NCBI GenBank assembly: GCA_032622095.1
Contig: CP136066.1
Coordinates: 96,121,319-96,185,318, forward strand
From: Siphonodentalium dalli
Taxonomy: Eukaryota > Mollusca > Scaphopoda > Gadilida > Siphonodentaliidae
Length of the DNA: 64,000 bases
Direction: 5' to 3'
The notes beneath the pieces are model-generated. The model did no database searches, was not told the DNA's origin, and saw only the letters and a program-made list of their open reading frames with translations. Position numbers and translations under genes: made by a program. The stretch's first letter is position 1. Each line of letters starts with the position of its first letter. Shown piece by piece: positions 1 to 64,000 of the stretch.

Positions 1-671
1 CACCTATGTGCTTACAGGACAGTTCATTGGAAGAACTCGAAATAAAATTTAGGTATCCAATTGCAGAGGTACCCAGATTCAATCTTGTGACATATGGTAA
101 AAGGTCCCCCACCCTCTGGAACGGCCTTCCGGAACATACCAGGACGCAATCAAATTTTAATCATTTTAAATCATTGGTTATGTCCTGGGATGGACCGGAG
201 TGCCGCTGCAGTGCGTGTCGGTAATGGCATATACATGTAATTGATATACATCTGACATACAGGTATACTATATGCTATCAGGGTGTTTGGGGAGTCTCTG
301 AACTTCTGGATTGGAGTTGGTGGCAAAGAAGCCAGTAAAAGCATTCCAGAGCCCATAGACACCCCAAACCAGCCCATTTTAACTTTTAACTATTAATGAT
401 CAAATAAGGTAAACAACACAATCACAAATAGTCTTACTATATTATTACTACAGGAGAAATTTTCTGGCTAGCTGTTGTCAGTTGGGTATTTTAACTATGA
501 TTCAACTTATTTAAATTTGCATAAAATTGATATGTTACCCTGTGCTATGTATGTGTTTATTTTTAAATGTATTTGTTTTACGGTCGGTCAAAAGCTCTTC
601 AGTTGTGATATGTATAAATACCTCCGACTTTTAAATAAAATTTATCTATCTATCTATCTACCTATCTATCG
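1..671 (+). mobile_element. 3' end of a CR1/Jockey-type non-LTR retrotransposon
   Basis: An open frame at 6-224 ends in the pattern found at the C terminus of many invertebrate LINE reverse transcriptases: YGKRS, then W-N-x-LP, then F-K-S, then a final W-x-GP-x-C-x-C-x2-C. About 420 bp of non-coding 3' UTR follows. It ends in a polyadenylation-like AATAAA near 634 and a (TATC)n tail at 643-671, typical of LINE 3' ends. The 5' part lies outside the window, so this is a truncated copy as seen. The family name is inferred from these C-terminal motifs only. Confidence 0.6.
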
Positions 672-717
672 CATTGAGTTGCATGCTGTATTGAATGCAT
701 GCGTGGCTTATTTTAAG

Positions 718-927
718 GCCCAGCAGCGTTTGGTGAAAACTTTGCTGTGAAATTTCTCGACAAGAACGTTCCTAACGTCGATAATCTCCCATTTACCGAC
801 TTGGTGATTGGGCAGCGCATGCAGAACGTTCAACTTGTTGATAGTAGTGAGACGTGGAAGCACAATCAGATATTGGCACCACATGCTCAGGTGCGACTGA
901 AGGATATTCTCTCCACAATTACAAATG
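718..927 (+). CDS. possible exon of an unidentified gene
   Basis: After a TTTTAAG acceptor-like site, one frame stays open for about 70 codons to a GGTATAT donor-like site. It reads PAAFGENFAV at the start and RLKDILSTITN at the end. Base composition is more GC-rich and codon-like than the AT-rich flanks. I do not recognise the family, and no partner exon was found. It could be an exon of a host gene or a fragment of a transposon ORF. Confidence 0.2.
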
Positions 928-965
928 GTATATATATGTGCCATCCGCCGTGGCTACAATGGTGA

Positions 966-1095
966 CATTTAATGACATAGTGTGGACTTGTTCGGATGCG
1001 TGAAACTGATAAGTTAGTATTCAGGCGCCTTTTCAACTGGAGGAATATAGCATTCTACTAACATCGCATAAAATATCAAGCATGTATACAATCTT
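966..1095 (+). repeat. interspersed repeat R1, partial copy
   Basis: This stretch shares the core GTGAAACTGATAAGTTA...TATTCAGGCG...GGAATATAGCATTCTA with a longer copy at 7936-8195 and an inverted copy at 19608-19850. It is a dispersed non-coding repeat. No terminal structure was seen in this copy. Confidence 0.5.
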
Positions 1096-2046
1096 CTCGT
1101 TGCTTACCTGGAACTTAGAAAGCAGAGGGTTCGGCCGACAATGAACTATATGAATGGCTTACAACTACTGCTGGTGTCCCTCAGTGGTGACTGAATTTTG
1201 GGTCCCCTGTTATTCTTAATATATATAGATAATCAACCGATATATTGAAACGATTGTCAGTTGGTCTGTGGAATGGCTTGCTAAATCTAATCCTCTTGAC
1301 TGAAACACTACTAGTTTCGCGCAAGAATGATCAACCGTTTCACCCCATTTTATTTATGAGAAATTCCATAGTTACTGATGTGCAAGCTCATAAACATTTA
1401 GGTTTAACGCACATTAATTCAATAACCGAGAAAGCCTGGAAAAGAATTATTACGATTAAACGCTTTAAATATTGGCTGAGCAGAAAGTCTCTCGAAAAAC
1501 ATTATTTCACTTTCATTCGACCAGTTTTAGAGTATGCCTCACCCTTCTAGGACAATTGTCCAGACTACTTACGAGATGATATTGAGGACATCCAATATGA
1601 AATGGCGAGAATAATTACCGGTGCAACCCGAAGTGTTAGTAATGTCAAGTTGATAGATGAGGCCGGTGGGAATATCTTGACGATAGACGCAAGCAGCATA
1701 AATTTATCCATTTCTTCAAATTGAAAACCGGTAGGGCGCCACCTTATATTAGTAATATGGTATCCCCAGAAAGTAACTCACTACATGACCACAACACTAG
1801 AAATACAATGAAACGCCCTCTGATAGTAATTATGATTACTATATGCAATCCTTTCTTCCGTCGACTGTCCGTTCGAGGGATGTACCCCCAGACTCTGCTA
1901 AAGAAGCAACGTCAATGGGCGATTTCAAACGCAAACTTAAAGGTACTCAATCCGATCAGACGCTCCTAAATTACTATTTATTTGGCTTCGGGGGTAACAA
2001 ATATTTGATTCGAGTCGAGGAACCCACCCATCAAAGCTCAGAGTGA
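1096..2046 (+). pseudogene. decayed non-LTR reverse transcriptase fragment
   Basis: Pieces of a LINE reverse transcriptase occur in several frames. Near 1165-1230 there is a broken GVPQ...LGPLLF-type motif. At 1245-1550 there is a VSRK...HKHLGLT...FIRPVLEYASP stretch, typical of the region between the catalytic palm and the C terminus. At 1550-2040, in shifted frames, come a DNC-like start, a GRAPPYISN-type motif, a NTRN motif and a final SFLPSTVR. Stops and frame changes separate the parts, so this is a dead copy. Its layout is collinear with the LINE fragment at 1-224 but it is a different insertion. Confidence 0.6.
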
Positions 2047-2128
2047 TTATATATCGATGTTTGAAGTTTGCTGTTTCTATTGTTTGAGGACCAGAACTTG
2101 TCCAGAACCACGTGCTCAAGTGGACAAA

Positions 2129-2221
2129 TTGCGGTTGTAAGATGGATAACTCGAAAACCAAGTGGTTACTATTAACAATAAAAACCACTTGATTTTCGAG
2201 TTATCCATCTTACAACCGCAA
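2129..2221. repeat. near-perfect hairpin (about 40-bp arms)
   Basis: The arm TTGCGGTTGTAAGATGGATA... at 2129-2171 is repeated in inverse at 2183-2221 with an 11-nt loop. The transcript of either strand would fold into a long hairpin. No terminal duplication was identified. Confidence 0.7.
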
Positions 2222-3195
2222 CATTAAAGGGACTCGAGGCTTCTGAATTGGGTTCATGTGAAATAACATAAACGTCTGTAAATTAACTATCATTAAAGGT
2301 ACTCAATCCTATTCGATGGTCCCCATGTCATCAGTAAAGTTTTGAAATGCCGCTTGAGTTACCAGAATCGATTAATTTCTAAAAACTAATACTAACCACA
2401 GTCAACAATAGCATACAGTTGCCCAAAACGTGTTATTTATCAACATTGTGTTCACCGAAAGTTGGCCGGATTGTCAAATATCTAACACACAAAGCACTGA
2501 TTTTTAGAGTTATCCATCATCATCCGCAATTTGGTCCGAAATTGTCGACTTGAATAATATTTGCCAGGCCGCCAAAATTACATATCTTTGGAAATAACAA
2601 ATTTCAAAAATCGATATCTGATCGCTACGCTAGAGTAATTGAATTGCTCGAGAAAATATAAATGTACAGTAATGCCCGAAAGCTTTCCGGCGAATGGCAA
2701 CAAGCCATATTTCCGACTAAATCCTGAAAAGTTACCCATAATTCTGCTGTGGTTAAGGGTCGATTACTTAGGGCATTACTGTATATGGTGTCATGGTGTG
2801 TTAATGATGCTGCTATCCTGATTGCACGGGAAGTTATTTCAGCCTGCGATGGTGTTGATAAATTCCCTGGTCACCTCTACCGAGCTGTTTTTGGCTAGCT
2901 GTTTCCTGCGTGTTAAAGTCCATCGTTGTCGTTATCATACGCTATATTATCATAAATTCACACAAAAAGGCAACATATCTTTTTATTTATCTGACAATGA
3001 TATAATATTTTTGTGAAATCCATGACAAAATTGTCAAAATTCGAGAGAAAAAAGTTGCATACACTTACACGAATATTCAATGTCTATTTTGTATACTGTG
3101 ACTTCAAGGAACATTAAATAGCCAACAACGTTACGGTACCACTTATATTTACCCACTCCAGCTAACAGAATAACTGGGTTTTAACTTGACAGATA
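2222..3195. other. no recognised feature
   Basis: AT-rich sequence with short unconvincing ORFs. I see no gene or structured repeat here. Confidence 0.5.
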
Positions 3196-3460
3196 GATAC
3201 ATGGAGGATATATCTACACTTTTTGGTTTGCTATGGGAATTATCTCATGAGTGATGACAAAATATTTATTTCCACGAGTGAGATAATTACCATATCCAAT
3301 CAAAAAGTGTAGATGTTCTGTTTAGTATATGCTCCGTTCAGTTGGCCCATGACTCAACTCGAAAGAAGAGTAAAAAGTGCAGATTTGTATACCCAAGCAC
3401 AGCCATGGTGATGAGCTTGCGTATATAAAATACTCCATTTTTAGCTCAATTTTATTGCCA
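3196..3460 (+). repeat. interspersed repeat R2, first part
   Basis: A palindromic head (CTACACTTTTTGGTT...GGAATTATCTCAT and its inverse at 3265-3315) is followed by ATATGCTCCGTTCAGTTGG. The same order occurs at 28520-28790. The R2 sequence resumes at about 4535-4690 with TTTTCAGACAAATTGGTTTA...GGATAAAGGGG, which also continues the second copy at about 28793. The tandem array at 3460-4405 therefore interrupts this copy. Confidence 0.55.
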
Positions 3461-4405
3461 TGGCTTGGTATCCGTCGTCCGTGTGTGTGTGTATGTGTGC
3501 ATGGGCCACATGTCGTATCTTTTGTCCGATCATTATGAAATTTGTCATGGCTGTTAACATTGACATGTGAATGGGAACGAGTCATTTTGGGGTTATTCGG
3601 CAAAAAAACATGGCCGCCAGCGGCCATCTTGGATTTCAGAATACAATCCATTAGCACGGGCTACATGTCGGAGTGTTCGTCTGATCGTCGTGAAATTTGT
3701 CGTGGAAGTTAATATTGACATGTAGATGGGAACGAGTCATTTTTTGGGTATTCGGCCTTAAAACATGGCCGCCGGCAGCCATCTTGGATTTTACGCTTTG
3801 CATGACTAAATCCTCAGACACGGGCTACAGGTCGTACCGTTCGTCGGATCATCATGATTTTTGGATGTTAACATTGACAAGTAGATGGGAACGAGTCATT
3901 TTGGGACCGGCAGCCATCTTTGCATGACTAAATCCTTGGGCACAACATACAGACCACATCTCTCATACGATCATCACCAACCTTCATATGGATCATCGGG
4001 GTGCCATCAACGTTTTCAAAATTGGATTTAAAAACATGGCCGCCAGCTGCCATCTTGGACTTTACTCTTTGTATGACTAAATCCTTTGGTACACCCTACA
4101 GACGATACCCTACTTGTACAAACGGCATTAATCTTCTCATGGATCTTCGTGATGACAACAAGATGGGAGTAATCTAATTTTTCCGAATTTCGTTAAAAAC
4201 AGGACACCGGCAGCCATTTTGGATTTTACTCTTTCCATGACTAAATCCTTTTGGACACCCTACACTACACTTCACTCATCCGATCATCACCAAACTTCAT
4301 ATTGATCTTGATATTGATCTAATAGATGGGAGCTATCAAATGTTTTTAAATTTCGTTGGAAAACATGGCTGACAGTGGCCATCTTGGATTTTACTTATAT
4401 CTCTC
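3460..4405 (+). repeat. degenerate tandem array, about 160-190 bp units
   Basis: Five to six diverged units each contain GACATGTAGATGGGAACGAG, then CATGGCCGCC...GGCAGCCATCTTGGATTTTA, then a short linker. Unit ends (CATCTTGGA) fall near 3625, 3780, 3910, 4050, 4215 and 4380. The same core forms the interior of the hAT-like MITEs at 9919, 15026 and 26360, so the array looks like local amplification of a MITE segment. Confidence 0.6.
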
Positions 4406-4689
4406 TCTTCGTGTTGATACCACTAGTATTATATTTATACATTTCATCTTTCCGCATTCCTAATCGCTCCATTGACTAACATATCAAATTATTCCCTCTC
4501 CAAGTTGAGCTAGAGTGTCATAGACACTTTCATTTTCAGACAAATTGGTTTATGGATAAAGGGGATAACATCATAATATGTTTAACAAAGAGGGACCTTA
4601 AGCGATGTTAACTCATCTAGTATCGAATCCCTTTAAATTTTGGTGCGGATGGATGCGAGACATATGTCGATATCACACTAGACGGATAA

Positions 4690-5226
4690 CGGTCAACACC
4701 CAACTATCAAAACACTAATAAATTTTAGAAATCGATAACTGTAGCCAAATTATCTTCAGATGTGTCTTATTGGCAATGAAATTCCCTTTCATTTGACATA
4801 AAACTCGGCGAAATTAAACGAATCGAAGTCGTTTGATGAATAAAGTTGAAAAATTAGGCATAAACACATCGGATGAAATGAAAAGTATATATGGATGGCT
4901 TCGTAATGACTTGCGGAACATATATTAGCATTTATAGGTTATGCCATCGCGTTTAAGTACACGTTCGCGCCAAATTATTGCTCGAAAATATTGATTTTAT
5001 AAATAGGTCAAAGGTCTCTGAGGGGACAGGGAGATTGACGCCCGATTTCTTAGTTAAATCTGGATAGTTTCCGATATGATATCTCGACTTCCATTCGTTC
5101 AATTTCGCCGAGTTATATATCAAATGAAAGGGAATTTTATTGTCAAGAAGACACATTTTGAGTATCTTTTGGCTACAATTATTAATTTCTATAATGTATC
5201 AGGGTTTTGATAGTTGGTGTGGTTTT
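4690..5226. repeat. foldback element with about 145-bp inverted arms
   Basis: The left arm 4690-4836 (AACACCCAACTATCAAAAC...AAATTCCCTTTCATTTGA...ACTCGGCGAAATT) is matched in inverse at about 5085-5225, with scattered mismatches. The spacer is about 250 bp and non-coding. This fits an old MITE or foldback transposon. Target duplications were not resolved. Confidence 0.5.
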
Positions 5227-6060
5227 AGCTAAAATCGATCACTGAAGCCTTTACACTGGTATAGTCCATATTGGTATTTTTGTCATTTTCCCCAGGGGTC
5301 TGCCCCATCGGCTACGACTGCAGCAGGCTTCGGAACTCTCGAAATAATAATAATAATTTCTAACAGTTTGAAAGCATGGGGTAACATTTGGAAAATTCCG
5401 ACGGAAAGGGATGCAAATGGGATTTCCTGCATTGATTCGGGGGGGGTCGGAAAAAAGTGACATGACATTAGGCTGAAAAAACTTTTTTCCGGCTTTTGGG
5501 TACCCACCACCCCCCTATTTGAAGGAAAAAATATTTTTTCCAATTTCATGCGGGGTACCCACCCCCTTTTTACATCCATTTCTGGTTCTTCTAAGTCATT
5601 CCAACTTTTGTAACAACACGAAATAGGTTCTAAAAAAATACCTGGAAAAACCCAAAATAACACACAGAATACATGTGCTGATCAGTAAATTATTGATTGA
5701 TTCTTCCCCAAATATTGACTAAGGTAGCTCATAATGCTCATTATACATGTAAACAAATATAAAAGCATTGGTGTACCTTCTTTTCATCACAGAAAGTGTA
5801 ACTTTAGATGTGTCCCATAGTATCACATTAATTTATGTCAATTATGATTTTTGAAAAAATTATTAGGGCAACACCACCTGGCAATTAACTCTCCAACAAT
5901 ACAGGTATTCAGCTGAAATCCACTATGTATCACAAAACTAATTTTCATTTCCATGAGCTGAGTTCTTGGGCTAGGTACTGTGCTAAGGCCAGACCCATGT
6001 CAAGCATTCATACAAATACATGTACTGCGTGTAAATAGAAACTTGAAAATAAGACGGTCA
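5227..6060. other. low-complexity non-coding stretch
   Basis: Contains an (AAT)n run near 5343, a G run near 5440 and repeated GGGTACCCACC words at 5498 and 5551. The minus-strand open frames across it are driven by low complexity. No gene is recognised. Confidence 0.4.
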
Positions 6061-6290
6061 TATGCAGTCTGCAGAATAAGCTCCAAGGAGGGTGAGTTTT
6101 GTGATGCTACCCAGCAGAGTGGGCTATAGCATTACCAAATTCACCATATGTGACCCTCATATGTAGCTAGTTCTCCATGGTTGGTCGAGACCAAAATAGA
6201 ATGAGGTCGTTAGAGCTTGAATTTGATGATGCTATGCCGGGTAGTATCGCCAAATTCGCCCTCTGCAGACTTCGATCATTTTGCTGATGA
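6061..6290. repeat. diverged copy of the R3 palindrome
   Basis: The phrases CTGCAGAATAAGCTCC, GTGATGCTACCC, GCATTACCAAATTCACC and a terminal CGCCCTCTGCAGA match the fourfold palindrome at 27671-27945 in order, but with many substitutions. It is an older member of that family. Confidence 0.4.
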
Positions 6291-7935
6291 CCAGCACATT
6301 ATTTTTAGACTTGCATATTATATTAAGTTATATTATATTTTCTTTCCCTTCTTTTCACTCATCTGTTCTGATTTTGTTTATTCCACTTAGCAGCCTTCTC
6401 CATATATACACATTCAATGTCTATGTATGCTCGCCCAATCTTTTATCTGGGTCCCACCATCTCAAGATTATTATCTCCGTTGTTGCAGTCTACAGTCCCA
6501 TGCCAAGTTCCGATACAATTTTGACTGAGTCATCTGGTCTGATCAGGTATAATGAGTAAATATTAATGAGATAAATGAATAGCTTTTTTCATTTTATTTA
6601 TATTAAAGTTTATTCATGTGCTACATAACTGTCCATTTTCATCTGGAACCAGTAGCATTGGTACATGGCAATGTGATCGGATGTAAAAGGCGAATTCCTG
6701 AGAGTTGGTTCGTAATCTGGATTTCTGAGAAGCATCATGCCCATATCCACACTAACTACCCCCATAAGCACTGCCCTAAGTGTCATACACACCTTAACAA
6801 TGATGCTGAACACTTTGAAATGTTGTAAGAGGAAAAAATTGCGACCACTCAGGAAAAAGGTGACTTTTTCGCAGCTGAACCACCCACCCACCCCGGCCTA
6901 GTGTATGGAAAAAAAGTGGATGACCCCCCCCCCCCCCCCCCCCCCCCTGATTGATTTGGAAATTTTGGTTCGGCTCAAGGGGAATGCAATCGGGAAATTC
7001 TAGCTACGTGGGCACCTCAACAGGGACCATCTATATCAACGTCCCACGGTATATTGTTATGCGACGATGCATTCTTACCGCGGAGGAACAATTTGGCATC
7101 TTTTGCTTTGTTATGGAGACTATTTGGTTTAGATGGCTATGTAATTTAATATACGCCCGTAATCTCTCTCCCAAAGTAGTCGTTGAGGAAAATTACAAAC
7201 ATATATTTTACAAACACATCTCTTCAACAGTCCGTGATGCAACTTGCACAAAAGTGAGAATCTCAGACCATTGGTTTGTTTTACATTATATATAATACAT
7301 GTATATAGTGTATGGTTACTGTGTCCTATTCCGTCATATGGTTACTGTGTCCTATTCCGTCATATCATCCCTCCAAAGTCCTCGTCCGACCTGGAACAAA
7401 TTATACACGAGCGTTATATCGAGCACAATATCTGGATTTATTATATACCTTAAAGACCAACTTAATTTTCGAGTCGCCGATTATTTTTTAATGGTGACTT
7501 GATATACGGTTTTAATAACAATCTATGCCATAAAATATGATTAAAATACTATAATTCGTCACTATTTGAAACATCTGTGTCTCAGAAGATGCCCACAGAG
7601 AAATAGAAAACTGCTTAAATCATTAAATCATTTAAAGACTCCCCCCCCTCCCTGTGACACCCAGAATGCAACAGAACTCAAACTTTTTCAATGGAAGTGG
7701 AAGAACTCTATCTTTAATACATAGAGTTATTCCCCCTGCATTTTAAATAATACTGATTTTTACTTCAATCTTGATGACAAAACGTGTTGGCAACTCAACA
7801 AAAACAACATGTCCACAGTTTATTACACCGGATAAGTTGATAATACAATGTTTTGGCGCTTCCTCTTTCAAATGGTATATAATATGGCATATATTTTATA
7901 TAATGTAATCTGGGGGTTCGAAAATTAAGTGGGCC
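6291..7935. other. no gene; MITE remnant and short duplication
   Basis: Positions about 6800-6948 look like the end of a hAT-like MITE of the family at 15026: they hold GCGACCAC, ACCCACCCACCCCGGC and a terminal C run of about 20. Positions 7311-7362 are an exact 26-bp tandem duplication (TATGGTTACTGTGTCCTATT and on). Nothing else is recognised. Confidence 0.4.
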
Positions 7936-8195
7936 TTTAAAGACATATTATGTACTTGTTCGGCGCGTGAAACTGATAAGTTATTATTCAGGCGATGTGC
8001 CAATTGGAAGAATGTAGCATTTTAGCAACATCGCTGAAAATCTCAAGCAAATGGACCGTACAACTCCATAGAAAACATTGTCTGAACTAATCTCAATTGC
8101 AAATATTTAGTCCTCGATTCGGGACGCAACTATCTGCGATAAGCTGAAGAAAACGGTTTCACCTCCGAAAGTCACTGCATTCAATTGATATATAC
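7936..8195 (+). repeat. interspersed repeat R1, longest + copy
   Basis: It aligns for about 260 bp with the inverse of 19608-19850, including CGTGAAACTGATAAGTTA, CAACATCGCTGAAAAT, ATAGAAAACATTGTCTGAA and GTCACTGCATTCAATTGATA. It is non-coding. Confidence 0.5.
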
Positions 8196-9910
8196 GAATG
8201 ACAGTGTGTATTGTCGATTTAGATATATTATTTGTGAAAATAACTACTTTGGGCAAGATTATTCTCCATTTCTATTTGACCAACCTATTGGAGTGTTTCA
8301 CATCACTTTAAGTTCAGAGACGGTTTTACTGTATTTTGATTGGACGAAGCGTCATCACGTGTCGAGATAGTAATTTTGACCATTGCCCGCTGCGATCGAA
8401 CTATCACTCGGGTTTTAATTTTTGGACAATTTCCCACCGACGACGTCACAATCTTGGCACGATGCTGGCGATACCAAGTCGATAGTCTTCGAATTATTTC
8501 CCGCCAACTGAGGTCCGATGTCACAATCTTATGCAAGACAGAATTTGGCGCGAGGACAGAATTATGCGAACTATCGCCCGGTCTATATATAGTATTTGAA
8601 CTATGTATCCGCCTGCAAAAGCGCATTAGGGCCACCCGAAACACCACCGTACCTTCAAATGTACAAATACATAACTCGTTATAAAGACTTGCAACTCGTA
8701 TATAACGAGAGCAACAGACAAACTACGGACCCCCGAGAGAAACAGAGTGAATCGCTCACCGGTGCTTAACAAGAATAGAACCAACTTCGGCACCATTGAA
8801 CTAACGTACCATGCACCTTATCAACTGAGTCACCGGGAGACCCACTTTAAACCTTCCTACACTAAATAATCATTGATTATAGTTCCCTTAGGAATTGTTC
8901 AGATAATAAGTTCAACAATCGTCTGAACATTTCCCACAAATGAATATGAATCCTTCTCCATTTAGCTTTGATTTAGCTTTGTTTCCGTTTTTCTGTCGTC
9001 TGCTTTTATTACCCAACCATCCCTCCGGATAATTAATAGATCATTCCAATCATGTATACTTATATAACTGATTGGGAGAATCCGTGCATTCAGTACTAGA
9101 AAGGGTTAAGATGAACTCACCCCGCCGTGATGGTTATGATATCAGCATTTTGAAATATGCATCGGTTATGGCACATCCACATGTAATCTGCAAACTCCTC
9201 GCTGTCAGTATCCACATGTGTGGGAACATGGCAACGGTGCATGCACTTCATATAATCGCCCATAGTTCGCGAATTGCCCTGTCCGTGATGCGCATGCTCT
9301 GAAATGTGAAGTTTAGCTAGGTTCAGATTGTCTCCAGTGTAACTTTTGGCGTCTTGGAGCTTTAATATTCCCTGTTATGTTCCCTATATATGGCGCGAAA
9401 GATCATCCAATGATAATCCAATAATGGTCTATATAAGTAATGTGTCAAATTTCTAAACAATAGTTACTCTCCTAGTTCAATCTCCGACTCTCTAACCACA
9501 ATGATACCACTTCCAGTACTAACAAGGCGTATGACCTTGACAATAACATACACTATAGTTTAATATTCTTTCTGTTTATGGCGATTTTAACGGATGTGAC
9601 TTTTTAACAGCAATACACATCGCGAAGGGAATCCGTTTCTTTAAACCAAGTATTGTTCAAAGCGTCTACATTCCCCCAATACATTTCCATGAAATTAGAT
9701 TAGTTCTGTGTGGGCAACAATTATGTATTTGGAACAAACACGTTCCAATCACTCACGCATCCAGTTGCAGAGAAACATCATGACCACCATGTCGCATTGG
9801 TATAGGTCAATTGAAATCAACAGAATGGCATATTTCCAAACACGTGTAACGCTGCTGTAGTTCGCGTACCTGTGCTTTCTGGGAGGGTGACAGGCACCAT
9901 TAAATATAAC
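8196..9910. other. no recognised feature
   Basis: Both strands are open for about 114 codons at 8303-8684, but neither frame resembles a known protein. The remaining sequence shows no repeat partner in the window. Confidence 0.4.
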
Positions 9911-9918
9911 AACGTATT

Positions 9919-10368
9919 CAGGGGGTGGTCGGAAAACATTTTCAGGCACGTATGCTGATTTTTTCTTTCGACCCTTGTTGATACCCACCCACCCCGCGTC
10001 CAATTTTGTTCCGTTTTCTGCAGTTTGCGGGGGGATTCACTGTAAACAGCTGTATATATATGAATGTCTGTGCATACTATTTGTCATGGATATTAACATT
10101 GACATGTAAATAGGAACGAGTCATTTTCGGGTCATTCGCCAATAAAAACATGGCTACCAGAGGCCACCTTGGATTTCAAAATTTGCAACAAAATACAACA
10201 CGATAACTGCCTGCAGTCAGTTTAGCAGTTAGAATTACATTGTTTCTCTTATTCTAAGGTGTTTTAAGCCAAACTCATTGCAAAAACAGTCAAAAAAAAC
10301 TTTTTGAGTTGCGGAAAAACCATCGACCACCCACCCACCCCGGCATACGTGCCCGGAAATCCCCCCCC
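9919..10368 (-). mobile_element. hAT-like MITE, family M1, copy 1
   Basis: The element starts CAGGGGGTGG and ends in a C run. It has the M1 landmarks GGCACGTATGC, CCACCCACCCC, a genomic-core GGAACGAGTCATTT and CCCACCCACCCCGGCATACG. It is flanked by an 8-bp near-duplication (AACGTATT at 9911-9918, GACGTATT at 10369-10376). The orientation is opposite to the copies at 15026 and 26360. It is non-coding and about 450 bp long. Confidence 0.65.
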
Positions 10369-10376
10369 GACGTATT

Positions 10377-11159
10377 ATCCAATAAAGCGACAGTTTTCAG
10401 GAATCGAACGACAGCTTTTGATTTAAAGGGACTCGGGGCAATCCCAGTACATGCTAAAAATAAGTTTGTACAACAACTATATATCAACAACAAATATGAA
10501 TATGATTTACTTTGTTCTAATTTTCTTTATTAATAATTCTCAAATAATGAGATTTCACATGTCAAAACAATTGTAATGTAAACAGTATGTTACATTGGAA
10601 TTACCGACAAAAGTCTAATATAGAGTTTAATCAAAACTTGACTGTATGATGGTGCCATAATTTGAAAATAAACGTGCATAATTATGATATGCATGTTTAC
10701 CGAAGCTAACGACATGAGAGGTAAAAGTTCTATAGTTCCACTTGTAACGGCGTTGCTGACATTTCCCTTCAAATACCTGTATGATTGAATCTTGCGAAAT
10801 AATTGCACACTGTTTACAAGCAAATTCCGGTAGCATGGCTATACAGGTGGAACTACGGGGATTTTACTTTGCATATAGTTAGGTGAGGTACAGATAAATT
10901 GTATATGCTTGTTTCCATTCATATTCTGGCACCAAATCGTTGTCTACGACGAAATGCCTGCAAACCATACTGTGCAAACGTGCCAGTGTATGAACGTACC
11001 CTGAGCATTGACATAGGTCAAAGCATTGAACAATATTGTGAAAATCATATATAGATTAAAATATCTGCATATCTTACTGATGTATACGATTAGCGTTGTT
11101 TGTTTTCAAATCACTGCACCAGCTAGTACTGTTCTGTTTACCTAACAATGGTTTCAACA
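10377..11159. other. no recognised feature
   Basis: AT-rich non-coding DNA. Short ORFs on the minus strand at 10590-10836 overlap each other in two frames and match nothing known to me. Confidence 0.4.
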
Positions 11160-11476
11160 GGCATGCAAAATTTATAGTTATTGGAAAACTATTATTACTG
11201 AATACAACAACAAAGTTTATCTATTTCTCCATGTTTTTCTTATAGTGGTGACGTTTCTACAGACGTTTTGCTCAGTTACCCACTATAAGAAAACATGGAG
11301 AAATATATAAACTTAGTTGTTATATTCATTAATAATAGTTTGCCAATAACTATAATTTTTCCATGCATATTATTAATGCATATAACAAAACAGTTTATCT
11401 ATTTCTCCGTGTACTTTTTATAGTGGTGATTTATTTACAGACTTTTATATGTTTTGCTCAGTTATCCACTGCAAGT
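11160..11476. repeat. inverted-repeat element plus a half copy
   Basis: The arm at about 11168-11250 (ATTTATAGTTATTGGAAAAC...TTCTCCATGTTTTTCTTATA) is repeated in inverse at 11282-11372 around a 30-nt centre (TGACGTTTCTACAGACG...). A second diverged right-hand half (ACAGTTTATCTATTTCTCCG) follows at 11382-11476. It looks like a small MITE with a broken neighbour. Confidence 0.6.
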
Positions 11477-11517
11477 GCATGCCGTATATGACCCTTTAAA
11501 TTATACAGACTGTGTTC

Positions 11518-12030
11518 CACCCCTGGACAAGTGGTCCTGCTAATGTGCTATGATGCGGTTGGGCCCTGTTGAATTGCTATGATGCTGTTAGGGCAAAGTG
11601 ATGCTGTTGACAAAAAGTACCGTTATATTTTTTTAATTTGTATTTTTTGCGGTTTTTCGATAATCTGAACATATCAAGGAAAAGCCATTATGCCTATCAC
11701 ACATTCAAACACATATTTATTGCGAAATATTTTTAATACTGGTTGTATTAGTTGTTGAAAATCTACTATAATCAAGATAGCTATTCACGTAGTTTTATAA
11801 AGAACAACGCAGGCATTATCATATGTTTCAAAAATAGATATGTTCTTGAATGTTTCATACACACACTGGTTTTTCTCATATAGCTCGGATTAGCCAAACA
11901 TCGCGAAAATGACAACTTTAGAAAAAATAACGGTACTTTTTAGTAACGGCATTAGTTTGCCCTAACCCATCATAGCAATTCAGCAGGACCACCAGCATCA
12001 TAGCATATTAGCAGGACCACTTAACCAGGG
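11518..12030. mobile_element. hAT-like MITE with about 110-bp inverted termini
   Basis: The left terminus CACCCCTGGACAAGTGGTCC is mirrored by GGACCACTTAACCAGGG on the right. The mirrored region continues inward through CATAGCAATTC and GTACCGTTA words. The flanks are CTGTGTTC and GTGTGTTC, an 8-bp duplication with one mismatch, as expected for hAT elements. The 300-bp centre is AT-rich and has no ORF. Confidence 0.65.
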
Positions 12031-12038
12031 GTGTGTTC

Positions 12039-12930
12039 GTATATATACTCACTTTGGCAGAGCGCCCCGGCGACTAGCAAGATGAGCGGGAATATATAGA
12101 CGACCCTCATAAGTTTACCTCCCGACGGTCATGCCTGTATACAATGTTTGAGTTACTGAAACTTTGTTTACAATCAACGGTTCAGCCATATGGCATTTCC
12201 CATAATGTGATTATCGTAACAGCGAGTTCCGAGAGCTTTAAAGATCCGCAGTCTTTCCTGAGAGATTTTTCAGCTTATCGTGCAAAAGGAACTGAGGGTA
12301 ATTTTAAGATAATCAGGCTAAAATAATCAGTTTGCAATCACCATCGTTCGCATGGTACAGGAAGCGCAACAATCTATAAAAACAAATTAGTTTTACGTTG
12401 AAAACCGAAGACCAAAACTAAAAGCGCTCTTAATTATCTACTGATTTGGCGAAAATAAAGCATGGAAGCTCTTTACAGAGACTAACATTTGAATTTTGCT
12501 ACCCTGATATCTGGCAATCAGAACATCCTACTAATGTGCTTGTTGGTACAATACTACAATCTATTTATTACGCCATACGGGTGTAAACTGCCAAGCTAAT
12601 TTGGCCGTGTCCATGGATCTATGGGGTATCTCGCAGAATAACACATTTCGGGTTTCACACGATGCGAGTTATTTTAGGAGTAATGTCCTATTTCCACAAT
12701 ATAACACAACATGTGACATCCAATGTTTTTCTGGGGATATTTTCCAAGATTAGTAATATAACCAAGACATCGGGTATCATAATTATGCAGAGGATGTAAT
12801 TTAATTTCGATAAATATACAACAAACTGTTTTATCAGTATACGCCAAATATTACGACAAATCAAAATAGCGGAAGGACTATAAACAGGCAACGGAAACAA
12901 CTTCAAAAAGAAAGGATTAATCAACAATGT
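12039..12930. other. no recognised feature
   Basis: Non-coding. The minus-strand open frame at 12688-13011 runs into the minisatellite and has no recognisable content. Confidence 0.4.
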
Positions 12931-12934
12931 CTGA

Positions 12935-14028
12935 CGTTGCATATATGATATAGATAACGCATAATAATATATAATAATCAAATAGTAACATATATGATAT
13001 AGATAACGCATAATAATATATAATAATCAAATAGTAACATATATGATATAGATAACGCATAATAATATATAATAATCAAATAGTAACATATATGATATAG
13101 ATAACGCATAATAATATATAATAATCAAATAGTAACATATATGATATAGATAACGCATAATAATATATAATAATCAAATAGTAACATATATGATATAGAT
13201 AACGCATAATAATATATAATAATCAAATAGTAACATATATGATATAGATAACGCATAATAATATATAATAATCAAATAGTAACATATATGATATAGATAA
13301 CGCATAATAATATATAATAATCAAATAGTAACATATATGATATAGATAACGCATAATAATATATAATAATCAAATAGTAACATATATGATATAGATAACG
13401 CATAATAATATATAATAATCAAATAGTAACATATATGATATAGATAACGCATAATAATATATAATAATCAAATAGTAACATATATGATATAGATAACGCA
13501 TAATAATATATAATAATCAAATAGTAACATATATGATATAGATAACGCATAATAATATATAATAATCAAATAGTAACATATATGATATAGATAACGCATA
13601 ATAATATATAATAATCAAATAGTAACATATATGATATAGATAACGCATAATAATATATAATAATCAAATAGTAACATATATGATATAGATAACGCATAAT
13701 AATATATAATAATCAAATAGTAACATATATGATATAGATAACGTATAATAATATATAATAATCAAATAGTAACATATATGATATAGATAACGCATAATAA
13801 TATATAATAATCAAATAGTAACATATATGATATAGATAACGTATAATAATATATAATAATCAAATAGTAACATATATGATATAGATAACGTATAATAATA
13901 TATACTAATCAAATAGTAACATATATGATATAGATAACGTATAATAATATATACTAATCAAATAGTAACATATATGATATAGATAACGTATACTAATATA
14001 TAATAATCAAATTGTAACATATATAATA
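12935..14028. repeat. 49-bp minisatellite, about 22 copies
   Basis: The unit is ACATATATGATATAGATAAC then GCATAATAATATATAATAAT then CAAATAGTA, a period of exactly 49 bp (for example 12988 to 13037). Most units look identical. Variant units (AACGTATA for AACGCATA, and ATATACTAATC) are confined to the last quarter, after about 13740, so variation is polar. The unit is about 85% A+T and has no long ORF. Confidence 0.95.
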
Positions 14029-15017
14029 TTTGTATTGTATTTTCGCTGTATTTTTATTAACTGTTTTCTGAGTATAGATTCGTTGCTTGTGTTATTATTG
14101 TCGAATGAATTTTATATTTTTAAAAAAGAAAGAAAGGATCTATGGGTAACTTTGATTAAAATTTATGTTATTACGCCCTACATGGTGTATACTGTGAGGC
14201 ATTTCTGGCGATGTCATTGGAGCTAGCTATGGAAAAGTGTGACAAAAAACGTAATAGCTATTTCCGTGCCGGTTAGATTTTTGCAGGATGTATGTATTCA
14301 CGGATGTATCTTCGCGGATGTCTTATTATTGCTGTATGTAACTTTTATGACTGCGTTAATTACTCGCTATTTAGATGTGAACAATGGCTGGGCCACTCTT
14401 GAAGAGTTTATTGCAGGAACACAATGCATAATGTAACGGCTCACATTGCTGGTTAACTATGTCACAGTTGGAATGTAGACTGAAGATCGTATTGCTCGGT
14501 ATCGGGATTTATTTAATCCGATTAGTATATTTTTGGTCGCATTTAGATGCTTTCTGGTGTGGTGAATGAGAAACCTTCAGTGATAAGCCGTTGTTGTCAT
14601 AATTAAGTTTTAACGGAATTGTGAGATGGTGGTGCATTCATGAAACCAATATATGCTACATTATATTCCTAATAATATGATCTTGAGGGCGTTATCATTT
14701 CTGACTATGGTTTTCTTGTTTTATATATAGGAAATATATCAATGGTATATATTGTTTCAAAACTGACCGCGGATCTTTAAACAGACACGACCCATGCAAT
14801 GTATAGAGTATCAGTCGGAAATTGGGCGTTATAGGCCTTCGGTTGGAATCATCGGAACATCGGGAAGTCTGATGTATTAGTTAGAATAGTCCAACTCATG
14901 TGAGATAACGATTCCCTAAAATGTTTAAATGTTTTAACACAAGAGTGCTTTGGGAAGGAAGATTAGATCAGTTTACATATTTAAGAAGGTCTATCTCTTC
15001 CATTGGGTATATTATTT
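14029..15017. other. no recognised feature
   Basis: Short + strand ORFs at 14035-14436 are hydrophobic by base composition only. No gene or repeat is recognised. Confidence 0.4.
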
Positions 15018-15025
15018 GTCTAAAA

Positions 15026-15579
15026 CAGGGGGCTGGAAAAAAGTTTTTTCCGGGCACGTATGCCGGGGTGGGTGGGTGGTCGATAGGACCAACAAATTTT
15101 TTTTTCCGCAACTCCAAGATATTTTTCCTGCAAGTCTTTTAGACTGTTTTTGCAATGAGTTTGGCTTAAAATACATCTATATGTCAATATTAACATAAAT
15201 TACCAATTTCATGATCAGACAAACAGTATAGCATGTAGCCCATGCTAATGGATTGAATTTTCAAATCCAAGATGGCTGCTGGCAGCCATGTTTATTTTGA
15301 CCGAATGACCCCAAAATGACTTGTTCCTATTTACATGTCAATGTTAACATCCATGACTAATAGTATGCACAGAAATTCATATACAGCTGTTTACGTGAAT
15401 CCCCCCCCCCCCCGCAAATCTCTGTTTTAGTGTTAAAAGGGGGGTGGGTGTCCAAAAATGGTCGAAAAAAAAACTGCCAAGAACGGAAAACAATTTGGAC
15501 GCGGGGGTGGGTGGGTCCCAACAAAGGTCGAAAGTCAAAAATCAGCATACGTGCCTGCAAATCTTTTCCGACTCCCCCT
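15026..15579 (+). mobile_element. hAT-like MITE, family M1, copy 2 (intact ends)
   Basis: A 554-bp element runs from CAGGGGGCTGG to GACTCCCCCT. It is flanked by an exact 8-bp duplication, GTCTAAAA, at 15018-15025 and 15580-15587. The subterminal inverted words are GGGCACGTATGCC (left) and GCATACGTGCCTG (right). The centre carries CCAAGATGGCTGC...GGCAGCCATG, which is the unit amplified at 3460-4405. It has no ORF, so it must depend on a transposase elsewhere. Confidence 0.8.
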
Positions 15580-15587
15580 GTCTAAAA

Positions 15588-17590
15588 CGCATAATTTATT
15601 TCGATCATAAGAAACCGTTCGGAGCGTACTAAAAGCATACCAAGAAAGGTAACTCTATCTTGTTGTCACCCTCAATCACGGCACATTATAATTGTTCTGA
15701 ACTAAAAATTGGAAATTGCATCACAATTTGTTTAATCCAGTATAATGAAAACGTTATAAGAAAAAGCAGGGTACATGGATATTAATTTATTGAGTTACGT
15801 GATATCAAATTTGGCATTTCATCAATCGAGTTATGCGTCACATGCAAATTTGGATATAAGGCCATATATATAATGGAACACACATTTTGTTTCAGAATAT
15901 CTTTAAATTAGATTGTCAAAACTGGCTGATATATATCCTATAGCAGAGAACTTTAGGTCAGCCACGATCATGTGTCTTGTCTTATATACAGGAATAGAAG
16001 CCAATAAAGGGCTGTATTTGGATAATTATGCACCATAATGTGCACATATCCCAAAGGGAATCTCGCATATATACGATAATGCACTGGCTTACAAAGCCAA
16101 GGTAAATATTGTTAGGCCAATGCATTCTCTTATACATGTGAGGCTCCCTACGGCAGACACGCATATTATATAAGATAATGCATTGGCACAGGGTTTTGGC
16201 AAAATTTCAGATAGTTCCAGTCATGGAAGTGATATAGGGGTGGATGGTTCCCCGATGGCTCAGTTGAAACGTGCCCTGTGCATTAGGCCGACAGAAGCTA
16301 ATTCAAGGAGGGCTAACGGAATCTCGCAATTAAATTATACTTATTATTCAAATAAGATGATAATTAGTGCAGTGAAACTCTGAGTTGGACACGCCACTCC
16401 GAATGGAGCAACAACATGCACTCTCACTCACATAATTATGCTGTGCTTATTATAACGTATATAAACGTATACATATATAAACATATATATTTTTGCAGAA
16501 ATGTCACACCAATAATATGTTGAAATTGTTCTCGTATAATAGTTTGATTTTCCAACAATCAATTAGTGGGGAATTTGTTGTTTTTTTTACCAACATTTGT
16601 ATATTTTCCAACTTTTTGTCTAAATTTTGGACTGAAATGGCCATCAGTTGGAATTTTTTCAACCATATTAAGGTTGGAAATTTCCAACAATTCGAAAGCT
16701 TGAAGCCAGTCTTGATGCTAGGATTTTTCAACTTTCATGTTCAGATTTCAAAATGTTCTCACACCTGGCCGAACCATGCATGGTCGGCCTAGTGTGTCCT
16801 GATGCCTCCACGTGGAGTAAAAACTGCTAATTAATTTAAGAAAAAACAAATTGGGGTGAGAATTTGCATGGCGTTAGACCACTAGATATTAGGATTTTTC
16901 AATTTTCAGCTTCAGATCTCAAAATGTTCTCATACTGGATGGTATTATCGGCCGTAATAGGCAGTTTACAGGGTGTACACGAAAGTTTACCAAACGTTCA
17001 ATAAAAATAAGAAAAAAAATACCATGCGTTCAATGCCTGTTTGACATATTTTACAAGACGTTCAATTTTGTTGGAGCACCACGATTTGAAATCGGGCTCG
17101 TATATCGAAAATCACAGGAAACATGGTCCAAACGCTACGCGTGACATTCAATGGGATATAAAGTCATCCAAATCATGTCCCTGTTATTAAATACGACATC
17201 GTGTAGTTTGGGAAATGTGCTTTTGATCGTAAAAGTGGCGTGTTTTTAGCACGAAAATATGAGGTTCCATCTTCATTTACGAGAGAACTCGAAACGACCC
17301 TGAAAGCAAATTAGTACGAAAATGTTGGCAGGTTGGCAGGCAGGTTGGCACCCGGCCTGTGATTTTTAAACAGTTGAAGGAAAACATGACAATATTATTA
17401 CCGTTGTAAATCTGAGGTGAGCGGCTTTTGTTAACAACAGTTTAACGCAAACCAGTCTATGTAAACATACACTCAGATTCATACTGATACTGAGTCTATT
17501 GCATTCCCATCAACTTTTCATTTCTGAACGGTTGTGGGCTTCCCCCAAATTACGTCACACCGCACTAAATATAAATCTGAAATTAGTTGT
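15588..17590. other. no recognised gene
   Basis: Contains a 17-bp repeated word around GGATTTTTCAACTTTCA (near 16720 and 16893) and a local duplication of GGTTGGCAGGCAGGTTGGCA near 17325. The short ORFs are not convincing. Confidence 0.4.
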
Positions 17591-17592
17591 GA

Positions 17593-17965
17593 TTGACAGG
17601 CGTAAACATGGTCACGTGCCAGTGCCGTCATGGCCGCTTCAACCCTGTGAAGCCGATTCTAAGAATCGGAATTAATAGTTGCAGGGTTTGTGACTTTTCG
17701 TTCGGCGGTTGTTTTACTGACAATAAAGGGAAGCAGCTAGCTTCCGGATCCAAAATAATATGTACAATAACTAAGACAGATCTTCTTGAAATTATAAAAA
17801 ATGTCAATTTATGTGGATCTCTGAACGAATTATTTTTTAGATTGGCCAGGCGATTTGTCGCCCATGTTGTCAAAAAATAACACAAATCAACGGCCACGAA
17901 TCAAAAATACATGAATGTCGGGACTATCTGCTAAAACAACTACAGAACTAAAAAAAAGTAAATGA
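17593..17965 (+). pseudogene. possible cysteine-motif coding fragment
   Basis: The frame at 17593-17880 contains C-x2-C spaced residues (CRVCDF) followed by IICTITKTDLLEIIKN and ends RRFVAHVVKK. After an A6 run at about 17872, coherent-looking sequence continues in another frame (KITQINGHESKIHECRDYLL). This resembles the N-terminal Cys-rich domain plus linker of some transposon-encoded or ZAD-like proteins, with a frameshift. The assignment is tentative. Confidence 0.25.
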
Positions 17966-19060
17966 CATAACAAAACGATCTATCAGTTCCCCAGTACCCG
18001 CAGTAGTACCACCGCAGCCAAAACGAACGAAGAGCAACACAATTCTACCACCAACCCCACCGAAACCCTCCCGACCTTACACAGCCGTATTATTAGCTCC
18101 AACGATTGGCCAGTTGTACCCTAATTACAGTTGCCTGCAATCCAAATTCCGGTGATTCTTGATTTTAAACTTTCGACCGCTCGTCAACAATCTACTTTAT
18201 TTGTCGATTTGTGAATTTCTCTTCCGGTATAAAATGACGTCATGGATACTATTTTAACAACATTTAGCCACACCTTCGGAATTTCCACACCGAGAGCACG
18301 TGACATGTTACTAGTTTTTTATTGGGGCACACATTTCTTGGAGCTAAGTTTTGATTGGCGGTAATTACAAGGAATCCCGGGTTTGAGAAATGAAAACTGA
18401 ACGAAAGGTCGTCAGACCCACTATTTTGTATATGTAGGTATGTAGTTTACTCCAGACTGAACGCAAACCAGCGTTCACTTCCGTCCACACACAGTGACCC
18501 TTTGGGCGAAATAATAACAACATAAAAGAACTGTTAACGACCATTCGCTTCGGTAGCCTCCGGATTCTTTTTCGAATAAGTAATAAATGGATGATAGCAT
18601 CCTGGGATACTGTTGCTCCCCTGGTAGAATAGAACACGCATTGGAAATCTTTGGTTATAGCTGGACATGTCGGATATGTCTTATAAGGATAACATTGGTC
18701 GATACATACATAATATTATTCAAGAGGCTCCATATACTCTGAAAATCTACTCAAAGTCATAGAAACCTTGCAGCTGTATTCTACTTTTGGACCGTAAGTG
18801 AAACAATCGCTTTTTGCGGTTACCATATCAGGAATAAACCTTAACAGTGAACGCTCTTTTTTAATTTAAACATATGTTCATGTATCTATAAAGATAATAT
18901 ACATAAGGATCGGGGCACAAGTTACAAAACTTACAACGCTCTTATAGTTTTGTTACATATAATACTGAATAAATGTCGAGACCCGATTGTTCTAATTTCT
19001 GGTGACTTGATTATATGTCTTTCTGTTGAATATTGAGTCAGTATATTAGTAAACACATTC
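17966..19060. other. no recognised feature
   Basis: Non-coding as far as can be seen. The proline-codon-rich stretch near 18000-18110 may be the tail of the preceding fragment. Confidence 0.35.
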
Positions 19061-19495
19061 CATAATAATGATATGCAACGGTCATTGTACGACAGGAAAT
19101 AGTGTCAGGTGCACCGAAATATATTATTGTTGTGCAAACGTGACCTTTGACTTCCGACTTGTCGCTTGTTTACAATCCGTACGATACGTATACTAAATCC
19201 ATGTTTGTGACTATTGTATTTAATGCATTAAGTTTACGCCAATCTTATTCATCTGGGACTATTTCTTTACGCGTGCAAACAACGCATAGTTACGTGAAAC
19301 GTCATCGCATATCTTATATAGAAGCCAATGTTAGTTTCACGTCCCGTGTATTGATTTATGTATGTTTTATGGAAGTTTTGGATCAAGTAATAAATAGAAT
19401 CTACAACTCGTCCCCATGCAGTTTATAATTTACAAAACTCGCCAAAGGATCTGTCCAGACCAAATTTACTGGACTCGTTTTGTAAACCTTAAAGT
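19061..19495 (-). repeat. repeat family R4, inverted partial copy
   Basis: Shares CTGGGACTATTTCTTTACGC, GTTACGTGAAACGTCATCGC, TTTTGGATCAAGTAATAAAT and ACTCGTCCCCA with copies at 35985-36480 (same orientation), 37575-38240 and 63205-63755 (opposite orientation). It is non-coding. Confidence 0.6.
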
Positions 19496-19607
19496 GATGT
19501 CAAACACTCCGGTAGGGTGATCAAGTTGATAATATCTTGTATTATTTTTTTTTTTACAAATATTATATCCAAATTGACAACACACACCGTCATTCTTATA
19601 TATTAAT

Positions 19608-19850
19608 TAAATGCAATGACTCTTGATGGCCAATTTTTTTCGTTAGTTTATCACCAATAGTTGCGTCCAGGTTCGAGAAGTAAATAGTTACAATTGAGCT
19701 TAGTTCGGACGATGTTTTCTATAGAGTGGTACGGTTGATTTGCTTGAAATTTTCGACGATGTTAGTAGAATCCTACATTCCCGCAGTTGGTATAGCGCCT
19801 GAATACTAACTGATCCGTTTCACCCACCTGAATAAGTCAATATGTCTTTA
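19608..19850 (-). repeat. interspersed repeat R1, inverted copy
   Basis: Its reverse complement aligns along its length with 7936-8195, including the GTTAGTATTCAGGCG core. Confidence 0.5.
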
Positions 19851-20725
19851 ATATAAACTGGGGACTCGTTGCAGACGCTCTATTTATCGACCGGTGTGTA
19901 ATAAAACTGACTCTTCACATGTTGAGTTGGCGTCAAAGATATATAACGACGACAGAGCAGCCTACATAATGTGAATGCCTACAATAGACGGACAACACAC
20001 ACGCAGAGACACATTTCTGGAACAATATTGAACAAAAACCTACCTTTGGAGGGTGTTGGAAATCTTTGAAAAACTGCACTCTGACGAAATACATGTAACG
20101 TGCATGTAACAACAAGAGACACATTTCAAGATCAATCAGCTGCATCAATATTGAAAATAAACTATTTCTGAGAAACTTAAGTTAGAGTTATTGTTAGCGC
20201 TATTAGGTGTGTTCGGTCTGCCCTGTGGTCATAGAGGGTGCTTTTGTTATCGACACAAGACTGCATGCACGTTAGCCCAACGCTTGAAGCCGATATATAA
20301 TGTAGGTGCATGGATCCGATGGGCACGGGACTGGGAGTGCATTTAAGTCGGCATGCACTGTGCATATGATATTCAATAATAAAAACCCGTTTCTATACAT
20401 GTATACCCTTACAGTCGCACCTTAGGCCAAAACAATTGTAGATAGATAGATATATATATTTGTTGCATACGCCAATTTATGGCAGTTGCACAAATTATTT
20501 GAAAATATATATCATAAACAACATAAAAACAAACATAATATAGTTAATTTCTAATATTGATAATGACATATTTGCAATTGTCAACCAATGAGCTGTTTTC
20601 TCCGAATGAAGAATAAACGGATCATGTTGCACACATAAGCAGTTATTTTCCCATGCTTGTTTTTCGTGATATTTATGTCTGGTTCTGAATACAACTCTTT
20701 TATTTTGTTATATTTATATATATTT
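19851..20725. other. no recognised feature
   Basis: AT-rich non-coding DNA with no repeat partner seen in the window. Confidence 0.4.
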
Positions 20726-20727
20726 AC

Positions 20728-23705
20728 TAGCCGATGAGCCCGACGTTGTCCGGGCTATTCAAAACCCAAATTTCGATAGCTCTACCCAGCCCGACGTTGT
20801 CCGGGCTATTCAAAAACCAAATTTCGATAGCTCTACCCAGCCCGACGTTGTCCGGGCTATTCAAAAACCAAATTTCAAGTCGATAGCTCTACCCGTTTCC
20901 GAGATCTGGTCTGCGCATGCGCGAAGCTGGCGTCGCACGGGCTCGGCGACCCGATAAAATTCGTATTCGGGGCAAGATACATTCACATGCCAAATTTCAA
21001 GTCGATAGCTCTACCCGTTTCCGAGATCTCGTCTGCGCATGCGCGAAGCTGGCGTCGCACGGGCTCGGCGACCAGATAAAATTCGTATCCGGGGCAAGAT
21101 ACATTCACATAGCAAATTTCAAGTCGATAGCTCCACCCGTTTCCGAGATCTCGTCTGCGCATGCGCGAAGCTGGCGTCGCACGGGCTCGGCGACCCGATA
21201 AAATTCGTATCCGGGGCAAGACACATTCACATAGCAAATTTCAAGTCGATAGCTCCACCCGTTTCCGAGATCTCGTCTGCGCATGCGCTGCACGGGCGCC
21301 GCACGGGCTCGCCAATACGACAACGTCCACCGCCTGGTAAAACTACACACACGTACCAAGTTTCGTCCCGATCGGTCGAGAATCGTAGATTTGTATTAAT
21401 GACATACAGACAGACATACAGACAGACAAACAGAGGTCTTCAAAATATAGCTCTACCCGTTTCCGAGATCTGGTCTTCGCATGCGCGAAGCTGGCGTCGC
21501 ACGGGCTCAACGGATAAAAATCGTATCCGGTGCAAGATACATTCACATACCAAATTTCAAGTCGATAGATCCACACGTTTCCGAGATATATATATTGCCC
21601 AATGTCATTTGCGGATACCTCGGCCGGTGATGAGTTAACGCGACATCGGCCGGTTAAGAGTTAAACGCGATCACGTCACGATCTCTCGACGGCGTAATAT
21701 ATTTACGGAATGTTTTTCGATCACTGAAGCATGGTCCTGCGTTCTTCCCGATAATTAAGGTAGAAACTTTAAACGGACACAGGCGTGTGATACATCGTTG
21801 GAAAGAGGAAGCGCCACAGATTCTAACCGTGCAAATTATATGACTGGCAATTTATTATTCGCGCTATATCGAATCGATTTGTGAGCACCGAACTGAAATA
21901 TATTAGCGCAAAACGGCTTTAAAACAGATTTGACCTCGGCACGTGAAAAGTTTATCTCGGATCTGAAATCTGATGAGCTCATATTGACCGCCTGGTCAAA
22001 CTACACACACGTACCAAGTTTCGTCCCGATCGGTCGAGAATCTTCCGAGATCTGGTCTGCGCACGCGCGAAGCTGGCGTCGCACGGGCTCGGCGACCCGA
22101 TAACATTCGTATCCGGGGCAAGATACATTCACATAGCAAATTTCAAGTCGATAGCTCCACCCGTTTCCGAGATCTCGTCTGCGCATGCGCGAAGCGGGCG
22201 CCGCACGGGCGCCGCACGGGCTCGCCAATACGACAACGTCCACCGCCTGGTCAAACTACACACACGTACCAAGTTTCGTCCCGATCGGTCAAGAATCGTA
22301 GATTTGTATAAATGACAGACAGACAAACATACATACAAACATACAAACAGAGGTCTTCAAAATATATATGAGACTAGCCGATGAGCCCGACGTTGTCCGG
22401 GCTATTCAAAAACCAAATTTCTCAAAAACCAAATTTCAAGTCGATAGCTCTACCCGTTTCCGAGATCTGGTCTGCGCATGCACGAAGCTGGCATCGCACG
22501 GGCTCGGCGACCCGATAAAATTCGTATCCGGGGCAAGATACATTAACGTAGCAAATTTCAAGTCGATAGCTCCACTCGTTTCCGATATCTCGTCTGCGCA
22601 TGCGCGAAGAGGGCGCCGCACGGGCTCGCCAATACGACAACGTCCACCGCCTGGTCAAACTACACACACGTACCAAGTTTCGTCCCGATCGGTCGATAAT
22701 CGTAGATTTGTATTAATGACATACAGACAGACAGACATACAGACAGACAGATAGAGGTCTTCAAAATATATATGAGACTAGCCGATGAGCCGTTGTCCGG
22801 GCTATTCAAAAACCAAATTTCAAGTCGATAGCTCTACCCAGCCCGACGTTGTCCGGGCTATTCAAAAACCAAATTTCAAGTCGATAGCTCCACCCGTTTC
22901 CGAGATCTGGTATGCGCATGCGCGAAGCTGGCGTCGCACGGGCTCGGCGACCCGATAAAATTCGTATCCGGGGCAAGATACATTCACAGATCAAATTTCA
23001 AGTAGATAGCTCCACCCGTGTCCGAGATCTCGTCTCCGCATGCGCGAAGCGGGCGCCGCACGGGCTCGGCGACCCGATAAAATTCGTATCCGAGGCAAGA
23101 TACATTCACATACCAAATTTCAAGTCGATAGCTCCACCCGTATCCGAGATCTCGTCTGCTCATGCGCGAAGCTGGCGTCGCACGGGCTCGGCGACCCGAT
23201 AAAATTCGCACCGACGTTGTCCGGGCTATTCAAAAACCAAATTTCAAGTCGATAGCTCTACCCGTTTCCGAGATCTGGTCTGCGCATGCGCGAAGCTGGC
23301 GTCGCACGGGCTCGGCGACCCGATAAAATTCGTATCCGGGGCAAGATACATTCACATACCAAATTTCAAGTCGATAGCTCCACCCGTTTCCGAGATCTCG
23401 TCTGCGCATGCGCGAAGCTGGTGTCGCACGGGCTCGGCGACCCGATAAAATTCGCATCCGGGGCAAGATACATTCACATAGCAAATTTGAAGTCGATAGC
23501 TCCAGCCGTTTCCGAGATCTCGTCTGCGCATGCGCTGCACGGGCGCCGCACGGGCTCGCCAATACGACAACGTTCACCGCCCGGTCAAACTACACACACG
23601 TACCAAGTTTCGTCCCGATCGGTCGAGAATCGTAGATTTGTATCAATGACAGACAGACAGACAAACAAACAAACAAACAAACAGAGGTCTTCAAAATATA
23701 TATGA
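20728..23705. repeat. complex satellite, 122-bp inner period
   Basis: Inner units of 122 bp (the GAAGCTGGCGTCGCACGG word recurs at 20923, 21045, 21167) carry CAAATTTCAAGTCGATAGCT, CCGTTTCCGAGATCTGGTCT, GCGCATGCGC and GATAAAATTCGTATCCGGGG. Blocks of units end in CACACGTACCAAGTTTCGTC, a (ACAG/ACAA)n run and TCTTCAAAATATATATGAGA. They then restart with CTAGCCGATGAGCCCGACGT (near 20735, 22374, 22772). Positions 21590-21985 are a non-repetitive interruption. Long ORFs in both directions come from the repeat itself. Confidence 0.9.
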
Positions 23706-24238
23706 GATTTTGACTTATATTCTTATGGATTTCCATGTCTTCTGCAAGATTTAGATGAGATTAATTTGATTCTCATTATATAATCTGTAGTAAACACACT
23801 GCGTTGACAGGAAATAACCCATTCTGCATGTGACATTGGAAATAATTTTTTGTCATTTATGCAAATTTTCAGAAAAATTGCTTGAAAACCATGATCACAT
23901 TTATGGGGGGGGGGGGGGGGGTATTAAAATATGAAAACCCACAGCACACACTATTTTATATTTCTTTGGCTTTATGCGTGCTATCGTCCGAATATAAATT
24001 TATATAACAAAGCGTTTGTGTCAACTCCATCTTGTCATATCTAGAGATACTACAGTAACTTAACCTTTGGGCGAGTTCATGCAGCCATGATACCCGCGTG
24101 GCTTTATATCTGTACAACGAATAAGGGGATCAAGGTCAGAGTGATTGCACCGATTGCATGTATAATATCATAACACGTGGCTCGTCTTATCTGAAGAACA
24201 CACCGAGTGGACTGAATCTCTACAAGCGAACAGCCACG
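23706..24238. other. upstream region of the NPC2-like gene
   Basis: Contains a G18 run at about 23906-23923. No clear TATA box or promoter motif can be placed, and the 5' UTR start is unknown. Confidence 0.3.
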
Positions 24239-27200
24239 ATGTGGACGATCTTACTAACGTTGTCGCTAGTCACGTTGATTGGTGGGACTGTTGTTCCGTA
24301 CAAGGACTGTGGTACGTATACCCCCAACGTTGCGGCATGTAGTACATGTATGATATTAGCCCTATGGTAGCCCAATGTTCATGTTTTCGAATTTTCGGTA
24401 ACTAGAGAGACGCCCTCTAATTAAGACTCCTATTGTTTCGTTAAAGTCACGCAAGACCTTCGCGGTTTGTGGATAAACCTGAGCAAAAATAACACTAGTC
24501 TGTAAAAGCTTCATAATAAAGAACATTGTGAAAGAAAATAGAATTTGTTATTATGTTATTATTATAATAAAGAAATTTCACATAATTATGGAAATCATTG
24601 GTTAGTAAACATTAAAATGCCATTCATGGTATCAAAAAATTCGCCGATGGCAATTGAAATCCAAATGTATTCCTTCAATAGTTTGTGTTTTATACGGAAC
24701 ATTTTCCAATACTCTGATCTTTGCTAATATATATACCGTCAAGATGTTATTTACTTTGAATCCACTGGTATGTGAATAAACAGTCACAGAAATGTTCAGA
24801 TATATCATATATTTGAATAGTTTCTTGTCTCGAGAACTTGTTACCAAACCGAAAACAGAAGGTGTTACTGTTGCTGTTGCAGGGGGGGGGGGGGTCCCCG
24901 AAGATTGCAGAGTAGATTGTTCGGTAGATGGAGCAGACTTGAAAGGGTTAGAGTCTAATCACGAAGAGGCTGACACCAGACTTATCCTTCATTCACTTGA
25001 TACCAGCATGGGGTGCAATCTGAAACAAGTTATTGTGGTAAATATGTAGGTCGATGTTCTAGTGGTATTGCTTGGTTACCTAGACAAAGTTCCAGCATAT
25101 TGTGATGTGTTCATGATGGCTGGAACGTTCAAAAACCCTAAACTTATACCCATCAGGGGTGTTGCCACCCAAATACCGAGCGACGCTCTGAACTATATTC
25201 TTGCTTTCATGCTTTAACGGGTGTGATTCAACTTCGTTCATATGGGGTGTCTAAACGATCTGCATGGAAGATTTACCTGGAATGCTGTGAACTCTTAACG
25301 GGTATAGGTAATATTTCAATATTCACTGAAACAATTGAAAGTGCTGAACATTTTGTATGCAAGTTGTATGGAGTTTCAGATGCAAAACTCAACAATGCAA
25401 GATTCAGGATGTTCCCTCGGACTGAATCTACTGAAAAACTTCTACCAACCAGTGACTCATTTTATTACCGGTACCACCTTTTGAGAACAAACTACCAGGT
25501 TTTAGTTTGGAAACAAGCAACCATTCATGTGCAAACATTACCGGATCCTTCAACAATGAGATGGAAAGAAGAAAATGGTCGATTGGAAACATCCATGTCA
25601 CTAGAAACCATTCCAAAATCATGTCTCGAAATAATCAAATATGAGTGCAAGAAGGGGTGTGTAACAGCCAGGTGCACATGCAGAAAATCAGAATTACCCT
25701 GCACACCACTCTGCAATTGTGGAACTGACTGCAATAATAAATAAGGATTTTTATGACCATTTTTGGCTATAGGATGGCAAATGGTGTCGCATTGGGTATT
25801 GATGAACCTGTTTCATAATATTTCGGATGATTTTCGAATTTTAAATGATTATTATATCGGCCATTTTGAATTGTCATTTTAGGTCAGAAATAATTATTGG
25901 TCGAGTTGCCAACATTGTTTTTATTTTGGAATCAGATTACAAATTACATTTAGACACAACTGTCTCAACCATTTGAAGGATATATTTCCGGAATACTTCA
26001 CGTTCTGCCATTTAAGAGGCAATAATTTAAAAAATTCGCGTTTTTTGTCATTTTTGGGCATAAATTGGGTTAAATGTCAAAGATGTTCACTTTAAATTAC
26101 CACATATGTTCTGTGTATAGTGTCTCTTGTCACAATTCGTTCGAAAGTACGGAAATGCATAATATTCAAACGTCTTAGAACAACATATAACAGTAAACGA
26201 AAATCTAGACTTTATTCTGATGGCGACCATTTTGAATTGTCATTTTAGGTCAGAAATAATTATTTGTCGAGTTGCCAACATTATTTTCTGGAATCAGAAT
26301 ACAAATTACATTTATACACAACTCTCTCAACCATTTGAAGAATATATTTCCGGAATACTCGGGGGGGGGGTGAAAAAAAATTCCGGCACGTATGCCGGGG
26401 TGGGTGGGTGGTGCAAAACCACCAACAAGCAATTTTTTCCGCAACTAAAAATATAAATTCCTGCTTGTTTTTTAGTGTTTTGGCAATGAGTTGGGCTTCA
26501 AACCCACTTTGAATGAGAGAAATAATGTAATTCTAACTGTAAACTGACTGCAGGCAGTTATCGTGTTGTATTTTGTTGCAAATTTTGAAATCCAAGATGG
26601 CCGCTGGCAGCCATGTTTTTTTGGCCGAATGACCTCAAAATGACTCATTCCTATTTACATGTCCATGTTAACATCCATGATAAATAGTATGCACAGAATT
26701 CATATACAGCTGTTTACAGTGAATTTCCCCCCCCCCCCCGCAAATCTCTGTTTTAGTGTTAAAAGGGGGGGTGGGTGTCAAAAAATGGTCGGAAAAAACT
26801 GCCGAAAACGGAAACAAATTTGGCGGTGGGGGTGGGCGGGTACAAAAAATGATCGAAAGGGAAAAAGTGCCATACGTGCCTGAAATTCCCCCCCCCCCCC
26901 CTCCCCCTGGAATACTTCACTTTCTGCCATTTAAGATGCAATAATTTATAAAATTCGCGTTTTTTGTCATTTTGGGCATAAATTAGGTTAAATATCAAAC
27001 ATGTTCACTTTAAATTACCACATGTGTTCTGTATATAGTGTCTCTTGTCACAATTCGTTCGAAATTAATATTCAAATGTCTTAGAACAACATATAATAGT
27101 AAACGAAAATCTAGACTTTGTTCTGATTGCGGCCATTTTGAATTGTCATTTTGGGTCAGAAATAATAATTAATTTTGTCGACTTGCCAACATTGGTTTTT

Positions 27201-30200
27201 GAAATCAGCATAAAAAATACCTTTAGAAACAATTCTCAAAAGCTTCTGAAAGAAAAATGCCCGCACCTTTCACTTTTATTCACTTTTATATTTAAATAGC
27301 GAGATCGAAGGTCAATGACATTTTGAAACTTTTCGCACGATAGCGAAACACAACAAATGTTATAATGCAGAATACAGGCGACAAATTCATAATGCATTAT
27401 ACTCAGCACAATCTAGTAAACCTCATCTTCGAGTTTTTATCGGTCGATGATATTTATTACTGATTAATATTTCGCATTGTTTTGTTTTTTATAAATATTA
27501 CTAAATACTACGATTCTCACAAACGTTTACAACACCAGACATGCACTCCATATTTGGAAACGATTTATTTCTTCATCTTGGGAAAGCCGCTTCGTCCTAG
27601 AACATGAAAACTGAATGACAGATCTAGAGACGTAAATATGTTAGGATTTCCGTCGACTTTTCAAAGAGACTGGAGGAAATCAAGCCTTGAAATAGTGTGT
27701 TTGTCATTTGCAGAATGAGGTCCCCAGAGGGTGAATTTAGTAATGCTACCCCGCATAGCGGGCTAGCATCACCAAATTCACCCTCTGGGGCCTCATTCTG
27801 CTTACACCTCAGCAGAATGAGGTTCCCAGAGGGTGATTTGGTGATGCTAGCCCGCTATGCGGGGTATATAGCATCACCAAATTCACCCTCTGGGGACCTC
27901 ATTCTGCAAATGACAGACACACTATTTCAAGGCTTGGAGGAAATACTGGTTTAATTCTATATCCAGCCAAATGTTTAGCGTCATAGGACTAATCCGACAC
28001 AAGTCCCCATTCGATGGATTCATAACTCAACTTAATTCGATTGATCTTATAAATGTATAGTCCCTTTATTTGCTTTATTCACATCTATTCGGCGTCAACG
28101 TGTCAATGTCATTGTCTGATCACCAGGTCCGTGTATGTAGCAATGCGCGAATATGGTTTCTATTTATGGAAGAGGTTATTTCCGAGCGAATCGGAATGGT
28201 CGAGTCGTTGAGAATGAGTATATATACTTGCAGTATGATGCAATATACATGTATAAAATAACAACTTCCGGCATCATATGACATATTTTCGGAATTGAAA
28301 CTTGATTGAACTCCGTAGGTGAGCCTGTAAATTTACAGCCTAGGCTTTCCTAGTGTATAATAAGGTATACATCTTTATTTTGTAAAATTAAAATTGCTTG
28401 ATTTTGTCCGATATTTCGCGCACAGGAAACAACTTAGAATGGAAGTTGCTTGCAATTGATTCGAACAATTATAATACACATCAACGTATATTATATCGAA
28501 GAACCAATATCTTATATATATAGAGGATATCTATACTTTTTGGTTGGATATGGGAATTATCTCATGGGTGATGACAAAAAAAATGAATTTCCACGAGTGG
28601 AAATTCATTTTGTTTGTCATCACGAATGAGATAATTACATTGTCCAACAAAAAAATGTAGATGTTCTGTTTATTATATGCTCCGCTCAGTTGGACCATGA
28701 CTCAACTCGAAAGAAGAGTAAAGAGAGCAAATTTGTATACCCAAGCACAATTAACCATGGTAATGAGCTTGTGAATATTAAAATAGTTCCATTTTCAGAC
28801 AGATTGGTTGAGGGATAAAGGGGTTAAGATCATAGTATATTTAACATAATAATTTAATTGATCATTTTTCACAATTTTTTTCAAACTGAACACTCATATG
28901 GGCAGCCATTCGGTCGGAAATTACATGAAATAAAAGTTAATGGTGGTTTGTGAAAACAATTACAATCTATTTCAAACCAATAGTCTCCATTTACAAAACA
29001 ATAGTCGTTCTTGGATTCAATAGGAGACAATTCCGTTTTAATAGATATAGATTCATAATCTATTAACCGAGTATCTTCAATGTGCCTGGTGGCGCCCCTA
29101 GCGTTAATTCGAGAATTGGTTCTTGGTTTGTAAACGGTAGTTATTAATATGTCAACTGCGATCATTGAGTATTACCGGAAATAGATAATTGATTTCGCTG
29201 TTAGATATTGATTCGAATACGAAACCTATTGAATTGAAATAGAACGTCATTAATTGTGCATTGGTGATTATTTATATCTATTAAATATAAGAATGACAAT
29301 AAGGTCTATTTGATTGATAACGATAATAATTAATCGTGGGAAATCTGCTATTGGTTTGAGATATGTCCAATGATTAAGAAAATATGGCTATTGAAACGGA
29401 ATGTACGTTTATTGAATATGCGATGCATGCTGTACTAATTGTTTGTTATTAGATATTAGTTGAACAATGAATACTATTAAATTAAAATAGAACATTAATT
29501 TTGCATCGGTCAACATTGATTATGAATCTATATCTATTAAAACGGAATTGTCTCTTATTGAATCCAAGAACGACTATTGGTTTGAAAATGGAGACTATTG
29601 GTTTGAAATAGATTGTAATTGTGTTCACAAACCACCATTAACTTTTATTTCATGTAATTTCCGACCGAATGGCCGCCCATACACTCAGGGACTTTTAGCT
29701 TAGTCTTCCATCAAGAAACCTAATCACTTTTAATTTTAGCGGGGATGGATACGAGTGAGATATCGATATCTCACTAGACGGATAACGGTTTGTATCTGAT
29801 GCAAAAATACTACTATTTGATAGCTGAGCATATAATAAATCATTCAATTACAATCTTTTGTTTATGCTGACTCAAGTGTGCTAAAATTGTCAAAGGGTAT
29901 ATATGTTTGTCAATGAATTATATTCGCTTGTAACGTTGTTGGCTAACGTTTATGACAACCGAGTCAATTTCTATATAATATGTTTTATACCAATTTTCTA
30001 GGATCAGTGGAAGGAACCATAACGACGTTGGACGTTGACCCGTGTCCATCCGAACCGTGTCAATTCAAGCATGGAACGAATGTTTCAATGACCATTACGT
30101 TTCAGACATGTGAGTATAATGCTCTCAGAGCATTGAGCCTATATTGACATTAATGAAGTTTAAATTGAAAAACTTCTAAGTTCACCCGTCAAGCACAACA

Positions 30201-33200
30201 TACTGTAATGCTCTGTGCATGAGTCGGGGAAATAGTCATGCACACAACTATGTTTACTTCCTAAACAAAGTCCGTGCAACATGATGCAGCGAATTCATTA
30301 GTTGTCATATGATCAAACGCTAGCGTAATTAACGAACCAAAGCTAAACCACTCACATGGGGGTATCTGCATGTAGCATTTAAAACAATTCTTATCAAAAA
30401 CACTTTATAGATTTCCCTCAAATAAGACTCACACGCACAAGGCTTATATTTCGTGGGATAATTATAAATAGTTATATAATTATGTTGTCGAGAGTGGAAC
30501 TGAATCTAACCATTATATTACTTGACGTGCTGGAGGAGCTCTCCGCTTGAGATACTAAGGCTAGATGGAGAAGCGTGTCCATTTCATAATGTTCATTTCA
30601 TTCATAACATGTATCATGTCGATTTCAATGACAGTCGCCAAACAACGTCATCATGTAACTTTCCATTTGACCGAATTCGCGTGGAACTGAATGTATCTTC
30701 TGTTCATAAAGATGTGTTTCCATTCTATTCAAGAAAATAGGATATATATGGATTATCAGATGCATGTATGTATTATGCAGACTTGTGATAACAATTAAAT
30801 CCATATTAAATATTATGTTATTTCCTTTCGCAAAGTACAGTCTATCAATAGAAAAATATTTGTTTACTTAGCCATAAAATTGTCTAACCTACAGAGCGGT
30901 TCGCAAAAATTCTATCCGCGACCAAGTGTGGATACCCACCACAATTTCGGGTGTCAAAGCCGCGGATCGATCCTGCGATGAGATGTCGCCAAACCGGATT
31001 TGGGATGTCAAAGATGCGGATGATATACTTCGCATTTTGACCGTTTCTGCTTGAAAATATCCCGTTTATCATTCGGACAGGCCGGCACGTGGACCATCTT
31101 TAGGGTGAGGGTTCACGTGCAAGGGCGAAACGTGTATTTTTGTTTTGTGTTTTATGTGCTAATGTCTTATTAATTCTCAAAACATTATTAAATGGTTTGA
31201 TCTGGGAGAACTGACTGACAGCGGGTGGGTAAATACTCCTGCTTCGTGTGGACGTACACATACGTTGTTCGTTGTCCGTTCTTCGATGATAACAAAATAT
31301 ATTCCCATATCATGATACGTGAAAATGACTTTCCCATTCAGTCTGGTTTGGCGATAGCTTCGGGTTTGGCGATACCACGTACACGGGGGTGATGTTGGTC
31401 AAGTGATTTTAGTTTATTTAAAAAATTAAAACTTCCTAGATACGTTATTCAACTGCGGATGACAGGTATCCAAAACTGTCCGCCTCTGACGGAGAGCCAG
31501 GGTCCGATATATTGATCCAGTAGAATGCCGGAGTAGACCCGTTAGAAATTCATTATAGACCTACTTGCCCTTATAAATAAAAACACAAATAAATGATTTT
31601 ATGACGTTTATATATATAGGAGAAAGTTGCACGTCGATGATTTGAGTTGGCCTCTTGACAGCCGATTATAGCCGATTGCTGTAAGTCCACCGTTCTACTG
31701 TGCGACAAAAGTGTTCGCATCTAAAAAAAAGAAGCTTTCTTTCGTTATTAAACTAACCATAAAATAAGGCAACTACTAATGGGTAACAATTCACACTCGT
31801 TGTTTATCTATAGACTATAGTTGACAAACCATATGATAAGATCCTGCATCACCGTATACAACCGGTATATAGACTGTCATTGTTCTATGGGCGAAGATAG
31901 AAGTTTTTATTGTAAACATCCGTAATAACATAAGTCGCTATTCAAGCCGAATCTTTGTTATCAAAAGAGTCGTGAAACCAACGAAACGAGGGTCGCCTGC
32001 TAGCCGACAGGCCCGCGTGACGACTGATTGTCCATTTCCAAATGCGCCTGCAACAGGCGGTCGGCGATAGTTGAACCCCGCCCCGCCCGCGTGGTTCGCT
32101 GCAGCAACCAAGGCGGCAGGCTGTGAACGGATGAAGATTGAAGAAAAATCCCGCCACTTGCATGTACTGGGCGTACAGTTCGTTATAGAAGAGTAAGCCG
32201 ATTGTACTTAAAACATAACCCACTATTATCCCTACATATTTCACTATAGCTGCATGGTTTATGAAACTCGGACTATATTCGGGAATGTGTAAAGTTACAC
32301 CTGATATATTTGCAGCGGTAACTGTTCCAAAAGCGAAAACGACGGTGTATGGGATAATAGGCGGCGTACCAATTCTATTTCCAACAGTCCCGTCCGACGC
32401 ATGCGCAAGTGGTCAGGTCGTGTGTCCTATTGAGAGCGGGAAATCGACTATCTATAAAGCTGGAGTGTACGTTGACCCATCCTATCCCGACGTAAGTATT
32501 ATAAAATATTGTGGTCGATTGACGGTAACATGGTGTGACACTGACGGCTTGGCGTTTATGCTCAACCAAGTCGCGTCAATCGACCACAATAACGTATATG
32601 TTCTGCCGACATTCCTGGTCATTCTTAGAATTTTTTTATTGAACTTAACATGATATCTGTTTGGACTAATTGGAGTATCATCGGTATATTCCACTGTTAC
32701 TGTAATGTTTACATAACAATGGTTTGACATGCGATATTTCATTATTGGAGAGTTATTAATAATGAAAATAAGAACAAAGTCATCTATTTTTATATTCTTG
32801 TTGATGGCAGTTGTTTTACAGATGTATGAACCAACTTCGAAGGCCTTTAGTCCATTTAAGAACCACCAATCAATTTCAAATATTAAAAATAAGCCCACTT
32901 TCACCAGTGCAGAATATTTTCGTGATGTTATTTCTGAAGATCGTGATAGGATATCAGTTTTGTTTGTTTTGTTTTTTTCTTAATTCAAGAAATTTCATAA
33001 TTATTTCTATCTGGTATGGACAACCACCAAACGGTTGTGTGTGTGAAAGCTTTCTTGTTTGTTCTGTTAATCAATGAACCATATGAGTCGAGGTCAGTTC
33101 TTTGTCATAAGTCCACTATAGGGCCCTGCGACTCTGCACTTTTCAAAATCCGATATCGATTCAGGTGGTTGATATCGATATCGAATCGAATCTGGAATCG

Positions 33201-34694
33201 AATCAGCAAAATCGGTGTATAGCGCAAATATCTCTGTGAATACAATTATGCAGTCTGATTATAAGTTTAAATAGTTTAACTGAATTGGTTCAGAGTATGA
33301 TTGTGAACAAAATAGTATGTAGTTTGCGGTTAATCATATTATTCACCATCTTAAGTCTTACTGTTCGAACAGTACATGTATACGACAATTCTAGGAATCC
33401 ATTCGCGACGCTACAATCTTGGGATCGGGCCGTATTGTGACGTATTCAATTAGACTTGAATGTAACGCATGGCCATGCTGCTACACAACCGAATATTTAG
33501 ATATACCCAGGATCGTGCAGTCCGCGTATAGTTATCCCGATAACGCAATTAACCAGTTACCAGTTGGTCATATACCACTGTTAGGTCAACACTTGTTATC
33601 AACAATTAACAGAATGTTAGTTGGGTTTATCTTGTGAATCACGGGAGTTGCGTATATATAGAGACAACACCGGAAATATAGACATGCCGATATTGAAAAC
33701 TAATTTAAAAGCGTTATCAACTTCCGGTAGACAAGGGAGGTAATAAGAACAGCCATCGATAAAACACATTAAAGATGGCCATAATCGGAACTAGGATCTT
33801 TAGTATGCTGCTCCCTTGATTTGCGGGATAAATAAATATATAGGTATATTACAATAACACCTAAAATGTTAGCCTAACTCGCTATTTTGTCTTGTTGCAT
33901 TGATTTGTACCATATACATCAAAACAGTTTAAGATTCCAAAGAATCTTGATTAATCAGAGGTATGTCTAGGTATTCTTGAAATGTACTTGCAGACTATAT
34001 TCACGATTTTCGAATTACAAACTATACCGAATATTATAATTAGAAGAAAAAAGTTGTTTGTGACTGATTATTCCAGCGGTTTGCCAGAGGGACATATTTA
34101 TGTTGTAACATGCGCGCTCCATCACCCGTCTTATACGCCCTTGTAATTGCATACCGGTACCCTATTTTGCCGAAGTATATAGTGCTGAATTGTTCTTCAT
34201 CCCATGGTGTCTGGGCACTCAATTTCGCAGGTTCAACAAACTGGTATTATGTTATACTCAGGTTCGCTGAAACTCGTAACTTGTACAGAGCGCATGTATA
34301 TATTCGATTCGAGATTCGATTCGATTCGCGAATATTACTCCCGATTCGATTCAATTGTAAAACCACGATTCGCAGAGCCCTAACATTTGGGTGATACATA
34401 ATCCATCTGGAGGGATGTTCAGGAAATATAAGCAGACGACCGACAGAAGAACAGATAATACAACAGATGAAAGATTGTTATTCATTGGTGAGAAATATTT
34501 TGTTGAACTTATTATCTTAACATTTACTCAGGGAACGTTAAGTACTACTCGTCAGTGAGTATCTATTAAAGAAATGTTTAACCAGACTTGTTTTTCTGTT
34601 CCAGGTTCGACTGGTTGTTGAGTGGCAGGTGTTAAACACCGCCGATGGGAAGATGGTTTTCTGTTTCGAAGTCCCGGCTGAAATAGTTAACTGA
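24239..34694 (+). CDS. NPC2: NPC2-like (MD-2-related lipid-recognition) protein, 4 exons
   Basis: NPC2 proteins bind cholesterol or other lipids in late endosomes/lysosomes and pass them on to NPC1. Exons are 24239-24311, 30002-30109, 32316-32491 and 34605-34694, all with GT donors and AG acceptors and with matching phases (1, 1, 0). The join gives 148 residues, close to the usual size. Exon 1 encodes a signal peptide (MWTILLTLSLVTLIGG) and KDCG. Exon 2 has DVDPCPSEPC. Exon 3 has the GIIGGVPILFP, DAC and VVCPIESGK landmarks. Exon 4 has RLVVEWQV...FCFEVP. Six cysteines are present, as needed for the three conserved disulfides. ATG context is GCCACGATG. No lesion was seen. Many invertebrates carry several NPC2 paralogues, so which one this is cannot be told. 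Confidence 0.93.
24845..25744 (+). pseudogene. decayed transposon ORF with C-terminal CXC-type cysteine cluster
   Basis: This lies inside NPC2 intron 1. The first frame has an HEEADTRLILHSLD motif and stops at 25047. The following sequence has a VDVLVLLLGYL-like strand and, by about 25200, an FHALTGCD-like motif split by small deletions. The last frame (25223-25744) is open for 173 codons and ends in a Cys-rich tail (C-x3-C-x4-C-x-C, then C-x3-C-x-C-x3-C). This order is typical of a widespread uncharacterised invertebrate protein family associated with transposons. At least one stop and two frameshifts show that it is dead. The function is unknown. Confidence 0.55.
25862..27480 (+). repeat. 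tandem triplication of an about 360-bp unit
   Basis: The word CATTTTGAATTGTCATTTT starts units at 25862, 26228 and 27134. The first period is 366 bp; the second is about 350 bp after subtracting the inserted MITE. Shared words include CATTTGAAGGATATATTTCC, TTAAATTACCACAT and AAACGAAAATCTAGACTTT. The third unit decays after about 27240. The array lies in NPC2 intron 1. Confidence 0.75.
26360..26908 (+). mobile_element. hAT-like MITE, family M1, copy 3, with empty-site control
   Basis: A 549-bp element runs from CGGGGGGGGGG to CTCCCCCT, flanked by the exact 8-bp duplication GGAATACT (26352-26359, 26909-26916). The first unit of the surrounding tandem repeat carries the uninterrupted site (CCGGAATACTTCACG near 25989), so the insertion is directly documented. 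The interior matches copy 2 at 15026 closely. Confidence 0.85.
27671..27945. repeat. fourfold nested palindrome (family R3)
   Basis: The outer arms are GGAAATCAAGCCTTGAAATA...TTTGCAGAATGAGG and their inverse at 27890-27945. Each half is itself a palindrome centred on CCCGC(A/T)ATGCGGG-like words flanked by CCAGAGGGTGAATTT and AAATTCACCCTCTGG. The two halves meet at a 10-nt centre near 27805. The unit could fold as a cruciform or a four-arm structure. It lies in NPC2 intron 1. Confidence 0.8.
28520..28870 (+). repeat. interspersed repeat R2, second copy
   Basis: It repeats the order seen at 3196-3460 and 4535-4690: palindromic head with GGAATTATCTCAT, ATATGCTCCG, then TTTTCAGACAGATTGGTTGA and GGATAAAGGGG. 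R2 sequence resumes after the insertion at 28895-29690 with CTAGACGGATAACGGTTTGT (compare 4679), so this copy is split by a later insertion. Confidence 0.55.
28895..29690. mobile_element. foldback/MITE-like element, about 170-bp inverted termini
   Basis: The left terminus TATGGGCAGCCATTCGGTCG and the following GAAATTACATGAAATAAAAG, GTTAATGGTGGTTTGTG and TCTTGGATTCAATAGGAGAC are mirrored at 29520-29690. It sits inside an R2 repeat copy in NPC2 intron 1. The 450-bp centre has no ORF. Flanking duplications were not resolved. Confidence 0.6.
30110..32315 (+). other. NPC2 intron 2
   Basis: It begins GTGAGT and ends TTTGCAG. I see no gene inside it. A GC-rich patch at about 31985-32125 (CCCCGCCCCGCCCGCG) stands out from the AT-rich background; its role is unknown. 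Confidence 0.6.
32492..34604 (+). other. NPC2 intron 3
   Basis: It begins GTAAGT and ends TTCCAG. Patches at 33120-33215 and 34300-34383 are rich in GATTCGATTCGA-type words and are bounded by AGGGCCCTGCGA and TCGCAGAGCCCT. These could be the ends of a hAT-like insertion, but no target duplication was found. No gene was recognised. Confidence 0.4.
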
Positions 34695-34708
34695 TTGATT
34701 CTACAGAA

Positions 34709-34714
34709 AATAAA
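34709..34714 (+). terminator. candidate polyadenylation signal of the NPC2-like gene
   Basis: AATAAA lies 15 nt after the stop codon, which would give a very short 3' UTR. It is the first canonical hexamer downstream. Confidence 0.4.
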
Positions 34715-35275
34715 ACCAAATACGATCGGTCAGGACTCTCTAGAATCTCCGGATACATTTATGTAAATAGAGAGTTTTAGATTGAAAAATAATCTAGTTT
34801 CATAACATAAATAGTCATACCTGAAACACTAATTAGCTGTGGCGGAGGCAGGAAAATATTATCCAGTGATACGACAGCTATGTTCTATTTCCAAACGAAG
34901 TCCATTCGACATAACACAAGGATTTCGTTTAGTTGATAATGAGGCACAAAACATGACATACTAAAGTCGGCAGTAAATGGCCCCTACCCGTGCGTAACCA
35001 TTTTCACTCGTTATGTGGAGTATATGAATATAATATATTTTTTCTATGACTGGACATAATCTCTCGCAACACCTTGAGGGAAATACAGTAGAGTCTAATA
35101 TTGATTGACGGGCTAAGATATAAGTTTTTAAATCTAAACCTCCCTATTAGTTTTATATAACTTCAATAAGCTAAGATTAAAAAATGTGTTGACGAACAAT
35201 AAATCTCGAGGGTAGACCATACATATACTTCTTAGAAGGCAAGCAACTATATATTGGTGTGTTCTTTGTGAACAC

Positions 35276-35765
35276 TCTTAGAACAAAATGTGTATAAATT
35301 CTATATCTTACACTAACTTGTGTAGAAATGACACATATATGTGTTGGAAGAATTTTCTCAACATTGCATATGAGTGAATATGTGAGTATATTATAGTTGG
35401 TAGATAAGATATGTTCTGTTTGAGACACAAACCTCGCAAAAGATACCACATTAAACATCTGGCAGCAGCTTTAAAACTTTGTGCTACACAATTTTGTGCT
35501 GCTCAGTTTTGACACAAAAACAGTGTATAACAAATTTTAAAACTGCTGCCAATTAGTTGTTCTGTGATAGCCTTTACGAGTCTTGTGTTTCGAATAGAAC
35601 ACATCTCATATAATAACTATATACACTCACATTTCACTCATATTTAACGCTGATGAAATTCCACCGACACATAGATATGTCATGTGTCATTTCTACACAA
35701 TTTTGTTTGAGATAAAATGTAACATATATTGTGTAGAATTTATACACATTTGTTCTAAGAGTGAA
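35276..35765. mobile_element. MITE-like inverted repeat, about 225-bp arms
   Basis: The left end ACTCTTAGAACAAAATGTGT is mirrored by ACACATTTGTTCTAAGA on the right. The arms continue through TGTGTAGAAATGACACATA and meet at GGCAGCAGCTTTAAAAC / TTTTAAAACTGCTGCC. A possible GTGAAC duplication flanks it. No ORF. Confidence 0.6.
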
Positions 35766-35984
35766 CGCTCAGAGCTGTGGATAGATCGTCGACCAACATG
35801 ATTCTAACTGTCTAATTTCACATGCACCCGTTGTGCTAGAATTTTCAAACATGAACATCAAGATGTTCAGCTGTTAGAAACAGAGTTGTTAGACACAATG
35901 ACCAAAAAATAACGCTCAAAATTTAAATTTAAATGTCATATATTATAAAAGACGCGTTTTTATAATATAATATGATTTACTACA

Positions 35985-36480
35985 TGATCCTACCCTTATT
36001 CCATTCAATAAACCCATTCTATAAAGTCTTATATTAAACATTCGTTTAATAACAGGAAATAGTGGCAGGTGACCTTTGCCTTCCGGTTTGTCGTCTGTTC
36101 CCAAAATACTATGCATAGTTTCCAATATTTTTCCCTCAAACTATAATGAATGAAGAGTTTGAAAAGTTATGTCATTAGATATACGCCATTCAATACGCCA
36201 AAGAGTCATTATTTATCTGGGACTATTTCTTTACGCGGACAAACAACAACGCATAGTTACGTGAAACGTCATCGCATGCCTTATAGAAGCCGATGTTAGT
36301 TTCGCGTCACATTTGTTGATTTAAGTACATGTATGTATTGTCGAGGTTTTGGATCATGTAATAGATAGAATCTATAATTCGACCCCAGTTTATAGCGTAA
36401 TTTACAAAACTCGTCCAGTAAATTAGGTATGGACCTCGCCAAAGTCTCGGTCCAGACCTAATTTACTGGACTCGTAAAAC
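35985..36480 (-). repeat. repeat family R4, inverted copy
   Basis: Begins GATCCTACCCTTATTCCATT, passes CTGGGACTATTTCTTTACGC and GTGAAACGTCATCGCATGCC, and ends in an inverted pair around ACTCGTCCAGTAAATTAGGT / ACCTAATTTACTGGACTCGT. It is the inverse of 63205-63755. Confidence 0.7.
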
Positions 36481-37574
36481 ATATAATTTTGTTTTTGTTT
36501 TTCGGTCATTGTGACAACAGCAGTTACCGTGGTTAGAAATTATCAACAAATTACCACTACCCTCCCTCTATGTTTGTAACAAATATTTTACAGCAAGTAT
36601 GAAAATATTACCAGCTTTTACTAAAAAACAACACATTTGACATTGAATATTGCATGATGGAAATGAAACTATCAGAACAATATTAATTGACCGAGATCGG
36701 TCAAGGCGCCGAGAAATGGCGCAGGCCCTATTCCGCATTCTCTTAGCGGTGACCATTTTTGGTCGGGTGCATAATTGGTGGTGTCGGGAGTATTTTGAAA
36801 GTGTTTCTTCGGGCCACCCTACATAACCAAAAATGTCGAATAAGAAATAAGTAGTGGTTGCGCCAAAACACCGAACCATCAATGTAACATACGCATATAT
36901 GAATGACTTAGTTTCATGACGTCATTTTGAAACGTCATTTGCCGGAATTCAAACAAGACTGCACTTATTATGTCGTCTCCAAACAACTGATTTCCTTCAC
37001 TAGACCAGGATACAGTTTCATGTATAAGCACGTTATGACATATATAGTTGTGACTTATAATATGGTCTTAAGTTCAAATTTCAGTCATATGTGTATTTCG
37101 CGAACAGTGACTTAATGTAAGATGGTCTTAACGTTGGTCTTAACTTTTAGTCTGGGGAGAGGTGTCTTAATATAACCTTAAAGTTAAGACCGAAGTTATG
37201 AGCCGCCTTTGGTCGGAAAGATGGATGAGATATAGTTCATGTATATTATTATAAATAAATTGAACTGAATAAAATCTTGAGAACACGGATGGATGTTCAA
37301 TAGAAATAAATATAATTAATAACCATTTGGCAGGGACGTGGCCAGTGGTTGTGCGATTAGCGGGATGTCAACTTTTAACTGTAAACCACCAACACCAACA
37401 ACTATACATTTCTGACTGCTGTATAACAAAGAGAGAAACTTGGACATCATCTGTTTAAATTCCAGTAGATTCAAATCACATAATCACAGTAATCACGTCA
37501 TGATAATTGGTCCGAATATTTTCACATCTGGGACACTATAGTTTTATAGTAAATGATTTATACTCAGCTGTTTG
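36481..37574. other. no recognised feature
   Basis: Non-coding. A local TCTTAACGTTGGTCTTAAC repeat lies near 37123. Confidence 0.4.
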
Positions 37575-38240
37575 GTAAATAGAGGATCTACAACTCGTCT
37601 CCAGTTTATAGCGGAATTTACAAAACTCGTCCAGTAAATTAGGTCTGGACCTCGTCAAAGTCTCGGCCCAGACCTAATTTACTGGACGAGTTTTGTAAAT
37701 TCCGCTATAGACTGGGGACGAGTTGTAGATTATATTTATTACATGATCCAAAACCTCGACAAAACTTACTTAAATCAACAAATGGTACGTGAAACTAACA
37801 TCGGCTTATATAAGGCATGCTTGTGCGATGACGTTTCACGTAACTGCGTTGTTTGCCCGCGTAGAGAAATTCCAGATAAATAAAGACTCTTTGGCGTATT
37901 TAATGGCGTATCTTTAATGACACAACTTTTCAAACTCTTCATTCATTATAGTTTGTTGGGAAAATATTGGGAAAAGCCATAGTATTTTGAGACGTAGCGT
38001 ACGAAATGTAAACAGACGACAAACCGGAAGTCAAAGGTTACCTTGCACATTTTAGTCGGGGAGCCAATAAGGTCCACCTGCACCCCCCCCCCCCCGATGA
38101 TTACAAATAACCCTTGTCGTGGTAATCAAGGTATTTCCTGTTATTAAACGAACGTTTAATATCATAATTTATAGAATGGGTTTATTGAATGGAATAAGGG
38201 TAGGATCGTGTAATAAATTGTGATATTAAACGTTCGTTTA
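37575..38240 (+). repeat. repeat family R4, + copy abutting the large foldback
   Basis: It starts with the inverted pair TACAACTCGT...CCAGTAAATTAGGTCTGGAC / CAGACCTAATTTACTGGACG...ACGAGTTGTAG at 37589-37730. It then runs through the same segments as 63205-63755 and ends in AAACGAACGTTTAATATCA...GAATGGAATAAGGGTAGGAT. Its right end overlaps the start of the large foldback element, which mirrors this end on both arms. Confidence 0.65.
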
Positions 38241-39589
38241 ATAACAGGAAATAGTCGGGGAGCCAATAAGGTCCACCTGCACCCCCCCCCGATGATTACA
38301 AATAACCTTATTTTTATTGTTCCCTATGGTATCCAGATAAAGAATCCGGAATTCTCCGAAAAATAAAGGTGGCCCTACTAGGTGCTAGAGCCATTTGAAT
38401 CCAAGATGGCCGCCATTTCCTCTAATTCCGACCAGCTGTATTTAATCGTTGTAATAGATCGGTTGTTAGCAAAAGACACGGACAAAATATATACCATTTG
38501 TTGGTATGATGTCCTTCTTCAAAATGACGGCAAAAAATTTCGAAAAAAATTCAAAATGGCCGCCGAAAAATGACGTCATCTGCACGAAAATAGGAAATTT
38601 AATTAATATTTCACCATATCTTCCATTTTTCTTCACATTAATCATTAGTAAATGGCAATGTTTTTGAGACAGTCATCAAGCGTGATATTATAGCGTCATT
38701 TTAAGACATTTGCCATTGACGAGGGTTCCGTAATAGATACAGAAAGAGGATTTGAAAAAGAGGGGTAAAATTTTGGATTTTTTGCAAGACGATTTTGATA
38801 GTCATTTTATCGACAAACCACACAGGCTGTTAATAGAATGTCAACAACTATGTGCTTTATTTTATTGGACGGATGTTTTACTTCAATGGGAATGAAATTG
38901 GTGTAGAAAATTTCCAAAATGGCCGCCGAAAATATGAAAAATGGTAAATATTGCCCCAGGGTGTCCTGCAATGGCTTACAAGTTGTGGTTAATATATAAA
39001 ATTGGCTAATCTGTATTATATACATTGCATACTAACATGTCTGATGCACCATGGATCATTGTTTCTATTGTCACCACTGACATCACCAGAAATATTGGAT
39101 TTTTCTCTCACAAACTTGACATAAATTTCGACAAAAATTCACTTTTCAGGGTTGGACAATTGTTTTAAGTAAAATGCAACTATCATTGGTATCAAAGGTA
39201 TTTATTGTATTGGTCTATCTTAAATGTGTCACACTACGGTGTTTATAGACCAAATTGCTCAAGATGGCTTCCAAATTTGTAAAAAGTTAATTTTTTACAT
39301 ATATCCCGAACATTATTCTCTGCGTTATCCGACAAGGTAGTAAATTGTGACTCACTTGGTTATTGTACGTGTTAGTTAATTAACTGACAACTAAGTTCTA
39401 TTATGTTTGTCCCAGTTCCGTATGGGGCATGACAAATTCATTTTAAAGTTGCAGTATGGAATTTTGCGGAGAACCTCTTTTGTGTTTCTTGCCATATTAT
39501 TGAAAGGAAATGGGCATAACTTTGAAACGGAACTGAGATGAACCATAATATGTGGCTATTCTGGTCCATTATGATAAAACATATCAACT

Positions 39590-41237
39590 GGATACACGGT
39601 GGATGCCAAGATGGTAGCAAGGGAGTTACTATATGGTCATAGATGAGGTGAATAGGTATACAGGGAGTTATTGTATGGTCAACGGTGAGATGAGTACATG
39701 TATGTATACAATTAGTGACTGTATGATCATAAATGTAATGAATAGCTATACAGGGAGTGACTAAATGGTCATGTGTCAGGTGTATGAGTATACCCGGTGT
39801 TCCTGCTTGGTGATGTGGCGGTATGGTCATGTGTAGGTTATACGGGTATACACATGTGTTGCTATATGGTCATGGGCGAGGGGTATGTGTATATAGCGAG
39901 CGGCTATATGGGCATGGATGATGTGCATATGCATACATGGAGTGAATATACTGACATGGCTGGGGAGTATTAGTATATCTTGAGTGGCTATTCTGCTATG
40001 GTGTGACAATAGGGATACGGGGAGTGACATGGCCAAGGGTGAGGTGAATATATATACAGGGAGTTACTGTATGGGCATGAATGGTGTGAATATGTATACA
40101 AGGAGTGACTATATGGTTATGAGTGGGGTGTCCATGGTGAGATGCATAGGAATATAAGGAGTGGCTGTATGGGCATGTGTGAGGTGAATCGGTATACATG
40201 TAGTGACTGTACGGTGTATTGTTGTGTGTGGCCGTTGTGACCGTATGGGCATTGCTGTGGTGTATAGATATAACGAGAGTAGCTACATGGTCATCTGTGA
40301 GTTGTTTATGTATATATGGAGTGACTGTAATGTCGTGGTGGGATGTATATGTGTACCGTGTGTGGCTGTATTGTGACATGTGGGTGTATATGTATATTTG
40401 TGCTGTCTGTATGATCATGGATGGAGTGCGTAGATAAATAGGGAGTGATTTTATGGTTATGGGTAATGTGTATAGGTGCACCTGGTATGCCTGTACGGTC
40501 AAGATTGTATATTTGTGCTGTCTGTATGATCATGGATGGAGTGCGTAGATAAATAGGGAGTGATTTTATGGTTATGGGTAATGTGTATAGGTGCACCTGG
40601 TATGCCTGTACGGTCAAGATTGAAGTTATATGCATACCTGTGGCTATATAGGGAGTGCCCTTTTGGTAACGGGTGGGTCGTATATTGATATATGTTGTGG
40701 ATGTATTATCATCGGTGGTGTATAGGGTGTAGATGAATGATCATGGATGGCGTGTATAAGTATACATTGAGTTGCGGAATTGTCATGTGCGAGGTGTATA
40801 TGCAAGTATTAAACTTATGAGTGGTCGTGTGTGCGGGTATTGGTATATTTGGAAGGGCTCACCATTGATGAGGTGTATATGTATATCTGGATTGACTCTA
40901 TGGTCATGGGTATGGCGAATAGATATACATGTAGTGGCTGTATTGTCCACGGTGAGGTGAATAGGTATACAATGAGTGACTTTATGATCGTGAATGTGGT
41001 GAATATGTATACACATAGTGACTATATGGTCAGGTGTAGGAGTATACCTGGTGTTCATGCATGGTGACTCATGGCTGTATCGTCATTTGTGGCATGTACC
41101 AGTATAACCAAATATGGCTGTATGGTCAGGTGTATGTGTATAGAGTGGGTGACTATATTGTCATTTGTGTGGTGTTTATGTACATATGAGGTCATGGTGG
41201 GTTGTACATGTGTAATTTGGGTGGCTATCGCTTTCCA
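39590..41237 (-). repeat. degenerate 42-bp minisatellite, left arm
   Basis: On the minus strand the unit reads approximately TTCACCTCACCCATGACCAT, ATAGTCACTCCCTGTATACC, TA. Because 42 is a multiple of three, minus-strand frames stay open for up to 168 codons with a 14-residue period (IHLTHDHIVTPCIP-like). A 114-bp segment is duplicated in tandem at about 40389-40620. The open frames most likely reflect the unit, not selection. Confidence 0.75.
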
Positions 41238-41330
41238 CAATAACGCAAGGATATGTTAATCAATAGAGAGGTCATATCAAAGAGTTTTCCACCATGATAG
41301 TGTTTGTGTACATGGGGGAACTTTAAACGT

Positions 41331-42245
41331 GAAAAGCGATAGCCACCCATTACCACACAGTCATTCCATATATACATAAACACTACAGACATAACAATAT
41401 AGTGACCAACTGTATAAACGTACAACTGACCCATGACCATGGATGGCCATACAGCCATGAGTCACAATGCAGTCACACCGGGTATAATCCTAAACATGAC
41501 CCATAACCATAGAGTCACTCCTTGTATACCCATTCACCTCACTATTGGCCATACGGTCATCCCATGTATACCTATTCTCCACACACACATGGTCAAATAG
41601 ACATTCAATATATACATCAACACCACAACAATGACCATAGAGTCACCCCGGGTATACATATCCACCTCACCAATGGTCATATAGCCACTCGCTTCATACA
41701 CATACCCTCACACATGGCACCTGGTATACTCCTTCATCTGACCTATGGCCATATAGTCACACCGTGTGTGCCTATTCAAAACATTCGTACATGATCATGG
41801 TCAATCACTGTATATATATTCACCTCACCCTTGGCCATGTCACTCCCCGTATCCCTATTTGTCACACCATAGCAGAATAGCCACTCAAGATATACTAATA
41901 CTCCCCAGCCATGTCAGTATATTCACTCCATGTATGCATATGCACATCATCCATGGCCATATAGCCGATCGCTATATACACATACCCCTCGCCCATGACC
42001 ATATAGCAACACATGTGTATACCCGTATAACCTACACATGACCTACACGTCACCAAGGAGGAACACCGGGTATACTCATACACCTGACACATGACCATTT
42101 AGTCACTCCCTGTATAGCTATTCATTACATTTATGATCATACAGTCACTAATTGTATACATACATGTACTCATCTCACCGTTGACCATACAATAACTCCC
42201 TGTATACCTATTCACCTCATCTATGACCATATAGTAACTCCCTTG
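41331..42245 (+). repeat. degenerate 42-bp minisatellite, right arm
   Basis: It is the inverse counterpart of the left array, but only about 0.9 kb against 1.65 kb. The arms have therefore changed copy number since the inversion, while the outer 350 bp of the array still match almost exactly. Confidence 0.7.
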
Positions 42246-43773
42246 CTACCATCTTGGCATCCACCGTGTATCCAGTTGATATGTTTTATCATAATGGACC
42301 AGAATAGCCACATATTATGGTTCATCTCAGTTCCGTTTCAAAGTTATGCCCATTTCCTTTCAATAATATGGCAAGAAACACAAAAGAGGTTCTCCGCAAA
42401 ATTCCATACTGCAACTTTAAAATGAATTTGTCATGCCCCATACGGAACTGGGACAAACATAATAGAACGTAGTTGTCAGTTAATTAACTAACACGTACAA
42501 TAACCAAGTGAGTCACAATTTACTACCTTGTCGGATAACGCAGAGAATAATGTTCGGGATATATGTAAAAAATTAACTTTTTACAAATTTGGTTGCCATT
42601 TTGGAAGCCATCTTGAGCAATTTGGTCTATAAACACCGTAGTGTGACACATTTAAGATAGACCAATACAATAAATACCTTTGATACCAATGATAGTTGCA
42701 TTTTACTTAAAACAATTGTCCAACCCTGAAAAGTGAATTTTTGTCGAAATTTATGTCAAGTTTGTGAGAGAAAAATCCAATATTTCTGGTGATGTCAGTG
42801 GTGACAATAGAAACAATGATCCATGGTGCATCAGACATGTTAGTATGCAATGTATATAATACAGATTAGCCAATTTTATATATTAACCACAACTTGTAAG
42901 CCATTGCAGGACACCCTGGGGCAATATTTACCATTTTTCATATTTTCGGCGGCCATTTTGGAAATTTTCTACACCAATTTCATTCCCATTGAAGTAAAAC
43001 ATCCGTCCAATAAAATAAAGCACATAGTTGTTGACATTCTATTAACAGCCTGTGTGGTTTGTCGATAAAATGACTATCAAAATCGTCTTGCAAAAAATCG
43101 AAAATTTTACCCCTCTTTTTCAAATCCTCTTTCTGTATCTATTACGGAACCCTCGTCAATGGCAAATGTCTTAAAATGACGCTATAATATCACGCTTGAT
43201 GACTGTCTCAAAAACATTGCCATTTACTAATGATTAATGTGAAGAAAAATGGAAGATATGGTGAAATATTAATTAAATTTCCTATTTTCGTGCAGATGAC
43301 GTCATTTTTCGGCGGCCATTTTGAATTTTTTTCGAAATTTTTTGCCGTCATTTTGAAGAAGGACATCATACCAACAAATGGTATATATTTTGTCCGTGTC
43401 TTTTGCTAACAACCGATCTATTACAACGATTAAATACAGCTGGTCGGAATTAGAGGAAATGGCGGCCATCTTGGATTCAAATGGCTCTAGCACCTAGTAG
43501 GGCCACCTTTATTTTTCGGAGAATTCCGGATTCTTTATCTGGATACCATAGGGAACAATAAAAATAAGGTTATTTGTAATCATCGGGGGGGGTGCAGGTG
43601 GACCTTATTGGCTCCCCGACTATTTCCTGTTATTAAACGAACGTTTAATATCACAATTTATTACACGATCCTACCCTTATTCCATTCAATAAACCCATTC
43701 TATAAATTATGATATTAAACGTTCGTTTAATAACAGGAAATACCTTGATTACCACGACAAGGGTGATAGCTGT

Positions 43774-44539
43774 TATGTTTCTATAATAGATATCGCAAAT
43801 TGCGCTCAATCCACCGTGCTTTATCACCCATGAATATTAAATGAGTGAATTATATGCCATATTTTGGTAATAATAACGTACATGTATCCCGTATATATAA
43901 CAGCAGGATAGAGTAATATATAACAAGCCCGGAGTATATTATCATTTATAATCCACACACATGAATCTCAGATCCTACATAAATGTATTACAATTGTATT
44001 ATGTATTACAGTTATTAGCTGTGAAATAAAACATTGACTAGAACACGGCACACGGCACACCAGGGGCCGTAAGAACATATAACACTATGAACTATCTCTT
44101 CGTGTTTGTTATATAGTGAAATGAAACACTCCGGTAGTGTGATCAAATAGAAATGGAGAATACTCCTGCTCAAGGTAGATTCAAGATTTCAAGATTTTAT
44201 TCGATAACGGAAGCTCCATGTCGGAACATCAAAATTTGGAAATAACATAACTATAATAATAACGAGCACCAGTTTTCTGTACAATGGGGAGTAACTCTAA
44301 TGATGCCTCATTATGTATTTACAGTGGCTATGTGCTGATTACGCTAGTACAGTATGAAATTCTAAATAAGTAGATTCCTTAAAATTAGTTAATTACATCA
44401 TTGAACAAGAGGTACGCTGTCGCGTGGCATTTGCCCCCAACCGTAGCAATTCGGATTAAGCATGAACGAAACTGCGGATATCCGAGGAGTTCTATATGAC
44501 CATTCCAAAAGAAGTTCGTACAATCATCACTTCTAGAAA
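43774..44539. other. no recognised gene
   Basis: Non-coding. A TTCAAGATTTCAAGATTTTA duplication at 44170-44195 may mark the edge of an old repeat. Confidence 0.35.
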
Positions 44540-44963
44540 TTCCGGAAACCCAAAAACAAGCGAAAAATCAAATTTTCTAAGTTGCAAAAAGGGCCATAAC
44601 TCTGGCAAAAAACATCAGATCATACCCAAATTCGCACTTGACATGTATTTTCATATAACTGATATAACGGGATTTGCAATCGTACCACAAAAGCTTACGC
44701 TATCATCTGGAAACCCAAAAAACAAGAGAAAAATTTAATTTTCTAAGTAAAAAAAATGGCCATAACTCTGGTGAAAATGACGAAACCCGCGCTATGCATG
44801 TAGCTGTTTCCACATGCTGCTCTATCACCATACCAAATATCAGCTAAATCTGCCCAGCGGTTGCTGAACAATAATACAAAATGTTTGTACGGACGGACAA
44901 AATTGAATTTTCTAAGTAAAAAAGGGCCATAACTCTGGTGAAAATGGGTGGACGAAACCCGCG
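44540..44963 (+). repeat. host repeat that was the Polinton target (left part)
   Basis: Tandem related units contain TTTTCTAAGT, GGCCATAACTCTGGTGAAAA, GACGAAACCCGCGCTATGCA, TGTAGCTG, CACCATACCAAAT and AATGTTTGTACGGACGGAC. The unit at 44758-44895 is uninterrupted. The next unit stops at CCCGCG (44958-44963), where the Polinton begins. Confidence 0.75.
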
Positions 44964-45257
44964 AGTAGTAATGGTGGGCACTATGGCCCAGTACCCCCCC
45001 AGACATGGGCACTATGGCCCAGTACCCCCCCAGACATGGGCACTATGGCCCAGTACCCCCCAGACATGGGCACTATGGCCCATGGGCCATAGTGCCCATG
45101 TCTGGGGGGGTACTGGGCCATAGTGCCCATGTCTGGGGGGTACTGGGCCATAGTGCCCATGTCTGGGGGGTACTGGGCCATAGTTCCCACCCTGAGGATA
45201 GATGTTCCTGTCATTGATGTGACATTTCTGATCGAAAAAATGAAAATGGACTTAGAA
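44964..45257 (+). repeat. Polinton left terminal inverted repeat
   Basis: It matches the inverse of 61880-62173 almost throughout, including GATAGATGTTCCTGTCATTG and TCGAAAAAATGAAAATGG at the inner end. Its outer 230 bp are a palindrome of their own. About 3.3 direct 31-bp units (GGGCACTATGGCCCAGTACC and a C run, then AGACAT) are followed by the same units inverted, with the centre at about 45082. Confidence 0.95.
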
Positions 45258-45333
45258 TTATTTTTTTCAAAAGGAAAATCTCACTTTGGAAAATATCAAT
45301 TAGCTATCAAGAGTATCTTTTCGATCATTTGGT

Positions 45334-45349
45334 GGCCCTGAAAAGGGCC
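45334..45349 (-). terminator. histone-type 3' stem-loop after the OTU-like gene
   Basis: Read on the minus strand: GGCCCTTTTCAGGGCC preceded by AAAAC and followed by ACCAAA. It has a perfect 6-bp stem and a UUUC loop, the form of the metazoan histone mRNA 3' end bound by stem-loop-binding protein. It lies about 20 nt after the stop codon. A purine-rich GAAAAGA follows 10 nt on, where a U7-binding element would be expected. Confidence 0.8.
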
Positions 45350-45368
45350 GTTTTATTTTTGTTATAGT

Positions 45369-45833
45369 TTAGAATCCGCCACATTGAACTTCTTTGTTCG
45401 CCAAAACTTCAATTGATTTGTCTCCTCGCCTCATCCATATTTCGCATTCACAATAATGCTCGTGGCAAACGTGGGGGATCCACACTAGAGGTATTGTTGA
45501 CTTGAATCTTGGTGTTGATTTGTAGCCGCCTTTGGTAGCATCAAACATGACGATAGGTCGCTGTATAACAGTCGCCGCTAATTCAACCATCAATCTTGAT
45601 TCGGCCAAAAGTGGTGTGCGCCGTAAATCTTGTGCCGACGCACCAAGTTCGTCACTCTCTGCGTAGTACAGGTCAACTGCCGCATCTCTCAGAATCATCC
45701 ATCCATCGGTCGTCCCGTAAATTTCGAGGCTGAGTGCCCTCCAAAATAGCGATATTTCTTCACCGTACACTGCTTTACAGTATACCCCACCGCCCATTAT
45801 CTCGTCAAGATCTGTTATGTTTACAGCAGTCAT
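45369..45833 (-). CDS. OTU-like protein, probable Cys-less cysteine-protease fold
   Basis: Polinton accessory gene of 154 residues. Residues about 24-53 (SLFWRALSLEIYGTTDGW and on) resemble the start of OTU deubiquitinase domains (x-C-L-F-R-A-L-S...YG-T-x-D). Residues about 79-95 (ESRLMVELAATVIQRPIV) resemble the E...A..L.RPI strand region. IPLVWIPHVCHEHY resembles the C-terminal I-x-L...HY histidine region. The usual catalytic Cys position appears to be Ser, with a Trp inserted after it, so it may bind ubiquitin without cutting it, or be inactive. It starts MTAV, as does the partner small gene at 47709. Its stop is followed about 20 nt on by a histone-type stem-loop. It shares a bidirectional promoter with ORF A. 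The family call rests on motif pattern only. Confidence 0.5.
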   Translation of the reverse strand: MTAVNITDLDEIMGGGVYCKAVYGEEISLFWRALSLEIYGTTDGWMILRDAAVDLYYAESDELGASAQDLRRTPLLAESRLMVELAATVIQRPIVMFDATKGGYKSTPRFKSTIPLVWIPHVCHEHYCECEIWMRRGDKSIEVLANKEVQCGGF

Positions 45834-46735
45834 CTTTGAATGTAGAATAAGTCTGAAGATCCGTCTTGAACATATATCACGATTGCGCGGGCGGTAGAGA
45901 AAGCATATAATACTTTGACGTTAAAAATGACAAATGTTCCCTGACGTTGTTTCTTTTCAGTGCATTATCTGTTAGTTTCACCATTTCGATATGTTATAGA
46001 TTAAATTCATGATAGTATATACAATTAATTAAGATGTTTTAACATATGAATTCATCTTCGTTCATAAACGATGACCAAGTAAAGTTATCAAATGCAATGA
46101 TCAAGAAAAATGTTCAGTATGTTTCTTGTGTTCAGTTTTTATGTATAAAATATGTACAATTCCAAAACCAAAAACTAGAAAAACATTCCATATTTGCCTA
46201 ACGAGGTAATAAATATATCAATCATGTGTACCAAATAATAGATAATGATCTAACGAAATTAAAAACATTTGTTTGATCGCTATGCAATAATGATCAAGAA
46301 AAATATGCATGTTGATCCGGTTCTGAAAAAACACAACGTCAGGAAATATTTGTCAATTTTAACGCCAAAGTATTATGTGATTTCATTGACGCCCGTGTAA
46401 CAATCTTGTGTTCAGTTTTATGTATAAAATATGTACAATTCCAAAAACAAAAACTAGAAAAACATTCCATATTTTCCTAACGAGATAACAAATATATCAA
46501 TCATGTGTACCAACTAATAGATAATGATCTAACGAAATAAAAAACATTTGTTTGATCGCTATACAATAATGATCAAGAAAAATATGCATGTTGATCCGGC
46601 TCTGAAAAAACACAACTTGAGGAAATATTTGTCAATTTTAACGCCAACGCGACATGTGATTTCATTGTCGCCCGTGTCAAATGTATACAAATATTTTCGA
46701 ATTTGATCAACCTTACATTGCATTGCTATCAAGAG
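45834..46735. promoter_or_regulatory. bidirectional promoter module P1 (OTU-like <-> ORF A)
   Basis: It begins at the OTU-like ATG with CATCTTTGAATGTAGAATAA and is homologous to module P2 at 47710-48313. Inverted elements flank it: TACTTTGACGTTAAAAATGA at about 45911, and TTTTAACGCCAAAGTATTAT at about 46357. A further TTTTAACGCCAACGCGACAT lies at about 46636 because the right 280 bp are tandemly duplicated (46119-46393, 46398-46674). TTTGGCG/CGCCAAA resembles the E2F site. Direction and activity are inferred from gene positions. Confidence 0.55.
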
Positions 46736-47071
46736 ATGGATCCGTTAACAGAATTTCTTCAGAGTGAGATATACAGTAATCCTGTTGCACAGAATACATA
46801 TGCGGCACCACAGTCAACAGGCCAAGCTAATACGACAATGACTATAGGTGGTGATACACTCATTTTAAAAGCGATTTTAGATGAACTGAGATGTCTTCGC
46901 AGGGATATTGACGTGAAAACGCAAGTAACGCATCAAGAAGTGAAAGTGAATCTTCATTTCGTTGCAGAAGAGATAGATATACCAATCAGGGTTCATGATG
47001 TTCAGAGATCGAAAGAGCAGAAACAGATCAAAAAAGAAAAAATTATTGGCGGTGAAAGAAAAACAACCTAA
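46736..47071 (+). CDS. Polinton accessory ORF A (unknown function)
   Basis: The first ATG of the open frame (MDPLTEFLQSE) gives 111 residues. Residues about 28-60 (TTMTIGGDTLILKAILDELR) may form a helix or coil; the rest is charged, with a Lys-rich end. Another frame (46995-47219) continues for about 60 codons of similar Lys-rich sequence and stops about 20 nt before the histone-type stem-loop at 47242. That spacing matches the other genes of this cassette. The natural protein may therefore run into that frame, with a +1 shift at the A-rich run near 47028-47043, by mutation or programmed slippage. No homologue is known to me. Confidence 0.55.
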   Translation: MDPLTEFLQSEIYSNPVAQNTYAAPQSTGQANTTMTIGGDTLILKAILDELRCLRRDIDVKTQVTHQEVKVNLHFVAEEIDIPIRVHDVQRSKEQKQIKKEKIIGGERKTT

Positions 47072-47241
47072 GAGTATCATGAAGGCTGAGACAAAAGTCA
47101 GATTTCATCTTCCTTGTAAAGAATCTAAAGATACAGAGAAAAGTGATGAATTCGCAAAAGCTCTCGGTTCTCATGGGAAAGATATGTCAAGATATAAGAA
47201 AAACACAAAACGGTGTTAAAGTCAGATGATAATTTTAAAAC

Positions 47242-47257
47242 GGCCCTTTTCAGGGCC
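47242..47257 (+). terminator. histone-type 3' stem-loop after ORF A
   Basis: GGCCCTTTTCAGGGCC, preceded by AAAAC and followed by ACACACATTTCCC. The downstream CCCAAAAGGTTACTCTTTCA is the same as after ORF B (48724). Confidence 0.8.
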
Positions 47258-47467
47258 ACACACATTTCCCAAAAGGTTACTCTTTCATAGCTGAAAAATC
47301 AAAACACGATTGTTCAATTCATATTTTATTCAACAACAAATATTTGCAAGTATATTTTGTTTTAAATTATTCGTGGCGTAATTTTTTCAAAACGAAACAT
47401 AGGGTACAAGGAACATTATTAGTTCTTAAGCAAATGCTAAAAGTTTTTCTTTTTGAAAAAATTGGTT

Positions 47468-47483
47468 GGTCCTGAAAAGGACC
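47468..47483 (-). terminator. histone-type 3' stem-loop (distal) after the 58-residue gene
   Basis: On the minus strand: GGTCCTTTTCAGGACC, preceded by AAAAC and followed by AACCAA. The second stem pair is T-A instead of C-G and remains fully paired. This compensated change supports selection on structure. Confidence 0.7.
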
Positions 47484-47496
47484 GTTTTTTGTTTTT

Positions 47497-47512
47497 GGCC
47501 CTGAAAAGGGCC
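47497..47512 (-). terminator. histone-type 3' stem-loop (proximal) after the 58-residue gene
   Basis: On the minus strand: GGCCCTTTTCAGGGCC, about 20 nt after the stop at 47533. Two such hairpins in a row follow this gene. Confidence 0.75.
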
Positions 47513-47532
47513 GTTTTGTACGCCATCAAAAT

Positions 47533-47709
47533 TCACTCCCCATTTTTCTCAGAGTGCGAATTTTGCTTTTGTCCCCCCGCTGTTCTTTTTTGCACGATCA
47601 GCTTTGAACGCGCGGTCACTTCTCTTGCGTGCCTGTCCCACATTATCTGCGGTGTTAGCCCCCTACTTCCTCCCAGTATCGCCATCAAGGGTTCGGGTAT
47701 TGCAGTCAT
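47533..47709 (-). CDS. 58-residue accessory protein (unknown function)
   Basis: A small minus-strand frame runs MTAIPEPLMAILGG...SEKNGE, 58 residues, basic in its second half (ARSKLIVQKR). It is supported by position rather than homology. Its ATG sits at the edge of promoter module P2 exactly where the OTU-like ATG sits in P1, with the same CATCTTTGAATG junction and the same MTA start. Its stop lies 20 nt before a histone-type stem-loop. It may be a truncated or replaced remnant of the first gene pair. Confidence 0.5.
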   Translation of the reverse strand: MTAIPEPLMAILGGSRGLTPQIMWDRHAREVTARSKLIVQKRTAGGQKQNSHSEKNGE

Positions 47710-48313
47710 CTTTGAATGTAGAATAAGTCTGAAGATCCGTCTTGAACTTGTATTACGATTGCGCGGGCGACAATGAAATCACATAATACTTTGGCGTTAA
47801 AATTGACAAATATTTCCTGACGTTGTGTTTCTTTTCAGTGCATTATCTGTTAGTTTCACCATTTCGATATGTTATAGATTAAATTCATGATAGTATATAC
47901 AATTAATTAAGATATTTTAACATATGAATTCATCTTCGTTCATAAACGATGACCAAGTAAAGTTATCAAATGCAATAATCAAGAAAAATGTTCAGTATGT
48001 TTCTTGTGTTCAGTTTTTATGTATAAAATATGTACAATTCCAAAACCAAAAACTAGAAAAACATTCCATATTTGCCTAACGAGGTAATAAATATATCAAT
48101 CATGTGTACCAAATAATAGATAATGATCTAACGAAATTAAAAACATTTGTTTGATCGCTATGCAATAATGATTAAGAAAAATATGCATGGTGATCCGGTT
48201 CTGAAAAAACACAACGTCAGGAAATATTTGTCAATTTTAACGCCAACGCGACATGTGATTTCATTGTCGCCCGTATACAAATATTTTCACTTTTTCAGTG
48301 AACTTCATTCATT
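47710..48313. promoter_or_regulatory. bidirectional promoter module P2 (58-residue gene <-> ORF B)
   Basis: Homologous to P1 over about 550 bp (GATCCGTCTTGAAC, GTTAGTTTCACCATTTCG, AACATTCCATATTTGCCTAA). It is framed by inverted elements: CGGGCGACAATGAAATCACA with ACTTTGGCGTTAAAATTGAC (47766-47805), and its mirror GTCAATTTTAACGCCAACGC with ATTTCATTGTCGCCCG (48230-48275). Each half points outward to one gene about 40-80 nt away. Confidence 0.6.
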
Positions 48314-48679
48314 ATGCCGTCTTTAAAGAAATTTATCAAGAATTTGTGGAGGAAGAGAGATTCGTCAGAGGAGACGGAGATAAAAAGATATAGGAAATGG
48401 CAGGATTCTCCTGAACAAAAGATAGTTCAGAAGCAGATGCTAAGAGATTTTCTGGCTCGGCGACGACCATCGCCTGAAGTATGTGATCAAGAATCAAGCA
48501 ATCAAGAATCAAGCAATCTTGATCTCGTGGAGATCTTGTCACAGATCAAGAAGAAAGATATGTGCAATGCAGCAATTGACAGCTTCGCTCAGGCTGCTGC
48601 AGCGCACAGATCAAATCCTACTTGGTCTGTGACAATTAATCCCAACGGGATATATCCTGATTTGGCAGAATTTTTATGA
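48314..48679 (+). CDS. Polinton accessory ORF B (unknown function)
   Basis: 121 residues from ATG 48314. The first 17 residues are strongly basic and could form an amphipathic helix (MPSLKKFIKNLWRKR). A doubled NQESSNQESSN-type repeat lies in the middle. The Ala-rich AQAAAAH stretch precedes an aromatic end (WSVTINPNGIYPDLAEF). There is no transmembrane segment. It is driven by module P2 and ends 20 nt before a canonical histone-type stem-loop with the classical ACCCA flank. I do not recognise a family. The basic N terminus suggests membrane or nucleic-acid contact, but that is inference. Confidence 0.65.
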   Translation: MPSLKKFIKNLWRKRDSSEETEIKRYRKWQDSPEQKIVQKQMLRDFLARRRPSPEVCDQESSNQESSNLDLVEILSQIKKKDMCNAAIDSFAQAAAAHRSNPTWSVTINPNGIYPDLAEFL

Positions 48680-48698
48680 ATTCTGGAAAAGAAAAAAC

Positions 48699-48714
48699 GG
48701 CCCTTTTCAGGGCC
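48699..48714 (+). terminator. histone-type 3' stem-loop after ORF B
   Basis: GGCCCTTTTCAGGGCC preceded by AAAAAAC and followed by ACCCAC. The hairpin, loop and 3' ACCCA agree with the metazoan histone consensus. It lies 20 nt after the stop codon. Confidence 0.85.
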
Positions 48715-48782
48715 ACCCACATTTCCCAAAAGGTTACTCTTTCATAGCTGAAAAAAACAAAACACGATTGTTCAATTCATAA

Positions 48783-48788
48783 TTTATT
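48783..48788 (-). terminator. polyadenylation signal of the zinc-knuckle gene
   Basis: AATAAA on the minus strand, 38 nt after the stop at 48826. This gene faces ORF B and uses an ordinary poly(A) signal, unlike its neighbours. A homologous but gene-less AATAAA copy lies at about 47325. Confidence 0.55.
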
Positions 48789-48825
48789 CACACAACATAA
48801 TTTTCAAATGTTTGTATCGATTCGT

Positions 48826-49407
48826 TTATCTGTTTTTTGGAATGTAGAATGGTCTCAGCTTCTTTTTCTTGGAAGTTTTCTTGGAATTTTCAAAATCTGG
48901 ATGTTTATCTTCAGATTTGTTCTGTGAATCATTCGTAGGATCAACAGGTCGGGGTTGTTTGAAAACATCTGATGTTGTAGACATCTCTTCAGTTTTGATA
49001 TCTGCATTTTGTTCTTGTATTGTTACTGCTTGTAGACATTTTTGTATAGTTTTCACATTTTTTTTGTCGCCGAAATCTGTTTTACAATGGAAGGACCAAT
49101 GGGATTCTTGTCCGCATTTGTAACAGTAACCATATGGCGGTTTCCAATTTTTATCAGCTTTGTTTTTCTCTTGTTTCTCTTGCCATTGCATTTTGTTACA
49201 AAGTTTAAACAAATTGGTAGAGATCTGTCTCAATTCGACAAGATTATCTTGAATTTTTCTAGTCTTTGGCTGTGTAAATTTTTTTGAATCTTCTTTATGT
49301 AGCTCAATATAGCTCTCTTCAATAACTGCAGGCCTTGGTCTTTTTCTAACAATATCTTCTTCGCTGGTGGCGTCGTCTGAAACAGGTCTTTTAATTCTCT
49401 TAAACAT
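48826..49407 (-). CDS. CCHC zinc-knuckle protein sharing its leader with PolB
   Basis: 193 residues from ATG 49407 (MFKRIKRPVSDD). Residues 1 to about 31 form a basic/acidic leader with nuclear-localisation-like RKRPRP, identical in sense to the PolB leader because the DNA is an inverted repeat (49312-49466 / 49532-49687). A single CCHC knuckle (C-x2-C-x4-H-x4-C, CYKCGQESHWSFHC) lies near residue 95, as in retroviral nucleocapsid proteins that bind single-stranded nucleic acid. The C terminus is Lys-rich (KKTSKKKKLRPF). It is transcribed away from PolB from a shared palindromic promoter. A role in replication as a nucleic-acid-binding partner of PolB is a reasonable guess. Such a gene is not part of the usual Polinton core set. 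Confidence 0.7.
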   Translation of the reverse strand: MFKRIKRPVSDDATSEEDIVRKRPRPAVIEESYIELHKEDSKKFTQPKTRKIQDNLVELRQISTNLFKLCNKMQWQEKQEKNKADKNWKPPYGYCYKCGQESHWSFHCKTDFGDKKNVKTIQKCLQAVTIQEQNADIKTEEMSTTSDVFKQPRPVDPTNDSQNKSEDKHPDFENSKKTSKKKKLRPFYIPKNR

Positions 49408-49438
49408 TTTTGTCTTGAGTTTTGTCAGCAAAAAATAT

Positions 49439-49560
49439 TGCGACTGGCTTCTTCGGAGTTGAAGTGCTTTTATAGCATTTTCATCGCGAATGCTATAAAA
49501 GCTATAAAAGCAGGTGTAATTCTACACTTTAAACTTCAACTCCGAAGAAGCCAGTCGCAA
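49439..49560. promoter_or_regulatory. palindromic bidirectional TATA promoter (zinc-knuckle <-> PolB)
   Basis: Inverted arms (49439-49466 and 49532-49560, ACTTCAACTCCGAAGAAGCC) flank a 65-bp core. The core has TATAAAAG on the minus strand at 49467-49474, and on the + strand at 49494-49501 and 49503-49510. The central part is GCATTTTCATCGCGAATGCT. Transcripts in both directions would begin with nearly the same sequence. Confidence 0.7.
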
Positions 49561-49689
49561 TATTTTTTGCTGACAAAACTCAAGACAAAATTGTTTAAGA
49601 GAATTAAAAGACCTGTTTCAGACGACGCCACCAGCGAAGAAGATATTGTTAGAAAAAGACCAAGGCCTGCAGTTATTGAAGAGAGCGAT

Positions 49690-52600
49690 ATGGAAACTGA
49701 TGAGGCAGAAAGTGAAGAGAGCGATATGGAAACTGATGAGGCAGAAAGTGAAGAGAGCGATATGGAAACTGATAGGGCAGAAAGTGAAGAAAGTTCTAGT
49801 GATGGGCAGATTGGACGCGGTCGAAGACAGAATAGAGAAATTGGTGGGAAGAGAAAGAGAAGTCTGGCTAGAGAGCGTGTTGTGTTCAATCCAACAAAAT
49901 ATTTCAAATTGGAGCTGAACTCGGAGAAATTTTCCAGAAAATTTAAATCAGCATCACGACAATTTGGTGTGAAATTCGAGAAATTTACAGATCCAATCGA
50001 AAACATTCCAGAGATATTTGAGAAGTTGACAGAAGAATTGAAACAGAAATGTTCAGCAAATGAGAAGACAAGAATCAGAGTTACGATAAATCATCCAGGA
50101 CTTGATATGAGCATTTTCATTCCATTCACAAAAGCCAGTGAATTGAATGGTGGGACACTCATGGATAATATTCAAAATGTGGTTCAATCAAATGCAGACT
50201 TTACAATTCATGACGGTGCACTCAATTTCGAAATCTTCGTTACAGATATTCCGGAAGGTGGTACACGACACTCACTACATTATGGACCATTTGCAGACAA
50301 GAACAAGCTGACAAAAGTAAAAAGAAGTATTGTCCGGATTGAAAATGCTGATGATGTTATGTGTATGGCAAGATCTATTGTCGTCGGAATGTGTAAGGCA
50401 GATAGTGATGGATCTGCGTGCTGGTCAAAGAAATGGAAAAGAATAAGACAATCAATATACACAGCACAAACAGATGCAGCAAAAAATCTACTCAACCGTG
50501 CTGGCATTCCACACGATACAGTTTGCAGTATCAATGAGTTCCACAAGATTCAAGAAATATTGTATCCAGAATATGTTGTGAAAATTCACAATGAATTTGC
50601 TGGCGCTGGATTTCTATTTGAACCTGCAGAAATGTGTTCGGAGAGCAAATGTGTACACATCTACTACAACAACAATCACTTCGACACCATAACATCAATC
50701 AAAGGATTTCTAGGCACCAGCTACTACTGCGAATTCTGTGACATTGGATTCCATATGCGTGGCGATCATCGATGCAGATTTGTTTGTGCATGCTGGTCAT
50801 TGACACAGTGTAATTTCACAAATTGGGTGAAGTGTAGAACGTGTCGACGATCATTCAGAAGTAAATCTTGTTTCGACAACCATTTGAAGACGGAAGGAAA
50901 ACAGAAAAGAAAAATATGTGATTTGGTTCAACTATGCAACAATTGTGATGAAGAAATTCTCATCAATAAATCAAGCAGACATATATGTGCGGGGTTGAAG
51001 AAATGCAAACATTGCAAAGAAATCGTTGAAGCAGATCACAGGTGCTACATTCCAAAATATGAATCACCGGAAAAGAAACCTGCAAAGATTCCATATGTAT
51101 TCTTTGACTTTGAATGCAGACAAGACACAGGTGTTCATATTCCAAACTTCTGTGTTGCACATACCGCTTGTGGAGATTGTATGTGCAAACCAATCGAAGA
51201 AAAATGTGAAACATGCGGACCGGATTCCAGAGAATTTGTATTCAAGGGTGACAACGTTTTAACAGACTTCACAAACTGGTTATTCCACCAAGATCACAAA
51301 GGATGTGTTGCAATAGCACATAATGCTCAGGGATACGATGCACAGTTTCTACTTCAAGCACTCATACAAAGTGGAATTCATAAACCAGAACTGATCATGA
51401 ATGGAAACAAGATTCTCAGTTTAAAATGCAACAGCGTGAAAGTTATTGATTCTCTGAGTTTTCTGATGATGCCGCTTTCAAAGTTTCCACAAACTTTTCA
51501 GCTGAATGAGATGGCGAAAGGACACTTTCCACATTGGGCGAATTCACCAAAGTTTCAAAATTACATTGGACATTACTTGGCTTCTGATTACTACAAACCA
51601 GACATGATGAGCGTGGAAAATCGAGAGAAATTCTTTGAATGGTACAATGAGAAAATAGAAAATTACGTGATATTCAACTTCCAAGAAGAGATGGAGAAGT
51701 ACTGCAAATCAGACGTGGATATTCTTCGCCGTGGATGTGGAAAATTCAGGAAATACATATTGGAAACAGAACAGATTGACCCGTTCATTGAGTCAATAAC
51801 ATTGGCGCAAGTTTGCAATTTGGCATGGAGGAAGAATTCAATGCCAGAGAAAACAATTGGAATCATTCCAGATGGTGGATACCCATGTGCTAAAAACTAT
51901 TCCATGAAAGCGATACGTTGGCTTCAACATATATCATTGTCACGTATGATAACAATCAAGCATGCTTTGAATGGAGGAGAAATCAAGATTGGTGGACACT
52001 ACGTCGATGGATATGAGGAAGCCACAAGAACAGTTTTTGAGATGAATGGATGTCTGTTTCATGGATGTCCAAAATGTTACAACAACAGACAATACAAGAA
52101 TCCCTATACGATGCTCACCATGGAAGAATTATATACAAGAACTCAACAGAAGAAAGATGAACTGGAATGTCTTGGTTACAGAGTTGAATCAATTTGGGAG
52201 CATCAGATCGACGAAAGAATGAAATCGGATGTGAAATTCAAACAACAAATGGAATCTTTCTACAAACATCGAAACCCCATTTTGCCAAGAGAAGAATTGT
52301 TTGGTGGACGTACAAATGCCATCAAATTGTACGAGGAAATTGATCAAGATTCCACAAAAGAAATCAAGTTCATCGATGTGTGTTCGTTGTATCCATTTTG
52401 CAACAAATATAAATTCTACCCTGTTGGACATCCAGAAATTTTGAGCCAAGAGCAGATCGATCAAGAACACATTAGAGACTATGCGGGGCTTGTTAAATGT
52501 ACAATTTTACCACCATCGAAATTGTATATTCCAGTTCTACCGATTCATTGTAACAAGAAAATGGTTTTTACTCTGTGCAACACTTGTGCCATCAATGAGA

Positions 52601-53611
52601 ACGAGGCATGTAACCATTCAGAAGAAGATCGAGCTATAACCGGAGTGTGGACCACGCCAGAATTATTCAAAGCAATGGATGTTGGCTACAAAATACTTGA
52701 TGTGTACCAAATTGGCATTGGACAGATTGGACAGATGAAATATACAAATCCTATATCGACAAACATCTAAAGATCAAACAGGAATGTAGTGGTTATCCAT
52801 TTGGTGTTGAGACAGAAGAACAGAAGCAAAAGTTTGTACAGGATTATTATGCAGCTGAGGGTATAAAATTGGAGAACATCGAGAAGAATCCAGGAAAACG
52901 CCAAATATCTAAAATTATGATTAATTGTATATGGGGTAAGAATGCACAAAGAAATCTTATGTCAAAAACAGAGTATGTGGATAAGCCATCACGTTATTTT
53001 GAATTGCTTACTAGTAACAATATAATTGTTCAAAATGTTACACTTCTTGATGGTGACAAATTCATTCTGGTAAATTATGTTGATATTTTAGATAATATTG
53101 AACCTCATCATTCAGCAAATGTTGTTGTTGCTTCTTTTGTTACAGCGTATGCAAGATTACAATTGTATAAAGTTTTTAAAAAACTTGGAGATAGAGTGCT
53201 GTATTTTGATACAGACAGCTGTATGTATGTCAGTGATCCATCAAAGAAGAACATCAAAACTATCGAAGGAAGATTGGGGAAATGGAGCGACGAACATCCA
53301 GATGCAAAGATTGTCAAATTTGTTGGACTTGGGCCAAGAACTACGGATATGAATACATCAAAGATGGGAGAAGATACACCAAATGTAAGGTAAAAGGTAT
53401 CACACTTGATTACAGCACAAGTCAAAAAGTTAATTTTGAAACAATGGTACAATGTGTTAATGATCGTGAAAATTTCAAAACTGTTGTTGAGTATCCTTCC
53501 AGAATTAAAAGACAAAAGAACCATCAACTAATTAGTGAGTGTCAAACCAAAACTTTCAGATCGGTGTACACAAAACGAAAACTCGTCAATGGTATTCACA
53601 CATATCCATAG
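49690..53611 (+). pseudogene. polB: protein-primed DNA polymerase B, two frameshifts
   Basis: Replicates the element from a protein primer. The frame is open from 49438 to 52770, but the ATG that starts the sister leader (zinc-knuckle gene) is TTG here (49591); the first in-frame ATG is 49690. A 12-residue acidic repeat (ESDMETDEAESE) occurs three times at 49681-49788. A Cys/His-rich region (50630-51050) precedes the exonuclease: Exo I DFE at 51106, Exo II NAQGYD near 51325, Exo III YCKSDVD near 51700. Palm motif A (DVCSLYP) is at about 52374. The frame then shifts near 52725 at a tandem ATTGGACAG. Motif B (NCIWGK) is at about 52920 and motif C (FDTDS) at about 53206. A second shift occurs near 53330, and the end is at 53611. 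Both shifts fit single-base losses (or sequencing errors). All catalytic residues remain. Confidence 0.9.
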
Positions 53612-54230
53612 GGATGGAGATGTTGAGTCATTTCATGTCAAGATGTTGACAGGAGTAGTACCTCCAGAAATTGCTGAGAAGATTTATGGATATTTGGTGG
53701 CACAGTCAACACTTATTCCAGAGATAAAGAAGGAATTACAAGAAGTCTGGTTTGAAAGAGAAAAGAAAGCAATACTACGATGCTGTGATGTCGACGAATG
53801 TTTACAGAGATTGGACTATCTTGAGACAAGTATATTTTCTCATTTCTCTCAAAACTATATTAAATCATTTATTAAATTCAAAACATTTTTTCTCATTGAA
53901 AGAATATCTGATTTTTGGCTATTTGGTGGTGATCAACACCATTTAGATTTAGAAACTTTTGATGAACATGACTATATTCATTATACAAAGTATGGAGATC
54001 ATTATCCTCTTGCTAGTGGAACCTTTAAATCAGTTCCTAGGATCTATGGGTATTTGTTAACAAAAAAAATGTCAACATATGCAAAAATTCAAAACATTAT
54101 AGGGGATGATTTTTTTATTTACAGAACAAACAGAAGAATAGAAGACTATAATAATTGGATTATTGAAATGTATGGAAATATTTACAGCTTTGGAGATTTC
54201 TCTTTAAAAACTAAATTCACACGTCGTTAA
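53589..54230 (+). CDS. conserved-position Polinton protein, unknown function
   Basis: 213 residues from ATG 53589 (MVFTHIHRDGDVESF); the upstream open part has no ATG. It overlaps the end of PolB by 23 nt. It begins with a beta-like segment, then a helical KIYGYLVAQSTLIPEIKKEL...RCCDVDECLQRL region, then an aromatic-rich half (FWLFGGDQHHLDL, EHDYIHYTKYGDHYPL). There is no recognised domain. Its place between PolB and the packaging ATPase suggests a replication or packaging role, which is inference only. Confidence 0.6.
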   Translation: MVFTHIHRDGDVESFHVKMLTGVVPPEIAEKIYGYLVAQSTLIPEIKKELQEVWFEREKKAILRCCDVDECLQRLDYLETSIFSHFSQNYIKSFIKFKTFFLIERISDFWLFGGDQHHLDLETFDEHDYIHYTKYGDHYPLASGTFKSVPRIYGYLLTKKMSTYAKIQNIIGDDFFIYRTNRRIEDYNNWIIEMYGNIYSFGDFSLKTKFTRR

Positions 54231-54263
54231 GTTCACTCTCTGATTAGGCATCAAAGTGACAAC

Positions 54264-54914
54264 ATGGAAGAATCTTTACTTTTCCAACATCCGTGTAATT
54301 TCTTTATCAGCGGACCTAGTGGATCAGGTAAAACAGAATTTGTTAAAAAAGTTATTGAATTTAAACACGATTTATTCCAAACACCACCAAAGAAAATAGT
54401 TTGGTGTTACAAAGAATGGCAAGACACATACAATCGTATAAAAGAAATTGATAACGTTGAGTTTATTGATGGCATTCCAGACGATGATGAGGAAATTGTA
54501 TCAGATAAATCATTTCCTCATCTTGTTGTTTTCGATGACATGATGGGGGAACAAGATGAAGACAAAATAATGCTTTGGTTTACTAGAAAAGGTCATCATC
54601 GAAATGCTTCAATAATTTACATTACTCAAAACATGTTCCAAAAATCAAAAAGTAGCAGAACTATAAGTTTGAATGCACACTACATGGTTTTATTTCAAAG
54701 CGTTCGAGATAAAAATCAAATAAAAGTTTTGGCTCATCAAATGCAAACCAATCATTTGAAACAAGCATACGAAGATGCAACTTCAATAAATCATGGATAT
54801 ATTTTAGTAGATTTTCATCCTAGAACAGAAAATTATTTGCGAATTAGAACTGATATTTTCCATAAATGGTTGACAGCTAATGACCGAGGTCCTGTCATTT
54901 ATTCAAAAGTATAA
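54264..54914 (+). CDS. A32/FtsK-HerA-type genome-packaging ATPase
   Basis: 216 residues, the usual size for Polinton ATPases, which are thought to drive DNA into the capsid. Walker A is GPSGSGKT (17-24), Walker B is LVVFDDMM (87-94), and the sensor strand is IIYITQN (117-123). The arginine-rich TRKGHHRNASI segment between them fits the HerA/A32 family. It starts at ATG 54264, 33 nt after the preceding gene. The frame is intact. Confidence 0.92.
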   Translation: MEESLLFQHPCNFFISGPSGSGKTEFVKKVIEFKHDLFQTPPKKIVWCYKEWQDTYNRIKEIDNVEFIDGIPDDDEEIVSDKSFPHLVVFDDMMGEQDEDKIMLWFTRKGHHRNASIIYITQNMFQKSKSSRTISLNAHYMVLFQSVRDKNQIKVLAHQMQTNHLKQAYEDATSINHGYILVDFHPRTENYLRIRTDIFHKWLTANDRGPVIYSKV

Positions 54915-54948
54915 ATTCAGTTGTTGTTACTTTTTTCATTTTAGAACC

Positions 54949-55536
54949 ATGTCGTCCACCGAGATGTTTAGTCATGATGAACTGTCACAAATTATAAATT
55001 TCTTCACTTTTGCAGCTGAATTATTTCTTGAAAATGATTGGAAATTACCATCACAGACAAAAAAGTTTTTTCAGAGAAATAAAAATGTTCTTAAAAAAAT
55101 CTCTGATCGATCAACTGATATGGAAACAAAACGCAAATTAATTTTACAACGAGGTGGTAGTGGGTTCCTTGGGGGAGTTTTAATTAGAAGTCTTTTGAAA
55201 AATTCATTTGAACAAACTGGTAGACAATCTAAAAGTAAATCAAAGGTTTCTCCAAAACGTTCAAAGATTACACTGATGCAAACACAACAAAGGGGTAATC
55301 AAAAAGAATCTAAACGTAAAACAAAGCTTTCTCTAAATCATTCAAAGTTTACACCGATGCAAACTCAACAAAATCAACATTCTAAATTTACACCTATACC
55401 TTCTCAGCAGAACCCTCAACATCAACCGTTACAAAAAAAACCAGTTATTGATCTTGAATTTTCTAAATTTATGCCGTTGTCTGATGCATCGAAATCGGCA
55501 TTCGAAGCTTTAGAATGGTTCAATCAGAAAAGATAA
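54949..55536 (+). CDS. basic Gly-Gly-motif protein (capsid accessory, pX-like?)
   Basis: 195 residues from ATG 54949 (MSSTEMF). A helical N-terminal half ends in LILQRGGSGFLGGVLIRSLL (about 68-87), a Gly-Gly motif next to a short hydrophobic helix. Such motifs occur in virion precursor proteins cut by adenain-type proteases. The C-terminal half is basic and contains three to four copies of an SK(F/I)TPMQTQQ-like repeat. The composition fits a DNA-binding or scaffold component of the particle. The role is inferred from composition and context. Confidence 0.55.
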   Translation: MSSTEMFSHDELSQIINFFTFAAELFLENDWKLPSQTKKFFQRNKNVLKKISDRSTDMETKRKLILQRGGSGFLGGVLIRSLLKNSFEQTGRQSKSKSKVSPKRSKITLMQTQQRGNQKESKRKTKLSLNHSKFTPMQTQQNQHSKFTPIPSQQNPQHQPLQKKPVIDLEFSKFMPLSDASKSAFEALEWFNQKR

Positions 55537-55592
55537 AAGATGAAACATATAATTTTTCTGCTCATTTTGAGACAACTACTTAGACTGTGAAG

Positions 55593-55955
55593 ATGCCTTC
55601 AAAAACTAAGAGCCGGAAAGTACCGCTGATAAAAAAATATGTGGAGTTGATTGTTGCAATGAGTAAAGTTCCATCTGCATATAAAAAGAAAATGATCAAC
55701 GATGCTCCGAAACAAGTGATGGATTGCATTTCAGAATGTTGTCAAAATCTTTTAAAAGTTAATGTAAAACTGAATGAAGCTCAGAACCGCAAGTTACATT
55801 CGAAGCGTAAACATGTCAGATATCTTGCAGACAAGAACAAACCTTTGCAACAAAAGAAGAAAATTTTGAATCAAAAAGGTGGCTTTTTACCATTATTATT
55901 TCTTGCTCCATTGATTAGCAAAACATTAGGTGCAGTTGTTAAAAATATTTTGTAA
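55593..55955 (+). CDS. basic Gly-Gly-motif protein 2 (virion accessory?)
   Basis: 120 residues from ATG 55593 (MPSKTKSRKVP). The Lys-rich N terminus and centre are followed by KKKILNQKGGFLPLL and a hydrophobic C-terminal helix (FLAPLISKTLGAVVKNI). The GG motif followed by a hydrophobic segment parallels the preceding gene, so the two may be an old duplicated pair or share the same processing protease. It lies 56 nt after the previous stop. No enzyme motif. Confidence 0.55.
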   Translation: MPSKTKSRKVPLIKKYVELIVAMSKVPSAYKKKMINDAPKQVMDCISECCQNLLKVNVKLNEAQNRKLHSKRKHVRYLADKNKPLQQKKKILNQKGGFLPLLFLAPLISKTLGAVVKNIL

Positions 55956-55975
55956 AAACTAAATCTCAAATAAAT

Positions 55976-56698
55976 ATGAAGAAAATGGTTATTGTACCAT
56001 TCAGAATGTTGGAAGATTTCAAACAATGGAAAATGTCAGAAATGAATAAACCTCAATTACCTCCTGATCCTGCAATTTCAAATGTTTCAGATTCTTACAA
56101 AGAATTGAAATCAGTTTATGATAAAAATATTTCTGAATCAGAAAAGTCACAGTTATTTGAAGAAAATTTGTACAAATTGAAAACTTCACAAAAATCTTTA
56201 AATTCAAAATTCAGTTTACCTGAACAAAGGTTATCTGAAAACTTTGGGAACATGAGTGAACATATATTGGAAAGTGTTCCATCTAAACTTCGTGGTAAAG
56301 CACAACAAATTTTAACATTGTTGTCAACTAATCCTAAACTTAGATGGGATGATCGTGGACAATTAATTTATGGAACAGAAACAGTTACGGGATCAAATAT
56401 AATTGATTTGATAAACGATGTTGTTCGTCACCGAAAAGGTTTTGACCCAGTTGGTTATGAAACATTCCTACGTGGATTGGGGGAACTTAATGTACCACAA
56501 GATTATGTAGGTAACAGGAATCGATGGTTGTGGATACAAAGACATTTAAAAGAAGGTCACACTGGTGATGAGTTTCATACACATCATGCAACTCCTAGCA
56601 GTGGCAAGTCAAGAAAACGTTCAGTTGATATTTTCACACCTCAAAGTTTTCCTAAAACCAGAAAATCTATTTTGAAAGAATGGTCCCCACTTACATAA
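55976..56698 (+). CDS. conserved Polinton protein of unknown function
   Basis: 240 residues. The N terminus (MKKMVIVPFRMLEDFKQW) is followed by a coiled-coil-prone Lys/Glu/Ser-rich part. The central core has SKLRGKAQQILTLLS, then LRWDDRGQLIYGTETVTGSN and VGYETFLRGLGELNVP. A basic tail holds a GKSRKRS motif. The RWDDRGQL...GSNIIDL core resembles uncharacterised proteins often encoded beside the integrase in metazoan Polintons. Its end overlaps the integrase start by 19 nt. The function is not known. Confidence 0.6.
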   Translation: MKKMVIVPFRMLEDFKQWKMSEMNKPQLPPDPAISNVSDSYKELKSVYDKNISESEKSQLFEENLYKLKTSQKSLNSKFSLPEQRLSENFGNMSEHILESVPSKLRGKAQQILTLLSTNPKLRWDDRGQLIYGTETVTGSNIIDLINDVVRHRKGFDPVGYETFLRGLGELNVPQDYVGNRNRWLWIQRHLKEGHTGDEFHTHHATPSSGKSRKRSVDIFTPQSFPKTRKSILKEWSPLT

Positions 56699-57774
56699 AA
56701 TTTGACAAACTTCTAACTGAAATTTACTACAATCCAAAAGAAGTTGGTGGTTTCAGTGGAGCAAATCAACTTTTTTAAAATGCGAAAGAAACAAATAACA
56801 AAATTAAACTTTCAGATGTTAAAAAATGGTTACAATGGCAAAAAACATACACTTTGCACAAACCAATTGTTCGGAAATTTCGCAGATGTAAAACTATTGT
56901 TGCAGGAATTGATATTCAGTGGCAAGCTGATTTGGCAGATTTGCAAACTTTGCAAAAGCACAATGACAATTACAGATATTTACTTTGTGTTATTGATGTG
57001 TTCTCAAAATTTGCATGGGTTGAAAAAATTAAAGACAAAACTGGTAAAACTTTAGTTAAAACATTTCAGAAAATTCTCAAATCATCAAAACGAAAACCAG
57101 TTTCATTTCAATCTGACAAAGGTTCAGAATTCAAAAATAAATTATTTTTACAATTTTTTAAATCTAAGAAAATTCATTTTTTCACAACAGAGAATCCAGA
57201 GACAAAAGCAAGTATAGTTGAACGTTTTCAACGGACATTGAAAACAAAGATGTGGAAATATTTTACACATAATCAAACTTTGAAATACAATGATGTTTTG
57301 CACGATTTTGTGAATTCTTACAACAAAAGTGTTCATAGAAGTATTAAGATGGCACCAGTTTTAGTAACTCGAGAAAATGAAATTGAAGTTTCCAGAAATC
57401 TTTATGGAAAGTTAAAAACGAAAAAAGATAAGATCTTGAAAGTTGGAGATTTTGTTAGAATAAATAAAACAAAGAGAACTTTTGATAAAGGATATCTTCC
57501 AAATTGGACAAAAGAAATTTTCAAAATTAGTAGAGTTTGTAAAAGTACACCATTAACTTACAAATTAGTAGATTTAGATGGTGAAAACATCGCAGGATCA
57601 TTTTATGGTAAAGAAATTCAACATATAAAAGATAATAAAGTTTACGAAATTGAATCAGTTGTTGGTAAACGTTCAAGAAAAGTTGCTGGTAAATCAGTTA
57701 GAGAAATTAAAGTTCATTGGGCTGGTTATCCTAAAAAATTTGACAGTTGGATACCTGCCACAAATTTGGTATAA
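56680..57774 (+). pseudogene. int: retroviral-type integrase with chromodomain, one in-frame stop
   Basis: Inserts the element into host DNA. Counting from ATG 56680, a TAA (56776-56778) interrupts codon 33; the same frame then runs open to 57774. The catalytic triad is D84 (IQWQADLADL), D146 (SDKGSEF) and E181 (ASIVERFQRTLK), with the DD35E spacing. A C-terminal chromodomain (KVHWAGYPKKFDSWIPATNL) could target histone marks. There is no ATG between the stop and the catalytic core, so the downstream part would need readthrough or non-AUG initiation. The stop falls in a T6A4 run and looks like a simple substitution. The rest appears well conserved. Confidence 0.9.
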
Positions 57775-57784
57775 AACTTTTAAC

Positions 57785-58048
57785 ATGTCTCAAAATGGTT
57801 CAGTTGATCTGGATGCTCCATCACAATTTCAAATCTGTGGAGAAAAAATTGCAAAAAATCAAGTAACATATTTTACACAAATTATTATAATTGTTGGTAT
57901 AATCGCTACAGCAATTGTTCATTTAAGTTTACAAAGTGAAAATAACGAACTGTGGTTAATTTTACTCAGTAGTTCTTTGGGATACATTTTACCAACACCG
58001 CGTTTGAAATATTTGAAAAATCAGTCGACAGAAATTTTGAAAGTATGA
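57785..58048 (+). CDS. small two-helix membrane protein
   Basis: 87 residues from ATG 57785 (MSQNGSVDLDAPSQ). Two hydrophobic segments, about 31-51 (IIIIVGIIATAIVHLS) and about 57-71 (LWLILLSSSLGYI), are separated by SENNE, giving a hairpin topology. Similar short membrane proteins lie before the penton gene in other animal Polintons. Its TGA overlaps the next ATG (ATGA). A role in assembly at membranes or in exit is a guess. Confidence 0.6.
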   Translation: MSQNGSVDLDAPSQFQICGEKIAKNQVTYFTQIIIIVGIIATAIVHLSLQSENNELWLILLSSSLGYILPTPRLKYLKNQSTEILKV

Positions 58049-58896
58049 ATCCTTTCTACATTACAATTCCGAGCGACAGTTCAATGGTAATGTATCCAAA
58101 CAATTCTCAATGTTGTTTTACTGTACAATTACCAAAACCAATTCAAATTGATAAAGAAAAATGGGAAGTTGCATTAGTCGAACTGATAACACCTTCAGAA
58201 ACATACAATGTTACAGGGGATTCGTGTAAATTCAATTTGATTACAACTGATGCAATAATACTGTCTGTTCTTCAAAATCGTTTTGAAGAAAAGATATTTA
58301 CGAGACCTGATGGCGTTCGTGCAATTGAAATACAGATACGAGAAGGTTCGTATACCTCTGCGACAGATTTACTTGATACAATGCAAGATGTAATTGATGA
58401 AACACTTGGAGAAGCAATGCAAAACGAATACGGATTTCACATCAAGTACTCAAAAGTTACAAAACGTGTGAAAATTATTCGCAAGAGTTTACGTATCCCA
58501 AAACTAGGAATTGAATTACCACAATGTCTTTTGCACAAGTTGGGTTACAAAACTGAAAACGCTTCTGAAGATTTTTATTCAAATAGTAGATTTCCGTTTG
58601 GTGTAGATTTGTTTGTTGGTCATAATCAAATGTTTGTTTATTCTGATATTGCTGATTTCACAATTGTTGGAAATGTTGAAGTACAAATTTTACGAGTTGT
58701 TTCTTTCAGAATTAAAAGAGATATCGACGGATTACATGTAAAACATGAATTTTTAAATTTACATTATGTTCCAGTTTCAAAGTCATACTTTGACAAAATT
58801 AGTGTAAATATAAGTGGCGACACAGGAAAATCAATTCAGTTTATTGGTGGTAAGTCTTTGGCGAAGCTGCATTTCAGAAAACGAGAGGAGTTCTAA
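58045..58896 (+). CDS. minor capsid protein (penton, single jelly roll)
   Basis: 283 residues, forming the pentameric vertices in the adeno-like virion model. The start has YPNNSQCCFTVQLPKPIQID followed by KWEVALVELITPSETYNV, a signature of Polinton minor capsid proteins (ligand-like WEVAL...P strand). The beta-rich remainder and the GLHVKHEFLNLHYVPVSKSY end agree. It overlaps the membrane-protein gene by 4 nt and precedes the core and capsid genes. The frame is intact. Confidence 0.85.
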   Translation: MNPFYITIPSDSSMVMYPNNSQCCFTVQLPKPIQIDKEKWEVALVELITPSETYNVTGDSCKFNLITTDAIILSVLQNRFEEKIFTRPDGVRAIEIQIREGSYTSATDLLDTMQDVIDETLGEAMQNEYGFHIKYSKVTKRVKIIRKSLRIPKLGIELPQCLLHKLGYKTENASEDFYSNSRFPFGVDLFVGHNQMFVYSDIADFTIVGNVEVQILRVVSFRIKRDIDGLHVKHEFLNLHYVPVSKSYFDKISVNISGDTGKSIQFIGGKSLAKLHFRKREEF

Positions 58897-58901
58897 AAAC
58901 A

Positions 58902-59276
58902 ATGTTCCCCGTGTATAGAGGTGTACCACGGCAATATGGTAACGGTATTGGTTCAATTTTCAAATCACTTATGAGATCTGCTGTACCATTTCTAAAACCG
59001 ATTGGTCGGACAGCTTTACAACTTGCGAAAAAACACACTTTTGGTGTTGCAGATGAAATTATTAATCAAGGTAAAAGTCCGAAAGAAGCGTTGATGTCTG
59101 AAGGTAAAAAAGCTTTAAAATCTTTTGGAACACAAGCTAAAAATCAAATTTTGAACTCGAGACAAAAACCTAGAAAAAGAGTAGCGAATTCAAAAATGAA
59201 TCATTCAGCTGTCAAACGCCGAAAAAGTCGGTCGAAAAAACATCCTAGCAGTCGAGCTCTTGATATTTTTGATTAA
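58902..59276 (+). CDS. basic virion core protein, pX-like
   Basis: 124 residues. It starts MFPVYRGVPRQYGNGIGSIF, the Y-R-G...R-Q-Y-G-x-G-x-G-S-x-F pattern seen next to capsid genes of metazoan Polintons and compared with adenovirus pX. An amphipathic middle (AVPFLKPIGRTALQLA) is followed by a strongly basic tail with RKRVANSK and KRRKSRSKK, which fits DNA condensation. Gaps to both neighbours are only 5 and 2 nt. Confidence 0.7.
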   Translation: MFPVYRGVPRQYGNGIGSIFKSLMRSAVPFLKPIGRTALQLAKKHTFGVADEIINQGKSPKEALMSEGKKALKSFGTQAKNQILNSRQKPRKRVANSKMNHSAVKRRKSRSKKHPSSRALDIFD

Positions 59277-59278
59277 TC

Positions 59279-60583
59279 ATGGCACAAATGGTAAATGGAT
59301 CATGCGAATGCAATAAATCGGAACTTGATATAACACATGTTCCACCAAACGTGGCTACAATGTCAGAATCGCAGTGGATCGAAAATCATCCGATTGCACC
59401 GCTGAATAATTCTGCTCCGATAGAGTTTGTCATACCATCTCAAACCGAAAAGTGGACAGATATTAATCAATCTTATCTTTATGTGAAATTCAAAATTACA
59501 AAAAAAGATGGAACTAATTTGTTAGCTGGTACGGAATTAGCACCTGTTAACAATTTCTTTCATAGCATGTTCAGCAGTATCGATGTTTACTTGAACAACA
59601 AATTGATAACTTCGAATTCTGACACTTACCCATACCGAGCATATTTCGAAAATCTGTTGGGATACTCTCCAGAATATAAAGATAATCAATTAGCAAATTT
59701 AGAAATGTGGTATGGCGATACAGCAGAACAATTTGAAGAGAATACCAAAGGTGGTGGCAATGCTGGATTAACTTCTAGAGAAAGTTTGATCGGTGGTAGT
59801 AAAATTGTTGAACTATGTGGACGCTTACACACTGATCTGTTTCTTCAAGAAAAATATTTACCAAATGGAATTGAAATTCGTATCAGATTAAACAGATCAC
59901 CATCAAAATTTTGCCTCATTGGCGCCGAGGATGGACAAATTGTTTTCGAATCAGCAGTGTTCCATGTCAGAACAGTTAGTCTCTTTCCAGCGGTCTCAAA
60001 TAAATTAAATCAAGAAATTGTCCAGTCAAAAATGAAAATACCTATCAGACGAGTAGAAATAAAAACTTTCACAATTAGTACTGGACTTAGATCAAAAATT
60101 GAAGACCACTTATTTCAAGGACAATTACCAAAGAGAATTTTTATTGCGTTGGTCGAAAATAAAGATATGAATGGAGATTTGGGTACCAATCCATTCCACT
60201 TCAAACATTTCAGTTTGAATAAATTGGAAGTTAGTCAAGACGGTCATACAATACATAACCGTCCATTTGAACCAAACTTCGCAACAAAACAATGTCTCAG
60301 ATCATATTTATCTTTGTATCAATCTTTAGGAATGTTTGGTGTTAACAAATCAATTGGCATTAATTTAAAAGAATATATGAATGGTTATTGTTTGTGGGGT
60401 TTCGACTTGACACCGGACCAAGGAAGTGACGAGGGACATCTACATCCTATAAAGACAGGGAACCTGCGTTTGGAGCTTCAGTTCTTGACAGCTCTCACTA
60501 CAGCCGTCAACGTTTTGGTGTATGCTGAATTCGACAGTGAAATAGAGATCACAGCTTTGAGAGAAGTGCTTACTGACTATTAG
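59279..60583 (+). CDS. major capsid protein (double jelly roll)
   Basis: 434 residues, the hexon-like trimer building the virion facets. A Cys-containing N terminus is followed by PIEFVIPSQTEKWTDINQSY, then PVNNFFHSMFSSIDVYLNNK and YPYRAYFENLLGYS, all typical of Polinton/adintovirus capsid proteins. The end LRLELQFLTALTTAVNVLVY-AEFD is also typical. Length is close to other family members and no break is seen. ATG 59279 follows the core gene by 2 nt. Confidence 0.93.
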   Translation: MAQMVNGSCECNKSELDITHVPPNVATMSESQWIENHPIAPLNNSAPIEFVIPSQTEKWTDINQSYLYVKFKITKKDGTNLLAGTELAPVNNFFHSMFSSIDVYLNNKLITSNSDTYPYRAYFENLLGYSPEYKDNQLANLEMWYGDTAEQFEENTKGGGNAGLTSRESLIGGSKIVELCGRLHTDLFLQEKYLPNGIEIRIRLNRSPSKFCLIGAEDGQIVFESAVFHVRTVSLFPAVSNKLNQEIVQSKMKIPIRRVEIKTFTISTGLRSKIEDHLFQGQLPKRIFIALVENKDMNGDLGTNPFHFKHFSLNKLEVSQDGHTIHNRPFEPNFATKQCLRSYLSLYQSLGMFGVNKSIGINLKEYMNGYCLWGFDLTPDQGSDEGHLHPIKTGNLRLELQFLTALTTAVNVLVYAEFDSEIEITALREVLTDY

Positions 60584-60584
60584 G

Positions 60585-61034
60585 ATGGAGTTCACATCAC
60601 AGCTATGGAACTACTATGAAGAATACCAACGTTCACAAAACTTTGCTCCGAGATGGAACCTGATCTTGGACACACTCAACAATGCTATGATTGAAGAACT
60701 ACAAGAACTTATTCGCAAGGAAGTGTCAGCAAACTGTGAAGGATGTAAAATAGAACATCCTAGTCAACGTGAACATGTTCTGTGTTTGTTCTCTACAACT
60801 GATGATTGGACAAACCAGTTTATCGACTTAGCGCTGATTATATACAATGTTATGGAAAGATGGTTCCCGAAGCTGATAGGGTTAAACCCACACTGCAAGG
60901 AGAAGTTCGAAGCATTCATCATGTGGGATCATCTGAGAAACAGTTTGGAGCTCAACCGCAAAAAATTCGACGCAGAGTGGACTCTGATGTGGTCACAGCG
61001 AGTCAAAGAGAATAACAACGATGCAGACAGCTGA
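60585..61034 (+). CDS. conserved Polinton protein with C-x2-C/H-C motif
   Basis: 149 residues from ATG 60585. It is helical, with a CEGC-x4-HPSQREHVLC motif at about 51-66 that could bind a metal ion, then DWTNQFIDLALIIYNV and a Trp/charged C terminus. Similar proteins lie between the capsid and protease genes in animal Polintons; their role is unknown. One nucleotide separates it from the capsid gene, and it overlaps the protease by 14 nt. Confidence 0.65.
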   Translation: MEFTSQLWNYYEEYQRSQNFAPRWNLILDTLNNAMIEELQELIRKEVSANCEGCKIEHPSQREHVLCLFSTTDDWTNQFIDLALIIYNVMERWFPKLIGLNPHCKEKFEAFIMWDHLRNSLELNRKKFDAEWTLMWSQRVKENNNDADS

Positions 61035-61494
61035 ACTTCAATATATTCTGGACAATTCCTGGTTGTGTAAACTTAACACACATGTTTGTGCTAGAGATCT
61101 GTTACCAGAGAAGAAACCACAGCATATTCAAGCATATATTGTGAACACGCACTCATCGGATCAGCCAGGAGAACACTGGACATTGATGTTATTCAAGGGA
61201 AGATCAGCTGTATACTTCGACTCATTTGGACTACCACCACCGAGACGATATATGTTACCATTCATAAAAAGGAACTCATCAGCATGGACTATGAATACAA
61301 CACGATATCAACATCGTGCGACAAATGTGTGTGGATTATATTGTATATTCGCACTCCACCACATGATGAAAGGAAAGAGGATGAAAATATTATTCAATTC
61401 TCGGGATTTCTTCAAGAATGACAGAACAATAGTTCGATGGTTTGGAAAGCACTATGGTCGATTATACAGAAAAGCAAATTTGCTGCTGAATTAA
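61021..61494 (+). CDS. adenain-like maturation cysteine protease (peptidase C5)
   Basis: 157 residues, cutting capsid precursors during maturation. Candidate catalytic residues are His52 (GEHWTLM), Asp67 (YFDSFG), Gln97 (RYQHRA) and Cys104 (NVCGLYC), in the order H-D/E-Q-C of the adenovirus enzyme. ALHHMMKG and a basic RLYRKAN end follow. It is shorter than adenain (about 200 residues) but normal for Polintons. It is the last gene of the + strand block and is intact. Confidence 0.9.
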   Translation: MQTAELQYILDNSWLCKLNTHVCARDLLPEKKPQHIQAYIVNTHSSDQPGEHWTLMLFKGRSAVYFDSFGLPPPRRYMLPFIKRNSSAWTMNTTRYQHRATNVCGLYCIFALHHMMKGKRMKILFNSRDFFKNDRTIVRWFGKHYGRLYRKANLLLN

Positions 61495-61879
61495 ACTTCA
61501 CCAGGACATCGACGGCTGATATACATACAACGCAAAGAAGACGACGACCAGATAACAACGAATGTGTCAACAACTCCACAAAATAGACTCTTTTGTTATT
61601 GATTCAGCGTAGGATCTTGTAGGATGTTGTAGGATGTTCAATTAAGTTTCTTCAAATCTGAGACCTTGTTTTGTACATAAATTATTGTTCTTTGTTAATA
61701 TTATTGATGTATAATAATATATTATTGTTCATTGTTCTTGTTCTTGTTTTTGAAAAATAAATGATAAATTTCAACAAAATCGTTTTCACTGTAGGACCCC
61801 CACCAATTGATTCTGTTCGTGTCGATGTGTCATCTCTGGTCAGAATTATACAAACTTTAAATTAATAATGAAAAAAATG
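61495..61879 (+). other. 3' region of the Polinton late block
   Basis: AT-rich non-coding DNA with a tandem GTAGGATGTT word near 61610. An AATAAA lies at 61756-61761, a candidate poly(A) signal for the protease or for a longer transcript. The right terminal repeat follows. Confidence 0.45.
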
Positions 61880-62173
61880 TCTAAGTCCATTTTCATTTTT
61901 TCGATCAGAAATGTCACATCAATGACAGGAACATCTATCCTCAGGGTGCGAACTATGGCCCAGTACCCCCCCAGACATGGGCACTATGGCCCAGTACCCC
62001 CCAGACATGGGCACTATGGCCCAGTACCCCCCCAGACATGGGCACTATGGCCCATGGGCCATAGTGCCCATGTCTGGGGGTACTGGGCCATAGTGCCCAT
62101 TTCTGGGGGGTACTGGGCCATAGTGCCCATGTCTGGGGGGTACTGGGCCATAGTGCCCACCATTACTACTACT
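61880..62173 (-). repeat. Polinton right terminal inverted repeat
   Basis: Inverse copy of the left terminus, with the same internal palindrome of 31-bp units centred at about 62054. It ends CCATTACTACTACT, one ACT longer than the left. The target duplication CCCGCG follows at 62174-62179. Confidence 0.95.
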
Positions 62174-62345
62174 CCCGCGCTATGTATGTAGCTGTTCCCC
62201 CATGCTGCTCTATCACCATACCAAATAACAAACATCTGCCAAGCGGTTGCTGAACAATAATGCAAAATGTTTGTACGGACGTACGTACGGACGGACAGAG
62301 ACATCGACTATATACCCGCCGACTTCAAGTCGGGGGCATAATAAA
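62174..62345 (+). repeat. host target repeat (right part)
   Basis: It starts with the second CCCGCG, continues CTATGTATGTAGCTGTT...CACCATACCAAAT...AATGTTTGTACGGACG like the intact unit at 44786-44895, and ends CGACTTCAAGTCGGGGGCAT, a short terminal palindrome. Confidence 0.75.
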
Positions 62346-63204
62346 GGGTTATATTATGGTATTACCCTTACATGGAGCTAGGTACTTGAAGTTAATATCA
62401 GATCTATAATATACTGTGTAATTTATTAAATATATATTTATATATTACCTCCGTCTACGGAGAGATTGATATAATAATACATTAAATACTGTAAAAGTAA
62501 CAAATAGTGTCATGTATAGTACATGTCGCAAGCGTATGGTCTTTGTACAAAGTGAATTTATACATGGTAAGTCATCTCCTAAAAGTTAAATATAAGTTTA
62601 AAATATAAATACCAAATGGCACATTCTATTCCAAACATGTTAATTTATGACATAAGAATTTAGATGAAAAGTAAAATAGGTTTTGTAAAATTTGGTCTGA
62701 AACCCTGTATGAAAATAATTAAATCCTAGTATCCAACGGAATAGTAGTGGTGAGCCTTAAGTTGTACGATTGGTGTAAATATAAATAAGAAGTTTATATG
62801 CAGTTATGGTATTGTTAATTTCGGACTTCACGAGTTTAATATCAGTGCTAATTTTTCGACAATTATTTCATTGTTTATATACATTTGTTTGACTCTACCA
62901 GAGGTGTGTTTCGTTTTTATGCTATTCGCGTTAGGTTCGTTTCTTTGTTCTTTGTTAGGTAAGGCTTTCGCGAAATTACAACATTTCTTTGTATTAATCA
63001 GCTGGCTATTCTTATGCAACTTGTTAATTCTTGCCCAAGCATGTGCTCATTAATTACCATTCATCGCACGTATTCTAAGCTTTACTTTTAATAATAACTT
63101 ATTTGTCAAACTGCTAATGCCATTGTGGTGATCGGATATTTTATATGCAAATCTGTTAATCTAATCCCGCGTCGTTAATTCACACCTGTGCATGCTTTGT
63201 ATAT
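62346..63204. other. no recognised feature
   Basis: AT-rich. The frames at 62828-63053 are open on both strands but hydrophobic by composition; no gene is claimed. Confidence 0.4.
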
Positions 63205-63755
63205 AGAGGATCTACAACTCGTCCCCAGTTTATAGCGGAATTTACAAAACGAGTCCAGTAAATTAGGTCTGGACCGAGCCTTTGGCGAGGTCCAGCCCTA
63301 ATTTACTGAACGAGTTTTGTAAATTCCGTTATAAACTGGGGACGAGTTGTAGATTCTATTTATTATATGACCCAAAATCTCGACAACACATACTTAAATT
63401 AAGAAATTGGACGCAAAACTAACATCAGATTCTATAAGGCATGCGATGACGTTTCACGTAACTATGCGTCGTTTGCTCGCGTAAAGAAATAGTTCCAGAT
63501 AAATAAAGACTCTTTGTCGTATTTAGTGCCGTATATTTAATGACATAACTTTTCAAACTCTTCATTCATTATAGTTTGTTGGAAAAATATTGAAGCCATA
63601 GTATTTTGAGACGTAGCGTACGGAATGTAAACAGATGACAAACCGGAAGTCAAAGGTCACCTGGAACTATTTCGTGCTATTAAACGAACGTTTAATATCA
63701 CAATTTATAGAATGGGTTTATTGAATGGAATAAGGGTAGGATCATGTAATAAATA
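63205..63755 (+). repeat. repeat family R4, most complete copy
   Basis: An inverted pair (CTACAACTCGTCCCCAGTTT / AAACTGGGGACGAGTTGTAG) at 63210-63353 starts the unit. CGTTTCACGTAACTATGCG, CGTAAAGAAATAGTTCCAGA and TAAACGAACGTTTAATATCA follow, ending GAATGGAATAAGGGTAGGAT. The same order holds in the other three copies. Confidence 0.7.
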
Positions 63756-64000
63756 AGAATTTGTAAAACCATGTTATGACACTTTATGTTTTGGAACTCC
63801 ATCGTTCAGTCATTTCACATATTACAACTGGAGATCCAATTGTTTGTGTGCTATACCGGAATGTCCGTATATTTCTATTGTCTATTGTGTAAATAAATGC
63901 TAATTCCCCAGAACGACTACAACTTCTTACTGTACCAAAAACAGCTCTACCAAAGTGTTGGAGAATTCGGGACAGTGACCTTTTGGCTCGCTGTAATATA
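63756..64000. other. no recognised feature
   Basis: Nothing is recognised up to the window edge. Confidence 0.4.

Follow-up and report, generated by a model that had tools for sequence, protein, structure and literature searches.

Histone-type 3' stem-loops at the gene ends of an accessory module in a scaphopod Polinton

We propose that one gene module of a Polinton in Siphonodentalium dalli uses the SLBP/U7 pathway of its host, the hairpins behind its genes being working histone-type 3' end signals. Judging from sequence, we give this reading a probability of roughly 0.78. The module lies in a 64,000-nucleotide stretch of the genome (the window) and consists of four short genes, A to D, arranged as two divergent pairs. 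As these genes and the host histone messages end in the same hairpin, A–D are probably processed like histone messages. To our knowledge, the SLBP/U7 pathway in animals serves almost solely the latter, and we know of no other mobile element or DNA virus that carries such ends on non-histone genes.

All five copies of the 16-mer given in the preliminary description are present in the window and exact. Hairpin A, GGCCCTTTTCAGGGCC, is at 45334–45349 (minus strand) and hairpin B at 47242–47257 (plus); hairpin C, followed by ACCCA, is at 48699–48714 (plus). Gene D ends in a tandem pair on the minus strand: D1 (47497–47512) comes first and D2 (47468–47483) follows 13 nt later. Allowing up to three mismatches, a search for the 16-mer returned five sites in the window, all five of them exact hairpins, while 100 shuffles of the window gave 0.63 matches on average and three at most, none reaching five. 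The covariance search that had been suggested, with the Rfam histone 3' stem-loop model (RF00032), placed four of the five at or above the gathering level: C with 40.8 bits, B with 40.1, A with 37.8 and D2 with 37.1. D1 scores 23.4 bits, below the cut-off of 34, and its own downstream element is absent. Shuffles and RF00032 scores together rule out a chance origin of the hairpins.

The flanks were also described correctly. AAC directly precedes all five stems; the first five bases past the stem are ACCCA in C, ACACA in B, ACCAA in A, AACCA in D2 and AAAAA in D1, so that an ACC or ACA flank is seen at A, B and C, and the exact ACCCA once. The compensated stem change is found in D2, whose GGTCC/GGACC form differs from D1 by the exchange of both partners of one pair.

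Each of the five hairpins shares the coding strand of the gene that it follows. Gene A (45369–45833, minus, 154 aa) and gene C (48314–48679, plus, 121 aa), both without a family match, stop 19 nt before their hairpins, and gene D (47533–47709, minus, 58 aa by translation) 20 nt before. The spacing of 15–25 nt claimed for four genes is thus right for three of them here: the 111-aa frame of gene B (46736–47071, plus) stops 170 nt before its hairpin. In other copies of the element (L009, L010 and L011) this frame is 162 aa long; that of L009 stops 22 nt short of the hairpin, which bears out the spacing of gene B outside the window. The hairpin was found behind none of the 14 other frames checked in the Polinton. 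That no gene of the module encodes a histone holds for A, B (as the 111-aa frame) and C, where a Pfam scan detected no histone family. A PDB sequence search with gene A gave matches at chance level only, and its single-sequence fold was uninformative (mean pLDDT 35). The region between A and B (45834–46735), a likely divergent promoter, is 95% identical over 572 columns to the region between D and C (47710–48313), likewise a likely divergent promoter. A second tandem piece accompanies this 572-column match.

The histone-type form of the hairpins is supported by the host itself, in addition to RF00032: its H4, H2A and H2B genes terminate in the identical 16-mer, with AAC on the 5' side, ACCAA or ACCCA on the 3' side, and a similar downstream element. 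In the Polinton, A-rich downstream elements, candidate U7 sites, follow at 45309–45333 for A (minus), 47258–47281 for B (plus), 47442–47467 for D (minus) and 48715–48738 for C (plus). All four are supported by RF00032 matches, that of A lying inside its match, and by the comparison with histone arrays. Hairpin A with its flank (45318–45361) is 87% identical to a histone array over 45 bp, and D2 with its flank (47433–47487) is 85% identical to a host H2B end over 55 bp (E = 1.2e-11). When a 4.7-kb stretch of histone array was compared with the window, it matched at all five hairpin sites; the only other matches are five sites outside the Polinton, all before base 19,900, and it has no match in nine pieces of other Polintons. 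The D2 flank alone resembles H2B or H2A more than any of 1000 shuffles, also after removal of its first five bases, while the flanks of A, B and C in the window, so trimmed, do not stand out from shuffles; these counts are raw, each for a single one of 63 comparisons.

Besides the A-rich 5' flank, the ACC-type 3' flank and the A-rich downstream element, the module shares with animal replication-dependent histone genes, the carriers of RF00032, their short, intron-free build. It differs from them in its location inside a mobile element, in its non-histone products (by Pfam, for A, B and C), in the two tandem hairpins of gene D and in a stop-to-hairpin gap of 19–22 nt, against 29–35 nt in the host histone genes read.

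Polintons are recognized by inverted ends and a 6-bp target duplication. The carrier, identified as a Polinton in the preliminary description and by our analysis, spans 17.2 kb (44964–62173) and is assigned by gene content and by terminal inverted repeats at 44964–45269 and 61869–62170 that are 97% identical over 307 columns, the right end as printed being three bases longer. CCCGCG on both sides (44958–44963 and 62174–62179) is the likely target duplication. These flanks sit inside a host repeat, a further unit of which is found at 44786–44895. On the plus strand, the element encodes a PolB (PF03175; first frame 49690–52770, the gene being fragmented here), a packaging-type ATPase (54264–54914, PF04665), a chromo-domain protein (57250–57774, PF00385), a 434-aa putative major capsid protein (59279–60583), assigned by its place and without Pfam match, and a probable adenain-like protease (61021–61494; PF00770 at 20.2 bits, just below the cut-off of 21.3). 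The chromo-domain protein is probably the end of an integrase, judging by place only, the chromo domain being its sole Pfam match. A 193-aa gene without hairpin (48826–49407, minus), with a zinc-knuckle-like stretch below the Pfam cut-off, has AATAAA 38 nt past its stop. A group with a 1312-aa PolB was considered as the element's own family but proved not to be.

Across the 2.23-Gb host genome, RF00032 gave 75 scored matches: 63 in two tandem arrays, which are histone genes where read, and the remaining 12, without exception, in a set of 11 further copies of the window's Polinton. Absence of the hairpins from other copies, named beforehand as a ground for rejecting the idea, did not occur: they sit at the same places, though in copies that were themselves retrieved via the hairpin. 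In an alignment of 55 hairpins drawn from 12 copies, four are broken and the other 51 keep every stem pair, four of them through wobble steps; conservation is overstated by this count, given how the copies were retrieved. The SLBP domain (PF15247) is present in the host (C2), with matches of 60.6 and 31.4 bits for a cut-off of 27. The second match has a stop inside its frame. The Rfam U7 model has no match in the host genome and is equally silent in 14 of 14 control genomes.

In the pathway that we propose, host SLBP would bind the hairpin on the pre-mRNA of A, B, C and D, and U7 snRNP the A-rich element behind it; the transcript would be cut a few nucleotides past the stem and carry no poly(A) tail. 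Such tail-less messages would be abundant mainly in S phase, which would suit a Polinton that encodes a DNA polymerase of its own and replicates in the nucleus. The hairpin ends themselves may derive from host histone genes. More tentatively, the divergent pairs with their duplicated shared intergenic region, reminiscent of paired histone genes, might follow the programme of host histone messages as a whole, the proteins being made only while host DNA is copied; we regard this extension as slightly less than an even bet.

The hairpins could instead be unused passengers: a histone 3' end that entered the Polinton as a copy, was doubled when the gene pair was, and then multiplied along with a young family. 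The family does look young, the 101-bp piece around hairpin A being identical in 40 of 40 scored copies, the window's own included, and hairpins A, B and C contrast little with their flanks (in gene A, the coding side varies by 1.7% and the hairpin by 1.1%). Near D, the hairpins even vary slightly more than the downstream flank (2.7% versus 2.0%). However, stem, strand and spacing are kept in four genes despite unlike downstream flanks; upstream of D, the mean difference is 18% and 52 of 131 columns are variable, against 4 of 32 in the D hairpins; and the paired exchange between D1 and D2 also speaks against idle sequence. We consider passengers unlikely.

A little less probable still is that A–D are mainly polyadenylated, with the hairpin at most an extra signal. 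It would fit the AATAAA that begins 12 nt past the stop of A, just 5' of the stem, but neither AATAAA nor ATTAAA occurs within 400 nt behind the frames of B and C in the window. Very improbable, finally, is a role of the hairpins as a transcription stop between convergent genes, or in DNA replication or recombination: B and D are indeed convergent, as are C and the zinc-knuckle-like gene, but gene A faces no gene within the Polinton, and the hairpins agree with host histone ends in strand, spacing, loop, flanks and downstream element. Histone-type processing, our preferred reading, makes a sharp prediction: the transcripts should end untailed, a few nucleotides beyond the known stems. If it is true, the SLBP/U7 pathway is open to takeover, other genes can be tied to S phase while lacking a poly(A) tail, natural non-histone substrates become available for work on SLBP, and a way is suggested in which a Polinton senses host DNA replication.

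A literature search, incomplete for the Polinton–bivalve and SLBP–U7–virus topics, showed no earlier description of such ends in Polintons. A parallel is offered by adomaviruses, animal DNA viruses that likewise draw on the histone system: their Histoid is a histone-like protein (PMC11071296); the Polinton has only the histone-type RNA end. In IMG/VR, searches by capsid, by ATPase and by capsid alignment confirmed no relative, and the hairpin pattern occurs in four contigs, judged chance, with matches inside long frames of phage-like contigs.

With animal Polintons (Mavericks, adintoviruses) the element shares PolB, an A32-type ATPase, a chromo domain, inverted ends and, probably, an adenain-like protease. 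It differs from them in its histone-type 3' ends, which were found neither in pieces of two further groups of Polintons from the host genome nor in four distant Polintons found by capsid alignment in genome contigs, where accessory regions are mostly missing. The contigs of these four are filed under bacterial genomes. The putative capsid protein has 1004 homologues by sequence search, and among the best 120 matches its closest named relatives are from bivalves.

The preliminary description had reported five copies of a histone-type 3' hairpin in the window, and all of them are found: the 16-mer GGYCCTTTTCAGGRCC lies at 45334(-), 47242(+), 47468(-), 47497(-) and 48699(+); the window contains no further copy, even with up to three mismatches allowed. 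Across 100 shuffles the count averaged 0.63 and reached three at most. The covariance search proposed there agrees: four of the five hairpins reach the gathering score of RF00032, the Rfam histone 3' stem-loop model, each over the model's full 46 positions (E 1.4e-8 to 3.4e-7). D1 (47497-47512(-)), the first hairpin of the tandem pair behind gene D, scores 23.4 bits; it is located 13 nt before D2 (47468-47483(-)) and lacks its own downstream element.

The hairpins close four short accessory genes, A (154 aa), B, C (121 aa) and D (58 aa), arranged as two divergent pairs, A/B and D/C. Because the intergenic regions of the pairs are 95% identical over 572 columns, one pair was probably derived by duplication of the other's surroundings. 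A spacing of 15-25 nt after the stop, on the coding strand, holds for A, C and D in the window and for B in L009, another copy of the element (19-22 nt), and fails for B in the window. Pfam finds no histone family in A, B or C, in line with the earlier statement that the genes do not encode histones. None of 14 other frames of the element that were checked has the 16-mer within 400 nt. Judging from their layout, A-D may act early.

The carrier is a Polinton of 17.2 kb (44964-62173), delimited by inverted ends (307 columns, 97%) and flanked on both sides by CCCGCG. It is inserted in a host repeat, an uninterrupted second unit of which stands immediately to the left. Pfam identifies a type-B DNA polymerase (PolB), an A32-type ATPase and a chromo-domain protein; an adenain-like protease scores slightly below the cut-off. 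The presumed capsid, so assigned by its position, is a 434-aa protein with 1004 homologues; within the best 120 of these, every named animal is a bivalve, e.g. Mercenaria mercenaria (63% identity). The window copy is not intact, since PolB is in pieces and the frame of gene B is shorter than in L009-L011. Between a zinc-knuckle-like gene and PolB lies a 162-bp inverted repeat (49304-49465 and 49533-49694, 98%); the two genes begin with identical coding words, read in opposite directions.

Searching the host genome (2.23 Gb, 9 contigs) with RF00032 gave at least 75 scored matches besides the window's own, a lower bound because only part of the 409,530 first-look candidates was scored. Tandem arrays on contigs C5 and C8 hold 63 of them; the other 12 fall in 11 fetched places, every one a copy of the window element. 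In the five array pieces with frames listed, H4, H2A or H2B genes close with the identical 16-mer, preceded by AAC and followed by ACCAA or ACCCA. Behind the H2A and H2B hairpins of these pieces comes CCAAAAAGATAAACT or CCAAAAAGAGAAACT, whereas the H4 hairpin is followed by a different A-rich stretch. The histone hairpins of these pieces stand 29-35 nt past the stop, against 19-22 nt for A, C and D in the window and B in L009. SLBP-domain matches occur at two adjacent places on C2 (60.6 and 31.4 bits), the weaker with a stop in frame; the Rfam U7 model has no match in the host genome and is equally silent in 14 control genomes.

Each of the five hairpin sites in the window aligns with a 4.7-kb stretch of histone array: D2 over 55 bp (85%), C over 44 bp (91%), A over 45 bp (87%), B over 38 bp (92%) and D1 over 25 bp (100%), matches that owe much to the stem itself. 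Elsewhere in the window the stretch matches five places, all of them before base 19,900 and outside the element; in nine pieces taken from other Polintons it has no match. Beyond the stem, the D2 flank compared with H2B or H2A gives a score reached by 0 of 1000 shuffles, likewise with the first five bases removed, and D2 is likely descended from host histone ends. For the A flank of L012, a further copy of the element, 1 and 0 of 1000 shuffles reach the score against histone flanks. The window flanks of A, B and C, with the first five bases removed, are not distinct (51 to 833 of 1000 shuffles); for hairpins other than D2, the likeness may reflect either descent from host histone ends or shared constraint.

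The hairpins had been expected in other copies of the element and are present there, in copies located via the hairpin, with matches under 200 bases discarded. Drawing on the window and 11 such copies, we aligned 11 rows per cassette. Some cassettes are absent from the fetched stretches: B and D from L014, A from L017 (which has two C), and C, with its hairpin, from L010 and L011. These last two are very similar copies that lie some 0.2 Mb from each other (C9:52.18 and 52.39 Mb) and are oppositely oriented. All six stem pairs are intact in 51 of 55 hairpins: 10/11 for A and B, 11/11 for C (one wobble), and 10/11 for D1 (one wobble) and D2 (two wobbles). D1 and D2 differ by a C-G versus a T-A pair, and L018 has the wobble intermediate. 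Around D, 52 of 131 upstream columns are variable (mean difference 18%), 4 of 32 in the two hairpins (2.7%) and 8 of 122 downstream (2.0%). The hairpins of A, B and C differ by 1.1% each, with 1.7, 3.0 and 3.4% upstream and 7.1, 4.5 and 2.7% downstream, respectively. A 101-bp piece at hairpin A is identical in all 40 scored copies, the window's own included (498 candidates); by its sequences, the family is young.

SLBP binds the stem of histone messages and, with U7 snRNP, recruits cutting factors including CPSF73; these messages become unstable at the end of S phase (PMC5706932). Most simply, A-D messages would be made and removed via this SLBP/U7 route, and so handled separately from the core genes, which have no hairpin signal. 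The literature searched, mostly outside subscription journals, yielded no account of Polinton genes, or genes of other DNA viruses, with histone-type ends.

Of 1596 PF03175 candidates in the host genome 69 were scored, and these reveal further PolB groups whose frames are about 952 or 1312 aa long. The hairpin is missing from two pieces surrounding a single 952-aa gene (13.8 kb), from three stretches of 4.5 kb that precede 1312-aa genes and may be partly host DNA, and from four distant Polinton relatives. As far as seen, then, the feature is a trait of this one family rather than of Polintons in general. Nearly identical integrase-like frames near a 952-aa (L065:6130-6864(-)) and a 1312-aa gene (L067:2491-3225(-)) mean that these groups may be nested or have parts in common. 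The L065 piece (C2:222989000-222995900) also encodes a PC4-like protein (1681-2334(+), PF02229, 4e-15) and a TATA-binding protein (2346-2870(+), PF00352, 3e-32), adjoining protease-, capsid- and integrase-like frames. A distant Polinton, whose contig is catalogued with a Rickettsiaceae genome, encodes a TFIIB-like protein (L030:5700-6395(-), PF00382, 1.5e-8). Taken together, the three proteins suggest that pol II initiation factors occur in several Polintons. Animal Polinton pieces in records filed as bacteria (L027-L030, P0046), several labelled tubeworm or bivalve symbionts, are probably host-DNA contamination.
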